The translations under genes and the position numbers were made by a program. The notes under the pieces were generated by a model, which saw only the letters and a list, made by a program, of their open reading frames with translations, was not told the DNA's origin and made no database searches. DNA of 64,000 nucleotides from Undaria pinnatifida (lineage: Eukaryota > Sar > Phaeophyceae > Laminariales > Alariaceae): assembly GCA_012845835.1 (NCBI GenBank), contig JABAKD010000003.1, forward strand, positions 3,158,212 through 3,222,211, given 5' to 3'. Shown here piece by piece: positions 1 through 64,000 of this stretch (positions are counted from its first letter, which is position 1; each line of letters begins with the position of its first letter).

Positions 1-1700
1 TGGGCAGCATACGCCCGAGCTATTCTTGGATCTTGGCATACAAGCAGAGCTTGAACGAAAACAACATACATACGGGAAAACGTTTATTTCCAAGTTGGCA
101 TCATTTACAAATTGGCTTCTTATTTCGTCTCCACGGCACTTTTTTCATGGTCACACCTCGAAGCCTTTGGCCTATTATTGTCGCACGACTGCTGTGTCGT
201 TGCTTTTCGATATAAGATTCCACGGTTAAATACCTTTGTTCGAGCGTTCGTTGTCTTCGAGGGGGGCCGTTCCCTACCCAACGACACCATCATACCCAGT
301 GTCCGTGCCGATTCTTCATCCTAGAGAGATGCAACTTATATTTATGTGGTCACAGACTGTGAGACAGAGTAAAACAAACAATCGAAATTGATCGAGGTAT
401 AAAGCAAGTGAAATGCTAGCGCACCGGGTACGAGAGCACAACAAAACAGACCAGACCATGAAAAAATAGAAAATAAACACAACGAACGGAGTGATCGCTT
501 TTCAAAATCGCAGTGCAAGCAACAATGTTTTGTCAGTCTTTTTCGTCGCCGCTCCAAGGAGTCGTTCCGTATATATTGGTCCAATTTCAACGATCCATCT
601 TTCAGGACCGCATAATGAATATCCCACACTATTTCCATGTATATTTATCCCCACAAACGAAACGTGAATGCACTTCTAAAGGTAGGTGTGATTATTAAGG
701 TAGTGGTGTTTCGAACGCTTTGTTGTGCGGTTGCAAGAATTGCGCTAGCTACTGACTGTTGTTGCTGGTCAATCCGTTCAGCACCTCGACGTGAACGCGG
801 ATGGATGCTGAGCGAGACAAGCGAGAAGCGCGCGAAAAAATGTATTTTGAGCGGTATTCTCCAGTTATTCTTCGAATTTTGATGTATGGAGAAGTATATA
901 AAAAAACTTGGCAAGACATTACTTCCAAATTGGCGTCATATTTTGTCCCAAAACAAATAATATTTACTGTCAAAAGATTCCCACAGTACTGCGGTAGGTA
1001 TCATAGTAGTGCATTTATTTCTTGAATTTCGGTAGGTACACCTGCATATTACATGGATATAGACGTGGCAAGCGGACGCATGAGTAAAACGAGGGTGAGG
1101 TAGTAGTGATTAGGATTACTGCCCCAGAAAAAGCCACACAGCAGCATTGCGAGTGGCGGCGTCCTCGGGGCCTCGAGGGTGGTATTATACAAGTTCGGAC
1201 AAATCGTCATGGTTTGTACTCTCGTGCGAGCAATACAGGTACGTACGAGTAAGACCACACCGACCACACACAGCGATGCGCTATTACACAAAATATGCTT
1301 CTTGTCTGTGACATATTTCATGGCATGGAGCAAGGGTGTACCATACATTTTCGACAAAAAAAACAAGGGGAAAAATAATCGTTCCTCCTGTTGTTAAGCT
1401 GCGCCACGCGAAGGTCCTAGTAAGTCGACATTATCTACGGAAGAAACCAGTTAGTGGCGTCCATTCGTCCCGTATCGCATCGTACGCGTTTGGTGTTTTT
1501 TTTCCCGCGAAAACTTTTGGAGAAATATTATAGTCGCGTGCTTTATTGTTGCTGTGATCCCTGACTCCGTTGTTGTGGTCATTTGCCGGTCAAGTGCAAG
1601 CGGTCGTGTTGGTACGTAACTGACCAATAAGTTTATGTTGCTTCGTACTTACTTGACGTGCTCCTTGCTGCTGATTGCTGATTGATCATCTCTTCTAGTG
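1..1700. other. No gene recognised
   Basis: I see no convincing exon here. About 90 bp near 290-375 resembles sequence at roughly 19640-19730 between the two tRNA-Leu genes (shared GTCCGTGCCGAT and GTGGTCACA blocks), so this may be a diverged copy of that locus without the tRNA. Two short stretches near 90-130 and 925-960 also resemble each other. The rest is unassigned. Confidence 0.5.
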
Positions 1701-1703
1701 GGT

Positions 1704-2027
1704 TTTATTTTTTTTTGGCACACTTGACTTCTACTTTCCAGCTTCTGGACATACAAGCCGTGGTCACAGGTGTCGTCCTTCCCTTCCCCCCCTTCCGGTT
1801 ATTGCCTTCGTCTTTGTTGGTGCATAGGGTTCAGCACCCACTGATGGTCGATTTTCCATCGAGTGTTGCTACTCACCCTCTCGCGCTTACCGCAAGTCAA
1901 TTAATGCACAAGAAAAAATCCCACGAAAAATTATACCAGGTACGAGTACGCACTCGGCGGGATTCGAACTCACGAAATTGACCTATATACCAGACTCGAG
2001 GATGACCTGATACGCCACCGGGGCAGT
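1704..2027 (-). mobile_element. tRNA-derived SINE, copy 1
   Basis: Read on the minus strand, the element begins near 2027 with a tRNA-like head. It holds an A-box-like GTGGCGTATCAGG and a B-box-like GAGTTCGAATCCC, followed by a body of about 250 bp and an A-rich tail (the T run at 1704-1716). It aligns along its length with 12784-13088 on the other strand. The match covers the head, a CTTGTGCA block, a CGACACCT block and the CCAGAAGCTGGAAAGTAGA block before the tail. SINEs are transcribed by RNA polymerase III from these boxes and moved by LINE enzymes. No clear target-site duplication was found, only a possible CACT. Confidence 0.75.
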
Positions 2028-2029
2028 GA

Positions 2030-2574
2030 GTGATATAGAGCCGGTCACCACGGTGGTCTAGTGGGGTTACACTATTAATACTAGCGTTGGTCCTTGAGTT
2101 AAATAACCACCGCGTTGTTGGCTTTGTTGGCTTTATTTATTTGCAGGAATAAATGAGAAAAAAAGGATCAACTAACTACTGAGATCGCCTAGCAGCGCGG
2201 GTAGGTACAATTCGACGCGAATCGACCAGGGAAGAAAATGCTGAATTCTTCTCGCGATAAAAAATAGGGCAGGTACCGTAGTGGGGATGGGGGAGGGGAA
2301 GCCCGCTATATAACCCCGGATCTGAGTCATACTACTGGGAGGGCGAGAGTAGTGCGAGCATCACAGTAAATGGGATGGGAAAAAGAAAAGAAGTGAAATT
2401 ACTGCTGCTGTAACAATACGATACCTAAGCAAGATGCACCGATCGACTCGATCTGGACCGACTGCTGTATATTATGCAATTGGTCCATGTACAACTTCTC
2501 TGATCACAGGCCAGTATGAGATGATAGTCATGGAACTTGCTGAACTTCTGAGTGAGTGGTGGTTTCCTCTATCC
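2030..2574. other. No gene recognised; short duplicated segment
   Basis: Roughly 2205-2275 resembles 21295-21355: both share AGGGAAGAAAATG, a TCTTCT block and CGCGATAAAAA. The second copy lies about 300 bp upstream of a coding exon. This may be a duplicated regulatory or leader segment, but that is inference. Otherwise I see nothing. Confidence 0.3.
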
Positions 2575-3660
2575 ACGAACCCCGGCCGAGCCAATCAACC
2601 AAAGGTTGGGTAACACTGTGCGGGGTGGTATCGAGGCAGGGGGTCGAATGAAATGTCCGCGAACCGCGGGGTTGGGGTATACGAATAAGAATTCAGCAGT
2701 AGCGCGAGTTGCCCCATTTTTTTCTAGTTGAAAAATTAATTGAAGGATTTCTAATCCGGGGTTGGACCCTGTTCTGTGGTGCTGGCGTCGTGTACTAACC
2801 TCAGCTAGCTAAGCCTTCCACACCGTGCGGTGTGGTGTCCACCCGGGAGAAGTCGGTTTTCGTCCCCGGTTTGTTGGCGTTGATGGGGTATGGAGGGATT
2901 TCCGGAACTGCGGTCGGGCCCTATCCTCATTGGGTGAGTCGAAACGCCCCCCGCCCGTTTGCTGGTATCTCTCCTCCCCGGGTGTCCCTGGCTCTACGAG
3001 CTGCACAGCCGCTCAACGATAAGCCAATGTGACTAATAGGTGATTGTCGCATAATCGTGCGGGGCTGTGTCGACCCGCGGGAGAAGAAAAAAAAAATCGG
3101 TTATCGTCCACGGTTTGTCAGGATTTCTGAAACGGGCACAGGGCTTTATATCCTCCCAAGGCGGCGTTGCCCTTATGTCCGAGCCCCAGCCAATCAGCGG
3201 TAAGCGAATATGGTTGGGGTTCCACGTCGTGCGGAATGGTGTCGACACGGGAGGTCATCGTTGTTGTTCCCACGTTTTTGGAGCTTTAGAGATTCGGGGG
3301 ATTCATGAATCGGGGATGGGACCCTATCTTCTCCGTGTGCGACAGGAATGCCCCCCATTGATGGGCCTCTATCCGCCTAGGACAGTGCTGTGGAGCTCGA
3401 ACCAATCAGCGATTAGTCAACGGGATTGGGGCTTTCTCACCGTGCAGGTTGGTGTCGACCCAAGAAATCTCGGTTTGCTTCCCCGGTTGATGGAAGTTTT
3501 AAAGATGTGGAACGACCTCTGGACCGGGGATGGGACCCTATATCCTTCCGAGGCGGAGCTGGCTCAACATGCGAGCCATGTCCAATTAGAAAATCGGCCG
3601 GTGGGGTTGGGATTTCCACACCGTGCGGGGAGATATCATGTGTGGATGGATTCCGATCCC
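2575..3660. repeat. Degenerate tandem repeat, about 170-230 bp units
   Basis: A motif like CACCGTGCGGGGTGGTGTCGA recurs in divergent form near 2613, 2821, 3053, 3223, 3437 and 3619. Each is followed by GGGAGAA-type and CCCCGGTTTGTTG-type blocks, then GGACCCTAT-type and CCAATCAGCG-type blocks. Unit spacing is therefore about 170 to 230 bp, with six units. A 270-codon open frame through 3067-3879 is explained by this repeat and has no recognisable protein features. Confidence 0.7.
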
Positions 3661-4955
3661 CCATCGTGTCCGGGTGACGCCTACTTTGTGTATGAATCCT
3701 GTCTAATGAGCGATCAGACAAAACTCATAAGTTTTTTTCGTCTAATAAAACTCGAGTCTGAAATACTTAGCTGTCAAAATCGTAAGCGCTGTAGTCGCGT
3801 ACTGTATGTACAAGAAATGATAATCTACACAGCTGAAAACAAGCAGCGGCATTGCAATAGCATTCGAGGAGTTGAATAACGAAGGCAGTCATACCACCGT
3901 GTTTCGCGCCTGGAACAAGGTCAGCACGTCTCTCCACGATCAGACAACACACAGACAGTCGATCTGGGAGGCTCGGATCTAGATGATACCATTATATCAT
4001 GCATTGTATATTGCAGAAGCTGGCTCAGTGTGCGCCTTTCAGTGGCTACGAAGAGAACACGCAGCGGACATGGTCAGTCACCTTACTGGCCCCGGATGCT
4101 TGACTGAGTAAAAATATCATAAGAAACGCACTCGACACGTTTCTTCGCCAGACTAAAGGGTCAATCGGCGTGTGCTCGGAGATATCCGATCGAAATCTGA
4201 TGAATGGAGCTCGGAATCGGATTCACTTGAAAAACGGTAGCTATTAATAGTAGTACATTGATTGTTAGTCTATATCGAACTCTTGGCATTGCCTTACATA
4301 CTGTACGCGCAGTCTATGATTGTGTGTGGTGATTATTTTAACTCTACCAAGTATTGAATCGAACAATTCGAAGTGCTGCCCTGCCCTACCCAAAGCATGG
4401 GTGCTGGCGAATGCCGACAAACATGCGGAGCCCTTGTAATTACATTGAATATTTATATCTTGGCAAGATATTTTTTTTTCATCACTACTTGATTATAAGG
4501 ACATATGCTTCGCTCTCAGCGCTCCCACTCGGAATACGCCTGCCTTAATCCTCCTCTCGGAGAAGCTTCCCGGCGGCTTTCTTTGCGTTCCTGCTTTTCG
4601 CCTTCTTCGTGCTCCTCGGGACCGCCCCGACACAAACCTCAAGACAAAATAACCACTACTGCTTCTATATAAATATGCTCACACTATCTTCAAGATATTT
4701 TATTTTACACTTAAATTAAGTTTTATTTCGAAAAACCGAAAAAAGTAAGAAATCGGATGTTCAAAACTCGAGTCAGAAAGGAAAAAGAAAAAACAACGAG
4801 CAAGATAGCCGTTCCCACACTAACTCAGCATTAACAGCGTCCATAAAAAGAATCAAGTACAAACGTTTGTCCAGATATAAGTGCGTGCACGTTTATGTTC
4901 ATGGGATGTGCTCATGATTTGTGTCGGAATGCTGTTGTTATCGGTTCCATGAATT
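3661..4955. other. No supported gene
   Basis: Mostly AT-rich unassigned sequence. At 4545-4635 a GC-rich patch could encode a short Lys/Arg/Glu-rich peptide on the minus strand, but nothing supports it as an exon. About 90 bp before 4956 resembles sequence upstream of the second tRNA-like copy at 6675 (shared GTGCACGTTTA and ATCGGTTCCATGAATT), so the left edge of a segmental duplication lies here. Confidence 0.4.
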
Positions 4956-5035
4956 GGTCAAGTGGCCGAGCGGTCTAAGGCGCCAGTTTAAGGCACTGGT
5001 TTTCATTATCGTGAGTTCGAATATCACCTTGATGA
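4956..5035 (+). pseudogene. tRNA-Leu(AAG)-like copy, slightly degraded
   Basis: This 80-nt sequence is collinear with the intact tRNA-Leu genes at 19513 and 19792. The anticodon stem CCAGT/ACTGG pairs perfectly around a TTAAGGC loop (anticodon AAG). The acceptor stem has one end mismatch (G-G), and the T stem has a G-A mismatch next to the loop (TTCGAAT followed by ATCAC). The A box (TGGCCGAGCGG) is intact and a T run follows about 10 nt downstream, so it could still be transcribed. I call it a pseudogene because of the broken pairs, but a weakly functional gene is possible. Confidence 0.7.
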
Positions 5036-5284
5036 CGCACGCATCTTTTTTTTCTTAGTCACTATGTTGGTTATTTCAAGAAAAAAGTACAACTAAATGC
5101 AAAGCGAAACATCGAAAAATCCATTTAAACTACCAGGTAGTATTTTCAAGCTACATGTGGTATATTATAAATCGGGCGTGAATCAGCTTGCCATTGAGCG
5201 AGTGGCGCAGAGGGCCTTAAGTGCTGTTTGTTGCTATAGCAATGTAAACGATATCTAGTCTATTCTTGGGAAAAAAAAATACAC

Positions 5285-5885
5285 AAGCAACCGCAGCCAG
5301 AGCCCCAACCCCGGCCTGCTCCCTGTCCCTGTCCCAGCCCCAGCGGAATCCATCCGCCGCCCGATTCATTGCCCAGTTCCAGGGCCAGTCCCAGCCCATG
5401 CCCAAGCCCCAACGCCAGCCCTAGTCCCAACTCGAACCCTAGCCCTATAAGCCCGGCCCCAGCCCTGATCCAAGCCCCAGCGTCAGCTACAGCCCAAGGC
5501 CCGAACCAGACGTCAGCCCCACAGCCGCAGCTTCAACCTCAGCATCAAATCTAAGTCGTAACCGCAGCCCCTGCCCCGACCCCGGGTCCCATTCCAAACC
5601 CCAACCCCACTACTAGCTTCGGGTTTGCCCCAACCCCAACCCCAACCCCAGACCCAGCCGCAGCCCCAGCTAGCTCCAGCCCCCACCCCTCGATGCCCCA
5701 ACCCCAGCTTTAGCCCCAGCAGCAGCCCCAGCCCCAGCCCGATAGCCCCAGCCCCAGCCCCATTCCAAACCTCAGCCGCAGCCAATCCCCAACTCCTTGC
5801 CCCAGTCTCAGTCCCACAGTCCCAGGCCCAGTCCCAGACCTCCCTCCGATTTAAGGCACAGCCCTAGGCCCAGCTCCAGTCCCAG
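5285..5885 (+). repeat. CCCAGC/CCCCAG minisatellite
   Basis: About 600 bp of irregular hexamer-type repeats (CCCAGC, CCCCAG, CCCCAA) follow the tRNA-like copy by about 250 bp. The same arrangement, tRNA-like copy then CCCCAGC array, recurs at 6675-8435. The open frames on both strands (Pro/Ser/Gln-rich one way, Gly/Leu-rich the other) are low-complexity translations, not genes. Confidence 0.9.
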
Positions 5886-6674
5886 CTCCGTCCAACGTGT
5901 GTGTTCGAACACGTTGTTATCGGTTCCATTAATTGGTCAGGTGGCCGTGATAGATCGGTCGAGCGTTTTCTAGATTAACCGCTGCGGCTGATGCAATGGC
6001 ATCCGACCCGTCCATGTTCGGATACTTCGAAGTATAAGGTCAAGTATAGGGTCTATATAGAAGAGTTCTGCACCGACCAGTACCAGCAGCAGATTCGAAT
6101 ACTGCAGCAACAAAACGAAAACAAATAACAAATGCGTGGGAGACACTGGTGCAGCATGTTGAATTTTTCCAACTCAGTAGTAGTACTAACAGTACGTACT
6201 GCAAGGGCTTCGCTCCGCGGGTGGCTGACGCCGCCCGCTTCGCTCGCGCAAGGAAGAACAAACACACAAAAAATATGAAGGGAGCAGAAAGAAGAGGCCC
6301 GCAACTCGTTGCAACTAGCGATTTGATGATGCCAAGAGCTACTATTAGTGCAGAGTTGATTGCCCCACGCTGTGATGTGCGCTTGCTGGTGATGTCACGT
6401 TCTGATCGACCGTACGGGTGTAATTTACGGGGGGGGGACATGAAGAGGACCGAGAGAGGACAATCAATGAAGAAAGCAAAAAAACGAGTAGACAGCAGGA
6501 CACACACGCACATGCCGGTACATAACATTAACATTATACTTTGAGAGCTGATTGCGCTATGCTGTGCTGTTCTGTCCTTGTGATACATGCTGCTTGTCTG
6601 AATGTAAGTACGTGCACGTTTACGGACTGATTAAAATGTATGCCCGGACAAGGCTGACATCGGTTCCATGAATT
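5886..6674. other. Segmental-duplication spacer with fragments
   Basis: Near 5917-5945 there is a truncated copy of the tRNA-Leu-like 5' region (GGTTCCATTAATTGGTCAGGTGGCCG), after which similarity stops. At 6050-6120 a block with CTGCACCGACCAG and CAGCAGATTCG matches 19370-19435, which lies just upstream of the intact tRNA-Leu at 19513. This interval is thus built from copies of the tRNA-Leu neighbourhood. I find no coding exon. Confidence 0.55.
6203..6252. repeat. GC-rich hairpin repeat, copy 1
   Basis: AGGGCTTCGCTCCGCGGGTGG is followed by GCCGCCCGCTTCGCTCGCGCAAGG, giving a roughly 50-bp imperfect palindrome. Similar hairpins occur at 26449-26500 and about 58540-58585, the former in opposite orientation. 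It looks like a very small mobile or structural palindrome. Confidence 0.55.
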
Positions 6675-6754
6675 GGTCAAGTGGCCGAGCGGTCTAAGGC
6701 GCCAGTTTAAGGCACTGTTTTTCATTAGCGGGAGTTCGAATCTCACGTTAACCG
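6675..6754 (+). pseudogene. tRNA-Leu(AAG)-like pseudogene
   Basis: Same 80-nt framework as 4956-5035 with more damage. The outer anticodon-stem pair is lost (C-T), one T-stem pair is broken (GGGAG against CTCAC), and the acceptor stem has mismatches at positions 4 and 7 (GGTCAAG against GTTAACC). The TTAAGGC anticodon loop and the A box remain. The upstream ATCGGTTCCATGAATT is shared with the first copy, so both arose by duplication of flanking DNA as well as the tRNA. Confidence 0.75.
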
Positions 6755-6999
6755 TGTACGATGTTTTTTCCGCCTTACCGACTTTTTTTGTACATTCAAC
6801 AAAGAAGTAAAATTAAAACGACACCTCGCTTAAGTCAGCTGTGAAAACGATCGTTTCGTATAAACTCGGCCTAATTTTAAGCTGCTCTCAGTATACGCAC
6901 GTGCATCAGCCCGAGCGGGCGATGCAGCGTGCCATTAAGTGCTGCTGTTATGAAAAACGTCAACGACCATTGTTCACGGAACAATAGATGGAAGCAACT

Positions 7000-8435
7000 G
7001 CAAGCCGAGCCCCAACCCAGCAGCAACCCCAGCCCCAACCCCAGCCCCAACCCCAGCCCCAACCCCAGCCCCAGTCCAAACCCCAAGACCAGCCCCATGC
7101 CCAGTCCCTGTCCCAGTCCCAGCGCAACCCACCGTCTCATTCATTGCTCAGCCCCAGTCCCAGTTCCAGTCCCAGTCCCAGCCCCAGCCCAAGCCCCAAC
7201 GCCAACCCTAGTCCCAACTTGGACCCTAGCCCTAATCCCCGCCCCAGCCCTGATCCAAGTCCCAGTGCCAGCTCCAACCCCAGCCCCGATCCAGGCCTCA
7301 GCCCCAACCCCAGCTCCAGCCTTAGCCCCGATTCAAACCTCAGCCCCAACTCCATCTCTAGTGCCAGTCCCAGCTTAAGCCCACACCCGAACCCCACCCC
7401 TAGCCTCACCCCTATATTGGCCCCAGCCGAAGCCTAAGCCCCAGCCCCAGCGGTAGTCCCTTCCCAAGCCCCAATCCTGATCTAAATCTCAGCGGCAGTT
7501 CCAGCTCCAGCCCGATTCAAGCCTCAGCCTCAACCCCAGCACCAGTCCAAGCCCCAGCTCAACCGCCGGCCCAACCCCCAACCCCATTCCTAGCTTTGGA
7601 TTTTCCCAAGCCCCAACCGGAGCCCCAACCCCAACCCCAACCTCAGCCTCAGCCGCAGCCCAAGCCCCAGCCCCAACTCCAGCCCCAGCCCTCTCTCCCA
7701 TTGCCCCGATCCCAGTCCCAGCTTCAGCCCCAGCCCCAGTATCCCCCCCAACTCCAGCTCCAATCACAACGTCACCCACTTCCCAACCACAGCTCATCCC
7801 CAATCCCTTGCCGCAGAATTCGCCTCGATCCCAGGGCAAGTCCCAGACCTCCCTCCGACATAAAGCCCAGCCCTAGGCCCAGCTCCAACCCCAGTCCCAG
7901 CCCCAGTTTCAACCTTACACCAAGTCCAACTCTCAATCCGAACTCCGGCCTCACTCTCAGCCTCAACCGGAGCCCCAGCCCCAGCCCCGGCCCAGCCCGG
8001 CCCCAGCCCCGCCCTCGATCCAAGGCTCAGCCTCAGGCCCAGTCCCAGCCCGAGCCGCCGCCGCCGAAAAAAAAAGCCGCAATCCCAAGCACAGTCCCAG
8101 CCAACGCTTAAGCCCAACTTCGGCGTAAGACCAAGCCTAAGACCAATCCCCAGACCCAACTCCGGACCCAGCCTAAATCCAAGCACCAGTCCCACCACCA
8201 ATCCTGCCTCCTACCCAAGCCTCAACCCCGGCCGCTTCCCCGTTACCGAACCCCTGCCCAGACACCAACGGCAAACCTAGCTCCAGCCTAGACCCAGCCC
8301 CAGCTCAAGCTTCAATTGCCAGCCTCCATCCTAGCCCTAGGTCCAGCTCTAGACCCAGCCCCAGCCCCAGCTCCATCCCCAGCCCCATCCCCAGCCCCAA
8401 CCGCTAGCCCCAGCCCCAAGCCCAGGCTCAGTGCT
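7000..8435 (+). repeat. CCCCAGC minisatellite, 1.4 kb
   Basis: A long irregular array of CCCCAGC, CCCAGT and CCCAAC words, interrupted only by single-base changes, ends near 8435. It has the same composition and position relative to a tRNA-Leu-like copy as 5285-5885. Long open frames exist in several frames on both strands only because stop codons are rare in this composition. Confidence 0.9.
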
Positions 8436-8439
8436 AGCA

Positions 8440-9770
8440 CTCCCCAACAGTGCCGGGATGGAGCACGGCTGGTTTTCAACGACCGGGTTGGGAGTGGGGC
8501 ATTCTGGTTTCCACATTCGAGGGAGGCGGCATGGCAGAGAGGGAGGGTTTGCTATAGGAGCACGTGTAATGCATCTACATCGCCGACCAGAAACGGCTTA
8601 CGTAGCTCGTAGAGGTCTGCTATGAGGAGCAAGATCCCATAAGAGACCTTGCTTGCAACGCGAGGGGGAGAGGGGAGGGGAGTGATACCCTGCTGCTCTT
8701 TCTAACATCTTGATGTTTGGGTCTCAGGTACACTGTGGCGTCCGACCTTGCTTCCAGCGGCGGGGGGTGAAGCCCTGCTGCTCTTCGTAACAGCTCCGTG
8801 TTCGGGCATAAGTGTGTATTGCCATGTTATTCGTTTCCTTGGGACTATCACATCGGGCACGGAAGGGGTGGGGGGAAGGCAGTGTTCTGACTCTCCAGGC
8901 GTCGGACAAGAGAGGGAGGGTTGCTACAAGGGCGCGCATGGCGACACTTACATCGCCGACCTGGAATGGTTTATGGAGCTTGTCGAGGCCTGCAAAGAAG
9001 GAAAATACACAAGAGACGACCTTGCTTGCTGCGGGGGGGAGTGGGGGCGGTGGAGAGGGTGAAACCCTGCTACTCCTTCTAACAGCTTCGAGTTAGACCC
9101 CTTGGCGTACCGTGGCGTTCTGCCCTGCTTGCAGCGGGTGGGGCGGAAGGGGGGGGGGGGAGGTATACTTATTTCATGTATCCCGTTGTCGCATGATCGT
9201 ATCCCGACACTGATGGGAAGGAGCACGTCGGATTTTCACCGACCAGGACGACAACGTGTACACCAAGCGCGAAGCGCTGTGGGGTGTTCGGCAAGTCACA
9301 TGAGGGGTGAGCTGCATCCTACCAAAAATCATTTGCGAGGCGGACGGGGCGGGTGGCGGGGATGGGGTGGGCGTAGTGGGGGGGGCGGGGGTAGTGACGG
9401 GGGGGCGGTAGCGGGGAGGGGGGTGGAGCGGGGGGGGGAGGGGGGGGTCGGAGGGGGTAGTGAGGCCCTGCTGTCGTTTGTAACTGCTTGGTGATTGGGC
9501 CTTTCATGCCCTTGAACGGGGGATGGGGTGGGTTCTGCTGCCTTTTCTAACAGCTTGGTGTTCGGGCGTGATATATATGGCGGCATTCTACCTTGCTTAG
9601 GGGGGGGGGGGGGGGGACCCGGCTGCTCTTTGTAACGGCGTCGAGTTTTGCCCTTCGGTGCATATACTGCAGCGCTCTTCGTTAAGTTGGAAGCCTCATG
9701 GTTCCCACGGAAGGGGGGGAAGAGATGGGGAGAGGGCGGGGGGGGGCATGTTAATGGGGGGGGGTACTAA
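8440..9770. repeat. Degenerate G-rich tandem repeat
   Basis: A block of the form CCTTGCTTGCAGCGGGGGG, then GAAACCCTGCTGCTCTT, then TAACAGCTTCG/TGTTCGG recurs about every 90-200 bp (near 8650, 8750, 9025, 9120, 9460, 9540 and 9610). G runs of variable length separate the blocks. Two ATGGCGACAC...ACATCGCC blocks (8938 and 8565-type) are also shared with 9980. No gene is supported. Confidence 0.6.
9166..9345 (+). mobile_element. Dispersed element core (GCGAAGCGC family), copy 1
   Basis: This contains the family core: GGAGCACGTCGG, then ACCGACCAGG, the palindrome-like CACCAAGCGCGAAGCGC, GTTCGGCAAGTCACATGA and GGTGAGCTGCATCCTACC. The same order is seen at 20262-20450 (minus), 42545-42745, both arms of 51340-52820, and 61260-61530. 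It is a fragment of the long SINE-like element described at 51340. Confidence 0.75.
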
Positions 9771-10558
9771 TTTGTTGCTTGCCTTTGTCATGTGAACACT
9801 GACCACGCATCCCTGTCGAGACGGAGCACCGTTCCTACTCCTAATAGAGGCACCTCCAATATTTGGCGCTCATTATGCTTCTTCCATTTAATGCTGTGAA
9901 ATAAATCTTAACTTACCTCCTGCCTATTGGGCCGGGGAGGGGGGGGCGGGGGGGGGCGGGGGGGGGGGGGCGGAGCGCGCATGGCGACACCTATAAACAT
10001 CGCCGGCCTGAAACTGATTGACGGAGCTTGGATGCGGCCTAGGTAAAAACGTTGTGAGAGATATGGACGAGCGTTTTAATAGAGAGAAGGATGGAGCAAT
10101 GTCAACACGCGGAGCGGTTTTCAATCCCCTGAGAAGGGCAAAAACGACGCGTGCTCACGATAGAGGTACGAGCCCTTGTTGACTTTTTTTTTTTATTTTT
10201 TGTCGTTCTGAACGGCGGCGCGCCTTACCCCCTTTACAGCTGGGAAAGATCAATTGGAATTAGTACAGCGAAGGGGTTTAGGGCTCCGAAGACATTGCCG
10301 AAAGTCCCATTCTGGTGTTTCCAGTATGGTACTTTTACCTGTGCCTGGGCCATGGGTTTGGCCAACGGGTTGCAAACTCAGTTTACTAAAAAAAAACAAA
10401 TGCATTTGGGTGGGATATAGGTACAGTACAGAGCTCCACATCATGCTAAGAGCCTCAGTGAAAAAAAAATTCGCACCTTTTCCCTGGTGTTATGGTATTC
10501 CCCCTGGGAGCCTAACGAGGCGTAAGATATGGGACACGCCTGGATATAAAAGAGTTTC
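9771..10558. other. No gene recognised; G runs and short repeat pieces
   Basis: Long G runs occur at about 9935-9972. The block GCTCACGATAGAGGTACGAGC at 10152-10172 belongs to a dispersed motif also seen near 13197, 37202, 46806 and 56117. About 10340-10385 (GGGCCATGGGTTTGGCCAAC) resembles 46893-46935 and 14290-14325. A TATA-like GGATATAAAAG lies at 10541 just before the LTR-like repeat. I see no exon. Confidence 0.4.
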
Positions 10559-11028
10559 ACATGCCTTTGAAGGCATGTGCGTACAGGAAAAAGGGGATGA
10601 TGCTTTTTTTTTTGCCTCGCGGAATTGAACGCTTTTTGCAGTTCGTCCGTGGCGAGTGTGGAACCAATACAGGAGCCTGTCTAGTACAACTGAGTGACCA
10701 GCGTGGAACCTGCCTAGTAGAGAAATCTGCAAAGGGTGGCCTGTGTCTGTGACGGCCCCTTAATCTTACTTCATAAAAAAATATTTCAAGGACGTCAGCC
10801 GTGAGTTCGACGAACTTCGGGTCAATACTCATCTTTGCAAGCTGTGTTGTTGGTAGTTGTAATATACCATATGGGTGAGTTTTTTCATTAGGAGGGGTCC
10901 TGTTTTTTGTACCCCTGATAACAATACTCATCTTTGCAAGCTGTGTTGTTGGTAGTTGTAATATACCATGTGGGTGAGTTTTTTTATTAGGAGGGGTCCT
11001 GTTTTTGTACCCCTGATCTTATTGTACA
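10559..11028 (+). mobile_element. LTR-like repeat A followed by a primer-binding-type site
   Basis: It shares with 15931-16487 the stretch beginning ACATGCCTTTGAAGGCATGT, then GATGATGCTTTT, CTCGCGGAATTGAACGC, TTCGTCCGTGGCG, GTGGAACCTGCCTA and CTGCAAAGGGTGGCCTGTG. Both copies end in ...TACA directly before TGGCG(C/T)CG(T/A)CG(G/A)CAGGACAT, a layout typical of an LTR end followed by a tRNA primer-binding site. Copy A has extra sequence at about 10772-11019, including a 99-bp tandem duplication (units from 10824 and 10923). The 5' edge of the LTR is uncertain, and I see no pol gene nearby. Confidence 0.6.
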
Positions 11029-11141
11029 TGGCGTCGACGACAGGACATTCTGAGCCTGGTTGGGGTTTGTGTGGGGCAAGGGTGTGATGCGCATCATCTT
11101 GCGCGTGTCAATGTTGACGTATTTGTACTTGACGGTGTCTT

Positions 11142-11360
11142 GTGTGTTCGGCTTCAGCGTCTCGCAGTGCTGTTGGTGCTGCTGTGGTGAGCGTACCCAC
11201 TGTTGTACACGAGCCTGCCGCCGCTGTTGCGGCCGCAGATGCTTCGATCTCAGCGCCTCGCAGTGTTAATGGTACCCCGGCGGCGAGCGTAGCCACTGTT
11301 GTACATGAGCCTGCCGTCGCCGTTGCGACCGCAGATGCTATTATCGGAGGGCAAAAATAA
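11142..11360 (+). CDS. Possible exon with two Ala/Val-rich protein repeats
   Basis: About 110 bp after the primer-binding-type site there is an open frame of some 70 codons with two tandem units of about 33 residues. The units share TVVHEPA and VA-ADA motifs. Between them several differences are synonymous (CAC/CAT, GCT/GCC) and the rest are conservative (Ala/Val, Ala/Thr), which suggests protein-level constraint. No start codon or splice site could be chosen with confidence, and I do not recognise the protein. It could be the start of a retroelement internal region or a chance repeat. Confidence 0.3.
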   Translation: MCSASASRSAVGAAVVSVPTVVHEPAAAVAAADASISAPRSVNGTPAASVATVVHEPAVAVATADAIIGGQK

Positions 11361-11572
11361 TAATGATAATACCTTGGCCACGGGTTTTTTTTTGGTTGGG
11401 TTGTTCTTCATTTTTTTTTGTCAACGTTTGACTTCGGGTAAGGTGGAGAGTAGCTCATCTAATGAGGAGCCTTGAAAATAAAAAAGATGGAGCAGCACTG
11501 CCGTGGAATGCGGTGTTTGTGTCTGAACAATTACCCAACCTAGGTGAACAACGACCTCTATATTGTAATGTA
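11361..11572. other. Unassigned
   Basis: AT-rich sequence with a GAGTAGCTCATCTAATGAGGAGCC palindrome near 11450-11475, one of several GAGCTCCTCA...GAGGAGCC motifs in the window (also 14552, 15101 and 37488). Confidence 0.3.
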
Positions 11573-11973
11573 GACTGATTCTACGATACCCCCACCCCTC
11601 CGAAAAAAAAAAAACACAGCGATTTTTTTTATCTCGAACGTTTCACGGCTGCTCGATACGAGGAAGGATGCCACGAGAAAAAAATCCTTCACATACTTTC
11701 TTGTTTGCAAAGGACTACTATTACGGGGGACCCTAGTAAATAGGACCTACGGTGGACACAAAAACCTATATATTCATATGTTTTAACTAACAATATTTGG
11801 TCCTATTTACTATCGTCTTCCGTAATACTACTTCTACTACTATCATCGAATCATCATGACGTCGGGGCGGCAAGGGGAACCATGTCCTAGGAGATACGGC
11901 CGGAAGCTGGTTTAGAAAACCAGCGATTTCGTCTCAAAAAAAAAGGTGGGGGGGGGCTACCGCAGAACAACTC
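11573..11973. mobile_element. MITE with poly-C terminal repeats, copy 1, containing a nested element
   Basis: The left end GACTGATTCTACGATACCCCC is inverted at the right end (GGGGGGCTACCGCAGAACAACTC). Internal matches to the copies at 14590 and 28358 include the GGAGATACGGCCGGAAGCTGG and AACCAGCGATTT blocks. It is longer than the others (about 401 against 235-260 bp), partly because a second TIR element is inserted at 11721-11825. Confidence 0.7.
11721..11825. mobile_element. TA-flanked Tc1/mariner-like MITE, 105 bp
   Basis: The ends TTACGGGGGAC and GTCTTCCGTAA are inverted repeats, and a second inverted pair lies inside (AGTAAATAGGACC and GGTCCTATTTACT). TA flanks both ends (11719-11720 and 11826-11827), as expected for Tc1/mariner-type insertions. 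It is too short to code. It is nested in the larger poly-C MITE, so it inserted later. Confidence 0.75.
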
Positions 11974-12151
11974 TTCACAGGAAGTGCTCCAACTCGATAT
12001 ATATATTGAGTGGTAACCCCTTAGCCTAGGACGTCTGTCATATCACACTCGTACTTACATGCTACCTTACAAACCCTACAAGGGCTCCCGCTATCTTCCG
12101 GCAAGCATCCGATACCACGTGCAGGCCTCGCCGGCGCATCCTGTAATAAGC

Positions 12152-12240
12152 TTAACCCCTTTAGAGCCCCCGAACCCCTCCCTATACTAAATCCAAGTAA
12201 TGTTGTTTCCAAAACGGGTTTCCAGTTGCAAAGGGGTTAA
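12152..12240. mobile_element. TTAA-flanked piggyBac-like MITE, copy 1
   Basis: An 89-bp unit (TTAA included) starts TTAACCCCTTTAGAGCCC and ends GTTTCCAGTTGCAAAGGGGTTAA. The CCCCTTT/AAAGGGG inverted ends and TTAA on both sides match the piggyBac pattern. Related copies lie at 13733, 28691, 37268, 43687 and 56175. It is non-coding. Confidence 0.8.
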
Positions 12241-12780
12241 GGGGCTGTTACAGACACAACCGTATCCCACATATTACCCCTTGTTAGGCTCCCGCGGCAA
12301 CACCATAAGAATCACCAAAGGCTCGCGGATTTTAATGCCCCAGTCTGCTCCCGGAAATATGATCGAGATGCGCTGCGGTATAGAGGTGCACACCAACCAT
12401 TGTTTGTTTTTTTTCCCTTCTGAGGGTGGTTGCTTGAGGAGCTCCATTATATACCTCACTCGAAAACATATTATTGAGAAAAAATGAAAGTTCGAAACTA
12501 GGTGAACAAATTCCACGGCCTAGGACTACCAAAACAGCGAGATCGCAAAACAAAAGTCTGTTTTTGTTGTTGTTGTTTTTTTTGTCGGGCGATTTAGATG
12601 GTTTTAAGCTCCTCCCCGTCATTTCAGAAAATGTTATTTTTGGCAAAGAAAACTGCCATCATATACCGCTCTGTCCGGAAATGTGAGCAACCTTATGCTT
12701 CAATATTTAATGGTCAAATGTCGCTTATATTTCCGGGCAGAGTGCCACCTCTGTCGCACGAGCACCCATATATCGATAGT
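12241..12780. other. No gene; dispersed motif pieces
   Basis: It holds a GGTATAGAGGTGCACACCAACCATTG block near 12376 that resembles the inverted block at 56435-56465. A GTGAACAAATTCCACGGCC stretch near 12501 is related to 14300 and 43505. No exon is supported. Confidence 0.35.
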
Positions 12781-12783
12781 AGT

Positions 12784-13088
12784 CGCCCCGGTGGCGTATC
12801 AGGTTATCCTCGAGCCCGGTATAGGTCAGTTTCGTGACTTCGAATCCCCCCGAGTGCATACTCGTATAAATTCGTGGGGAATTTTTCTTGTGCACAAGTT
12901 GACTTGCGGAAAAGCGCGAGCGCGTTAGTTTTATCAACACTCGATGAAAAATCAACGAGCAGTTGGATTACTATATGCGCGACAAAGAATTGAAGGCAAG
13001 GACCGGGGGGGAGAAGGGACGACACCTATGACGATAGCTTGTCCAGAAGCTGGAAAGTAGATGTGTGTGAAAAAAAAAGGAAAAAAAA
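12784..13088 (+). mobile_element. tRNA-derived SINE, copy 2, with target-site duplication
   Basis: The head starts CGCCCCGGTGGCGTATCAGG (A-box region), with a B-box-like GACTTCGAATCCC about 50 bp on. A body of about 200 bp and an A-rich tail (to 13088) follow. GTAGT occurs immediately before the head (12779-12783) and immediately after the tail (13089-13093), a clean 5-bp target-site duplication. It matches 1704-2027 in inverted orientation. The body block GCTGAACCCTATGCA of copy 1 is also found in the longer element at 51340-52820, so the families are related. Confidence 0.85.
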
Positions 13089-13093
13089 GTAGT

Positions 13094-13732
13094 ACCGTAC
13101 AGCACGCAAGATCACCCCCCCCCCCCAAATGACGCATTTCCAGGCTGTTTTTTTCAGAAACATCAAAGCGGGCGCAAGCGACGGATAATGGACGCGTGCT
13201 GCCATAGAGGTGTTGCTATAGTAGTTTTCGCCGAAAACACATCTGGTTGACGAGGCTCCTCACCGTGAGGAACGCTCTACCTACCACCCCATTGGGATAT
13301 GTTTCGTCTTCCCGTCGGAGTCATCCCGCGCTCGGTAGGGGGGCGTACGAGCAGATGCTACGAATTTTCCGAGATCTTAACAGGAGGAGCTCAACATCTC
13401 CCCCGAAAAGTTGCTTCGAAGACATTCGTTCGTCCGATCCACCCTAGGAACACCTCCGGGGCAACTTTTCGGGGTGTATGTACGCGCTAGAATAGTCCTA
13501 AAACCGATGTACTCATAAAAGCTACCAGGTATCTTGCTAAGCGATAGTTCACACACACACGTAACGAGCTCAAGCGGTCAGAAACATTTCGGCCCAACAT
13601 GCGCTTCCCGTTCTGCGTGGGATGGCTCGGTCTATGCCTACAGGCGGTGAAATTAGCCAATCGGTTGACGCGGGCTGCGGCAGAGGGTGCACCCCTTTTT
13701 GCCCCAAACATTTACAGAAATAATGCGACGCC
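13094..13732. other. No gene recognised
   Basis: A poly-C run lies at 13118-13127, a copy of the GCTGCCATAGAGGTG-type motif near 13198, and a GAGGCTCCTCACCGTGAGG palindrome near 13252. At 13375-13470 there is an imperfect inverted pair (CCGAAAAGTTGC and GCAACTTTTCGG, about 60 bp apart). I see no exon. Confidence 0.4.
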
Positions 13733-13832
13733 TTAACCCCTTTAGTGCTGCAGTGTGCGGAAGCCTATATCTGGCCCTATTTCCAAGTGATTTGTCCCCA
13801 AATTGGGACTGCAGTCCTAATAAAGGGGCTCA
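13733..13832. mobile_element. TTAA-type MITE, degenerate copy
   Basis: It starts CTTAACCCCTTTAG like the intact copies and ends near AAAGGGGCTCA, so the 3' TTAA has decayed. The interior is diverged but keeps the spacing of about 100 bp. Confidence 0.5.
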
Positions 13833-13985
13833 CCTCCAAGTTTTGTCGGAATAATGTTCTTTCGTCTCCACAAACATTTGCTTTGTTTTCCTGCGGCCAC
13901 CGGTTTTGTTCGCCGGGTGTTCCCTGTCGTTTTTCTCAAAACCAGTTCTTCGGGTGAAGTATAGAGCTCCTCATCCACGTTAAGG

Positions 13986-14143
13986 CAGGGCTTTTCACGG
14001 GCCACGTCGAGCCAGGGCCACCCATCCCGACCCGCGAGATTCAAAACCCTCCTGACCCCCCCACCCGACCCGTCCCGACTCGTCCCATGAGATAGATCCA
14101 AACACGTCCCAACCCGACGCCACTCGACCCGTGAAAAAGCCCG
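13986..14143. mobile_element. CAGGG-ended MITE with GACCCG interior, copy 1
   Basis: The left end CAGGGCTTTTCACGGGCC is mirrored by GACCCGTGAAAAAGCCCG at the right. The interior holds GACCCGCGAGATT and CTCCTGACCC blocks shared with all other copies (17372, 27675, 31858, 43867, 62896). GTTAAGG precedes the left end and recurs 3 nt past the right end, a possible target duplication. The ends resemble hAT-type TIRs, but superfamily is an inference. Confidence 0.75.
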
Positions 14144-14589
14144 ATTGTTAAGGGATCCAGAAAAAAACGAGAAAAAAACGATTGCTAAGGCAGAGGTGGA
14201 CCGTTTTTGTTTTTTTTTGGGGCTGATGGAGCTCTAGACTCTCCCCCTCCCCCTTCGCCCCCCGAAGAACGGATCTAGAGAAAAAATGGAAAGTGCAATC
14301 CGATGAACAAACCCGTGGCCCACAGGTGGAAAAAAACAAAAAAACGCAACCATTTTGGCAAAGCAAGAGTATTAGTCTATAGAGGTTTCGAGCGATTTTT
14401 GACGTTAAGGAGCCTGCCTGGTCCATTCCGAAAATATTTTGGCGAAAAAAAGTGCCACCTAGCAGAGCTATAATCGTAGCTCGCGCATTTTGTTTGGTTG
14501 CGATTTCATTTCTTGTCGAAGCAAGTGTATCGATGGGTGCCGCCTTGGAGAGCTCCTCACACGAGGAGCCCAAGAAAAAAAGAAGTGCT
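14144..14589. other. Unassigned repeat remnants
   Basis: The sequence near 14285-14335 (AGTGCAATCCGATGAACAAACCCGTGG) recurs inverted at 46893-46935 and in weaker form near 43490, 12500 and 10345, so this is part of a dispersed repeat. A GAGCTCCTCACACGAGGAGCC palindrome lies at 14551-14571. No coding exon is supported. Confidence 0.4.
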
Positions 14590-14849
14590 GAGTCGTTCTA
14601 CGGTAGCCCCCCCCCCAGCTTTTCTTTAACGACATCGCCGGTTTCAAAACCAGCTCCCGGTCGTATCTCCTGAAACACGGAGTCTCTCGACACCCCGACG
14701 TCACCGATCGTTAGACCTTTGCATACAAGGAACGATATGGATACCTTTCTTTTTCCTCAATTGTATCCTTCCTTGCGTCGAGCAGCCATGAAACCTTCGT
14801 TAAACAAAATCGCTGGTTTTGGGGGGGGCTATCGTGGTAAGAATCAGTC
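14590..14849. mobile_element. MITE with poly-C terminal repeats, copy 2
   Basis: The left end GAGTCGTTCTACGGTAGCCCC and right end GGGGGCTATCGTGGTAAGAATCAGTC form an inverted repeat of about 25 bp. The interior is nearly collinear with 28358-28592: CGACACCCCGACGTCA, AGGCCTTTGCA-type and GCAGCCATGAAAC blocks. It has no coding capacity. Confidence 0.8.
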
Positions 14850-15930
14850 TGGCTACAGTATACTCGTACCTCTGACGCTTGCTGCAATAGAAGTAGCATT
14901 TTTTTTGGGCGAAACCTTGTTAGGGTGACGGAGTTTCCTTAACCCATCTTAACCAGGAATCGTCGGAATTTCAAACGTGTTGCGCCACATTTTCTCAGAG
15001 ATATAGACTAGCTTGGCAGTGAGGCCGTCAATCAACTTGCTGTGGCGCTAATACTTTCCCCTCGGTAACAGGCATTTTCGGGAGAGGTATACAGAGCTCC
15101 TCACGCGAGGAGCCAAAGAGTAATGAGGTGCTACCTCTCTCACATTATCGGGCTTGCCATCCGACGATGTGAAGGAAGTATGAGTTTCAGCGTTGATTTG
15201 CTCCTATCTATGTCAGTCATTCCCTAACAGGAGCAAAATGTCGGAAACAAAGCGGAAACCTATGCACACATGTCGAACTCTCTTTTCAGCCCACCTCCCC
15301 CCTCGAGCTTTGTCTACATACTTCAAGTACAGCAGCAGTATACTCGATTTGATGCTCTTGATCGCTATCTTTCTCAATTCGCGTTCTCAACTATTCTTTC
15401 GGGGAGGCGTGGATCAAACAAACGCTGGATTTGGAGAGATGTCGTCGGGGGCGTCTTTCCACCTTCCAATACCAGGTACACGCCACCAGATGCCTTCGAT
15501 AGAGGCGGGGCTTTGGGTCTTGATGTCGTGGCAGTCCCCTGGGCGGCTGGAAATAAAAGGATTTCACATGTGTTGGTTTGTGCCTGCGCACAAGTCTGAT
15601 GTATGATGCGTATGACTGCATAGAATCTGCGGAGATGGTAGAGTAGAACAGTCGATATGATTGGCGTGTCCCAATCTTCGATATGTTTGAGTTGAGCCCC
15701 CTTTGGCTCAGTAGTGTATTGTTACTGCTCTTGCAGTTGTCGTCGGGTATGCATGTTCAGAGTGCCCTTCCTTCATCGGCGGAGACAACCATAATATAAT
15801 ACATATATATGTATATATACGAGCTTGTATCTGTTTTACGACTGCTTCCGAGGGCCCATCGACGGCTCCCACCTTAACATGCTCCGCCACATGATGACCT
15901 AGGCAACCCCGTGTACGACGTACTCCAATA
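14850..15930. other. No supported gene; sequence upstream of LTR-like copy B
   Basis: Two overlapping open frames of 109 and 137 codons run through 15193-15606, but neither has a recognisable domain or splice context. A GGAAATAAAAGGATTTCACATG at about 15550 resembles GGATATAAAAGAGTTTCACATG upstream of LTR-like copy A, so part of this stretch may belong to the same element. The AT microsatellite ATACATATATATGTATATATA is at about 15800. Confidence 0.4.
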
Positions 15931-16487
15931 ACATGCCTTTGAAGGCATGTGCGTATAGGAAAAGGGGGATGATGCTTTTGCCTCGCGGAATTGAACGCTA
16001 TTCCGTTCGTCCGTGGCGTGTGTGGAACTAACACAAGGGCTTATCTAGTACACTAGTACAAGTGGGTGACCAACGTGGAACCTGCCTATTAATAGTAGAG
16101 AAATGCTATAAGGCTTAGTTTGGGTAAGCTCGTATCGGTTAGCCTTGTGCAAGTGGTCAAACGGACTAATACCCCACTAATACCTTAACAAATGGCGTCG
16201 TCGGCAGGGCGAAAACAAAACAAAACGTAAAGAACCGCCCCAAAACCAGACCAACACTCTCAGAACACCACAAACAGCCCAAAGACGAAGACTCAATTCT
16301 TATCACCCCCCAAAAAGTGGAGATCTATCGAGGAGCGGTGGCGGCTTGAAAGTCAACTGGCCACGGCCGCGCCTCGAGGTTCGTCTACGTTACGTTGGAT
16401 CCCCCGAACGAATACCCCACGAATTCCTTAACAGAAACCTGCAAAGGGTGGCCTGTGTCTGTAACAGCCACTTATTCTTATTATACA
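15931..16487 (+). mobile_element. LTR-like repeat B, interrupted by a TRIM insertion
   Basis: It is collinear with 10559-11028 from ACATGCCTTTGAAGGCATGT to the ...TACA end, and is followed at 16488 by TGGCGCCGTCGGCAGGACAT, a primer-binding-type site. Compared with copy A it is split after GTAGAGAAA by 16104-16433, with GAAA duplicated on the far side. Removing the insert restores the order seen in copy A. No pol or gag region follows, so it is probably a solo or truncated LTR. Confidence 0.65.
16104..16433 (+). mobile_element. TRIM-like retroelement nested in LTR-like copy B
   Basis: It starts TGCTATAAGGCTTAG and its first 87 bp match the LTR of the TRIM at 23961, ending CCTTAACA. AATGGCGTCGTCGGCAGG, a primer-binding-type site, follows. 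The insert ends with a partial repeat of the LTR end (AATACCCCAC, then CCTTAACA at 16433). GAAA flanks both sides (16100-16103 and 16434-16437), a 4-bp target duplication confirmed by the uninterrupted copy A. The right LTR is mostly missing, so the element is rearranged. Confidence 0.75.
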
Positions 16488-17144
16488 TGGCGCCGTCGGC
16501 AGGACATCCCTTAATCTGATCGCATTAAGGTTTCTCTGACCGGGGTTGAGCTCCTCAAGCAAGCGTAGAACTATCGGTTACCCGTGGGTAGCATGACAGT
16601 TTTACGATTTGTTTTAGGACTATTAATATTGAAAAATCATATAGCGGATAGAAAAAAGGCTGGTCGGGTTTTGCGCGAACGAACGAATGTCTTCGAAGGC
16701 ATGTCTTCGAAGGCATGATTCGGGGGTGAGATATTGAGCTCCTCAAATGCGTGTTAGGAACCCATAATAATTATTGTTAGAATCTGCTGCACCCTGCACC
16801 CCTAGAGCGTGGTGTACTGGTACTCCGAGTGGGGGATGCGTGGTTGGTCGGTGTCGGGAAGCGCGCTCCACATGGGTCCCGGTGCCTTTGGTTGGTCTCT
16901 CCTCACGGCTCGCTCGATAGACTCAAAAGCTTAAGCATTATTTCCCTATGGAGAATACTAAAAGACAGGCATAACAGGGCTAGGCACGGTAGCGCAGAGT
17001 AGCACAGGGTAGAGCAGGGTAGTGAGATGTGGGGCGTCCTGCTTGTCCCGTCATCGTCACCTGCATTACCGCCCATCTATGATGGCCTTGACGTGAGAGT
17101 GACATCTAGTATCACGCTGGTTTCACCTCAACCATGACACGGTT
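16488..17144. other. No gene recognised
   Basis: The segment starts with the primer-binding-type site of LTR copy B. GAGCTCCTCA motifs occur at 16549 and 16736, and the palindromic TCTTCGAAGGCATG is repeated at 16689 and 16703. A short GCACGGTAGC/GCACAGGGTAG cluster lies at about 16980-17025. No exon is supported. Confidence 0.4.
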
Positions 17145-17227
17145 TCAGGAGATGCGGCCGGGAGCTGGCTTCTAACCCGTGATTTCTGGAAAGAAACGTT
17201 GGGGGGGCTACCACCGTAGAACGACTC
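17145..17227 (-). mobile_element. Partial MITE with poly-C end, copy 4
   Basis: The block CAGGAGATGCGGCCGGGAGCTGG followed by TGGGGGGGCTACCACCGTAGAACGACTC matches the terminal third of 14590-14849 read on the minus strand. I could not find the opposite end. Confidence 0.6.
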
Positions 17228-17371
17228 TTGTCTTCTTGTTTGCATAGAGCTTCTCCTCAAGAAAGGAAGGAAAAATAAATAAATAATGGATGGATGGGGT
17301 GAACACCTCTTCTAGTCGTAGCAGGTGTCAACGGTCTCGGCGTTTGCACTCTCCTCTTTTCCGAAAAAAAA

Positions 17372-17646
17372 TAGGGCTTTTTCACGGGTCACGCATGACC
17401 CGACCCGCGGATCATATCAGAGGAGGTTATCAAAATCTCACAGGTAGAGTGGGGTCGGGGCAGGAGGTGTTTGGAACATCACTGGACGGGTCGGGTCGGG
17501 TCGGGTCGGGTCGGGTCGGGTCGGGTCGGGTCGGGTCGGGTCGGGTCGGGTCGGGTCGGGTCGGGTCGGGTCGGGTCAGGAGGTGTCGAAATCTCGCGGG
17601 TCGGGACGGGCATACCCTGACTCGACCTGACCCGAGAAAAAACCTG
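17372..17646. mobile_element. CAGGG-ended MITE with (GGGTC)18 array, copy 2
   Basis: The left end TAGGGCTTTTTCACGGGTC and right end GACCCGAGAAAAAACCTG are inverted. A perfect run of about 18 GGGTC units occupies 17489-17578. It is flanked by AGGAGGTGT(C/T) and AAATCTCGCGGGTCGGG blocks that all copies carry. The open frame through it is only a pentamer translation. Confidence 0.8.
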
Positions 17647-17672
17647 AAAAAAACACCTTGGAGATAGTTACC

Positions 17673-17949
17673 TCGGACAGATCATGATCTACTGTAGATG
17701 ATCTAGATGATCTAGATCATCCACAGTGATCTAGGTAATGCAGATCATCTAGATAGAGTAGGTCCTGTATCTGCCGTTCCGAGCAGGTGCTCCGCAGGAT
17801 CTAGAGAGAGTACAGGTTAAACCCAGTAAAACATGTGCTAGGTCATCATGCGGATCGTACGGCTCCCACCCGTTAACACGACCTACAACATGTACATACA
17901 GGTCTTCCCAAAAAAATCTAGATCAAGTGGGGATACATCATCTGTCCGA
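17673..17949. mobile_element. GATC-rich MITE, copy 1
   Basis: The left end TCGGACAGATCATGATCT and right end ATCATCTGTCCGA are inverted repeats. The interior is rich in GATCTAGATCATC and holds the shared blocks GATCCTGTA/GAGTACAGGT, GATCGTACGGCTC and CATACAGGTCTTCCC. Copies lie at 35491, 37640 (partial), 47429, 57090 and 59278. It has no coding capacity. Confidence 0.8.
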
Positions 17950-19512
17950 CGCGTGAATCGTCAGCGTGAGTGAGTGGACAATTTTGCGTGTTGTACGCGG
18001 CGGTGGTAGTTAATTCACCGAGACAGGGCTGGGAATTCATGTTCCCGGCAGGCCGCGGCATGTCGCGGCAGTGCCCGTGGAGCGCCGCGGCTTGCCAGAG
18101 ACATGTCCGCGGCTACCGGCGAAAAAGTCAAACTATGTACAACCGTGCGCCTCGGAAACCCGATTTGCGCGTTGACCCAGCGTCATGGGGGCGTGAAGAG
18201 GGGTCAGAAGGGCGACAGTCCGCCGGTGAAAAAAGTCGGGGGCGGTGGCTGGCACACACACCCACCTACTTCCTCCAGCCCCCACACTGCACATGTTGCC
18301 GAAGAGAACTTCTCAACGTGTGTGCCTATGGCTCACCTGTATTGGCCATCGTTGTTGGCGATGCTATTTTCGTCCCCATCCCATCACCGCTAGGGAACAG
18401 AAAAAAAGAACAGCCATATCTCATCATCAGCTATAGCTCCCGCATGACGGCTGCGAAAATTCGCGCGCCGATGCCTCCTTTTACCCTCCTTGCCTCACCC
18501 GCTCGCTGTTCCTCTGCACTGGTCATCGTTGATGGTGATGAGGATTCGCTACTGTTGTAGTTGTACGTGTGACACCATCAAGTGGAGATGGTCCTTTCCT
18601 TTCGATCCAGCTAAGCTCGAAGCGTCACCAGCTCGCGCACAGGTGGGCTGCGAAGCCACACCCGACACGGGCGTTGTTGCCCCCTGCATGCACCTTGTGC
18701 CTTCTTATGCTTTCAGGCTGCGTGCTCACCTGTTTAGACTATTATTGGTCACCATTGGTGGTGGTGATGTTGACTTCGCCCGGAACCTAACGGGTGCCTA
18801 TGATACAAGGCCGAGATGAGCTTCCGAAACAGCTCACTCGGCTCGAAGCAACGAAGCTCGAACGACGCGCGCACACACAGGCGGAGAGCGGAAGCCAAAC
18901 TCCCAGCAGCGTTCAGGAAATCTAGTCGTAATATTGCGCCTCGCGAGCTACCATGTACAGTCTACAGCAGTAGACTAGTGCGCCACGGTTGGATGGACCT
19001 CATGAGGAAAGGCGCAGCCAAGGCGCAGCCGTGGCGCAGCTCAACTACCTACGAGGTCTCTTATCTATCTATGCAGACCCCTGCACCCCTATCCAATTGC
19101 CGTGAAGAAAAAAACGACGCAGCGACGCGGCCGTGTCCAAGCCCGGTACTGCAGCTAAGCTGTGTGCGTACGGTATCCGGCTCCCGGCTCGCAGATTGTA
19201 TAACGGTTTGTTTCCCCGCCGCCTAACTGCGTTTTTTGCCGAATCCGCGTTTGATATGCGTAACGACAAAACAACCCGTTTTTTTTTGTGCTTTTCATAT
19301 AGACCTATATAATCGCATGAACCGCTGCTACTCGTACTGCTGTAATGTAATAATGGCCTCGAACCCGTTATAGAGCAGCTCTGCACCAACCAGAGTATCA
19401 GCAGCAGCAGATTCGCATACCGCAGCAACAACTACCTATTACAACGTGATGGTACTGTCTGTTGTATTGCTACTAAAGGGTATAGATTCATAATATTTCC
19501 ATTGCCTGTCGT
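17950..19512. other. No supported gene; weak tandem repeat
   Basis: A block like GGCTCACCTGTATTGGCCATCGTTGTTGGCGATG near 18329 recurs in divergent form near 18495-18542 and 18722-18768, so a degenerate roughly 200-bp repeat covers about 18300-18790. A 196-codon open frame across 17970-18560 has no recognisable features. At 19370-19435 a CTGCACCAACCAG/CAGCAGCAGATTCGCATACC block is shared with 6050-6120. Confidence 0.45.
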
Positions 19513-19592
19513 GGTCAAGTGGCCGAGCGGTCTAAGGCGCTAGTTTAAGGCACTAGTTTTCATTAGCGTGAGTTCGAATCTCACCTTGATCA
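19513..19592 (+). tRNA. tRNA-Leu (AAG)
   Basis: The cloverleaf folds fully. The acceptor GGTCAAG pairs with CTTGATC (one G-T), and the discriminator is A. The D arm carries the A box TGGCCGAGCGG. The anticodon stem CTAGT/ACTAG encloses the loop TTAAGGC with anticodon AAG. A long variable arm (TTTTCATTAGC) follows, as in class II tRNAs. The T stem GTGAG/CTCAC encloses TTCGAAT (B box). Length is 80 nt with no intron and no encoded CCA. It decodes CUU leucine codons after A34 is modified to inosine. An identical gene lies 200 bp downstream. Confidence 0.95.
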
Positions 19593-19596
19593 TTCC

Positions 19597-19603
19597 TTTT
19601 TTT
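19597..19603 (+). terminator. RNA polymerase III terminator of tRNA-Leu 1
   Basis: A run of seven T, 5 nt after the discriminator base. Confidence 0.85.
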
Positions 19604-19791
19604 ATTCTAATCTTGATGCACATTGGTCGAAACGTTGTTGTCCGTGCCGATGTGCTCCGAGAGAGACGAACGAGCTCCGTGGTCACAAACTACGAGGCAG
19701 AGAGAGATAAAACATATTTGAAATACAGGAACTTCAAGATGATTAATGTCAACCGCAACGAAGACAATGAACACGCGGGGATGAATGTCAT

Positions 19792-19871
19792 GGTCAAGTG
19801 GCCGAGCGGTCTAAGGCGCTAGTTTAAGGCACTAGTTTTCATTAGCGTGAGTTCGAATCTCACCTTGATCA
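19792..19871 (+). tRNA. tRNA-Leu (AAG), second copy
   Basis: It is identical over all 80 nt to the gene at 19513-19592, with the same stems, anticodon AAG and class II variable arm. Flanking identity is limited to CATGGTCAAG-like upstream and ATTCCT downstream, so the two genes are an old tandem duplication kept identical, or were homogenised. Confidence 0.95.
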
Positions 19872-19877
19872 TTCCTG

Positions 19878-19884
19878 TTTTTTT
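19878..19884 (+). terminator. RNA polymerase III terminator of tRNA-Leu 2
   Basis: A run of seven T after ATTCCTG, 6 nt beyond the tRNA. Confidence 0.85.
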
Positions 19885-20261
19885 GGTCTGGTGGCACATT
19901 ATGAGTCGCAACAACAACAAACAGCAGCAGCAGTGTGAGTATGTGTGTTCTTCACACAAATAAACTGAACTTTCCACCCATCGACTCCAGCACATTGTCA
20001 ACCAGTGTCTGTGCCGGCGTCGGGACAACAACCAACAAACTGGGTTCCGAATACAACCAACTACTACTGGAGGGCTGGGAGCACTGCTGCTTGGTCTGTC
20101 CTCTACTTACTGCTGCATCTTGGACAGCGGTGTCCATACCGATATCATCGCCTCAAAAGCTCCCAAGGATATATATGCCCAAAAAAAGGAAGCACAAAGA
20201 AAGGGCAAAGAAAAAGGGAAAACACAAATAAATAATAATGTTATTTTGCCCGTTATGCCAC

Positions 20262-20450
20262 TTAATAGGATGCTGCAGCTCATCCTTCATGCGACTCGCC
20301 GAACACCTGACGGCGCTTCGCGCTTGGTGCACGCGATGTCTGCCTGGTCAATAAAAATCCAACGTGCTTCGTCGCGGCAACGTAAGCATGCGAGGGTCTT
20401 ATTGTGGTCATACGACTACGGCCATGCATGAAACGAGCCACCCCCCCCCC
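20262..20450 (-). mobile_element. Dispersed element core (GCGAAGCGC family), copy 2
   Basis: On the minus strand it reads in the same order as 9166-9345: a poly-G run, GGCCGTAGTCGTATGACC, ATCGCGTGCACCAAGCGCGAAGCGCC, then GTTCGGCGAGTCGCATGAAGGATGAGCTGCA. It lies about 390 bp past the second tRNA-Leu. Confidence 0.8.
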
Positions 20451-21647
20451 CAGACTTGTTGTACTACTACTACTACTGAAAAAATAGTTTCACAGTAAGT
20501 CCAAGTATTCCCCCCTCCGAAACACGCATGCATGGATGCAGCTATAACCTACTACTAGTAGTAGTATGATACCCCCATTAAAAACCGTACCTCCGTTTTG
20601 ACGATAAGCTACTTGGAATTAGAGTACTGATATATTTTTCAGCAGCAGCAGCAAGCAGCAGCAAGCAGCAGCAGAGCAGCAGTAAATTGGTTGTTTATAG
20701 CCCTTCCTAAAGGCATGGAAACTCAATAAGCTGGATTATTAGTCGTCGGCACCTCCGGGCAACGGCGAACAACTAGTATACTACTGGCGCAATCCGACTA
20801 AGACCTAATAATTGGCGATCTAAGGCGTGCCCGCTCACAGCTCTTCTACTAGACTATAATTAATCCACAAAAAAACGCACGAAATATACGATATAGCCAA
20901 AACACTTGAGGCTGTTGGAAACTACCGGGCGCATGGCGCGCTCACCCCGCGGGGGGGAGATGGGAACCCTAGGCAGGCATGACGAAGAAACCGGGGACAA
21001 GAAGAAACACTAATAATAACCAACCGGCGATCGCTCCCTACGACCGCACAAACAACAATTAATTGTATGTCTAGTAGTCTATGCAAGAGAGCGAAAGCTA
21101 CGGCAAACCATGGGAGCTACTGCAACACAACAAGAAGAACAACGCTTCCCTACGAAATCCACCCCACGGAGATATTTTTCGCTTAACTTAGACTAGTCTA
21201 CAGTATTATGCAACAATTGACAGCAGCAGCAGATAACGCCTATTATTACTAATTATAATAGTGTTTGCATCTCTACATTTTTTTATTCGGGGGGAGTCGA
21301 CGAGGGAAGAAAATGTAGAACTCTTCTTCCTGCGCGATAAAAACGAAGACACACACATAAAACTATATACCTAGACCTCGCCCCCCTCGGACGTCTCGCT
21401 CGGCATATCCTCCCCCCTCTCAGCCCTTCTCAGCCCGTAATTGCCGAAAAGAAAATTAGTTGCTGGGGAAAAGAACCGTCCCGAAGTTCCTTGCCTTCCT
21501 TGCTTTCCCTAGTCTCATTCTTACTTAGCTCTCATTCTCTGATCTTTACTGCTTGCTCTCTGATATTTGTATTTTGCTAAAAATCAGCAACAGTTAACTT
21601 CTTCTTTGTACTTTTACTTTTGAAGTTGGCCAATTGCTGGCTGTTGA
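20451..21647. other. Upstream region of the unknown gene; no exon seen
   Basis: An (AGC)n microsatellite is at about 20641-20685. The segment at 21295-21355 resembles 2205-2275. From about 21470 the sequence becomes pyrimidine-rich (CCTTCCTTGCTTTCCC, then CTCATTCT and CTGATCTTT repeats), which could be a 5' untranslated region or an intron end. No in-frame ATG links to the first recognised exon. Confidence 0.4.
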
Positions 21648-22104
21648 GAGGGAATTGCCGTTGACGGCTGCAAACAATTTGAATTTGAAATTTGCCGGAT
21701 CGGCAATAACAATTTGAAATTGAAATTTGCGAAGCGGACCAAGGCTAGTGCGGGAGGAGGCTCCGCCAACAGTGGGGGTGGTGGAGGTTCAGGATCAGGC
21801 GTGTGGAAGCTGGTCGGGCAAGAACGGGACTCAGCTTCTTCTGGCAATCCTGATTGGCCGTGCCCGAGCAAGGGTTGTGACGGCTTCCTCATCGCACGAA
21901 ATAGGAAAAACAGGAGTTCCCAGTACGCTGTCTGCGACACCTGCAGGAGTGACGAGCCTTCCACGTGCCAAGCTTTTCATAACCTTAACAAGAAGCACTG
22001 GGGAAGCGGCGACAACCCTCGTGTGTGTGACTGGTGTGACGCGGACACCTGTGATTCACCTTCGATCGGCGTCCCTAACGAAGGAGCTGAGAGCTTGACG
22101 AAAC
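21648..22104 (+). CDS. Exon 1 of the unknown gene: Gly/Ser linker and Cys-rich domain
   Basis: The frame is open after a TGA at 21645. The protein has a Gly/Ser stretch, then GNPDWPCPSKGC, QYAVCDTC, a Cys in PSTCQAF and PRVCDWCDADTC, nine Cys in total mostly in CxxC or CxxxxC spacing. The donor is AAAC|GTGAGT at 22104/22105. No ATG is in frame, so an upstream acceptor must exist, or the frame starts elsewhere. The paralogue at 49216 keeps the Gly-rich stretch, GNP-WP, the QY and RSD motifs and HWGAG-NPRLCEWC. Confidence 0.65.
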
Positions 22105-25100
22105 GTGAGTTTCATTTCTTCGTGTTGTTGGAATTTGATGTTTGCTGTCAGCTACTATACCATGATGATACTACTACTGATGATGGTGTTGAGAGTTTGT
22201 GCCCGTTGTCAGTGTGTTCAGCGCCGTGCGACATAAGTAAGACACCAGATGTCAACACCCTGTATTTTCGGTAGTGCCGCGTTGAGTGTTGGCTGAATGT
22301 GCTGCAAGTTGTGCGCAATAGACTACCAGTATGTGGTTTTGGGTGTTGGTGAACTCAAGCGAATCCTGTTTCCAATACAGTAGGGGTCCCGGTTTAGCGG
22401 TTCCCTGTTTAGCGGTTGGACCCGATTTAGCGGTTCAAAATTCTGCTGACACCGCGGTACCCCGCTTTAGCGGTTGTACAACCGCTAAATCGGATTGTTA
22501 CCGGTTTAGCGGTTGTTTGGGGTCATTTCGGCTGGAATAGCGGTTGTGTACATACCCCGGGGAACGACGGGTCACTTTCTGCTGCAAACCTCGCCGGCAC
22601 TCACACACACTTTCACAGCAGTATACAAACGGCCTACCCACTGCGGTTCGCAGCTACCCGTTCAGAACCATGCCGTGCGCGGCGTTAGAATTCTGCAAGT
22701 TTCCGCACATGACACCGGGTGCAACCGATGCACTTAGTGTCGGCGTCCGACTGGCGATAGAGGGGGGCGGCGTGCAAGACAAGGAGATGTGCGAGATACT
22801 GACCCATCTCGACATCACCCCTGGCAAGCCTGCCCACCCGGCAGCCATCGAAGCGGTTCGGGAGTGGGCAGAGTTGGAGGAGCAGGAAGAGATCGCCGAA
22901 GCTCTGATGCAAGATGCGAAGGACTCGATTCTTAACGTGGTGAACCACACCTGCGGCAAGGACAAAGGTCCTTCTGAAGACGAGCTAGACGAGGGGTTCG
23001 AGAGTCCGGAAGAAGTTTCCTTGATGGCGCCACCGCCGTACTCGGAAATCTCGTCGCTTTTTGGGCAGCTAGAGCAGTACGCAGAGTCGTGTGGTATATC
23101 AGAGGCAGGGTGCTATCTTCGCAAGGCGAAGATGTCCTTTCTCGCAGCGCATGCCTCTAGGCCAGCAAGGCAGACGGATATCCGCGCCATGTTTTCTAAG
23201 ACGTAGTCGAGTGTACAGCAGTACTCTCCGAGGTTCCTGTAGAGTACGAAGTGTGAAGTACGAGTACACCACACTTTTTTTGTTTTGTGTTTCCTTAGAG
23301 TGTTTCAAGTCCAAACTCCGGGGCACACGCTGCGGTTTGTAGCAAGACGAGCAGGAGCGTACAGCAGTAGAAGGGGGGTTCCAGCAGGTGTTATGTGCAC
23401 GTACAGTATGTTACCCGGATGCGGGTACACACAGGTGGTGGTTCTCTTCGCGATGCTTGATACGTTTCACCTAAGTTTTAATGTCTATCCCGCACTACCG
23501 CTGCTGTATTCGTACTACTGGTCCCGCGGCAATCATGCTGTACTGCTATATTCAGCAGCCACATATGACGCTATCTAGTTTTGATCGCAATGGCAACGCT
23601 ACTTTCATTCCCAGTATATGGGCTTTTACCCGGTTTAGCGGTTGTAAACCGCTAAATTGGGACCCAGAATAGCGGTTATTAACCGCTAAACCGGTTTACC
23701 GGGCGGTCCCGGTTTAGCGGTTATTTCGCCCTTTGGCACTAGGGACCGCTAAACCGGGACCCCTACTGTAATGATGCACATTGAAATTTACATTGTTTGA
23801 CCTTGTGTGCCTGTCTGCAACGTCTGCTGTAGCATGTGTGTGCTACACCAGCGTGGTCGAACTACCACACGGTGTGGAAGCTGTGCTTGGGGACGCGTAG
23901 CCTGAACAAACTCAAGTTCGCCTTGGTGGTCACGGAGGGCAGTCCCGTCGTCGGGGTAAGTGTTATAAGGCTTAGTTTGGGTAAGCTATTGGTTAACCTT
24001 TTGCAAGTGGTCAAACGGACTAATACCCCACTATATACCTTAACAAATGGCGTCGTCGACAGACCATGGGTTTTTGGGTCGTGGGTTCGATCCCCACATC
24101 CACCATAATAAACTTTTTCAGATTTTCCCATGGCGAACTTGAAAAATACTCTCCCCGGTATACCCAGGAAATGAAACGGCTTGGATATATTGACAGGTCC
24201 GCCCGTATATCCGGCCGAGCTGCTATCCCGCCGTTTCAGGGGGGGAGAGTGTTATAAGGCTTAGTTTGGGTAAGCTATTGGTTAACCTTTTGCAAGTGGT
24301 CAAACGGACTAATACCTCACTAAGTCCTTAACATAAGCATGTTGTACTAGTTGTCTACGCAGTTGTGTGCTGTGATTTCTTTTTCATGCGTACAAACACA
24401 CTTTTGCATGTACGAGTACGTGTACGGGGCAGTCCCGTCATCGGGGTATAAGCGGGAATTGTACAAGTACTCAGGTCTACGAGTAGACCTATGCAGTGAC
24501 GCTGTGTGATGCGATTTCTTTTTCATACGTACGGCCAAACACACTTCATGTATGTACGACTACGAGTACGCGGCAGTCCCGTCATCGGGGTAAGCGGGGG
24601 TTGGACAAGTGGTCCATGCAGTGACGCTTTGTGCTGTGATATAAACACACGTTTTGGATGTGCGACTACGACTACGTGGTATCTATACATACATGTAAGA
24701 CGCAATGAAAACTTGAAAGTCTCATCACGGGGGTCAGCCAGGGTTGTAAAAATGGTCCATGCAGTGATAAATAACACAGCAGCATGATAACTCAGCACCA
24801 GTCGCAGTACACACTGGAGGTTGATATATAGCAGTAAACAGAAGCTGAAGTTAACCTGGGTGATGCTGGAGAGCAGTCCCGTGATTGGGGTTAGCGAGTT
24901 GTTCATGTAGTGACGCGGTGTACTACTACTGTTACTCATTTTTCATACAACCACATGAACTCTTTGTATTAACGAGTACAAGTAGGGTGCGCAACCTCTT
25001 CAGGAATCGCAGTACACGTCGGTCGTAATAGTGTTGATAGCAGCAGTAATGGAGTAGTACCGAACAATATATACAGCAGGTACTGTCTCTTACCCTTCGT

Positions 25101-25939
25101 TGTCGGTATTCCGCCGGTAGGCCTTATATAGCAGTATACCGGGGCTTACGCTTACCAGTTGCGACTGTGAATCCCGTTCGTTCCTGTCCCAGTCGTTGTT
25201 TCATAGGTGTTAGCAACGTTGTGGTACCAGGCAGGGCTTTGCCCATAAACGACCGCTTTCATTACAACAGTGTTAAATTGTACGACTTCCTTTCAAACTT
25301 TGGAAATCGACGACAGCTACGTGGCCTTACTATTTTGAACATTCACTGAACGCAAGGTATTCCCATCCGTTGTTGTCGTTTGCAGAAGCCCTGCGAAGCA
25401 GCCGCCGAGGGCCGCCAAGTCGGCGAGGACATAAACACGAAGTGCACCGGCGACATCAAGGTCGGTGACCTCCTGAAGAAGGCAGGCGACCACTTGCTCG
25501 ATATACATCCCGCATTCCATTCCCACGGTGCCACGAGGGCGTTCGACATCGAGGTACGTTCTACTCTTCTTATCTTGCGTCTTGTGTGTCACGAGTCGAG
25601 ACATCCATGTCTCTTGCTCAAGACTAGGGGATGGCGTGCGGATATAGTCTATGAAGTGCGGCTCTTTTTCCGAGTACCAAGAGCAAGTACAACAATACCA
25701 CAACAATTAATTACTAACAACGAAAGGAGCTCCAATAATTTGGATGGTTACGACGTCTGCTGGAGAGAAGTACCAATACTTTTTTACGCATACTTATCGA
25801 CGTCCTCCCGCCATGCTTCAACGTTTGTGGACAGATCCACAAGATCATCGACAAAAAACAAGAGTGCAAGGTGCTGGGGACCTCCGCTGAGGAGGAAGAG
25901 TCCAAGCAAGCCTGCATGCTCCTTCGGAAGCAATGTTGA
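21648..25939 (+). CDS. Multi-exon gene of unknown function (Cys-rich; ECKVLGTSAEEE motif)
   Basis: My model joins four exons: 21648(?)-22104, 23852-23955, 25386-25553 and 25835-25939 (stop TGA). Exon 1 ends one base into a codon and exon 2 starts with two bases; exons 2 to 4 join at codon boundaries, so the frame is kept. Exon 1 encodes a Gly/Ser-rich stretch, then a Cys-rich segment. Exon 2 encodes W-NYHTVWKLCLG. The last exon carries ECKVLGTSAEEE. Exons 1 and 2 have a paralogue at 49216-50201 and the last exon one at 54905. I do not recognise the family. The Cys pattern suggests zinc binding (inference). Intron 1 holds a pogo-type transposon, and intron 2 a TRIM and repeated exon pieces. 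The 5' end and start codon are unresolved. Confidence 0.6.
22378..23768 (+). mobile_element. Pogo/Tigger-type DNA transposon, internally deleted
   Basis: It starts CAGTAGGGGTCCCGGTTTAG and ends with the inverted copy (24 bp perfect). TA occurs directly outside both ends (22376-22377 and 23769-23770). Both subterminal zones carry repeated TTTAGCGGTT words in both orientations (about seven on the left, six on the right), likely transposase-binding sites. At 1391 bp it is shorter than an autonomous element and holds only a transposase C-terminal frame. It sits in intron 1 of the unknown gene. Confidence 0.9.
22670..23206 (+). pseudogene. Pogo/Tigger transposase C-terminal remnant
   Basis: 178 codons from ATG to TAG inside the TIR element. 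There is no HTH DNA-binding region and no recognisable DDE catalytic core. What remains resembles the tail of Tigger/CENP-B-like transposases: an acidic stretch, then EISSLFGQLEQYAESCGIS, a helical segment with LRKAKMSFL, and a final basic QTDIRAMFSK motif like the usual ...I..FF.. ending. The first residues may come from intron or deleted sequence. It cannot be an active transposase alone. Confidence 0.65.
23852..23955 (+). CDS. Exon 2 of the unknown gene
   Basis: Acceptor CTACACCAG|CG, donor GGG|GTAAGT. It encodes W-NYHTVWKLCLGTRSLNKLK and FALVVTEGSPVVG. The paralogous exon at 50102-50201 encodes W-NFHVVWKECLGSRSGEKLK and FAWVV, with the same acceptor phase. The donor is only one base from a TRIM insertion, whose TAAG target duplication keeps GTAAG(T) intact. 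Degenerate copies of the 3' half of this exon plus donor recur downstream. Confidence 0.75.
23961..24333 (+). mobile_element. TRIM (terminal-repeat retrotransposon in miniature), complete
   Basis: Two LTRs, 23961-24045 (85 bp) and 24250-24333 (84 bp), are nearly identical. Each starts TGTTATAAGG and ends CCTTAACA. Two bases after the first LTR is a primer-binding-type site, TGGCGTCGTCGACAG. Directly before the second LTR is a polypurine tract, AGGGGGGGAGAG. TAAG flanks both ends (23957-23960 and 24334-24337), a 4-bp target duplication. The 204-bp interior holds a tRNA-like 3' half (GTGGGTTCGATCCCCAC followed by ATCCACCA at about 24077-24103). It has no coding capacity and needs enzymes from another element. 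Confidence 0.9.
24338..25000 (+). repeat. Tandem copies of the exon 2/intron 2 junction
   Basis: The junction GGCAGTCCCGTCGTCGGGGTAAG of exon 2 recurs at 24428-24447, 24572-24595 and, with more of the exon, at 24836-24895. The last copy keeps AAG-TGAAGTTAACCTGGGTGATGC-type similarity to the exon's LKFALVV part. Units are about 145 bp apart in the first two and share CCATGCAGTGACGC and TACGAGTACG-type spacers. Each copy carries a potential GTAAGC or GTTAGC donor. Confidence 0.75.
25001..25385. other. Rest of intron 2
   Basis: AT- and TAC-rich intron sequence (CAGCAGTAATGGAGTAGTACC-type words). It ends in the pyrimidine-containing acceptor TTGTTGTCGTTTGCAG before the next exon. Confidence 0.5.
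25386..25553 (+). CDS. Exon 3 of the unknown gene
   Basis: 168 bp, exactly 56 codons, between TTTGCAG| and GAG|GTACGT. It encodes KPCEAAAEGRQVGEDINTK followed by CTGDIKVGDLLKKAGDHLLD and a His-rich end (HPAFHSHG). GC at third positions is high (GGC, GAC, AAG, CTC), unlike the flanks. I did not find a paralogue of this exon in the window. Function unknown. Confidence 0.6.
25835..25939 (+). CDS. Last exon of the unknown gene
   Basis: Acceptor TTTGTGGACAG|, ends TGT TGA. It encodes IHKIIDKKQ, the conserved ECKVLGTSAEEE and a short Cys-ending tail. Against the exon at 54905, eight of eleven codons in ECKVLGTSAEE differ only at the third base. This shows the plus frame is the translated one and that the peptide is conserved. 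Confidence 0.7.
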   Translation: MHKIIDKKQECKVLGTSAEEEESKQACMLLRKQC

Positions 25940-27489
25940 CAGCACGTTCTTTATAGAACGTTAAGTTGTGGTTTATTATACCAGCATCGTTTTTTGAGAA
26001 CTATGCCTAAATGCGTGCTCTTCGTCTTTCAGGAATACAAATGTACTTCACATGTTTGCGGTGTGTGCGTTCAAGTTCCTGCTTCCAGCATGTTTTTTTT
26101 GGCACTGCGCTCCTTTACATCTTAAGTTGTAGTTTCCTGTCTCTATCCTTGACAAGCGCGTGCCTGGTGTTTATGCACTGCGATAATTTATTATTGATGA
26201 TCGACTTAGAGAGAGCTATTAATAAGTGTACAGGTACTACCTGAGAGGTGGAAGGATATGCCAAGCAAGTCCTCCGACGTGCCCATCATGGACTGGGCGA
26301 ATGGATGATAATAACAAACTCATAACCATAATCGTCTCTATCCTGTACCGTTGTACTTTATATGGACCTCTTGGCATTTTCAAGTCGCCAGTTGCGCCAT
26401 TTGTGCTTTTTTTCCGCCTTCCTACTGAATGTCCATTCCTCCTTCCGCAAGCGTAGCGGGCGGCTCCCAGCCGCCCGCGAGCGAAGCCCTTGTATATATA
26501 TACCGCTAGCCACCGAAAAACGAGCAAAATGAAAAAAAAGCGATACGCGGCGTGTCGCGGACCGACTCCTGCGCCTACGTAAACGCTCCGACGGCGCTCG
26601 AATCGAGCACACCGCCTGCCATATACCAGGTATATATTTAAAAAATAAAAATGCACTCCTGGACCAGCTGTGAGATCGCAGATTTCGTCGAAACTGCCAT
26701 ATATATATCTAAATTATACTAAGTATTGCGCATGGCTCGTGTTGCCCCTCTTATTAATAACCTTTTTCTGACGGTTGGTCCGAAGAACATCCCGCGCTAG
26801 ACGCATAAACGCCTTCTACGTACGGCAGATAGATGTGCGCCACTTTTTTCGTGAGGCTCGTATTAAAATAGTCGTGTAAACACTTGAGGAGATGGTCGCC
26901 AAAAACAGATTTCGAGAAAGTTGAAAGTGCGCAATTTAACAGGATGAAATGAACAAACCGGCCCATGCATCGTATATTGGCCTACTATGATAGAATACAC
27001 ATTTTTTTTTTCCTGATTTTTTTTTTCGAAACAAGTCTTAGTAAGAATAAAAATATCAAATATTCTCCGACGATTTTGGGTCAATCAAGGAGGTCCTCGT
27101 CATTACATTCAGAAACTAGATAGTCTGTGAAAAAGCGATATACTAATAAAGTACTGCTGTTACATGTAGTTATAATATTTCCAGTGCCTCTAATCATCGT
27201 CGTAGCATGCTTCGCGAGTTCCAAGTACCACCGGCATTTTCCCCCCAAAAACATCGATGCGAGCTTCTGAAGTTTTTTTTTTTACAGCCTATTTTACTAC
27301 TACTGCAAAGAAACTTATCCTGCACTAATTTCACGTAAATTGTCCCCTGTAAAACGTGGGTGCAGGTCCACACCAATTTGTCAAAGTAATGCATCCCCTC
27401 TTCTTGAACGATTACAATCTCAATAGCGAGCGATAAAAGCCAAAGGCAAAAACGGCGTGAAACAAAAAGGGGAAATCAAACAACAATGA
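25940..27489. other. Intergenic; no gene recognised
   Basis: It includes a GC-rich hairpin repeat at 26449-26500 and several AT-rich stretches. Short open frames on both strands show no domain-like sequence. Confidence 0.45.
26449..26500. repeat. GC-rich hairpin repeat, copy 2
   Basis: CAAGCGTAGCGGGCGGCTCCC is followed by AGCCGCCCGCGAGCGAAGCCC, a long palindrome in the opposite orientation to 6203-6252. The arms can form a stable stem of more than 15 bp. Confidence 0.6.
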
Positions 27490-27674
27490 ATGAAACCGTT
27501 GGTACCGCAAAAGAAAACATTAGCACAGCAGCAGCAGCAGCCAAAACCGCTCGTCGTGCTGAAAGGGGAGCTCGTGCTGAAGGGAGGCGTATATGCCTCC
27601 GAGCATATCAATAGCAGTTGCAACGGTCTGGGCTTGGACAAACAAGAAATAAAAAACAGCAGCAGCCAAAAATT
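27490..27674. repeat. CAG-rich microsatellite and flank
   Basis: AGCAGCAGCAGC at about 27527-27540 and again near 27658-27665. GCTCGTCGTGCTGAAAGGGGAG/GCTCGTGCTGAAGGGAGG is a short tandem duplication. No gene supported. Confidence 0.5.
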
Positions 27675-27853
27675 GCATGGGTCAGGTGGAGTCAGGGTAA
27701 CCCGTCCCGACCCGCGAGCTTCCAAAACTGACCCGACCCGACCCGTCCCGTGAGAAATCAAACACCTCCTGACTCGACCCCACTCGACCCGCGAGATTTG
27801 GGCAACCTCCTAACGTGATCGGCGGGTCGGAACATAATCCGCGAAAAGCCCTG
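27675..27853. mobile_element. CAGGG-ended MITE with GACCC interior, copy 3
   Basis: The right end CCGCGAAAAGCCCTG is intact, while the left end (TTGCATGGGTCAGG) has decayed. The interior shows the family blocks ACCCGCGAGCTTCCAAAACTGACC, CACCTCCTGACTCGACCC and CCCGCGAGATTTGGG. Confidence 0.65.
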
Positions 27854-28357
27854 AAAAAAAATTGTTGGCGTACCGAAGGTACCCATAGATACCTGTAAGG
27901 ACAGCAGCAGCAGCAGCAGCAGCAGCTGTCCTTCCGATGATTAACCACAACACCGAGCGAGTGACAACAAAAAAAAAAAACGGAAAGGGCTTGAAAAAAC
28001 GCAAAGCAAAAACAACCGCGCCAACACCGCCGAATAGGCACTGAACGAAGGGCAGATAGACGCCTGCCTGCAAAAACAGTTAGTAGAGCGGGGAAAATAA
28101 AGGGGGCCCGAAAAACGAAAAGCTCAAGCAGCCTACTCCAACAACACCGTAGGCACCGAAGAAGGGAGAAATCGCCCGGAAAACGAAAAGAAATCAAGCA
28201 GCCTCCAACACCGCGTAGGGGCACTGAAGGGAGAGATGCGACTATGAAGCTGCATGCAGCCCAATGAGCAATCCTATGGCCTACTGTAGGTATACAGCGA
28301 GCGAAGTAATGGTATTTTCATGGCACTGTTAAAGTTGCTGTGTTGAGGAACATCGTT
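27854..28357. repeat. CAG array and degenerate tandem repeat
   Basis: A (CAG)8 run lies at about 27902-27926. From 27990 to 28240 a unit containing AAACGAAAAG, CAAGCAGCCT, CCAACACCG and TAGGCACTGAA recurs three times in divergent form. No gene supported. Confidence 0.55.
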
Positions 28358-28592
28358 GAGTCGTTCTACGGTAGCCCCCCCAACTTTTCTTTAACGAAAT
28401 AGCCGGTTTCAAATCCAGCTCCAGAAATACGGTGTCCCTCGACACCCCGACGTCATCAATCAATAGGCCTTTGCACACAAGAACATATATGAATACATTG
28501 TGTTCAATTGTATCCTTTCTTGTTTCAGGCAGCCATGAAACGTTCCTTAGAGGAAATCGCTGGTTTTGGGGGGGGCTGTCGTAGAATCACTC
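28358..28592. mobile_element. MITE with poly-C terminal repeats, copy 3
   Basis: The left end GAGTCGTTCTACGGTAGCCCC and the right end GGGGGCTGTCGTAGAATCACTC form a TIR of about 24 bp. CGTT sits directly outside both ends (28354-28357 and 28593-28596), a possible 4-bp target duplication. The interior is collinear with 14590-14849. Confidence 0.85.
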
Positions 28593-28690
28593 CGTTCAAG
28601 CCATGAATACTTTGACCAAACTACGCTTAGGAAGTCCTCTATAGACTACCGTCCGTAGCACGCATGAACAACAGCAGCAACAAGGGGGGG

Positions 28691-28783
28691 TTAACGCCTT
28701 TACAAAACTGGAAACCCCTTTTTTGGGGTACAAAGTACTTCAAAGTAGTATAGGGAGCGGTTGTGGGGCTCTAAAAGGGTTGA
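28691..28783. mobile_element. TTAA-type MITE, copy 3 (inverted)
   Basis: It begins TTAACGCCTTTACAAAACTGG and ends GGGGCTCTAAAAGGGTTGA, the reverse order of copy 1. The right TTAA has become TTGA. Confidence 0.6.
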
Positions 28784-29330
28784 AATCCACGGGAGCGCAG
28801 CCGAGGCAGAAACGGTGGCATGCGGCGGAGAACGCTCGTTGTATAGCGAAGCAAAAGAAGCAGAGCCTAACAAACCATCCGCGCAAAATCTATGATTAAA
28901 TCAGGGGGCAGGAATGGCAGCAAGCGGAAGCGGCAGGTAACGCTCGCTAGCAAGAGAGCGAAAGACATCATCTTCGCAAAGGAATAACTGCAGGCACAAC
29001 AACAGCAGCAGCAGGGAGCTGCTTCGACGTGCAACACACCCCACGGAGGCGAAAAAAGGCGGTAGGAACGGCTAGCAGCATATGCGGCGGAGAACGCTGG
29101 CGAATCAGCGACGCAGAAGGCAGGAACGGCAGCACGCAACGGAGAACGCTCGGTACCGCAGCGAACAAGCAGAAACAGAGCGAAATACACCCATCCGCAC
29201 GAAAAGAAGGAACGGAATCAGCGCGCATCGACACCGATTCGCTCGGGCGAGAGGGGCAACATTATGTAGCGCCGCGCGCGCTGTTCAAAAGGCAACACCG
29301 CACAATGCGCCACGCTTTGTAAGTTGACTT
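28784..29330. repeat. Degenerate tandem repeat with GGCGGAGAACGCT motif
   Basis: GGCGGAGAACGCTCG or a close form occurs near 28824, 29086 and 29137, embedded in AGGCAGGAACGGCAGCA-type sequence (also 28910-28935 and 29057-29075). The spacing is irregular. Open frames here are Arg/Ala-rich translations without domain features. Confidence 0.5.
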
Positions 29331-29579
29331 CTTTCGGCTCTGTTGGGGGCTTATTATGAACAGCGACAAACGTAAAACATCAAGCGCGTTTTTTTCTAAG
29401 CGTCTACAACAGGAAGAACGTGGAGCAGTACACGTACCCCTATGCTGCGCGCGTGAGGTACGGCTACTTACACTGCAGGTCGGTCACAAACCCTACCACC
29501 GCAGCCCGCGCTTCGCGGGGCGGACACTGGAATCGCCGTTCATGTTCGACCCGTTGGCCCAAAGGGACTAATCGACAAA
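29331..29579. other. Unassigned
   Basis: No repeat or exon recognised in this short interval before the array at 29580. Confidence 0.35.
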
Positions 29580-30860
29580 TAGCCAGCCGATGCTACCCGG
29601 TGGTGGACGAGGTTCGGCCATACGTCGAAGGAGGGCATGGCACGCCCCTTTCCAACCCCCAACCCCGCCCGCCCCGCCCAACACATTTAATATCAAGACC
29701 GATGCTACGAAGGAGAACATCATGTCACGCCACGCCACGCCCCTTCCCCACGCCCATTTCTCAACCCCCGCCCGGCCCGACCAGTACCATCAAAAGCAAG
29801 CTGATGCTACCTAGGGGTGGAAGGGGTGGAAGGGTTTCCGTCAATCGCCAGAGGAGAGCGCCACAGCACGGCACGCCACGTCCCTTGCCCAGCCCTGTCC
29901 GCCCCGACCAGCACAATGAATAGAAAACCGATGCTATCCAGCAAAGGACGACGTTCGTTCGGCCATACGCAAAAAGAGAGTGCCATGCCCCGCCACGCCC
30001 CTCCACGGCACACCCCTTCTCCAACCCCGAACCACGACCAGCACAACTGCTAGAAAATCGATGCTAGAGGCAACATCTAACATTGCCACGGTTCGCGAGC
30101 CGAGTGCTAGCAATAGCACCAGATTCGGTCCTTCACGAAAGCAGAGCGCCACGCCACGGCACGCCACGGCCGTTCCCGAACTCCTCCCGCCCCAACCAGT
30201 TCTAGATCAGAAAGCCGATACTACTCAGCGGTGAGCGGGGTTCGGGCATACGTCGAAGGAGAAGGCATCACACCACACCACGTCCCTTCCGCACCCCCCA
30301 ATCCCGCCCGCCCGCCCCGACCAAAACTATGAATGGCAAACCGATGCTAGAGGCAACGCCCTACGACGCTACGACTTGCAACCTGAGTACAACGCGTATC
30401 AAAACCGATGCTACCCAGCGAAGGACGTAGGCTTCAGAAAGCGCCATGAAACCGTCACGCCACGGCACACCCCTTCTTCAACCCCGAACCCCGCCCGCCC
30501 CGCCCAACAGTACTACTAGAAAACCGATGCCACACCCAACAAAGCCACGTTTTGCGAGCTGAGCTACGATAGATAAAACCGGCTCCATGCTACTCAGCGG
30601 TGAACGATAGGTTCGGTCATACGCCCAAGGGGAGCGTGACGCCCCGCCCCACCATGCCACGCCCGTCCCCCAACCCCGCCCGCACGCCCGTCCGCACGCC
30701 CCGACCAGTACTACTAACAGCAAACCGATGCCAGAGGCAACCCGTAACAAATGCCACAGTTTGCGAGCTGAGTACTATTAACCTGATATCGGCAAACCGA
30801 TGTTACCCAGAGGGGTGCAGACTTCAGCCACACGCTCAAGGATAACAGCATGCCACGGCA
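29580..30860 (+). repeat. Tandem array, about 12 units of 70-150 bp
   Basis: Each unit starts with CCGATGCTACCCAGCG or CCGATGCTAGAGGCAA (or a variant) near 29588, 29700, 29802, 29930, 30059, 30218, 30341, 30406, 30525, 30588, 30727 and 30797. Units then contain GGTTCGGCCATACGTCGAAGGAG and GCCACGCCACGCCCCTTC-type blocks and end CCCGCCCGCCCCGACCAG. Two unit types, ACCCAGCG and AGAGGCAAC, partly alternate, so a higher-order unit may exist. Confidence 0.75.
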
Positions 30861-31857
30861 CGCCAAGCCACGCCCCTTCTCCAGTCCTTGACCCTTTTAG
30901 CACCGCAGTTTCCCCACTTGGGTACAAAACACTTGGAGTTAGACTAGGAAATTTTAGGAGTTGGAAAAGGGGTAATCCCGCGCCGACCCCGCCCGTCAAG
31001 TTGCGGCAAAAAACAAAAGCTGGAACACCCTTCAACGCGCAGCCTTAAGCTCACAAAGGACGCCTAAAAGTCTTGGCCGGGGGATGAGGAAGATTCAAGT
31101 CGAATAGCAGGTTGGCGCTGTTTCCGAGTTAAGCCCTCTATCTCTCCATAAAACCTTCACCTCTCCCCACCAAATACGTCTATGGACGGTACGTCACAAA
31201 AAAACAAAGCCTCGGTCACGTGCGTGCCGCCGACGCGTTCCATACGAAAAAAAAACCTATAGCAGTTACGGTATTATCAAGCGTCCGTCATGGCTTTTTT
31301 TTTTTCGAAAGCTGCCGTTCGTGACAACGCTTGACCAATTTTACGATGGCAAAAAAAATTCTAAACTAGTTCCAAGTAAGTTATCCTTAAAAAAAACGTG
31401 GGTGCGCTGACAAAGAGGCTTACACTGCCGGAAATCACTGTCATCTCGACAAGGAATCGAGGTCATGCGGTACTGCTATAACCCCAAGGCTCGTTCATAA
31501 CCGTATTCCCATGCGAGTATATCAAAGGATTGAAACATCCATCAATGGTGGACCCGGGGATGCTCATTTACCATCCCCTCCCGAAGGTCTCGGAGTTTCG
31601 CACAGTTTTTCAAGCATTAATCAGTACCGAGCTCACAATTATTTCCGGACTGGTACGCAGTAGACCCGCGGAAAATAAATGCCTGATAACCAAATAAGAA
31701 CGCCAGATGAACTGTTTAAAGAAACCTTTCGAAATCGGGACCAGAAAACAAGAACGCTAAAAAAAAAGAAAAAAAAATGAGCCAACATCACTTTTGGGGG
31801 AAACGCTTAAGAAATTGAGATTAAGAATTCGTGCTCAATGGAGATCGCTAAAATAAT
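30861..31857. other. No gene recognised
   Basis: 30890-30960 resembles part of the TTAA MITE (CACTTGGGTACAAAACACTTGGAGTTAGACTAGG against the interior at 43735). The rest is AT-rich and unassigned. Confidence 0.4.
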
Positions 31858-32143
31858 CAGGGCTTTTCGCGGACAAAAGATATTTCTCGCGGGTGGGATC
31901 GGGTCAGACCGACCTTTCGTGATATTTGAAAACCTCCTGACACGACCGACCTGACCCGACTCGTCGCGTCCCGCGATATTACGGACACCTCCTGATCCGA
32001 CCCGACCCGACCCGACTCGAGCCGCGATATTTTGAAAACCTCCTGACTCGACCCGACCCGACCCGACCCGACTCGAACCGCGAGGTTGATTTACACCTCC
32101 TGAACCGACCCGCGGGTCGGGTGAGGATCCGCGAAAAGCTCTG
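31858..32143. mobile_element. CAGGG-ended MITE with GACCC arrays, copy 4
   Basis: The left end CAGGGCTTTTCGCGG and right end CCGCGAAAAGCTCTG give a near-perfect 15-bp TIR. Inside are three similar units, each with GACCCGACCCGACCCGA and a CGATATT...AACCTCCTGA spacer. This copy best shows the internal unit structure before array expansion. Confidence 0.85.
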
Positions 32144-32479
32144 AAATTGGTAGCCTGCCTACATGGTCAAGGTTGCTCGTAGTTGGTGACAACAACAACG
32201 GTTTCAAGCCTTGCCCAGATTACCGTACAACACGCCAGACAACACACCCCCTAGGACGAATCTCCAGGACTATTTTCTCAAAAAACGATGGAAGCACGCA
32301 CACACAACGAAAACCGACGCTCCCGAAAGTTGAGGTCTGACCATAATAGACGCGTCGATCGGCGTTTACACTACAATCATCCCCGTTTGCAGAGAAATCT
32401 TCGAAAATCGTTCGAAGGGGTGTGATGTCTTGCGTGTTATGCAGTAGGTGGTGTTATCGCCGGGCCGACACTGTATGGC

Positions 32480-32612
32480 GCCCGGCGATGTTTCGGCGAC
32501 CTCGTGGTGATACGTGCTCGCCGGAAGGGGACGTTTCAAGCTGATCCCCCCTCGTGGTGATACGTGCGCCCCAGCAGCGGACGTTTTCAGCTGATCCCCT
32601 TGGCCGCAAGCT
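32480..32612. repeat. Tandem duplication around the Deltex-like stop codon
   Basis: CCTCGTGGTGATACGTGC, then GGACGTTTCAAGCTGATCCCC is repeated as CCTCGTGGTGATACGTGC, then GGACGTTTTCAGCTGATCCCC. The second copy contains the stop codon of the last Deltex-like exon, so the unit of about 60 bp covers the end of the coding sequence and the adjacent 3' untranslated DNA. Confidence 0.7.
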
Positions 32613-32623
32613 CCTCCTTCACC
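32587..32623 (-). CDS. Deltex-like terminal exon
   Basis: Acceptor GACGCAG|G. Its first base completes the Arg codon begun in the previous exon, then VKEELAAKGIS and TGA. The first Glu of the family's V..EL ending (a known pocket residue, E608 in DTX2 as I recall) is conserved. Confidence 0.9.
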
Positions 32624-35600
32624 CTGCGTCATTGTCCGAACACGGCCATGGGGTTGGTTGAAGTGTAAAAAACAGCAGTACATCAGCATTAACATCATCA
32701 CCACCATCATCACCACTACCACCATGAACATCAACATAAAAAATCAACATAAAAATCAACATTGTCAGCAGCACTATCAGCAGCAACAGCAGCATGGTCA
32801 AAATGCCGCAATTGCGGCATAAGAGGCACACAAACTATGTCGAACTACAGCATTACAGCTACATGGCGAGGTCACTTGAACAGCGGTAAGAAATTGGTCT
32901 GGGCTGCGGTAATTGCGTAACGAACCCTGTCCCTTATTCACTAAAACCACATTTTTCTAAAAATATCCTTGCATTTACTCCCGCGGGCAGTCCGCTCGCT
33001 GTCACGTTGCCATATTTGGACTCTGGCAATTACCTGTTAACTACCCGTAACCGGCTCAAAGTTTGTGTTTTTGCGCTAATTGGCGTTAAGCACAAGCTAT
33101 TTTGGCACCCATCCGACGTCTCAACTGTACACAGCTTTATCCACCTAGCACAAGGGCTAAACGGCGCTTACCTGGTGAAGTAGTGCCTATCGGGATAACC
33201 GAAGTTAGCGCTACCCCCAGAGGTGGCGGTTTTGTGGTGGATCCCGTTCCATATCACGCTGTTGGAGATACCTGGCTCAAAAAAAGCGAAAACACCAATT
33301 TGACTAGACGTGGGAGGCGTGCTTGCGAAGAGAATTGGCAACGTTTTCTTCCAACGGCACGTATCCGTTTTGGCTGGCTGGACAACTACTGTAGTTGGAA
33401 ATAAAGCGGGACGTTGTATGTGTGCTACCACCGTGGTATGCTAATTTGGAATGGAAGGTAATAACATTTTCCAGGTATCTGTAAATCATTGGAAGTAAAC
33501 CCTTTTTCGAAGTATCTGTACAACCTCACCAACAAACGAAACGTGGAAGGCGTGCTTGCGATCGGGGTTGGTGGAGTGATGAGTTTTCAACAGGATTGGT
33601 GGAATGATGAGCTTCAATCAAAGTTCCCATCACACAGCTCAAGCGTCTTTTTCATTGTTATGCAAAATAAGCAAAGCGAAGACACGCATTTGAAATACCT
33701 AGCCGATTGAAGTAAACGCACGCAGCTAGCAAAAAAAAAAGATTTTCGATGAACCCCCATCTCACAGCCAAGGTGTCTTATTTCGTTCTTATACAAAAAA
33801 AACGAAGCGAACGCGCCATTTCAGAAATACACCTGGCGAATCGAAACATCACACGCAGCTTCCTAATACGAGTTTCGACGATTTTTTCTCTCACGGCTAC
33901 CATGTCTTTTTCGTTTGTATCCAAACAACAAAACGAAGCGAAGACTCACAATTGAGAAAATATATCTGGCCGATCGAAGTATCACACGCAGCTTGCAAAA
34001 AATATTATTTTCGACGACATTCCCGGATCTCACAGCTAAGGCCAACTATTATGGGCTATTTTTAAGCGATTATTTCTGGCGAATATTCTTGTAGTTTCGA
34101 GGTTCCAGAAATAACTGCGTGACAAATAAGGGGCGTCCATTATGGCTCCTGATTTTTGGAAAGTGGTTGTATTTTGAATTGGTAGGTCTTTTTTTCCCGT
34201 TTGTCTTCATTCATTGTTGAATATCTGGCACGTACACTGTCGCCGGCGACGTTAGGTCACCACCGCCTCTGCTGCTGTCGCTGCTGCGGTAGGCTGCTGT
34301 GGTGCTGCTGTGGTGCTGCTGTGGTGCTGCTGTGGCGGTTTAGATGGTGGTGCTGCTGTTGTCGCGTCTGTGTGAGACGAAGCTCTCTCTCGCACACAAC
34401 AAGCCCGGTATGCTGTAGTAGGTGTGTTTGTGATTCTTTGCCGTGGGTGATGAGTGACGTTTATAGCAGACAGATATCATACCAGGTACAGAGTAGGCAG
34501 TGGTGACAGGTGATACTTGGTACCAGGTAGTATCCAAAAGCCAAATAATCTCAGTTCTGACAGGATGGAAGAGCTGTTATTTCTGGGCTCAGAAATCACA
34601 TGATGTGCTGATTTCTGGCCTCGATTATTTCTGAACCTAGAAATAACGATGATTTCTGGTCCCACAATGGACGTTTTTCATTTTTGGCTTCGGAGATCCC
34701 TGTTAAAGAGAGAAACTATCGCTCTTTTTTTTCCATTAATAGTACTTGTAGGTCTAAGGTGTACTTTTCGTTTTTATACAAAACAAAGAGTAAGCGTGGA
34801 CACGAATTTGACGATAAAATTTTCGCTGGCCGATCGAAGTATCACACGCAGCTTCCAAACATGAGTTTTGACGTTTTTCTATCTCGCAGCTAAGGTTGCT
34901 TTTTTCATTTGTACGAAACAGAGCTGAGGTGAAGACAGGCATCGGAGGTACTTGGCCGATCGAAAAGAGAAACATGCCTGGCCGATCGCAGTATCACACG
35001 CAGCTTCCAAATATGAGTTCCGACGTTTTTTCCTCTGTTATCACAGCTAAGGTGTTATTTTCATTTTGCTAAAAAAAAGAAGGCGAAACAAAGATACGCA
35101 TTTGAGAAATAACTTGGCCGATCCTAGTATCACACACAGCTTGCAAACTTCAGTTTCAACGATTATCGACCCGGCAACCGCGTTAGAAAAAAGGAAAATA
35201 GAAAAAAAAGCGAAGACACGAGTAGATTTATGAACAGGCGAGCATAAAAAATCCCAAGGCACGTGTCTAGGGTTCAGCGAGCAAACGAGCATCCAAACGC
35301 AAAGGAGGGCACGTGCTGCATGCAAAGATGAGCCTCGACAGAATTATCGATCTCTCAAGAGTCGAGGCGTCTTTCTAACATAACCAAAATAAAAGCGAAG
35401 ATGCCTTTAGATTTTGTCAATTAATAGAAGACGAGCATATCACGTCGTATCATAGCGATCTGCGCAAGCTTACAGCGTCACAAAATTTCCACACCTGGGA
35501 CAGATCACGATCTAGATCATCCACACATCGGACATATCACGATCTAGATCATCCACACCACGGACATATCACGATCTAGATCATCCACAACTCGGACAGA

Positions 35601-38600
35601 TGACAATCTAGATCATCCACACCATGGACAGATGACGATCTAGATCGTCCACACATCGGACAGATGAACGATCTAGATCATCCACACATCTGACAGATGA
35701 CATCTAGATCATCCACACCTTGGACAGATCATGATCTAGACAATCTACAACAGATCCTATAGCTGCCGCTATGAGAAGTTCTGCAGGATCTGTGAATGTA
35801 GAGTACAGATCAAACCTAGTAAACAGGTGCCAGATCATGGAGATCGTACGGCGGGTAGCATGAGCTACACCATACAGATCTTCCCTGAAAATATCTACAT
35901 CACCACGCGGGGATAGATCGTCTGACCGAGGTGTCAACGTTACTCAAAGCACGAGTAAAAAAGATGAGAAAAAAAATAAGAACATTTAAGAAACATATTA
36001 AAAAAGTAAGAAAAAAATAAGACAGAACAGGAAAAAAAAGAAGAAACACGTCAAGGGAATGATTACGCCGCCTGGAGGGCCGCAAGCGACGTAACCTGTC
36101 GTTAGTTTTACGCGGAAGGATATAGGGTTGACGTTCTTTGATCTTGTAAGAGTGCCCGACATCTGGTATTTATCATCACTGTTGGGGGGCTCGCGCAGAT
36201 AGGTAGGCCCATGCTAAAAAACAAATTGAGAACACGAACAAAACAAAAAAAAAACATTGAAAAACATATCAACAACACATTCAGGAACACGTTAAAAAGC
36301 AAATCATGAACAAAAAACGACACTAACACAAGAACCAAATTAAAAAACAGGCACAGTAAAAAAGAAAGAAAAAAAGACGAAAAATACGAAACGAATTGAG
36401 GAGCAAAACTAAGAGAAAAAAAAAACTCAAAAGAAACTATCGACAGGACAGAAAAAAAAAAGAAAAAAAAACAACCGGCGAAGGATTGCCCGCCACTCCA
36501 CACACCCGTCGTGACGGAAGTGCCGACGGTGAACGTCATCTTCTGCTCGAAACACGCGCAAAGCAGCCCCAGCACTTCCCTCCCTTCGGGGGTGTTCTGC
36601 GATACCAAAACGCAAGGGGGTACAGCAGAGAGCGCGTGTGACCAATTAGGACATGAACTACGAAAGCTTAAGCGTTCTTTTCTAAGGTTGTACTAACGAG
36701 TTTTAGACCAACCTGATGGAAGCAAAATATCTTTGATTCATTATTGTACTATAGATACTGCTAGCCTGGGCCCAAATAGAAGCCTCATGTACGTTGGCGT
36801 ATACTTAGGAAACATCGCTTATGTTTAGACCCAGACTGGTTGGCGACAATACGCAGGGCGGTGATCGGGGGGGGGGGGGGGCAACGCTACCCCCGAGCAG
36901 AACCTCTACCCTAACCCTAACGGGTATAGGGTCACCCGTGCTTGGATGCTGTGGCTAAGTCATCACACGCTAGAGGCGCAGCAGAAGTTTCTGAGATTCT
37001 GAACATGAGGTGTCAAATGTCTCACCCGAAACACGACTTCGAAGCCATTCGTTCGCACCACATGTCGGCGGCTGATGATATACTTTTTTTCACGAAAAAA
37101 AGAACGGTTGTCATATTATACCCTATTCAGATCTAAACACTGCAATTAGAACAGCAGTACATTCTATCTCACACTAGTTTCAGCAAATTGTTCCCAGACG
37201 CTTGCTACGACAGAGGCATAGGGTATACCTTTTTTTGGCTGAAAAATGTTCCGAATGACGGGGCTCCTTGACGCCTGTACAACTGGAAACCCTTTTTGAG
37301 GACATATTTACTTGAATTTAGTATAGGGAGGGATTTGGTTGGCTCTAAACCTATTAATACAATCGTCGGAATAACATATTGTTTCGCAAAATATATGTTT
37401 TTTATATACCTATGCCGTGGGACTACTCATCGAGTTGGACTTCTTCCATTATCCTAACAAGCAGTTTTTGCCTGAGAGGGGTGTAGAGCTCATCAGGTTA
37501 TGAGCCTCAGAAAAAAACGTCACATGAACCTATACCTATACGTAGCATGCCCCTCCATAAACATCGATGGAGTCCGAAAGGGGGCATGAACCGTCCCGCG
37601 TAGGCAAAACACAGGAGGCCAAGGCGTATGCTACGACAGAGGTAGGCATAACGTGGAGTACAAATCCAACCCCGGAAAGAGGTTCCAGATAATGCAGGTC
37701 GTACGGCTCCCGCTGGGCAACATGAGCTAGACCATACAGATATTCCATGAAACACGTAGATCATCAGGTGAGGATCGATGATCTGTCTATTTATGAAAGT
37801 TACTCAAAATGTCACGATTCACGAAAGTATATGTCACATTTTGTTCCATCACGATTCCTGTTTCTTTTTCTTTTTTGTTAGTTGGGAATGAAGCTTTATT
37901 TACCGGCAAGTATGCGACGCGGGACGTGCCGCGGTAGGCCTGGCCAGGGTTAGGGTGATGCCGGCTCTGGATGCCGCCGAGAAAGTTGTAGTTAATGACG
38001 ATCGTGCCGACCGTCTCGTATCCCGACAATGGCTTTGCGCCGGGAGCGCGCGTACTGAATGTCATCGTTCCATCGGGCTGGGTACCTAGCAGACACCGAC
38101 AAAGAGAAGGGAGCGTTTGAGCGGGATAGCGGGGTATGCTCATTGGGAGCGAGGAGGATAAAAAAAGACAGCGGTGGTTGAGTTGGGAGGCAGGAGGATG
38201 AAAAAAAAGCGCCATCTACTATACGAGTACTAGTGGCGGTGTTGCATTTGGCGGGGAGGGGGGGGGCACGAAAGGGGGAGCATGCGGATTGGAGGGTTGA
38301 TTCCTGGAAACAACACACACGGAAAGGAGGAGGAGATTTTCCGAGGGGCCTAGCGACACCGACACAAAGGGTGCGGAGGGGTACATACACCATCGAGTAC
38401 GGGGGGCCCTTGGGACTACAGACTCTCAATTACGACATTGGAGCGAGGGCCACGGAAAACTTTCCGCAGAAAATTCTCCGCAGCCAGCCGGGGAGGGCGC
38501 ACATGCTCGAGCACGAGAGGCCCGTCGGATGACTTGTCTCCTAACCGCGACAAGAGAGAGAGGCGCGGGAAAAATCGCGTAATATATATCACACCCTGGA

Positions 38601-41600
38601 CAATGTACAATAGTCCAATAGTCTATTAATAGTTTCCTATTGCAATTGACTGTCTGTTGTGGTCCCTAGTTCCAATTAATTGAAACCCATCGAGCTCTGT
38701 TGCACCGACAATTTCAATTAATAGACGCCCACCAGGTCCTGTTGTTTAGACAAATTCAATTAACACACGCCAATATATATCAACGGTTGAAGCAGCTGCT
38801 ATTAATACTTACCCCCGGAACTCGATTGCTGAACCCGTAGTCTGCTGTCATGTACTACCCCATTCTATTGTACAGGCAATAGTCTACTGCAGCATATTGG
38901 AGATGACAATTATCTACGTAGACAACTCCATTTAATAGACAACTTTGTGAATAAATTATCCAGGCACTTCCATTTAATAGACAGCTTTGTAAATCAATTA
39001 TCCAGGCAATTCTATTTAATAGACAACTTTGTAAATCAATTATCCAGGCAATTCTATTTAATAGACAACTTTGTAAATCAATTATCCAGGCAATTCCATT
39101 TAATAGACAACTTTGTAAATCAATTATCCAGGCAATTCCATTTAATAGACAACTTTATAAATCAATTATCCAGGCAATAAATCAATTATCCAGCCAATTC
39201 CATTTAATAGACAACTTCGTAAATCAATTATCCAGGCAATTCCAACTAATAGACAACACCCCAGTTCAATTGTGGCCACAATAGCCTATTATAATTAAAA
39301 ATAGGAATCGTCCACGTAATAAAAACATTCATATTATTTTTCTTGTTTTTCATATTACACGTAGTACCTTATCTTATTTTTTTTAATTCCTTTTCTTTTC
39401 TTTTCTATATATCATATACTTCGGAGTATAAGCTAATTAACAGCAGCAGTAGTTATAGAAGACTGATATGGTGTCTTGTATGTCGCCAATACATATCGTA
39501 CAATAAGGGAGCACAGAGTGGACAGTGAGAACAATTGCATCGACAGGTAGGAACATAAACCGTTAGTAGACAGCTACTCGTACTCGTAGACTAGTCTATT
39601 TTAGTCCAGGGTGTTATTTATAAACCCCATAGTCCGGGACTAGCATAACGGGTACGTATGACAGGCCGTTTCTGCTTATGCCTTGGACAATGGACATCGC
39701 AATAGCCTATTGCACCTACAATAGACCCCCCGAGAAGTCTATTAATTGGAATTACTTGGACAATTGATTCGTAACAAAGCATTGCAATTCGAAATGCAAA
39801 CGCAAGACACATTGTTGGTCCCGACTAAAATTGAATTAGAGGATTGTCAATTCACTGGAATATTCTCCCGCAACTTTTATGTGCAGGAGACTCCAATACT
39901 CTATTGCTTCTTCAATAGGATCGGGAAGTTACCCACAATAGAGTATTGCCTTTTCAGCATATCGTCCGATTACATGGAATTGGTTCGAACAATAGGTTTT
40001 TGCTTTGATATTCCAATTGAAAATTGTTTCAACAACTTGTTTCTGATCTTGCTTATTATAGGAATTGTTCTGTTGATAGGTTTCTGTCCTGCCCTTTCAA
40101 TTGTACTTGATTGAACATTTTGTTTGCGGTCTGGTCTATTAATAGAAATGGTTCGCACAATAGGTTGATGCTCTGGTTTTCCAATCGAAATTGATTCAAC
40201 GTTTGTTTCTGGTCTTGCCTATCAATAGGAATGGTTCGGGTAGGTTTCAGTCCTGACCTTCCCATTGCAGTTGTTTCAACTAATTGGTTCGTGTTTTGTC
40301 TGTTAATGGAAAAGGTTTACACAATAGGTTCATGCTGTCATCATCCAATTGAAATTGTTTAAAAAAATTGTTTCTGGTCTTGCCTGTTAATAGGAATAGG
40401 TCGGTCGATAGGTTTCTGTCCTGGCTTCTTTTCAATTGCATCGTTGTGAGACCTTTCATATATAGACATTTGTCCTGACCTTCCAAATTCAATTGTGGCC
40501 GCAATTCCGATTAATAGACAGCCCCCAACGTCAATTTGTGGGCGCAATTCTGATTAATAGACAGTAACCGAAATCATTGGAAGCTGCAATTCCGATTATT
40601 AGGCAGCAGCCCAAGTCAATTGTAGCCGCAATTCCGAGTAATAGACAACACACCCAAAATCATTTTTTGCCGCAATTCCAATTAATAGACAGCAGCCCAA
40701 ACCAATTGTGGGCCGCAATTATAATAATTAGACAGCACCCGAAATCAATTGTGACCGCAATTCCGATTAATAGACAGCACCCGAAATCAATTGTAGACGC
40801 AATTCCGATTGGTGGACAGCACCCAAAATCAATTGTAGCCGCAATTTCAAATAATTGACAGCACCCCGATCAAATGTATCCCCAATTCCAATTGATAGAC
40901 AGCAGCCCAAATCGATTGTAGCCGCGATTCCAATTAACAGACAGCACCCCAGATCAATTGCGGCCCCAATTCCAATTGACAGACAGCACCCCAAATCAAT
41001 CGTGGCCCCAATTCCAATTAACAGACATCACCCCAAATCAATTTTGGCCCCAATTCCAATTAATAGACAGCACCCCATATCACTTGTGGTCACAATACAA
41101 AGTTCCCTTCCGGGAAGTGCCTGACGGAGTGGCGCAAGAACGAAATCCAAGCATCCAACACCTGACTGCCTGTGGGCAATAATTTTATACAATAACATAT
41201 ACTCGGTGGCAGTGAACACTATCTTCTTGTCCGCAGCTCGAGAAGCAGAGTGTGGGGAGGCGCCCTCCCGGCGACGGTTCGCTCTCTCCCCGTCGTGTGT
41301 GGAGAACCGTAAAGAAGTGGTGATCCCCATCAGTACGTGTTCAGCACGAGGACTCGCACGATGAGGACTTTTTTGTACGGGCGACTCTTATTACGTATGA
41401 ATAAAATTTGAAAGTTTGCGTGGTGAAAAATAAGCGGACGGAAGGTGGATTTTCAACCGGCAAAGAAAAAAAAAACAGCAGTTGTTCCGTGCGCGGTCTT
41501 TCTATCGTGGTTGGTTTTGATGCTTTTTTTCTTTGTTTCGTGCGGGAATCAGCAACTTCAGAACAGGTACTCTTCTTGTCTTGCTGAGCCAGATATTGAA

Positions 41601-44364
41601 GCGCACGACGAGTGATCCACGCCAGGATGGACAATCATCCCCCTTCACCACACCAGCTCGTCGCAGAAAGTGCAAAATGACAATAACCATTGATACAAAA
41701 GTCTTAAATCCAAACGGCCCTAATATTTTCGTCCAGAATGGCGATGCCGCCCACAGCAGCAGCAAAATACAGGAAATCGATTACATATACGAAGCAGGCC
41801 CCGAAAAATTCAACTGGCAACAGCAGTACGGCGCAGATGGATGTGCCACACACGCACGGTGTCACCTGCTGGTGGTGCTGTGCTAGGCGGCATTTTTTTT
41901 TACGTTGTTGTGCTCTCTGCGTGTTGGCTGTGCTCATGGCTGGCTGTGTTCATGAGAGGGCAAAAAACAGACCGAAGAATGTTTCCACTGGGCCTGGTAC
42001 GCGCCCATAGGGTATATGCTACCATAAGAAAAGGTATACCCTTTATGCGCGTGCACGATGCTGGATGTTGCGGAAACCCGGGGATTTGCCTCATCCATGC
42101 CCAAGGTCAAAAAAGTTTAAAAGGCTTGCCACGCGCGACACACTGCACGGGTCGCGCCCAAACCTCCAGCAACGTCACCCCAACAGTCAAATTGTGCCCA
42201 CCCCCCCTTACATTTCGGACAAAGGTGCGAGCACGAAGAGATGTGTCCGCAAAAAAAAAAAAAATGACAACTATATTCCGCGCAGAAAACTATCTATTTT
42301 TTCGCAGAAAAATCTCACCAATCAGCGCGGCATACATGGTGGAACACGTCGGACATTTGGGCCCCATAGCTCTGAATGTCCTCAGAATGCACTCTCGGTG
42401 CATGTAATGCCCCTGGCATTTCGAAAGCAGCAGGGCAGGTTCATTCGCGCTAAACCCGTCCAGACACACTGCCGGTCGAGAGCACAGGCGGGTGGGGTGG
42501 CGAAGGGGGGCGGGCGGGGGGGCGAAGGGGGCGGGCGCGGGGGGGGGGGGGGGTACTTATTTCATATCTGGCCGTAGTCCTGTCATCATAAACCCCTCGC
42601 AAACCTATAATTCCGGGACGGGGCACGTCGAGCTTTCGCCGTCCAGGCAGACACTCGTTGCACCAAGCTCGAAGCGACGTGAGGTGTTCGGCGCGTCGCA
42701 TGAAGAGTTAGCCGTACCTTGGTAAGAACCGGTTTGTGACGCGGACTTCCTCAGCTTGTGCGTATTTGCATTCGGATGACAGCTTCGACTTAGTTTTTTT
42801 TTGTTAAAAGTGATCACTTCCAGAGACAGCGAACGGAGGGGGGGGGGGGGAAATCGCGCGCGTCTGAGCGCGCTCGACACCACCTGTTTCTCGCCTCCGC
42901 TGTCGCTGGGGAAACAATTACTCGTGAACAACTTCACGCTGGTATTGGGCCACCTTTTGGTCTCACCAGCACACGACTCATCCGCCGCGACCATGGCGGT
43001 GCGGTTCTGGGCGACTTATATTTACGTAAGTGTTACTCTGGACCCTCTTCTCATCCTCCGGCGGATGGCGGGGGAAAAAAGCGTAGCCACTTGAGAGCCC
43101 CCACTCCACTCCCGATAATGATTTTCTAAGTAATTTATCCCCAAAAAAGCGTTTCCAGATAAAAAAAGAGGCTTAAGGTCACCTCTCTTGCACGTATTAT
43201 TTTCATACATGGTGGTGTGTCGATTTAACTCTGTTGTATTCGCAAATCCAGCGCAAGCTTGCGCATCCTTCACTTCCCGCGGGCGAAACGTTCACCAGCT
43301 GTTGGCGCCCCCTCCCTTTCCCTCGGTCAGTCCCGGTTGAAAGTAAAAGAAGCTACCCCTGTCCCCTATACTAGCGCCGCCTGACCAACGAGCTGTGATA
43401 GGGGCATACACCGTTTCGGTATTTTTAAGGCGTCCTCACTTCGAAACCTCTGCACTTCATCCATAAACAGACTTATAGATTAAAGCTACAAATGTGCAAA
43501 CCGATGAACAATCAACCCCATGGCCTACGAGAAAGCATACAAAAAAAACACACACACACAAATGCAAAAAACAAAAAAACGACAACCCGACGAACTTGGG
43601 GTAAGCAGCGCCCCCGCCACTCGGAAAAAACACAACGCTAAAAAAAGGCTACCAGGCACCAGGTAAACTCTACGGTGACACGCATCTTAAACGCCTTTAC
43701 AGCCAGAAACCCGTTTTTTTGGGACAAATGACTTGGAGTTAGATTAGGGAGGGGTCTTAGGGCTCTGAAGGGGTTAAGCCCTCTCATCGTATTCCAACGA
43801 TTTTAGTTCCTGATTTTTTTAGGAGCCCGATCAACCAAATGTATTTAGGCCAAAACGAAAAAAATCCAGGGCCTTTCATGGGTCGGATCATGGGTCGCGG
43901 GCCACGGATCGGATCGGGGTGACCTGGACCGACCCGTGACATGTGGACACCTCCTGACCCGACCCGTGAGAGTTCGACACCTCCTGACCCGTCCCGGCTC
44001 GACCCGTGGCGTTTTAAAATACCTACTGACCCGACCCGCGGGCCGGGTCATGACCCGTGGAAAGCCTTGCCAAAAATGCTATCCCTATCCCCTTTCGAGA
44101 AACGCCTCTCACCAGCGCACGTCTCGTCTGCCGCGACCGTAGCGGTGCAGTTCTTGGCAGCATCCACCAGTCGTTTGAACTCCCTTTCCCTCGAACCACT
44201 GGCGCTCTGCGAACTCTGCGAAGCCTGTTGTACCGATTGTGCCGACAGTACTGCCTGAGACGGCCGCAACCGTCCTCCGCTTCCTCCTCCGCCGCCCGCC
44301 GCAGCCGCTGCCGACGCCGCCCCCATCGCCGTTGTCCCTACTGTTGCGGGGGACCCGTTGGCAC
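32587..44364 (-). CDS. Deltex-type E3 ubiquitin ligase (RING-H2 plus DTC domain), 3' part of gene
   Basis: Exons in transcript order: 44364-44113 (or the alternative 43014-42967), 42468-42319, 38085-37904, 36596-36476, 33271-33172, 32623-32587. Every junction keeps frame (phases 1, 1, 0, 1, 2). The RING reads C-AV-C-(14)-C-QG-H-YM-H-RE-C-(11)-C-PT-C. It runs directly into GTQPDGTM, HPNPGQAY, AYLPNTPEGREVL, FTVGTSVTTG, WNGIHHKT, FGYPDRHYF and VKEELAAKGIS, the full order of Deltex C-terminal motifs, then a stop. Deltex proteins are RING ubiquitin ligases whose DTC domain binds ADP-ribose/NAD and can ADP-ribosylate ubiquitin. The N-terminal exons lie beyond 44.4 kb or were not recognised, so substrate-binding domains are unknown. 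Introns are full of satellites and MITEs. The gene type is certain; completeness and expression are not. Confidence 0.93.
32624..33171 (-). other. Deltex-like last intron
   Basis: 548 bp, donor CAG|GTAAGC. It holds CAT/CAG/CAA-rich low-complexity DNA at 32675-32815 (ATCATCACCACCATCATCACC and repeated AACATCAACAT words). Confidence 0.75.
33172..33271 (-). CDS. Deltex-like DTC exon 3 (WNGIHHKT)
   Basis: Acceptor GAGCCAG|GT and donor CACCAG|GTAAGC. It encodes ISNSVIWNGIHHKT, a Gly/Ser loop and NFGYPDRHYFTR. HHKT is the strongest DTC signature and the first His is the conserved pocket histidine. Twelve residues later, where DTX1/2/4 have His and DTX3L has Tyr (from memory), this protein has Phe. 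Confidence 0.92.
33640..35190 (+). repeat. Tandem satellite, about 130-bp units
   Basis: Each unit contains GAAGCGAAGACACGCATTTGA-type, TGGCCGATCGAAGTATCACACGCAGCTT, ATGAGTTTCGACGATTTTT-type and TCTCACAGCTAAGGTGTCTTTTTC-type blocks. About seven units are present (TATCACACGCAGCTTCC or variants near 33716, 33848, 33978, 34840, 34990 and 35125). The array is split by unrelated DNA at 34045-34690. Single outlying units occur at 56875-56955 and 62730-62800. Confidence 0.85.
34045..34690. mobile_element. Insertion splitting the 130-bp satellite, possibly a TIR element
   Basis: Unrelated to the satellite. An inverted pair, GGGGCGTCCATTATGG (34130) and CCACAATGGACG (34663), lies about 530 bp apart and may mark its ends. 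Several ATTATTTCTGG/CAGAAATAA words in both orientations flank these sites. A GCTGCTGTGGTGCTGCTGTGG array is at about 34290-34340. Ends and superfamily are uncertain. Confidence 0.4.
35491..35934. mobile_element. GATC-rich MITE, copy 2, with internal tandem expansion
   Basis: The left end ACACCTGGGACAGATCACGAT is mirrored by GATCGTCTGACCGAGGTGT. The left half contains about eight tandem units of roughly 37 bp (GGACAGATCACGATCTAGATCATCCACAC). The right half matches copy 1 (GATCCTATAGCTGCC, GAGTACAGATCAAACC, GATCGTACGG, CATACAGATCTTCCC). Confidence 0.85.
35940..36475. repeat. A-rich low-complexity DNA
   Basis: Irregular AAAAAACA, GAAAAAAA and AACACGTTAAAAA words dominate. On the transcribed minus strand this is a long pyrimidine/T-rich tract just downstream of a Deltex-like donor. 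Translations are Phe-rich and not genes. Confidence 0.7.
36476..36596 (-). CDS. Deltex-like DTC exon 2 (FTVGTSVTTG)
   Basis: Acceptor TATCGCAG| and donor GCCG|GTTGTT. It encodes NTPEGREVLGLLCACFEQK, then MTFTVGTSVTTG and VWSGGQSFAG. The G.EVL.LL..CF....FTVGTSVTTG pattern matches the middle of the Deltex C-terminal domain. Confidence 0.92.
36842..36925. repeat. Poly-G run and two telomere-like repeats
   Basis: A run of 14 G ends near 36882, and CCCTAACCCTAAC occurs at 36910-36922. Two repeats are too few to call an interstitial telomere. Confidence 0.4.
37268..37357. mobile_element. TTAA-type MITE, degenerate copy
   Basis: It starts TTGACGCCTGTACAACTGG, has GTATAGGGAGGG and GGCTCTAAACC in the family order, and ends TTAA. 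The left TTAA is now TTGA. Confidence 0.55.
37640..37790. mobile_element. GATC-rich MITE, partial copy
   Basis: It carries GTCGTACGGCTCCCGCTGGGCAACATGAGCTAGACCATACAGAT and ends GATCGATGATCTGTC. The left half is missing or unrecognisable. Confidence 0.6.
37904..38085 (-). CDS. Deltex-like DTC exon 1 (QPDGTM ... HPNPG ... AYLP)
   Basis: Acceptor GTGTCTGCTAG| and donor TTGCCG|GTAAAT. It encodes TQPDGTMTFSTRAPG, an LSGYETVGTIVINYNFLGG strand-rich segment, GIQSRHHPNPGQAYRGTSR and VAYLP. This is the start of the Deltex C-terminal domain. Third-position GC is high. The first two bases complete the Gly codon left by the RING exon. Confidence 0.94.
38640..39260 (+). repeat. 42-bp satellite, block 1
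   Basis: From 38930 the unit CAATTCCATTTAATAGACAAC-TTTGTAAATCAATTATCCAGG repeats with a 42-bp period about seven times with few changes. Divergent half-units extend back to about 38640. The 14-residue protein repeat seen in one frame is a by-product of a period divisible by three. Confidence 0.9.
39261..39729. other. Unassigned spacer within satellite region
   Basis: AT-rich with CTTTTC and TACTCGTA-type words. No exon supported. Confidence 0.4.
39730..40480 (-). repeat. Diverged inverted satellite block
   Basis: TTGTTTCTGGTCTTGCCTATTAATAGGAATGGTTCG-type units recur near 39985, 40045, 40130, 40205, 40300 and 40370. Read on the minus strand they share the CAATTCC, TATTAATAGAC and AACAATT words of the flanking 42-bp satellite, so this block seems to be an inverted, older form. 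Confidence 0.6.
40481..41095 (+). repeat. 42-bp satellite, block 2
   Basis: Units CAATTCCAATTAATAGACAG-CACCCCAAATCAATTGTGGCC recur about 14 times with a 41-42 bp period from 40481 to 41095. The consensus differs from block 1 mainly in the GCACCCCAAATCAATTGTGGCC half. Confidence 0.9.
41533..41886 (+). CDS. Open frame of uncertain status inside the Deltex-like intron
   Basis: A 117-codon plus-strand frame with balanced composition (for example KMTITIDTKVLNPNGPNIF and EIDYIYEAGPEKFNWQQQ). It contains no simple repeat, unlike most long frames here. I do not recognise it and found no splice partners. It may be an exon of an overlapping gene, or chance. Confidence 0.2.
   Translation: MFRAGISNFRTGTLLVLLSQILKRTTSDPRQDGQSSPFTTPARRRKCKMTITIDTKVLNPNGPNIFVQNGDAAHSSSKIQEIDYIYEAGPEKFNWQQQYGADGCATHARCHLLVVLC
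42319..42468 (-). CDS. Deltex-like RING-H2 exon
   Basis: Acceptor CCGGCAG|TG, donor ATTG|GTGAGA, 150 bp. It starts two bases into a Val codon, then CLDGFSANEPALLLSK, CQGHYMHREC and PKCPTCSTMYAALIG. Together with the preceding exon's TCA this makes a complete zinc-binding RING-H2 (second Cys through eighth ligand). The next residues continue straight into the DTC domain, as in the Deltex family. Confidence 0.93.
42480..42800 (+). mobile_element. Dispersed element core (GCGAAGCGC family), copy 3
   Basis: A poly-G run (42540-42552) and GTACTTATTTCATATCTGGCCGTAG are followed by GGACGGGGCACGTCGAG, CGTCCAGGCAGACA, TGCACCAAGCTCGAAGCGACGTGAGGTGTTCGGC and a 3' part with GGATGACAGCTTCGACTTAG and CACTTCCAGAGACAGCG. 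The last two blocks are also in 52530-52590, so this copy extends further than copies 1 and 2. It lies 12 bp from the RING exon acceptor. Confidence 0.8.
42967..43014 (-). CDS. Alternative or duplicated short exon (ADESCA)
   Basis: 48 bp between AATATAAG| and GCTG|GTGAGA. It encodes AQNRTAMVAADESCA and ends in phase 1, as the RING exon requires. It is homologous to the last 48 bp of 44113-44364 (KNCTATVAADETCA). The DNA differs by both synonymous and replacement changes, so the duplication is not recent. It could be a mutually exclusive exon or a relic. Confidence 0.6.
43015..43686. other. Intron sequence, nothing further recognised
   Basis: Lies between the two candidate first-RING exons. 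A 75-bp stretch at 43183-43257 (minus) has GT-AG ends and encodes a CAGFANTTEL-type peptide. Its phase does not fit the RING exon as modelled, so it is not included. Confidence 0.4.
43687..43777. mobile_element. TTAA-flanked piggyBac-like MITE, copy 5 (inverted)
   Basis: 91 bp with TTAA at both ends. It starts TTAAACGCCTTTACAGCCAG and ends GGGCTCTGAAGGGGTTAA. It is the reverse orientation of copies 1 and 6, and the interior TTAGATTAGGGAGGGG matches. Confidence 0.8.
43867..44069. mobile_element. CAGGG-ended MITE with GACCC interior, copy 5
   Basis: The left end CAGGGCCTTTCATGGGTC is mirrored by GACCCGTGGAAAGCCTTG. Inside are CACCTCCTGACCCGACCCGTG units, three in tandem. It ends only 44 bp from the donor of the Deltex-like exon at 44113. 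Confidence 0.8.
44113..44364 (-). CDS. Deltex-like exon preceding the RING (ANGSP ... ADETCA)
   Basis: 252 bp between TTCATCAG| and GCTG|GTGAGA. It begins two bases into a codon, then ANGSPATVGTTAMG, a run of Ala and Gly, a Gln/Ser-rich stretch (SVQQASQSSQSASGS), REREFKRLVDAAKN and CTATVAADETCA. The final Cys is the first zinc ligand of the RING. The low-complexity part is likely a disordered linker. A truncated duplicate of its 5' part is at 45520-45584. The donor phase matches the RING exon exactly. Confidence 0.75.
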
Positions 44365-44369
44365 CTGAT

Positions 44370-44640
44370 GAACGGACGAACGAGCAATGAAAAAACGAGA
44401 ACAAACTCTTCCATCGGACTTGGTTCGTTCCGGCACGCATTTGACTGTGTTTGCGATACATGACGACAAAAAAATAACACCCTGATGGACGGATGAATGG
44501 GGGATAAAACATTTGGAACAAATTCTTCCATTCGACTGACGACAAAAAAAGAACACCCTGCTGGACGGATAAATGGGGGATAAAACATTTGGAACAAATT
44601 CTTCCATTCGACTGAAAAAAGGCCAGATCCACTCCGGCAT
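44370..44640. repeat. 76-bp tandem repeat
   Basis: ACACCCTGATGGACGGATGAATGGGGGATAAAACATTTGGAACAAATTCTTCCATTCGACTGACGACAAAAAAA-type units start near 44478 and 44554, with a partial unit before 44440. The two full units are nearly identical, so the duplication is recent. It lies just upstream of a Deltex-like exon on the transcribed strand. Confidence 0.8.
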
Positions 44641-45519
44641 GCATTTTGAATCACAAAAAAATACAAAAACATCTGGTATGCAGAATCCACGCAAAAAGTC
44701 TATTCCTGAGCACAAAAACGAACACAGAGCACGTGAGGAACACGCGTACGAGAGAGTGAGAACGGCAGCAGCGGCGGCGGGGACGGAGGTGGCGCTGGCC
44801 CAGCAAGATTACAGCAGCTCGGCCTGGCTAGGTGATCACCGCGATCGCCACCACCAGAACAGACAACAAAGCCAGTTTTGAATATTAGAAACAAGCAGGC
44901 GACACCAACAGCAGTCGCAGCACAGCAGCCGTAGCACAGCAGCATCGCGAGCAGTAGCAGTAGCAGCAGCAGTAGCAGCAGCAGCGGCGACTGCGGCGGG
45001 GATGGCAGTGGCTGAAAAAAAAGCTTCGGCGACGGCGGCGTGATATAACGGCGGTGGTTGAAAAATCAGCACTGAATACAAGAACATCACAGCAGTAGCT
45101 GCTGCAGCAGGAGCGGCACGAGCAGCAAGCACGAGGTAATCGCAGCGCGCGCCCACTCGCTAGCACCTATCCCTGAGGTCGCGCCTACGCGCCATGCTTC
45201 CCCAGCTACCCTTTGGTGCTTCCGTGCTCCCATGGTTGGCTTGTGTCTACCGCTGCCAATCACAGCGAGCGGTGTCTGTGAAGTGTGGGTTGTGTCCTTG
45301 TGCTCTGTGGGCGTTGTGCCGTCATTGCGCCTGGAGAGCGTCGGGGAAAAGATCTGTACAATGCAGAACAATGGATGGGCTGCTAGAGGTCGATTGAACT
45401 TTTGCCGCAGTTCGGTCCAAATCGTTCGCTCAGATTGGAATTTCCCGCCCGTTTTGCGTCAAATTCCTCGTTCAAAGTTCGTTCGTGGTATTTTTTAGAT
45501 CGGGTTTTGGGTTTTGCTT
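44641..45519. other. CAG/GCA-rich DNA; no exon recognised
   Basis: 44885-45150 is rich in GCAGCAGTAGCAG-type words. 45190-45400 and 45400-45500 are unassigned. On the minus strand this should hold upstream Deltex-like intron or exons, but I recognise none. Confidence 0.4.
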
Positions 45520-45584
45520 TCATGTCACAAACACAAAATGAATGCTCGCCGCCGCTGCCCCCACTCCAGGAGACCCGTTGGCAC
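45520..45584 (-). pseudogene. Truncated duplicate of the Deltex-like ANGSP exon
   Basis: After the acceptor-like CCTCAAG| it reads GTGCCAACGGGTCTCCTGGAG, encoding ANGSPGVGAAAA as at the start of the exon at 44364. The similarity then stops. It is either an alternative 5' exon or a relic of exon duplication. Confidence 0.45.
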
Positions 45585-45589
45585 CTTGA

Positions 45590-45740
45590 GGGTGTGGGTG
45601 GGTGGGTGGGTGGGTGGGTGTGACGACAACAGTAACAATAACAGCGGCAACAACAGCAACAGCAACAACAACAACAACAACTACGAAAATAGCAACAACA
45701 ACCACCACCACCACCAACAACAACAATAACAACAATGGCA
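45590..45740 (+). repeat. (GGGT)n and CAA/CAG microsatellites
   Basis: GGGTGGGTGGGTGGGTGGGTG at 45597-45620, then AACAGCAACAACAACAACAAC-type DNA to about 45735. No gene. Confidence 0.85.
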
Positions 45741-46531
45741 GCAGCATGTACACTCCATAATATCACCTATGAGGCGAAGACGTCGCTGGTATGCTGATGG
45801 TCGCTGTATCGCGACCATTAGAGAGGCGTGGAACTCGAAAACTGCAACGGCGGCGGCAGCGGCAGAGGGAGTGAGGCGTTGGGGAAAGAAAAACAAGCGG
45901 GCAACAAAAAAATCAGTGCTAAAAAACAAAAAAAAGAGGTGCGTTCATTAGTGGATATACCCTGGAGGGCACTCGGGGTATACATCCGAGTATGACCACA
46001 ACAACCAGGCTGGGTACCCGCGTACCCCAGAGTGTATCAAGTGTACCCGTTCTGTAATACCTAGCTCGCTAACACCTACCGTAGCCAGCGACTTTACTAT
46101 TAGCGTAGTCAGCCAACAGTCACCGCAAACACTGCCCTACTGCAGGAAGCTGTCGCGCGTGTCTCATTACCGTCCGGGCGACCGGTCACCTTACTGGAAG
46201 CTTATTTTTGCAATATCTCGCCAACTAACATAACTAGTCGGCGGCGTACTACTAGTATAGTCAGCCACGTCACAGCCCAACTAAACGCTTAACAATCGTA
46301 TATCGAAGAACATCGACGGTTTACTTCCCCACCCAGCTGCAGCGGGAGCCCCTCAACAGTGCTGATACGTGCGAGCCCTGTATCCCGGCACTACTCAGGG
46401 CACCGGCACTATTGCGGAGAGGGGTATTCTTGAGAGATATCATGAATATAAGGTTCCGGTAGTTCACGGCACTACAGAGAGCAGTGGCACTGTTCAACCG
46501 GCACTATCGGGGGGCCCCCATTGCAACACAG
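45741..46531. other. No supported gene
   Basis: 45770-45950 could encode a short Arg/Lys/Ala-rich peptide on the plus strand (minor evidence only). 46070-46290 has AGCCAACTAA/AGTCAGCCAA words related to 47040-47300. Confidence 0.35.
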
Positions 46532-46709
46532 CAGCAGGGGTCCCCCCGTCTACCCCCAATAAGGCAATACGACCGTCTTTTTGAGGGAAGCCGCCTTATT
46601 TATTCCGGGTGATGAGTGCTATTCCCCAGTCGCGGCGTTCAATTCCAACCATCTTATATCGGGATACCGCCTTATACAGGGATACCGCCATACGGAGGGA
46701 CCCCCACTG
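46532..46709. mobile_element. Pogo/Tigger-like MITE, 178 bp
   Basis: It begins CAGCAGGGGTCCCCCCGT and ends ACGGAGGGACCCCCACTG, followed by TA. The ends resemble those of the larger element at 22378 (CAGTAGGGGTCCC). Subterminal words CCGCCTTAT and ATAAGGC repeat in both orientations, like the TTTAGCGG words there. TA is missing on the left, so that side is mutated. Confidence 0.6.
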
Positions 46710-47428
46710 TAACTGGCAAAGTCCAGCCAACTCGCCGCCCTATCGGTGCTGCATGCAACGTCACTCACCAGCACAACAGTGCAATCCTAGCTGTGCGATG
46801 CGTGTTACGGTAAAGGTATACCTTTTTTTGGCTATACCCAAAATCGTCGAACTGCCATTCTTGTTGTGCAAAATAACTCAAGCTTGGTATGCTTGGGCCA
46901 CGGGTTTTGTTCATCGGATTGCACTTTCAGTTTGCTCAAAGCTTTTGGGTCGAAGGCATAGAGCTTCTCTAGCAATCACCGTCAGAAGGAAAACGGCGCA
47001 CCTCCATCGTAGCAGGTCTCGGATTACACAGCTAAAACTAGCATAACAACCTAATCGGCGACATACATGCGGTCGTCTCAAAGCTCTACAAATCACCGCT
47101 CGCAGCTAACTGCCACAGCAGCCAACCCAAAAAACTAATCGGGTAATACAGCCAGCCAGCCCTACAAATCACTGCACGCAGCTAACAGCATCAGCCAACT
47201 AAATAACAAATCGGATCTACTTAATACAGCCAGCCAACAAATCGCAATACCTAGCCAACTAATGACTAGTCGGGCGACGCATAGGCAGACAGCTCACAGC
47301 CCTGGAAAATGAAGAAAACATCGGGCGAGAAAATTGCAAGCGATTGGGGCTGCAGCACTGCAGCACAGGTTTTAACTATTTTACCACTGCAAAACAAGTA
47401 TCACATTGACTACACGTGGAAGGCGTCC
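46710..47428. repeat. Dispersed and weakly tandem repeat DNA
   Basis: 46893-46935 is the inverse of 14290-14330. 47040-47300 holds about three units of CTAATCGGGTAATACAGCCAGCC/CAAATCACTGCACGCAGCTAAC. The CTAGTCGGGCGACGCATAGGCAGACAG block at 47266-47292 recurs at 56032-56060, and the GATTGGGGCTGCAGCACTGCAGC block at 47343 recurs at 56990. No gene supported. Confidence 0.5.
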
Positions 47429-47669
47429 ACACCTCGGACAGATCACGATGTAGATCATGCAGATCATCTAGATCATCCACAACAGATCCTGTAGCTCCCG
47501 TTACGATATGTTATGCTGGATCTAGATTTGTACAGTGCGGACCCAACCCAGCAAAACATGTGCCAGATCAGATCATGCAGCTCGTATGGCTGGCAACATG
47601 AGCTAGATCATACAGACCTTGCCTGAAGTATTTATATCAACTAGTGGGGAGAGATGATCTGTCCGATGC
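47429..47669. mobile_element. GATC-rich MITE, copy 4
   Basis: The left end ACACCTCGGACAGATCACGAT pairs with GATGATCTGTCCGATGCCTGG. The interior has GATCCTGTAGCTCCCGTTACG, GTACAGTGCGGACCCAACCCAG and CATACAGACCTTGCC in family order. A second left end (ATCGGACAGATCAT) follows at 47715. Confidence 0.8.
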
Positions 47670-48099
47670 CTGGAAGGTTCCCAAAACGTGGATGCAGCAC
47701 CACCCTTCCACATATCGGACAGATCATAATCATGTTAATCTACAAGCTCTCCCTTCGGACGTGAAATACAAGGAGGCAGAATGCTAGGCCAAAAGAAAAA
47801 AAACGAGCGTAGAAACCTAAAAACACTAAAAAACATAACGTAGGAGGGAACAGTAAAACAGACTATTATTAAGGGAAGAAAAACGAACCAAAAGAGGGTG
47901 GCGCAAGAGAAGAGAGCGAAATCATATATGATGAGACGCAGCACAAGAATTAAGTTCTCGCATTAATCAGATGGAATCAATAGCAGTAGCACGACGAACG
48001 GAGCAGCAGTCCCAGTCACACACCAATTAGCAGTATACTGCGTATCCTAAATACGGTGGGGGACTCCCAATAGTGCGGGTTGAAGCGTGTCATCATTGT
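47670..48099. other. No gene recognised
   Basis: A-rich (AAAAACGAGCG, AACACTAAAAAACATAACG) unassigned sequence after the second GATC-type end. Confidence 0.4.
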
Positions 48100-48460
48100 T
48101 CTCTGTAATGCCGGCAAACGTAGCACAACTGGACCTCTTCACACAAAAACAACATATATGTATGGCAGCCCTGCTATCACCAATGGTGGTGTCTTGAATA
48201 GCAATAGTAGTACTGCCGGCACATTGGGTTGGTACATAATGGCACTACTAATATAATGTGATGCTGTCTCCCCACACACAAAAAAAACACACGCAGTACA
48301 AAACTAAGCACTTGTATTAATAGTAGTAGCATATTAGTGGTGGTGTCGTGAATAGCATAGTAGTGCCGGTATATCGGCTGGCACATACCGGCACTATTAA
48401 TACCATGTGGAGCTGTCTCCCCACACAAAAAAAAACACACACACGCAGTATTTGGAATGA
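48100..48460 (+). repeat. Tandem duplication, about 165 bp
   Basis: GGTGGTGTCTTGAATAGCA, then AGTAGTGCCGGCACATTGGG, GGCACTA-TAATA and GCTGTCTCCCCACACA-AAAAAACACACGCAGTA occurs at 48189-48300 and again at 48343-48450. The copies differ by small changes and an ATTAATAG insertion. Confidence 0.75.
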
Positions 48461-48469
48461 TTTATTTTT

Positions 48470-49070
48470 CATCTGTTTCCTGAGATCGCTCGGTTGGTGC
48501 ATCCCTGACCTCTCAGGACGTCCCACTTTGACACCGCCTCCTTTCATTCCTAGCGGAGCGTCTCCAGCTTTTCTTTGATTTTCTTGCTCCACCGAATTAT
48601 TTTCAGCTTTTTTTTCTTTCTTTTCCAGCTGTTTCTTGACTTTTCAACTGCTTTCTTTAAATTTGGTTTCTGCCAACACGATCTTGAATCTTTTCGTCAT
48701 TTGTTCTTCCATTTTTGGGTAGGTTGAACTTCCTTCAAATTGGAGCATCCCTGGCCTTTCAGGACGTCCCACTTGGACATCGCCTCCTCTCATTACATGT
48801 GGACCGGTTAAACTCTTTTTTTGTTTATTGCGCCACCTCATAATGATTTTCTTATTTCCGTTCTTCCAGTTTTTTCTTGACTTTTCAACTGCTTTCCTCA
48901 AATTTGGTTTCTGCCGACACGATTATAGTTTTTTTCGCCATTTGTTCTTTTTAGTGTACGTTGAACACCTTCCAAATTTGCCGTTTTTTTGTTTTACGCT
49001 TCAACTTTTTGATGTTTTTTGCTCGTGGAGAAGCTGGACTCCTTTCAAACTTGCCGTCTGTGAGGACAGT
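48470..49070 (-). repeat. Tandem repeat, about 242 bp, possibly from coding DNA
   Basis: TGCATCCCTGACCTCTCAGGACGTCCCAC at 48499 recurs at 48743, and TTCTTGACTTTTCAACTGCTTTC at 48631 recurs at 48872. A third partial unit ends near 48990. On the minus strand both units encode VGRPER-GM in a Lys-rich context, but the differences between units are mostly replacements and an in-frame TGA is shared, so I do not call a gene. Confidence 0.6.
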
Positions 49071-49215
49071 TAGTTGAAGTTCACACACCCACGCACGGAT
49101 TTTTGTGTGGTCAGTGCCCAGGCTGCACACAACACAGAGCAAGCTTGAGCTCCGTGCTCCGACCGAGAAATGCGCTCGATTTACCGCTCTTCCCTCTGCA
49201 AAAAGTCGAAGTAGG

Positions 49216-50201
49216 GAGGTGGTGGTGTTGCGTCAGGCGGTGGAGGTGGCGGGGTTGGTGGTGCTGACACAGAGGGGTGGTCCGTTGTCGGCGGGAAGGG
49301 TAACCCCAAGTGGCCGTCCCCCAAGAAGGGTCGCGTGGGCCATTTCGTGGCCAAAACGAGGAGGAACTCGTCTGCTCAGTACTGTGGATGCGATCGTCGC
49401 AGGAGCGACGACGCGGAAACGTGCCCGCTTTTCTACATTACTACGGAGACCCACTGTTAGCAGGATGAAGTATCAAAACAAAACAGGGGGCGAACAAGCA
49501 CCCGCGTTTGTTCAATCGCGTTTGATACAAGCTTATTTTGATGGCACGTCTTACCGGGAATACAGAGCCTTAATCGAACAATCGTAGCGTAGGAGAGCTC
49601 GCCATAGGTGTCGATGACGTCCTTTTTTGTATGTAACTTCATCCTGTTAAGAGTGGATCTCCGTAATAAGAAGCGCCACTGGGGTGCTGGGAGCAACCCC
49701 AGACTCTGCGAGTGGTGTGGCGGAGACACTGGGGGTTCATCGTCTATCGGTATCGCCAGCGACGGTGCTGGTGCTGACCCAAGCAAGGGTTAGCCAGGAT
49801 TATGTGTTGAGCTTGATAAGGTTTGTGTTGATTTTTTTCCGGCGACCGCGGTGTATGATGCGGGCTGTGGAGGGTTGATAGGTGTGCGTGTCACAGCTAT
49901 GCCGGGCGTCATGTGTCTCCGCGCGGTTCGCCTTCGGCAGTTGGGACGCGTCCTTGCGCCCGCGGTGGCGGCTATCGTGCTGTTTGCCACCTTCTTTGGT
50001 TGCAAACAAATCCTGTTTTGAGAATTGCAGATTCTTTTCTGCCATACCACGATGCGAACACGTGTACTCCCACGTTTGCTGTTCCGTGTGTGCTTGACCA
50101 GCCTGGACCAATTTCCACGTAGTGTGGAAGGAGTGCTTGGGATCGCGCAGCGGTGAGAAGCTCAAATTCGCCTGGGTTGTGCCCCAGACGAGTGTACTCG
50201 G
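49216..50201 (+). pseudogene. Paralogue of the unknown Cys-rich gene (exons 1 and 2), MITE-interrupted
   Basis: Exon 1 homology runs 49216-49788 with donor AAGG|GTTAGC, and exon 2 is 50102-50201 (acceptor TTGACCAG|CC, donor CTCGG|GTGAGT). Shared motifs with 21648-23955: Gly-rich start, GNP-WP, RRNSSAQY, RSDD, TCPLF, HWGAGSNPRLCEWC, W-NFHVVWKECLG and KLKFAWVV. Several Cys are lost (WPSPKKGR for WPCPSKGC; ending DTG for DTC). A 220-bp TIR element with a TA duplication interrupts ex-coding sequence and brings a stop. One G is missing at the exon 2 donor relative to the other gene. It is probably a pseudogene unless the insert is spliced out. Confidence 0.75.
49444..49663. mobile_element. TA-flanked Tc1-like MITE inside a former coding exon
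   Basis: The ends CGGAGACCCACTGTTAGCAG and its inverted partner (CTGTTAAGAGTGGATCTCCG) give 27-bp TIRs with three mismatches. TA lies outside both ends (49442-49443 and 49664-49665). Removing the element and one TA restores FYITNKK in frame, aligned to FHNLNKK in the paralogue. The 222-bp insertion is a multiple of three but carries a TAG in the host frame. Confidence 0.85.
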
Positions 50202-50249
50202 GTGAGTTCGCTGTTCATTATTATTTATTTATTTTTAGCTCTCCGTTTT

Positions 50250-51240
50250 TTTAGAGGGTATAACAGTTCCCCCCCGGGCCCTGCTCGGTTGAGTGATGCG
50301 GTGCTGTGCCTATCATGTACCAGGGTACCTGGTAGGTTTTAATACGGGAAAAAAGCCGGTTCGTTTTAAACTTGCACCAACAAAACTCGAGTTTCAAGTT
50401 ACGAAACATGTTGAGCTCGTTTCTGTGCGTCGAGTTGCGCAACGTAGCGGCCGCGCGGTGCCGAGAGGTGTGGCGTTGTGCCGGCCAGTTCCCTACCGTG
50501 TAGAGCAAAACCATGTGTGCTATGCACGCAGAACCCCCCCCCCCCGGCTCTACTCGCCTGAGCGATGCTGTGCCCATCATGTAGGTTTTAGTACGGGGAA
50601 AAAAGCCGAGTGTCGTGCTCTACCGCGTGGTGCAGTCTGCCATGTTTTTTAGCCGTGTGTGCCATGCTTAGCCGTGTGCCGTGCTGTGCGATGCTGTGCC
50701 GTTCCGTGCCGTGCTGTGCCGTGGTGTTCCGTGCTATGCCGTACTGTGCTGTGCCTTTTTTTCCCACCAGCATTGGTGTTGCGTTTCGTCTTTCGTCCTC
50801 ACCAGATGGCTGAGTTGACGGTGCAGATGACTTTCACAACAGTAGATGTTTCGGCGTTGTCTTTTTGTGTCGCTGTTGGGCATCATTTAGGTGTCAACAT
50901 TGGGAAAAAAGACGGTCCATTTTAAGGTTGAAACTGCCAAAATCGGGTTCAAAGTTATAAAACGTGTTGCGCTGCGCTGCGCGTTAAGCTGCGCAACGCA
51001 GCGGCCGTGTTTCGTTAATACCAGGTAGCTGAGTTGACGGTGCTGGGTGTGATTCGCAGTAAAACTCCCCCCGCCTCTGCTCGGCTGAGCGATGCGGTGC
51101 TGTGCCTCTTATAATGTACATGGAAAAAAATCTTCGTGTTAAACTTGAACCTACAAACTTCCAGCAGCAAGTTACGAAACGTGTTGCGCTGCGCTGCTGA
51201 GCGCTGAGCTGCGCAACGCAGCGGTGTCTCTTTCTCTCTT
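50250..51240 (+). repeat. Tandem repeat, about 250 bp, four units
   Basis: Units share CTCGGCTGAGCGATGCGGTGCTGTGCC, ACGGGAAAAAAGCCG-type, TTTTAAACTTGCACC-AACAAAACT-type and GTTACGAAACGTGTTGCGCTGCGCTG...GCTGCGCAACGCAGCGG blocks (near 50275, 50545, 50870 and 51080). The last block is itself a palindrome. A CCGTGCTGTG microsatellite occupies 50660-50755. An inverted copy of the palindromic block is at about 54365-54420. Confidence 0.7.
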
Positions 51241-51339
51241 GACAGATGCTGTGCTCTTCCTACTCATAAACTTCCCTCCCCCCCCCCCCTAAAATATGTA
51301 TATAATACTCGGCCTCGGTCGGCACCGACGCCGTAAAAC

Positions 51340-52820
51340 ATTGTATGTTAGGGTTGGCGTTGGTTGGCAACAGCGCCGTAAAACATGCCAACCACTGCGT
51401 GAGCTAGACAACCATGGTACCGTTTTTTTTTTGCGGCCACCATGGTGGTTATCGAGTTAGATCATATTGTGCAGGGTGGATACCCTTAACTCCGCTCAAG
51501 AGGAACGATCGCATCACGTAGTGAGAATATGGTAAGGCACCCACGAGGCAGTTCCATAGAGTTACCTATTGCTGTCTCTGGAGTGGCCACACCAGAAAAC
51601 AAAGTACCTCAAGTAACTCATTGGCGCTGTCATACATAAGCATAAAAGTAGGCACAAGGTGCCGAAGTCCGTCTTACGAGTAGGCACAAGGTGCCGAAGT
51701 CCGTCTTACGAGCGGTTCTTGGAAGGGTGCAGTTCACCCTTCACGCGACTCGCCGAACACCTCACGGCGCTTCGCGCTCGGTGCAAGCAATGTCTGCCTG
51801 GTTGGTGAAACCTCGACGTGCTCTGTCCCGGCATAGCAGGGATGCGAGGGTTTGTAGTCATACAACTACGGCCATGCATGGATGTCGAGTACACCCCCGC
51901 CGGTACATGCCTTCATTTTTATCACGCATAGGGTTCAGCATCCTCACTTCTCAACTTTCTATGCTCGTCGATTCGTTAACTTTTTAGCGTCCCTACGAGT
52001 ACGCATATGCACTCGGGAGAATTCGAATTGACATCGTTGGCTTTTGTAGGGCCGACATTCACCTACTGCTCCATGTGCAAAGCTTAATATGCTCCGTGAT
52101 CTTAAGCGTGCAATACCTTTATTTTGACGGTTGGATTTTTTTCCCACTTATACCCACTGCACGTTAGCTTAACCACGCTGTTGTCTTCCACTCAAATCTT
52201 CCCGAGTGCATATACGTGCTCCAAGGGACGCGAACGAATTGACGAATCGACGAACATACTAAGCGGAGAAGTGAGAATGCTGAACCCTATGCATGAAAAA
52301 AATGAAGGAATGTACCGGGGGTGGGGGTGTACTCGACATTCATGCATGGCCGTAGTCGTATGGCCATCGTGATATGACCCTTGCATCCCTGCAACGCCGG
52401 GAAGGAGAAGGTAGGGTTTTCACTGACCAGACAGACTATGCTTGCACCAAGCGCGGAGCGCCGTGAGGTATTCGGCGAGTCGTATGAAGGGTGAGCTGCA
52501 TCCTACTACGAACCGCTTGTGAGGCGACTTGCATATGGATGACAGCTTCAACAAGTTAATTTAATTTCCGGTATGGCCACTTCCAGAGACCGCAATGGGA
52601 GTACTATGTAGTTGCCTCGTGGGTGCCTTACCATAACCAGTACGTTATACGATCATTCCCCTTGTGTGGAGTTAGGGTTCTCCACCCCGTACAACATGAT
52701 CTAACTCGATCGCCAGCTGCGATCGATCGCGAAAAAAAAAAAAAAGGAACCCTGGTGGCTAGCTCATGTAGTGAGCGGCATGTTTTATAGTGTCGTTGTC
52801 AACCGACGCCAACCCAACCT
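51340..52820. mobile_element. Head-to-head inverted pair of long SINE-like elements
   Basis: The left copy (about 52090-51340, minus) and the right copy (about 52130-52820, plus) are inverted repeats over at least 600 bp each. Shared blocks in order: CCCGAGTGCATATxCGT, GAATCGACGA, TGCTGAACCCTATGCATGA, GGTGTACTCGACATTCATGCATGG, GCACCAAGCGCGAAGCGCCGTGAGGT, TGGTAAGGCACCCACGAGGCA and GTTGGCGTCGGTTG. The heads carry a B-box-like ATTCGAATT and face each other across about 170 bp. The left copy has an extra tandem duplication (GTAGGCACAAGGTGCCGAAGTCCGTCTTACGA). Fragments of this element are dispersed through the window. Confidence 0.8.
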
Positions 52821-53725
52821 ATAAAACACAACAGGCATATGGCTTTCATGCCCGCGTTTTCCGAGCTCCAATTCGATTGGCCGAGGGAGCCCTCCCTCGC
52901 CCCTCCTCGGCCATTCAGGGGGCGACACGCGCGCGGCGGGAGTTTCCCTTCGAGGATCCCCCCCAGTCCCGCCGCACCGGCTTAGCAAATTCAGTGACTA
53001 CCATGTCATCATACGCATTAGTAGAGTGGATGCAGATTCAATTACTTGCTGAATTCAGCGCAGCTTGATTGTCGAACAGCACAAACCTACCGCACAACAT
53101 CATCAGCGTTCGGCAGCAAGGAAAAGAAGCAACACACAACACTCCCCAACCAACACGACATCCGCTTCCAGGTCGCCGACAAAACACCACCCACGTACCG
53201 CACGACATACACACCCACCGACCAAGCCATCCATCCACCAACCAACCCACCTACCATGCTACAGCAGTAAACCAGCAAACGGATGCGTTGTTGCGCTCTC
53301 GAACTTCGCCAGAGCAGGCCGGTTATACAGCGGAGAGAACAAAGTACTGCTGTTGTACCAAGGAAAATAACAGCTCCACCTCCCACAAGCACGAAAGTAC
53401 ACACCCACGCACGCAACGACCGAGACCCACCCACCCAACAAACCAACAGCCAACCGACCAGCCCATCCTACCGCCAAACACTCCGACCAATAAGCGCTAC
53501 AGTAGTACACAGCAGCAGTACAGCAGTACGTACCTGCTGGTACGTACACCAGCAAACAAAGGCGATTGGTTCGTACTTGATTTTTCATCTTGGAAACACA
53601 ATCAGGGGTACGTTGCACCTCCAGCGGAGTACAATAACAATGACGTGTTAACCACCCATTCTCACCCATCCACCGACCTACAACCCACCCTCAAACCGGT
53701 ACAGGTATCTACTGCTGCATGCTGA
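52821..53725. other. C-rich DNA; no supported gene
   Basis: ACCCACCGACCAAGCC/CCACCAACCAACCCACC words dominate 53200-53260 and 53400-53470. Two AACCAGCAAAC/ACCAGCAAACAAAGG blocks recur (53268 and 53554). Frames of 100-218 codons are Pro/Thr/Gln-rich low-complexity translations. A donor-like CAGGGGTACGT at 53605 is not enough to call an exon. Confidence 0.45.
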
Positions 53726-54294
53726 AGATTCACGGCATATCTGTGATTACAACGCCCACGACCAAAACAAAGCACCCTCGGTAAGGTTTACTCAAGGCGT
53801 GGTGGTCCGTTTTAGTTAAATCTTCGCCGAGACCGTTCTCTGGGGTATTGAAAAAAAATGAAAAGAACGGCAGCTAGTCCACTACGATGTAAAAACGGTG
53901 ATCATTTTTACCAGCCCCGTTGAAAAGGATGCTGCTTGATCGGCAGACGTGTCTATAGTTACAATATTTATAATTACAATAACACACCCCGACACGCCCG
54001 CGCTTCCATTGACCGGCAAACGGCCTAATCAGCAGCAGCGCAGACAGGCACCACAGCAACAGCACGCCTCTCACACCAACCAGGTGCCAGCCACCTGCAC
54101 TAATAACAGTACTCCAACGAGTCTGGGACGAGAGCGGCTACTTTAAAATACAATACCACCACGAAGGCAACGGTTTCCGTGGATACCATCTGCGACCTTC
54201 GCTTGGCGCAGCCCAATAAGAAAAAGGGGGGAAATGAGGCGCGCGAAGCGCGCCGATTTGTGCGCTTGTATGATATAGGGGGGGGTACCGGGAC
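53726..54294. other. No gene recognised
   Basis: Unassigned sequence, AT- and ACAGCA-rich. A 13-codon GCGCGAAGCGCGCC palindrome lies at 54240. Confidence 0.35.
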
Positions 54295-54430
54295 GCGGGG
54301 GGGGGGGGGGCTAAATAGTAGGAAGAGTACAGCATCTGTCAAGTAAGAAACAGACACCGCACGGCCGTTGCGTTGCGCGTTGCGTAGCGCTCAGTAGCGC
54401 AGCGCAACACGTTTCGTAAGAAAACACCCA
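54295..54430 (-). repeat. Poly-G run and inverted copy of the 51.1-kb palindromic block
   Basis: A G run at 54297-54310. Then CACGGCCGTTGCGTTGCGCGTTGCGTAGCGCTCAGTAGCGCAGCGCAACACGTTTCGTAAG, the inverse of the block at 51170-51225. Confidence 0.7.
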
Positions 54431-54904
54431 GGCGAACGACAAAAGGTCAGCAAACTGGGCAAAAACGAAAAACAGACGACGAAGCCTCTGAAACATACAA
54501 ATATCAATCAGTGATCCAATAGCACGTGGTTCAAACCTCGAAATCGCAGTCTCTTTTGGCGCAATGGTAGTGTAAAGCGGGAGGACACACCAGAAGGTAG
54601 TCCCCAGTTTTTTTCAATAGGACGTCGCCGTCTTTCACGATTCCGGTGCAGTCGATGTTGATGTCGCACGTGTGTGAGGTTGCGTCGTCTGTTTTTCATT
54701 TTCGTTCAACTTGTTAATCTTCTGTCTTACGCCTAGGTTTTGTCGAGCTTCTCTGGGTATTACGTTTACTATTGAATTTACTATTTCTGTGCGTATTGTT
54801 TCAACACACTACCATTCATGCGTCGATCTTTTCGCAGGCGTTGCTTGGTTATGTTTGTAATACTCACGTATACCATTGCGCTAAAGCCCAACATGCCTGC
54901 ACAG
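54431..54904. other. Unassigned, includes sequence upstream of an exon
   Basis: No repeat or exon recognised up to the acceptor CCTGCACAG at 54904. Confidence 0.35.
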
Positions 54905-54999
54905 AAAGAGGAGTGCAAGGTCCTCGGTACTTCGGCCGAAGAAGAGACCAAGCTCGACTGTGCTTCGACCCCTCCTGACCTCGGTGACAAATTCTGCAG
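54905..54999 (+). CDS. Exon with conserved ECKVLGTSAEEE motif
   Basis: Acceptor CCTGCACAG|, donor CTGCAG|GTAAGC. It encodes KEECKVLGTSAEEETKLDC followed by ASTPPDLGDKFC. Over the ECKVLGTSAEE codons it differs from 25835-25939 at eight third positions with no amino-acid change, a clear sign of protein conservation. Unlike that exon it does not stop but splices on. It could belong with the exons at 49216-50201 as a second gene spanning about 49.2-55 kb, or be a captured fragment near the Helitron remnant. Confidence 0.6.
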
Positions 55000-55383
55000 G
55001 TAAGCGTACTGAATGCGATTCCTTGCTACCGGTTGTAATACCCTCTTTGAGCGTTCAGCTCCCTATCTTGATACATGCCAAGAGTCTACCAATGATGCAG
55101 AAATTAGACTTAAGAGCCCGCCTCCTCCGAAATTTGCGCACCGCCATATTAGCTAGCAGGCGTGCGCCCGACACTGGTCAGGTCGCTTGGCGTCGTCGCG
55201 CCCTTCGGCGCCATTTCTTGAATACCACACGCAGGGCTGCTGCTAGTGTAAACTCGCACGATTCCTATGCAGTTCGAAGCGATGTCTCTAGTTTGCGAAC
55301 TCGACCACCCCGTCGACCTCTTGGCATTCACACTTTCAACGCTCCTGTATTCACACATCCCTGAAACAAGTAATTTTCGGTAG
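55000..55383. other. Possible intron
   Basis: Between the donor at 54999 and the Helitron-like remnant. It ends in the acceptor-like TTTTCGGTAG. No exon recognised. Confidence 0.35.
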
Positions 55384-56009
55384 CCTGATTTGAATGACCC
55401 AAACATTTTCACTTGCAAGCATTGTGGCGCCCAGCTTTGGCGGGAAGAAAGGACGCTCAACTGTTGCAAGTCTGGCGCCGCTGCAATTCCACGTCTTCGG
55501 CCTGCCAGTGATAACATTTGGCGCCTCTGTAATACACGAGTACTTCGCACCTGCCAACGTAAATACAATGTGGCCTATTCTCTCCTTCAAAGCTCTCGGT
55601 GAAGGAGGTTGTGAAAATAGAACTTGGATTTATCCTAAACCTCCTTCCATGCTTACTTTGCATTGTAAAGCCTACCATCGTATCTTCGATTTGCAAGAAT
55701 AACACCAAATCAAGAATGTTACCAATAGCTCAAGATTTTACATCTATGTACGGCTCGGAGTTTGTAGACCAGGCCCAACATCTAGGCGTCGACCCTGGTA
55801 TAGCAGAAATCTTACCAAACCACGTGCGAGAAAATATGTCATGGACCCAGCAATATCGTGCAGGTGTCGAAATAATTAAAGTAACTCTATTAGTTCGGAA
55901 CCTGGCTTCATACCATTTGCGGAAACTAGCAGAGTCAAACGACGGCAACGTCCTCGGACAACAAGCTTCCGCCCCCAGCGATCGCGGCAATCCTTTACAC
56001 ATCAGGTGA
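55384..56009 (+). pseudogene. Decayed Helitron Rep protein, N-terminal part
   Basis: Three frame-shifted pieces in order. First, 55384-55590: NIFTCKHCGAQLWREERT, LNCCKSG, then RPASDNIWRLC and CQRKYNVAYS. Second, from about 55577 to 55702: SFKALGEGG, then PPSMLTLHCKAYHRI. Third, 55726-56009: HLGVDPGIAEILPNHVREN and WTQQYRAGVEI. These follow the order in Helitron proteins of C..C.A..W..E...CC..G, R.YN..FAF.SLG, YHRIG and the LD..I...L...N.....F region. The rolling-circle Rep motifs and helicase would lie further downstream and I do not see them. Helitrons move by rolling-circle replication and often capture gene pieces. Confidence 0.6.
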
Positions 56010-56104
56010 GCAAGACTAACCAACTAATTTACTTAGTCGGGCGACGCACAAGGCAGACAGTTGACAGACCTGCATAGAGAATAAAAAAGGTGTGAGAAAA
56101 CAAA
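56010..56104. other. Repeat fragment
   Basis: CTTAGTCGGGCGACGCACAAGGCAGACAG is shared with 47266-47292. Confidence 0.4.
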
Positions 56105-56450
56105 CGTCTGACGCGTGCTACGTCAGAGGTACGAGCAATTTTCGACAGAAATGGTTTCTGAAGGACGGGGCCCCTTAACCCCTCAAGAGCCCCCAAACCC
56201 CTCCCTATACTAAATCCGAGTAATTTCGTCCCCCAAAACGGGTTTCCAGTTGTAAAAGGGGGTTAACCCAAAATCGGCGGAAGTGGGCCAATCGTTTTCT
56301 TGCATGATGATTCTCGCTGTGTACCTAGGCCATGGGATCGGTTGCATTTTTTTTTCTCTTCTCCAAATCCGTTTTTCGGAAGGAGTCTTAAAGCTCCGAA
56401 AATGAGTATTCCTCCGAAAAAAAAAGTGGCGTACGTACCTCTATCGGTAG
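56105..56450. mobile_element. Composite foldback element containing a TTAA MITE
   Basis: GCTACGTCAGAGGTACGAGC at 56117 is mirrored by GGCGTACGTACCTCTATCGGTAGAGG at 56425-56450, giving terminal inverted repeats of about 20 bp around 300 bp. The TTAA MITE at 56175 is inside. Single ends of the same type (GCTACGATAGAGGTACGAG and variants) occur near 10152, 13197, 37202, 42015 and 46806. Confidence 0.5.
56175..56266. mobile_element. TTAA-flanked piggyBac-like MITE, copy 6
   Basis: 92 bp with TTAA at both ends. It is nearly identical in the interior to copy 1 at 12152 (AGAGCCCCCAAACCCCTCCCTATACTAAATCC, then ACGGGTTTCCAGTTG). Confidence 0.85.
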
Positions 56451-57089
56451 AGGTTACCAACCATTGTTGTTGTTGTTTTTTTCCCCTGCAAGGGCTGTTT
56501 GGCTCGATAAAACAATGGTTGGCGTGCCTCACCAAACTGTGCCCCCCCTTTTCTTTTCTAAACTGGAAACGCAACTCGACCTCGAAAAAGACTCACGACC
56601 ATGGAGGTATACATAAAAAAACTAAATCTGCCCAAAAAATATGGTGGAATCCCGGCGGTTTCGGGTTTAACGAGCCCCCTCAGTCAGAGGGTATTTTAAC
56701 CAAAAAGAGGTACTGAACCTTTATCGCAGCGCGCGTGTAATATTATTGTCATCACCAATAAGGGCAAGCAAGTTTATGGCAACTACCATTATCTTTTGCC
56801 GTTGTTGGCGTCCACCCTGGCAAAACCCATGCTAGGGGTCATACACATTTGAAGAATACTACATCTGAAAAAGCGAACGGCCGGCATATCACGCAGCTCG
56901 CAAAGTACGAGTTTCGACCGTAAAAACTGTGGAGCTCACAGCTCACAGCTGACGTGTTTAGAATACGTTTTGTAACATCGCACACGCTGATTGGGGCCGC
57001 AGCACAGCTTCTAACCCTTTCGCCGCTGCAACACAAATCCCACACAAAAAGTGGATGATTCCCGTACCGTGGGGGCAGTGCCACCCTCC
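56451..57089. other. No gene; satellite and duplication pieces
   Basis: 56875-56955 is a single unit of the 130-bp satellite (ATATCACGCAGCTCGCAAAGTACGAGTTTCGACC). The GATTGGGGCCGCAGCACAGC block at 56990 matches 47343. Confidence 0.45.
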
Positions 57090-57290
57090 CACACATCTGA
57101 CAGATAACAATCCTATTGATCTGTTGATGATCTGTGTCTGTCAAGCAAGACGGATCTCTGGTCAAGACCTCACAGCTGACGTAGTCAGTAATAAAACTAC
57201 CAAATATGATCTGCATGGGCTATAGATCATACTGCCGAGTGAGAGCCGTAATGCATGATCTAGCTCGTATTTCCTGTTTTGGATGTGTGC
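57090..57290. mobile_element. GATC-rich MITE, diverged copy 5
   Basis: CACACATCTGACAGATAACAATC and ATGATCTGTGTCTGTCAAGC, then TATGATCTGCATGGGC, TAGATCATACTGCCGAGTGAGAGCCGTAATGCATGATCTAGCTCG. The family words are present but the ends are unclear. Confidence 0.5.
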
Positions 57291-57539
57291 TGCATAGATG
57301 GTATCGAATAGTGGGTAACCGGGGGAGGAGGCGCAGGGATCGAGATAAGGGAAGGATGGAGAGGGGGAGGCACCGAAGATTGAAATACGGGAAGGAGCGC
57401 GGGGGGGGTTCCGAATATCACGATCCTATCCTGTTTTTGACACACAAAACCATTATTATTGATAGAGATCAAGCCCAGCATAAATCTATATATCTTAGTT
57501 CGCTTATCACATATGCACATCCTTACGTCTGCGGATATC
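57291..57539. other. Unassigned
   Basis: Purine-rich (GGAGGAGGCGCAGGGATCGAGATAAGGGAAGG) then AT-rich. No exon recognised. Confidence 0.35.
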
Positions 57540-57720
57540 TCCCGCCTCTGACCGCCTTTCCGCGCGGTTTCTTCGCTGAGGCGTGCCCCCGCCTCGCCTG
57601 CAACCACCGGCTCAGCTGATCCGCCCGCTCGGCGCCGTAGCGCGCGCGCGAGGCCTCGACGTCGAGATCTACGACGAGATCTCCGAAAAATCGTGCCCCG
57701 TGAGACGTTTGGTGCGTAGT
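57540..57720. other. GC-rich island, possible exon of unknown strand
   Basis: About 180 bp of much higher GC than the flanks. Plus-strand reading gives IRPLGAVARARGLDVEIYDE with mostly G/C third positions. Minus-strand reading gives GDLVVDLDVEASRARYGAE, also open. I cannot decide the strand or find splice partners, and I do not recognise either peptide. Confidence 0.3.
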
Positions 57721-57895
57721 CTGCACACAGGGCTAATGTCTTCGCGTTATTTCTTCGGTACGTGTTCTCTGACCTCCGACACACGGGGGGGGGTCGATTA
57801 CCTGGCCGGCGTCGCCATTGTAAAGGCCACTAAGCGAGGTTTGTGCTAGGATCTGGGGAAGAAAAGTTCGTAATCCCCGAGAACACATGCCACCC
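57721..57895. other. Unassigned
   Basis: No features beyond a G run at 57785. Confidence 0.3.
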
Positions 57896-58338
57896 AGGCG
57901 TAGTGGAGAACTGCGAACTCTCAATATTTTTGAACCCCCGGTAGTCTACAGCAGCACGTATACATGTACATGATGTACAGCAGTAGCTGAAGCTATGATG
58001 AGCCTGCAGCATCACGAAGCTACAAATGGTATATGCACAGCAGCATCACGAAGCTACAAATGGTATATGCACAGCAGAATCACGAAGCTACAAATGGTAT
58101 ATGCACAGCAGCAGCTAGGCGTCGTGGAGAACTGCGAACTCTCAATATTTTTGAACCCCCGGTAGTCTACAGCAGCACGTACATGTACATGATGTACAGC
58201 AGTAGCTGAAGCTATGATGAGCCTGCAGCATGACGAAGCTACAAATGGTATATGCACAGCATCATCACGAAGCTACAAATGGTATATGCACAGCAGGTAT
58301 ATGCACAGCAGCAGCTGTGGCCGCGCCTTTCTGCGTAG
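57896..58338 (+). repeat. Recent 220-bp tandem duplication with 35-bp subrepeats
   Basis: GGCGTAGTGGAGAACTGCGAACTCTCAATATTTTTGAACCCCCGGTAGTCTACAGCAGCACGTA at 57896 recurs at 58116 almost unchanged, followed each time by GTACATGATGTACAGCAGTAGCTGAAGC. Subunits CATCACGAAGCTACAAATGGTATATGCACAGCAG repeat three times (58011-58110) and twice (58225-58315). Confidence 0.85.
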
Positions 58339-58471
58339 CAACGCAGAGCGTCACCCAGCTGGGGTGAACCGCCATGCTCTCCCATAATTTCCAGGCTGCC
58401 TTCTCGCATTGTTTCGCCGCACACGGGAAATCGGGAAAAAATTGTCGGCATTTTCCCTTTCCAGTATCTCC
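58318..58471 (-). other. Possible minus-strand exon, unrecognised
   Basis: The minus strand encodes GKGKCRQFFPDFPCAAKQCE and KAAWKLWESMAVHPSWV without simple repeat, flanked by pyrimidine-rich and CAG-rich DNA. No clear splice sites or homology. Kept only as a candidate. Confidence 0.2.
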
Positions 58472-58529
58472 CATATATGAATTACCAAACTTCGTCTAAC
58501 TCTTGGCATTACTTCTTACCCTCTTAATA

Positions 58530-58589
58530 TTTACTATCCTGCGCTGCGACCGGCGGCCGTCCAGGCCGCCGGCGTAGCCCCTTGTATGA
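58530..58589. repeat. GC-rich hairpin repeat, copy 3
   Basis: GCGACCGGCGGCCGTCC and AGGCCGCCGGCGTAGCCCC form the palindrome seen at 6203 and 26449, also followed by TTGTATGATATA. Confidence 0.5.
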
Positions 58590-58852
58590 TATACCATAAT
58601 GACAAGATACATGATGTATATGATGTATATGATGTATATGATGTATATGATCTAGATGAAGTATATGATGTATGTGATGTATATGATCTATATGGTCTAT
58701 CTGATCTGTATGATCTAAATGATATACATCATCTACATTATCTACATTATCGGTACGAAATTTACATGATCTACATGATCTGCATGATCTATAAGATACA
58801 TATGATCTACATGATCTATATATGATCTACATGATCTATATATGATCTGTTC
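58590..58852 (+). repeat. ATGATGTAT/ATGATCTA repeat
   Basis: About 260 bp of ATGATGTATATGATGTATATG and CTACATGATCTATATATG words, a 9-12 bp periodic DNA close in composition to the GATC-rich MITEs. Confidence 0.8.
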
Positions 58853-59277
58853 GAGGAGTGTATCCACTCCCACCGATTCCAAGGTGGTTTACTGCAAAAC
58901 GTGGTGCGTGTATCCTTCGACTACCGCGAAAAAAATCGCCCATTGATGCCAAGGTCGTTTACTCCAAAACGTGGGGGCACTGCTATTACCTGTACACCGG
59001 TAATCACCGCAAATTGCAATGAATGGTGGGCAACAATTAATAAGACAAAAACGAGGTGACGATATCGAGGAAAGATGAGGTTCCCAATGCGCTCGAACGA
59101 TGAGGTAATGACATCGAGGTAAGATCAGGTCCCCAATGCCCCTCAACGAAAAGCTACTGGAGACGTTTCGATACCATATTTCACATACACACACTCACCT
59201 CCGTAAGGGCGCATCCGCTACATTGAGTACATTATATGCACCTGACACGTCGGGCCGACCACCGATTTCCACTTTAT
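58853..59277. other. No gene; short tandem duplications
   Basis: GATGCCAAGGTCGTTTACTCCAAAACGTGG (58947) resembles GATTCCAAGGTGGTTTACTGCAAAACGTGG (58877), and GAGGTGACGATATCGAGGAAAGATGAGGTTCCCAATGCG resembles the next 50 bp. No exon recognised. Confidence 0.45.
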
Positions 59278-59665
59278 TATCTAGATATTTTGGGGAAGAT
59301 TTGTATAACCTAGCTCATCTAGCTCATGTCACCCGGTGGGAGCCGTGTGATCTGCATGATCTAGCACCTGTTACAAGGGTGGGATCTGTACTCTCTACAG
59401 TACAGGACACCTAATAAGATACAGGAACTCTGGCTCAGGCTGGCTTTCTTCCTTGAAAAAGGGTGCGCTCTACAATACACCAAGTACAACGACTGCGATG
59501 TTTTCTCATTTTTTTGCAAAAAATATCAGCCTGGCTTTCCTATCACCCTGATTCTTATTAGGTGTTCCGTACTGTATCTACAGATCCTGTAAATCATATC
59601 ACAACGGCAGATACCGGATGTACATATAGTAGATGATCTTGATCGTGATCTGCCTGAGACGTGAA
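59278..59665. mobile_element. GATC-rich MITE, copy 6, diverged
   Basis: It contains AGCTCATGTCACCCGGTGGGAGCC, GTGATCTGCATGATCTAGCA and GTACTCTCTACAGTACAGG. Then CAGATCCTGTAAATCATATCACAACGGCAG and GATCTTGATCGTGATCTGCC follow in family order but inverted. An inverted pair, ACACCTAATAAGATACAGG and CTTATTAGGTGT, about 150 bp apart marks an internal insertion. Confidence 0.55.
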
Positions 59666-60149
59666 ACGCTTGCTTCTAGGCGTTTGAGGCAGGTTAACAT
59701 TGGTTAGTAGAAAAAGTAGTGGAAACCCGGGGATGTTTCTTCACCGTCCCCGAAAGTGTGGTAAATTGCCGGCAGGTTAATGGCACAAGCTGATCTGCGG
59801 AAACTACCGCTAGTTAACTAACTGGTCGACCCATGTCGCTGTTGTTCTCACATTTACGCGCAGAATCAAGTACGTGGTCACAGGACAGGCTCCGGTCACT
59901 TGTGGAGCGGATGAAACCCAAGGGGGAGAGAAAAAAAAACAAGAACAAAAAAGTGGTACACGTATATATCGTATAGCTGAAAAGCTAACACCAATCTCCG
60001 GTTTTAACACGGTCAGTGATGACAACTCTCGTACTGCATGCTTTGAAAACTTACCACCGTCATCGAGGTGGGCCGTAGTGAAAGGCTCTCTCCTGAGGTC
60101 TCGGCTAACGACCATCTGCGCACACACCCAGAGAGGGACCTGCACCCAT
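59666..60149. other. No supported gene
   Basis: A 127-codon plus-strand frame across 59874-60257 has mixed composition but no recognised domain and runs into the G-rich repeat. Confidence 0.35.
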
Positions 60150-61210
60150 GTCGCGCCTACCGACCACTCCCATCTCTCGCTCAGCGCAGAGTCGGTGCGA
60201 GCTGTGAGTGAACGGCGACGCCGGCGCATTCACGGGGACGGGGGGAGGGGAGGTTGAGGCGTGTCCCCCAGGAGCGGGCGAGGTCGACACGTGTCTTTGG
60301 GGAGGGTCGGGGGGTGGGGAGGTCGAGAGGTGTCCCGGGGAGGGGGGAAGTCGAGTCGGCCACTGGCATCTCTCGCTCAGCGCATGGCAGGTACAAGTTG
60401 CGAGCGGACGACGTCGACGCTTTTCGGGGGGGGGTGTACTCATTTCATTCATAGCTGTAGCCGTAGTCTTAAGACCAAACGGGGGGGGGGAACTCCAAAT
60501 GGGGGGGGGGGGGGGCGGCTTGAGGCGTGTCACAAGGCAAGGGGGGGGGGGGGGGGGGGGGTACCATCTCCCGCTCAGCATAAACGTTGGCATGAGTTAC
60601 GAGTGGACACCGCCGGCGCATTCGCGGGGATGGAGGGGGCGGGGGCGGGCTTCGAGTCATGTGGGGGGGGGCTGAGTCGATCACTGGCATCGCTCGCTCA
60701 GCAAAGTTGACACGAGTTGCGAGTGGACGACGCACGCACATTCGGGTGGAGGGAAAGGAGGGAGATCGAGGTGTGCCCCAGGAGGTGGGTGGGGGGTCGA
60801 GGTGTGTTCATTCGGCGGGGGGGGGGGGGGGGGGTCCAAAGGGGGGGGGAGGGGGGGGGGCGTGTCTCGCCAGGAGGGGAGGGGGGAGGTGAGGTGTATA
60901 AAAGGGGGGACAGGGTTTGAGGCTTGTGCGCAGGAAGGGAGAAGGCGTGTCACCCAAGGGGGGGGGGGGGGGGGGGGGTCCAAAGGGGGGGGAGGGGGGT
61001 GGAGTTTACCACTGCGATCTTTCGCTCAGCGCAAAGATGGTACGAGCTGCGATTGGACGACACCACCGCATTCGCGGATAGGGGGTGGGAGCAGGGGGGG
61101 GGGGGGGGAAGGTTGAGGCACGTCTCCGGAATAAGGGGGAGGGGTGTGGGATGGTCGACATGTGTGCTCCCGGGTGTGTGTGGAAATTGTGTCCCAGGGG
61201 GGGGGGGACG
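60150..61210 (+). repeat. G-rich tandem repeat with poly-G runs
   Basis: CATCTCTCGCTCAGCGCA, then TACGAGTTGCGAGTGGACGACGCCGGCGCATTCGCGGG recurs near 60170, 60365, 60565, 60685 and 61012. The units are separated by GGTCGAGGTGTGTC-type blocks and G runs of 9 to 21 bases (21 G at 60541-60561). Gly-rich and Pro-rich frames are translations of this DNA. Confidence 0.8.
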
Positions 61211-61259
61211 GTTGAGGCTTGTCAATGGGCGTGGGAGACTCGAGGTGTGTTACCGCGGA

Positions 61260-61530
61260 GGGTTTACCCATATCTTGCATGGCCGTAGTGGTAAGATCAT
61301 GGACCCCGAGGAGGGGGCGGGATGGGGTGTAATGATCGTATCATGCGTGACCTTAGCTCGTAGGACCATATATTTTCGCATCCCTATATGTATTGCCCAG
61401 ACGGAGCCCGTCGGGTTTTCGCCGACCAGACAAACATGGCGTGCACCAAGCGCGAAGCGCCATGGAGCGTTCGGCGAGCCGCATGAAGGATGAGCTTGCA
61501 TCCTGCTACGAACCCTTAGTGAGGCGGACT
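61260..61530 (+). mobile_element. Dispersed element core (GCGAAGCGC family), copy 4
   Basis: TTGCATGGCCGTAGTGGTAAG is followed by CGCATCCCTATATG, GACGGAGCCCGTCGG, CGCCGACCAGACAAACA, GTGCACCAAGCGCGAAGCGCC and GTTCGGCGAGCCGCATGAAGGATGAGCTTGCATCC. It lies directly after the G-rich tandem repeat, as copy 1 does, so the G-rich repeat may be part of a larger composite. Confidence 0.8.
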
Positions 61531-62895
61531 TGGGCAGGGGGAGTATGGGGGGGGGGTGCAATCATACAATGGATTGCCATAATCTGAAAACCATAGACCC
61601 TCTAATCCGTAGTGCAGTTTCTGGAGATTCAATCGCGTGAGATTGTGTACGGGAGGGGAGGGGGGGGCTGATGCAGCAGACTCAGGGAAACTCTCACCTA
61701 AGTTCCTCTTGACAGCTCTCGTGAAGTTCGTAGCTATATTTACCTGTTCAGATCAGGCGTTACACAAGACGCGAAGCACATGCAGGCGGGTGGCCGGGGG
61801 GGGGGAGGGGTACTCATTTAACGCATAGCCGCAGGCGTATGAAGGAACGCTCCTAAGCCTTCGGCACACATAGGAGCACCAACAACACGAGCACTATTGA
61901 CTATCACTACATTATTAATATCCCACACAAATTTCAAGCACTGTAATTCTTTCCGAGAAAGGTGCCACAAGCGGTGATAAACGAGCTAGCAAAAACCCGA
62001 CCATGCCGAAATAGGCATGCTGAATATGATACCTGGTGCGACACTGGTACCCATTATTAGGACCACAAAAAAACTCGAGTCGGTGGTAGTTGCCAACTCT
62101 TCGTGGCTAAGGAACTTTCAGCTGACGTTGTTAGGATAATCATGTAAAACATACAGCTCATTCGAAAACAGCCCATCATGCCTAGACAACTCTTCAGGCT
62201 AAAAGTGACGGCGCACTACCTGGTACATGTTTTGACCCGTGAAGATAGTTTTGACCTACCGCCCGCGAAGAGCTAAGGCGCTTCCAGAAGTAGCTGGCTA
62301 TTGGCTAAATGTGGCAAATCTCAAAGAGTTTGGCCTGAAAAGGACCTTACACTTGTAAAGGGGTTACAGAAAAAACCTGACCATGCCGAAATAAGCGTAC
62401 CAGTCTGTGCCCAAACGTAAAAGCCACGTTTACATTGACTGATAAGGTACGAAAAAGTGGACTACATTTAGACCCAGACTGGTAATGAAAACTTGTACCT
62501 GATAGGGTATATATAGGCTCAGCGACAAACACTCGTTTGGGATTGTCGGTGTTTATTTACCTCGTTACTTTCGCGGTCGGTGGCTAATCGTATTATTGCT
62601 CTAGTTTTTCAAGACCGTTGTACAACATCCAGGGCAGACACCGACCTATATCTTTCAGGAGGATCAAACACACAACACACGCGAACGACCTTCCGTAAAT
62701 TTTTTGTGCAACTGCTGTATATCAGCAAAACATAGATGTACCACGCAGCTTGCAAAGTTGAGTTTCAACCATTCAATCGGTCATACTCACAGCTGACGTT
62801 TTTTTAACTTTTTAACACCCCCGGGATGTGAAGCCAACCACATCCCCCCAGGGGAGCCTTGTAAAAACCCTATTAATAGAACTATCGAAAACAAA
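61531..62895. other. No gene recognised
   Basis: AAAAACCCGACCATGCCGAAATA at 61990 recurs at about 62371 (AAAAACCTGACCATGCCGAAATA), a roughly 380-bp spaced duplication. 62730-62800 holds a single 130-bp satellite unit (ACCACGCAGCTTGCAAAGTTGAGTTTCAACC). Otherwise unassigned. Confidence 0.45.
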
Positions 62896-63456
62896 CAGGG
62901 CTCTTCACAGGTCATGGCCCGGCCCGCGGATCGGTTCAAGAGTTGACCAAATCTCGCGGACTGAGTCGGGGAGGTGTTCGAAATTACACGGGTCGAGTCG
63001 GATCGGATCGGGTCGGGTCGGTTCGGGTCGGGTCGGGTCGGGTCGGGTCGGGTCGGGTCGGGTCGGGTCGGGTCGGGTCGGGTCGGGTCGGGTCGGGTCG
63101 GGTCGGGTCGGGTCCGGTCGAGTCGGGTCGGGTCGGGTCGGGTCGAGTCGAGTCGGGTCGGGTCGGGTCGGGTAGGGTCGGGTCGGGTCGGGTCGGGTCG
63201 GGTCGGGTCGGGTCGGGTCGGGTCGGGTCGGGTCGGGTCGGGTCGGGTCGGGTCGGGTCGGGTCAGGTCGGGTCGGGTCGGGTCGGGTCGGGTCGGGTCG
63301 GGTCGGGTCGGGTCGGGTCGGGTCGGGTCGGGTCGGGTCGGGTCGGGTCGGGTCGGGTCGGGTCGGGTCACGAGATCTCAAATATCACGGATCGGGTCAG
63401 GTCAGACCCGACTCGACCGTATCTGCGATAAAATATCCGACCCGTGAAAAGCTCTG
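62896..63456. mobile_element. CAGGG-ended MITE with giant (GGGTC)n array, copy 6
   Basis: The left end CAGGGCTCTTCACAGGTC is mirrored by GACCCGTGAAAAGCTCTG. Between them about 77 pentamers (62985-63370) run with only a few variants (GGTTC, GAGTC, TAGGG, GGGTCC). The flanking ACCAAATCTCGCGG and GTGTTCGAAATTACACGGG blocks match other copies. It is the largest expansion of the family in the window. Confidence 0.85.
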
Positions 63457-64000
63457 GAAATTAGCAGAAGTGGGTACCAGGTCCCCGTCCCCTAGATAGC
63501 ACCGCCTCATTACACACAAGGTCAAGGTCACCAGAGGTTCCCCGGACCCCGTTCCATGCTGACCCGAGGTACCGACCCACCTTCGGTCTGTACTCATCAC
63601 CACACAACCACACGAGAGAGAAACCGCTGGGGGCGCAGCCCCAGACAGGTAGAAATCCCAAGGCCCAGACAGGTAGACATCACAAATCACATTTAAAAGG
63701 CAACCATGCACACATGTATGCAGTAGCCGTCACGAGACGTTCTAGTTATTATCTAGGGAAAAGGTGTACAAACTAAGGGAACATTTTGTTACATGAGTTT
63801 CAGTAGGTTCGACCAAAGTTTCAACAGAGAAAAAAAAAAAAAAAAAAAGCGTCCGATTTTTTCCAGGACAAAGGAAGTTCTATGGGTAGGATAGGGTTGG
63901 AGCCGGGGGCGGGGTTAGGGCTAGGGTTAGTTTAAAGTAGTGTATTCGGGAGCATTTTTTGTTTTTTGTTCCTTCTCATATGTATTACTGGAAACACACG
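63457..64000. other. No gene recognised
   Basis: AGGCCCAGACAGGTAGA/CCCAGACAGGTAGA is a short duplication at 63642 and 63661. A poly-A run is at 63831-63848. The G-rich GGGCGGGGTTAGGGCTAGGGTTAG near 63908 resembles telomere repeats only loosely. Confidence 0.4.

Follow-up and report, generated by a model that had tools for sequence, protein, structure and literature searches.

Does the repeat-rich brown algal DNA analysed here carry an intact gene for a Deltex-family ubiquitin ligase, and how far does such a gene extend? The question arises from a preliminary description of a 64,000-nucleotide stretch of Undaria pinnatifida DNA (this whole stretch is hereafter called the window), in which a complete Deltex ligase was proposed to be assembled from six small exons. 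We addressed it by examining the exon chain, the domains of the joined protein, the surroundings of the first exon, and the residues of the predicted active site, and by searching for relatives in other sequence records.

Exon chain and domain architecture

All six proposed exons were located at exact coordinates on the minus strand, and their sizes fell within the claimed range of 37-252 nt. Exon 1 (44364-44113, 252 nt) encodes a low-complexity Ala/Gly/Ser N-terminus with an in-frame ATG at 44326-44324, stops right after the first RING cysteine, C82, and is followed by the phase 1 donor GTGAGA. The remainder of the RING-H2 finger is encoded by exon 2 (42468-42319, 150 nt). Exon 3 (38085-37904, 182 nt) contains the start of the DTC domain with the motifs QPDGTM, HPNPG, and AYLP, exon 4 (36596-36506, 91 nt) provides the middle of the domain, including FTVGTSVTTG, and exon 5 (33271-33172, 100 nt) provides the part with WNGIHHKT and GYPD. 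The codon of the catalytic residue His236 (33239-33237) lies in exon 5, as does Phe248, which occupies the position of His594 in DTX2. Exon 6 (32623-32587) is only 37 nt long; it encodes the end of RVKEELAAKGIS, with the codon of the catalytic residue Glu262 at 32613-32611, and closes with TGA. The introns between these exons measure 1644, 4233, 1307, 3234, and 548 nt. As had been described, phases and splice signals agree along the chain: the five introns are all GT-AG, and with phases of 1, 1, 0, 1, and 2 the exons join into a single stop-free frame of 269 residues that ends at the TGA.

Base composition also distinguishes the exons from their surroundings, the GC content being 0.54-0.66 in the exons versus 0.43-0.53 in the introns. 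The third-position GC of the RING-DTC part was 0.738, compared with a GC content of 0.498 for the window. The DNA pattern corresponding to WNxIHHKT occurred once in the window and in none of 100 shuffled sequences.

We then compared the joined protein with domain profiles and solved structures. The Pfam DTC profile (PF18102), whose search had been named beforehand as a possible refutation, matched by a wide margin (E 5.3e-55, 185.6 bits, cut-off 25), and profile positions 2-133 of 133 aligned with residues 134-268 of 269, i.e., at the C-terminus. The zf-RING_2 profile of Pfam matched residues 81-125 (E 4.3e-08, 33.7 bits, cut-off 27.3), so that the RING finger stands immediately N-terminal to DTC with a short linker between them. 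The RING-H2 ligands follow one another in the order that had been reported, and all eight are present (C82, C85, C101, H104, H107, C110, C122, and C125); their spacing includes a C-x2-H element (CQGH). Among solved structures, the best relative was DTX3L (E 1.6e-43, residues 122-268), followed by matches to DTX2 (E 7.3e-37, residues 98-268) and DTX1 (E 5.4e-36, residues 98-269). The alignments with these three proteins span four of the five exon junctions and contain a few short gaps, all of them away from the junctions. Residue 83, where exons 1 and 2 meet, is spanned by the Pfam RING match mentioned above and by a match to the RING of AT5G66160 (residues 76-126).

From this evidence, we consider it very probable that an intact eukaryotic gene for a ubiquitin ligase of the Deltex family lies here, its long introns being filled with repeats. 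The exon chain would then represent the 3' part of this gene, encoding RING-DTC, and perhaps its entire coding region. The word "complete" in the preliminary description is borne out for the RING-DTC part but not for the N-terminus.

Repeats and the 5' end of the gene

The introns and flanks of the gene hold both tandem arrays and dispersed repeats, so the placement of the gene in repeat DNA was described correctly. Tandem units of 42 nt occupy 38923-39271 and 40483-41096, and units of 32 nt occupy 35488-35740. A dispersed repeat at 42580-42760 has five further matches in the window with 73-77% identity, on both strands (near 9215, 20285, 51685, 52378, and 61376). A sequence near 42655 (SVCLDGES...) was considered as a second copy of exon 2 that arose by tandem gene duplication, and it was rejected because it is part of this dispersed repeat with its five further matches.

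Several other features were observed elsewhere in the window. CGGGT pentanucleotide arrays lie at 62989-63369 (76 copies) and at 17487-17577 (18 copies), and the former lacks stop codons in several reading frames of both strands. Four tRNA-Leu(AAG)-like genes were detected at 19512-19593, 19791-19872, 4956-5036, and 6674-6755, two of which score alike (55 bits) and lie within 300 bases of each other; these loci are perhaps tRNA-derived repeats rather than genes. We also examined 10 stop-to-stop ORFs of the window, picked by eye, and none of them gave a match above the Pfam cut-off; five of the 10 were also compared with PHROGs, with no match. An ORF on the plus strand at 22541-23203 (221 residues) is of ordinary complexity, matched CMD at E 0.051, below the Pfam cut-off, and had no PHROGs family; it is possibly a lineage-specific gene. 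In the 10 ORFs and the 20 ORFs described next, no other gene was found by Pfam.

The 5' edge of exon 1 is uncertain, because position 44364 falls within 44344-44419, a diverged copy (61%) of a 76-nt repeat. Translation from the ATG at 44326, which is in frame, would yield a protein of 257 residues with an Ala/Gly/Ser-rich beginning. It is also conceivable, with a likelihood somewhat short of even, that the protein is longer and that N-terminal domains, for example WWE or DTX3L-like D domains, are encoded by exons upstream of 44364. Such a protein would be compatible with an intact gene and would differ from the reading given above in the extent of the gene only. It would be in keeping with the long N-terminal extension that Deltex ligases are reported to carry (PMC7615817), and both the frame of exon 1, which is open upstream as far as 44650, and an acceptor-like CAG ending at 44365 leave room for it. 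On the other hand, exon 1 holds its own in-frame ATG, and no Pfam family exceeded its cut-off in 20 minus-strand ORFs located at exon 1 or upstream of it. These ORFs were picked by eye and include the in-frame ORF at 44051-44650; the scan was non-exhaustive, and short exons would escape it. The weak sub-threshold Pfam matches in the 20 ORFs included FloA (4.7e-04) and DUF4529 (0.0038), neither of which is known from Deltex. In the joined protein as well as in these 20 ORFs, Pfam detected none of the N-terminal domains described for Deltex proteins.

The end of exon 1 is partly duplicated at 43012-42967 on the minus strand; this copy has the phase of exon 1, an in-frame ATG at 42994-42992, and an upstream in-frame TAA at 43018-43016. 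The similarity extends over 52 nt (43012-42961, 85% identical), so the first intron bases, including those of the donor, are part of it. Because the first RING cysteine comes from exon 1, either exon 1 or this copy is required for a complete RING, and the copy is possibly a first exon used in place of exon 1, or else a relic. In the former case, transcripts would begin with one first exon or the other: exon 1 would lead to a longer protein, and the copy, which ends at 42967 and provides an ATG itself, would lead to a minimal RING-DTC protein. The copy would join exon 2 correctly, since its first RING cysteine, its phase, and its donor are identical to those of exon 1. We nevertheless regard this arrangement as unlikely: the duplication covers just 52 nt, an in-frame stop lies immediately upstream, and the copy is perhaps a relic.

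These observations also bear on whether the locus is a recent pseudogene, in which the exons are still clean and the locus is untranscribed or has lost its 5' part. The repeats that fill the introns and flanks, the start of exon 1 in a diverged repeat copy, the nearby partial copy of its end, and a 5' end of the gene that is not established would all suit such a history. However, the 269 codons in six exons contain neither stops nor frameshifts, the splice sites of all five introns are preserved, the RING-DTC part has the high third-position GC given above, and the catalytic residues are kept. We therefore judge a pseudogene to be highly improbable and retain the reading of an intact Deltex-family gene.

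Catalytic residues and the predicted pocket

In the Deltex family, the catalytic pair was assigned to His582 and Glu608 of DTX2 (PMC7615817), and this His/Glu pair is reported to be strictly conserved across the family (PMC10810221). In our alignment, the pair is kept as His236 and Glu262. The spacing of +12 and +26 from the His is common to DTX2 (582-594-608), DTX3L (707-719-733), and the window protein (236-248-262); the DTX2 and DTX3L numbers were taken from PMC7615817 and PMC11460948, and the alignment was counted by eye.

The third residue of the pocket is Phe248 in the window protein, which is neither the His of DTX2 (His594) nor the Tyr of DTX3L (Tyr719). Because DTX2 and DTX3L themselves differ at this position (PMC11460948), we treat it as variable and not as family-defining, which is our own judgement. 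The exchange may still matter, because the Y719A mutant of DTX3L is reported to be defective on ssDNA (PMC11460948); Phe248 may weaken or alter binding in the pocket and to that extent counts against the predicted function. The linchpin residue, which follows the last CxxC of the RING, is Ser126 and not Arg. In human Deltex ligases, this residue is reported to be Lys, Gln, or Gly and not Arg (PMC7615817). The Ser126 linchpin thus fits a predicted transfer of ubiquitin to a hydroxyl and not to a lysine.

Next, we compared insertions around the pocket. DTX3 and DTX3L are described as being without the AR motif near the pocket and without the RING insertions of DTX1, 2, and 4 (PMC11460948). Two residues that precede CYLP/AYLP in DTX1 and DTX2 are missing from the window protein in the alignment, and a four-residue RING stretch of DTX1 and DTX2 is absent as well; residues 82-97 are unaligned to these two proteins, and the DTX3L chain has no RING in that region. 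Our reading is that the two missing residues correspond to the AR motif and the four missing RING residues to one of the insertions. The AR motif, so read, is absent from the window protein, which shows no gap relative to DTX3L at that point. Its absence in common with DTX3 and DTX3L would be weak evidence of common descent. Because both the two-residue and the four-residue stretches of DTX1 and DTX2 are missing, the pocket looks like that of DTX3L.

The resemblance to DTX3L extends to a DTC alignment with one three-residue gap, the His/Glu catalytic pair, the non-Arg linchpin, and the lack of a two-residue insertion before AYLP, the last of which is common also to DTX3 by description, DTX3 not being among the compared sequences. 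The window protein differs from DTX3L in having Phe at the position of Tyr719 and the C-x2-H spacing in its RING, and none of the known N-terminal domains of DTX3L was seen in it. With DTX1 and DTX2 (DTX4 was not among the sequences compared), it has in common the RING-DTC order, the catalytic pair, and the GTQP linker motif; besides lacking the two stretches described above, it differs from them in that Pfam found no WWE domain in the joined protein, nor was one found in the 20 ORFs picked in the non-exhaustive scan for upstream exons.

Judged from these sequence features, which largely bear out the functional ligase proposed in the preliminary description, the product is likely a RING-DTC ubiquitin ligase that is active and has a pocket resembling that of DTX3L, and it probably attaches ubiquitin to ADP-ribose. 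In the proposed reaction, the RING would recruit a ubiquitin-loaded E2, and the DTC pocket would hold NAD+ or ADP-ribose, either free or protein-bound. His236, with the help of Glu262, would then activate the 3' hydroxyl, and ubiquitin would be transferred onto this hydroxyl. Single-stranded nucleic acid is a further possible substrate, because the pocket is predicted to be without the two-residue insertion of DTX1 and DTX2, as in DTX3L. A more specific proposal joins several of these features: a compact Deltex, approximately the minimal RING-DTC unit made from the alternative first exon, with an open pocket of the DTX3L type and Phe in place of His or Tyr, would attach ubiquitin to ADP-ribose or to single-stranded nucleic acid in a lineage that has no Notch. 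We regard this combination as quite improbable, and the broader prediction of a RING-DTC ligase acting on ADP-ribose remains our preferred one.

Relatives and distribution of Deltex ligases

We searched for relatives of the window protein in other sequence records. By peptide pattern, no RING-DTC relative was confirmed in the six viral stretches or in the 50 stretches from genome contigs, and tblastn of RING-DTC against phage records gave no match at 1e-5. A degenerate DNA pattern for WNxIHHKT matched 34 stretches (6 viral and 28 genome), two of which encode a DTC domain; both are bacterial records of Endozoicomonas. The other 32 loci, including all six viral ones, yielded nothing at or below E 1e-3, and six of these 32 had short motif matches only (E 0.067-0.96).

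The first of the two, in Endozoicomonas cretensis (OODV01000002.1), is a minus-strand ORF at 7204-7998 of the matched stretch with a DTC domain at the protein end (Pfam, 1.3e-53). Its protein shares 48% identity with the window protein across 176 aligned columns (E 6e-44) and has the His/Glu pair together with the same Phe. We read the adjoining frames as transporter permeases, which speaks for a bacterial origin of the contig. The second, in Endozoicomonas elysicola (NZ_JOJP01000001.1), is a minus-strand ORF at 6363-6923 of the matched stretch (Pfam DTC, 2.7e-40) with 39% identity to the window protein over 142 columns (E 5e-26). Part of it coincides with an upstream ORF that is read in a different frame, so that the gene may be broken or misassembled. 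Pfam showed no RING at E 0.1 or better in three Endozoicomonas ORFs; the E. cretensis frame reaches the edge of the scanned stretch, so its N-terminus falls outside this search. Because most bacteria have no ubiquitin system, a transfer of the DTC domain from a eukaryote to Endozoicomonas is a reasonable lead, and the Endozoicomonas domains are candidates for such an event. One literature search on the two words Endozoicomonas and Deltex found no publication joining them. These DTC domains may merit more attention than the window gene itself.

As for eukaryotes, Deltex was classed as holozoan-specific in a survey from 2009 that covered 35 species, its two heterokonts both being Phytophthora (PMC2770060). 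In a 2013 study of Ectocarpus gametes, Deltex is among the listed transcripts (PMC3879662), and a 2025 paper on diatoms reports that Deltex ligases are upregulated in sexual reproduction in four species (PMC12618581). The window gene has in common with these genes a Deltex-type ligase outside animals, a likeness drawn from the published reports and not from sequence. Deltex genes are already known in and outside animals, and the locus is not new in kind. Because the Ectocarpus and diatom reports already widen the distribution of Deltex, the locus extends this distribution and does not change it. What it adds is a clean Deltex ligase gene model, in which the catalytic Glu is encoded by the final exon, which at 37 nt may be missed by gene finders.
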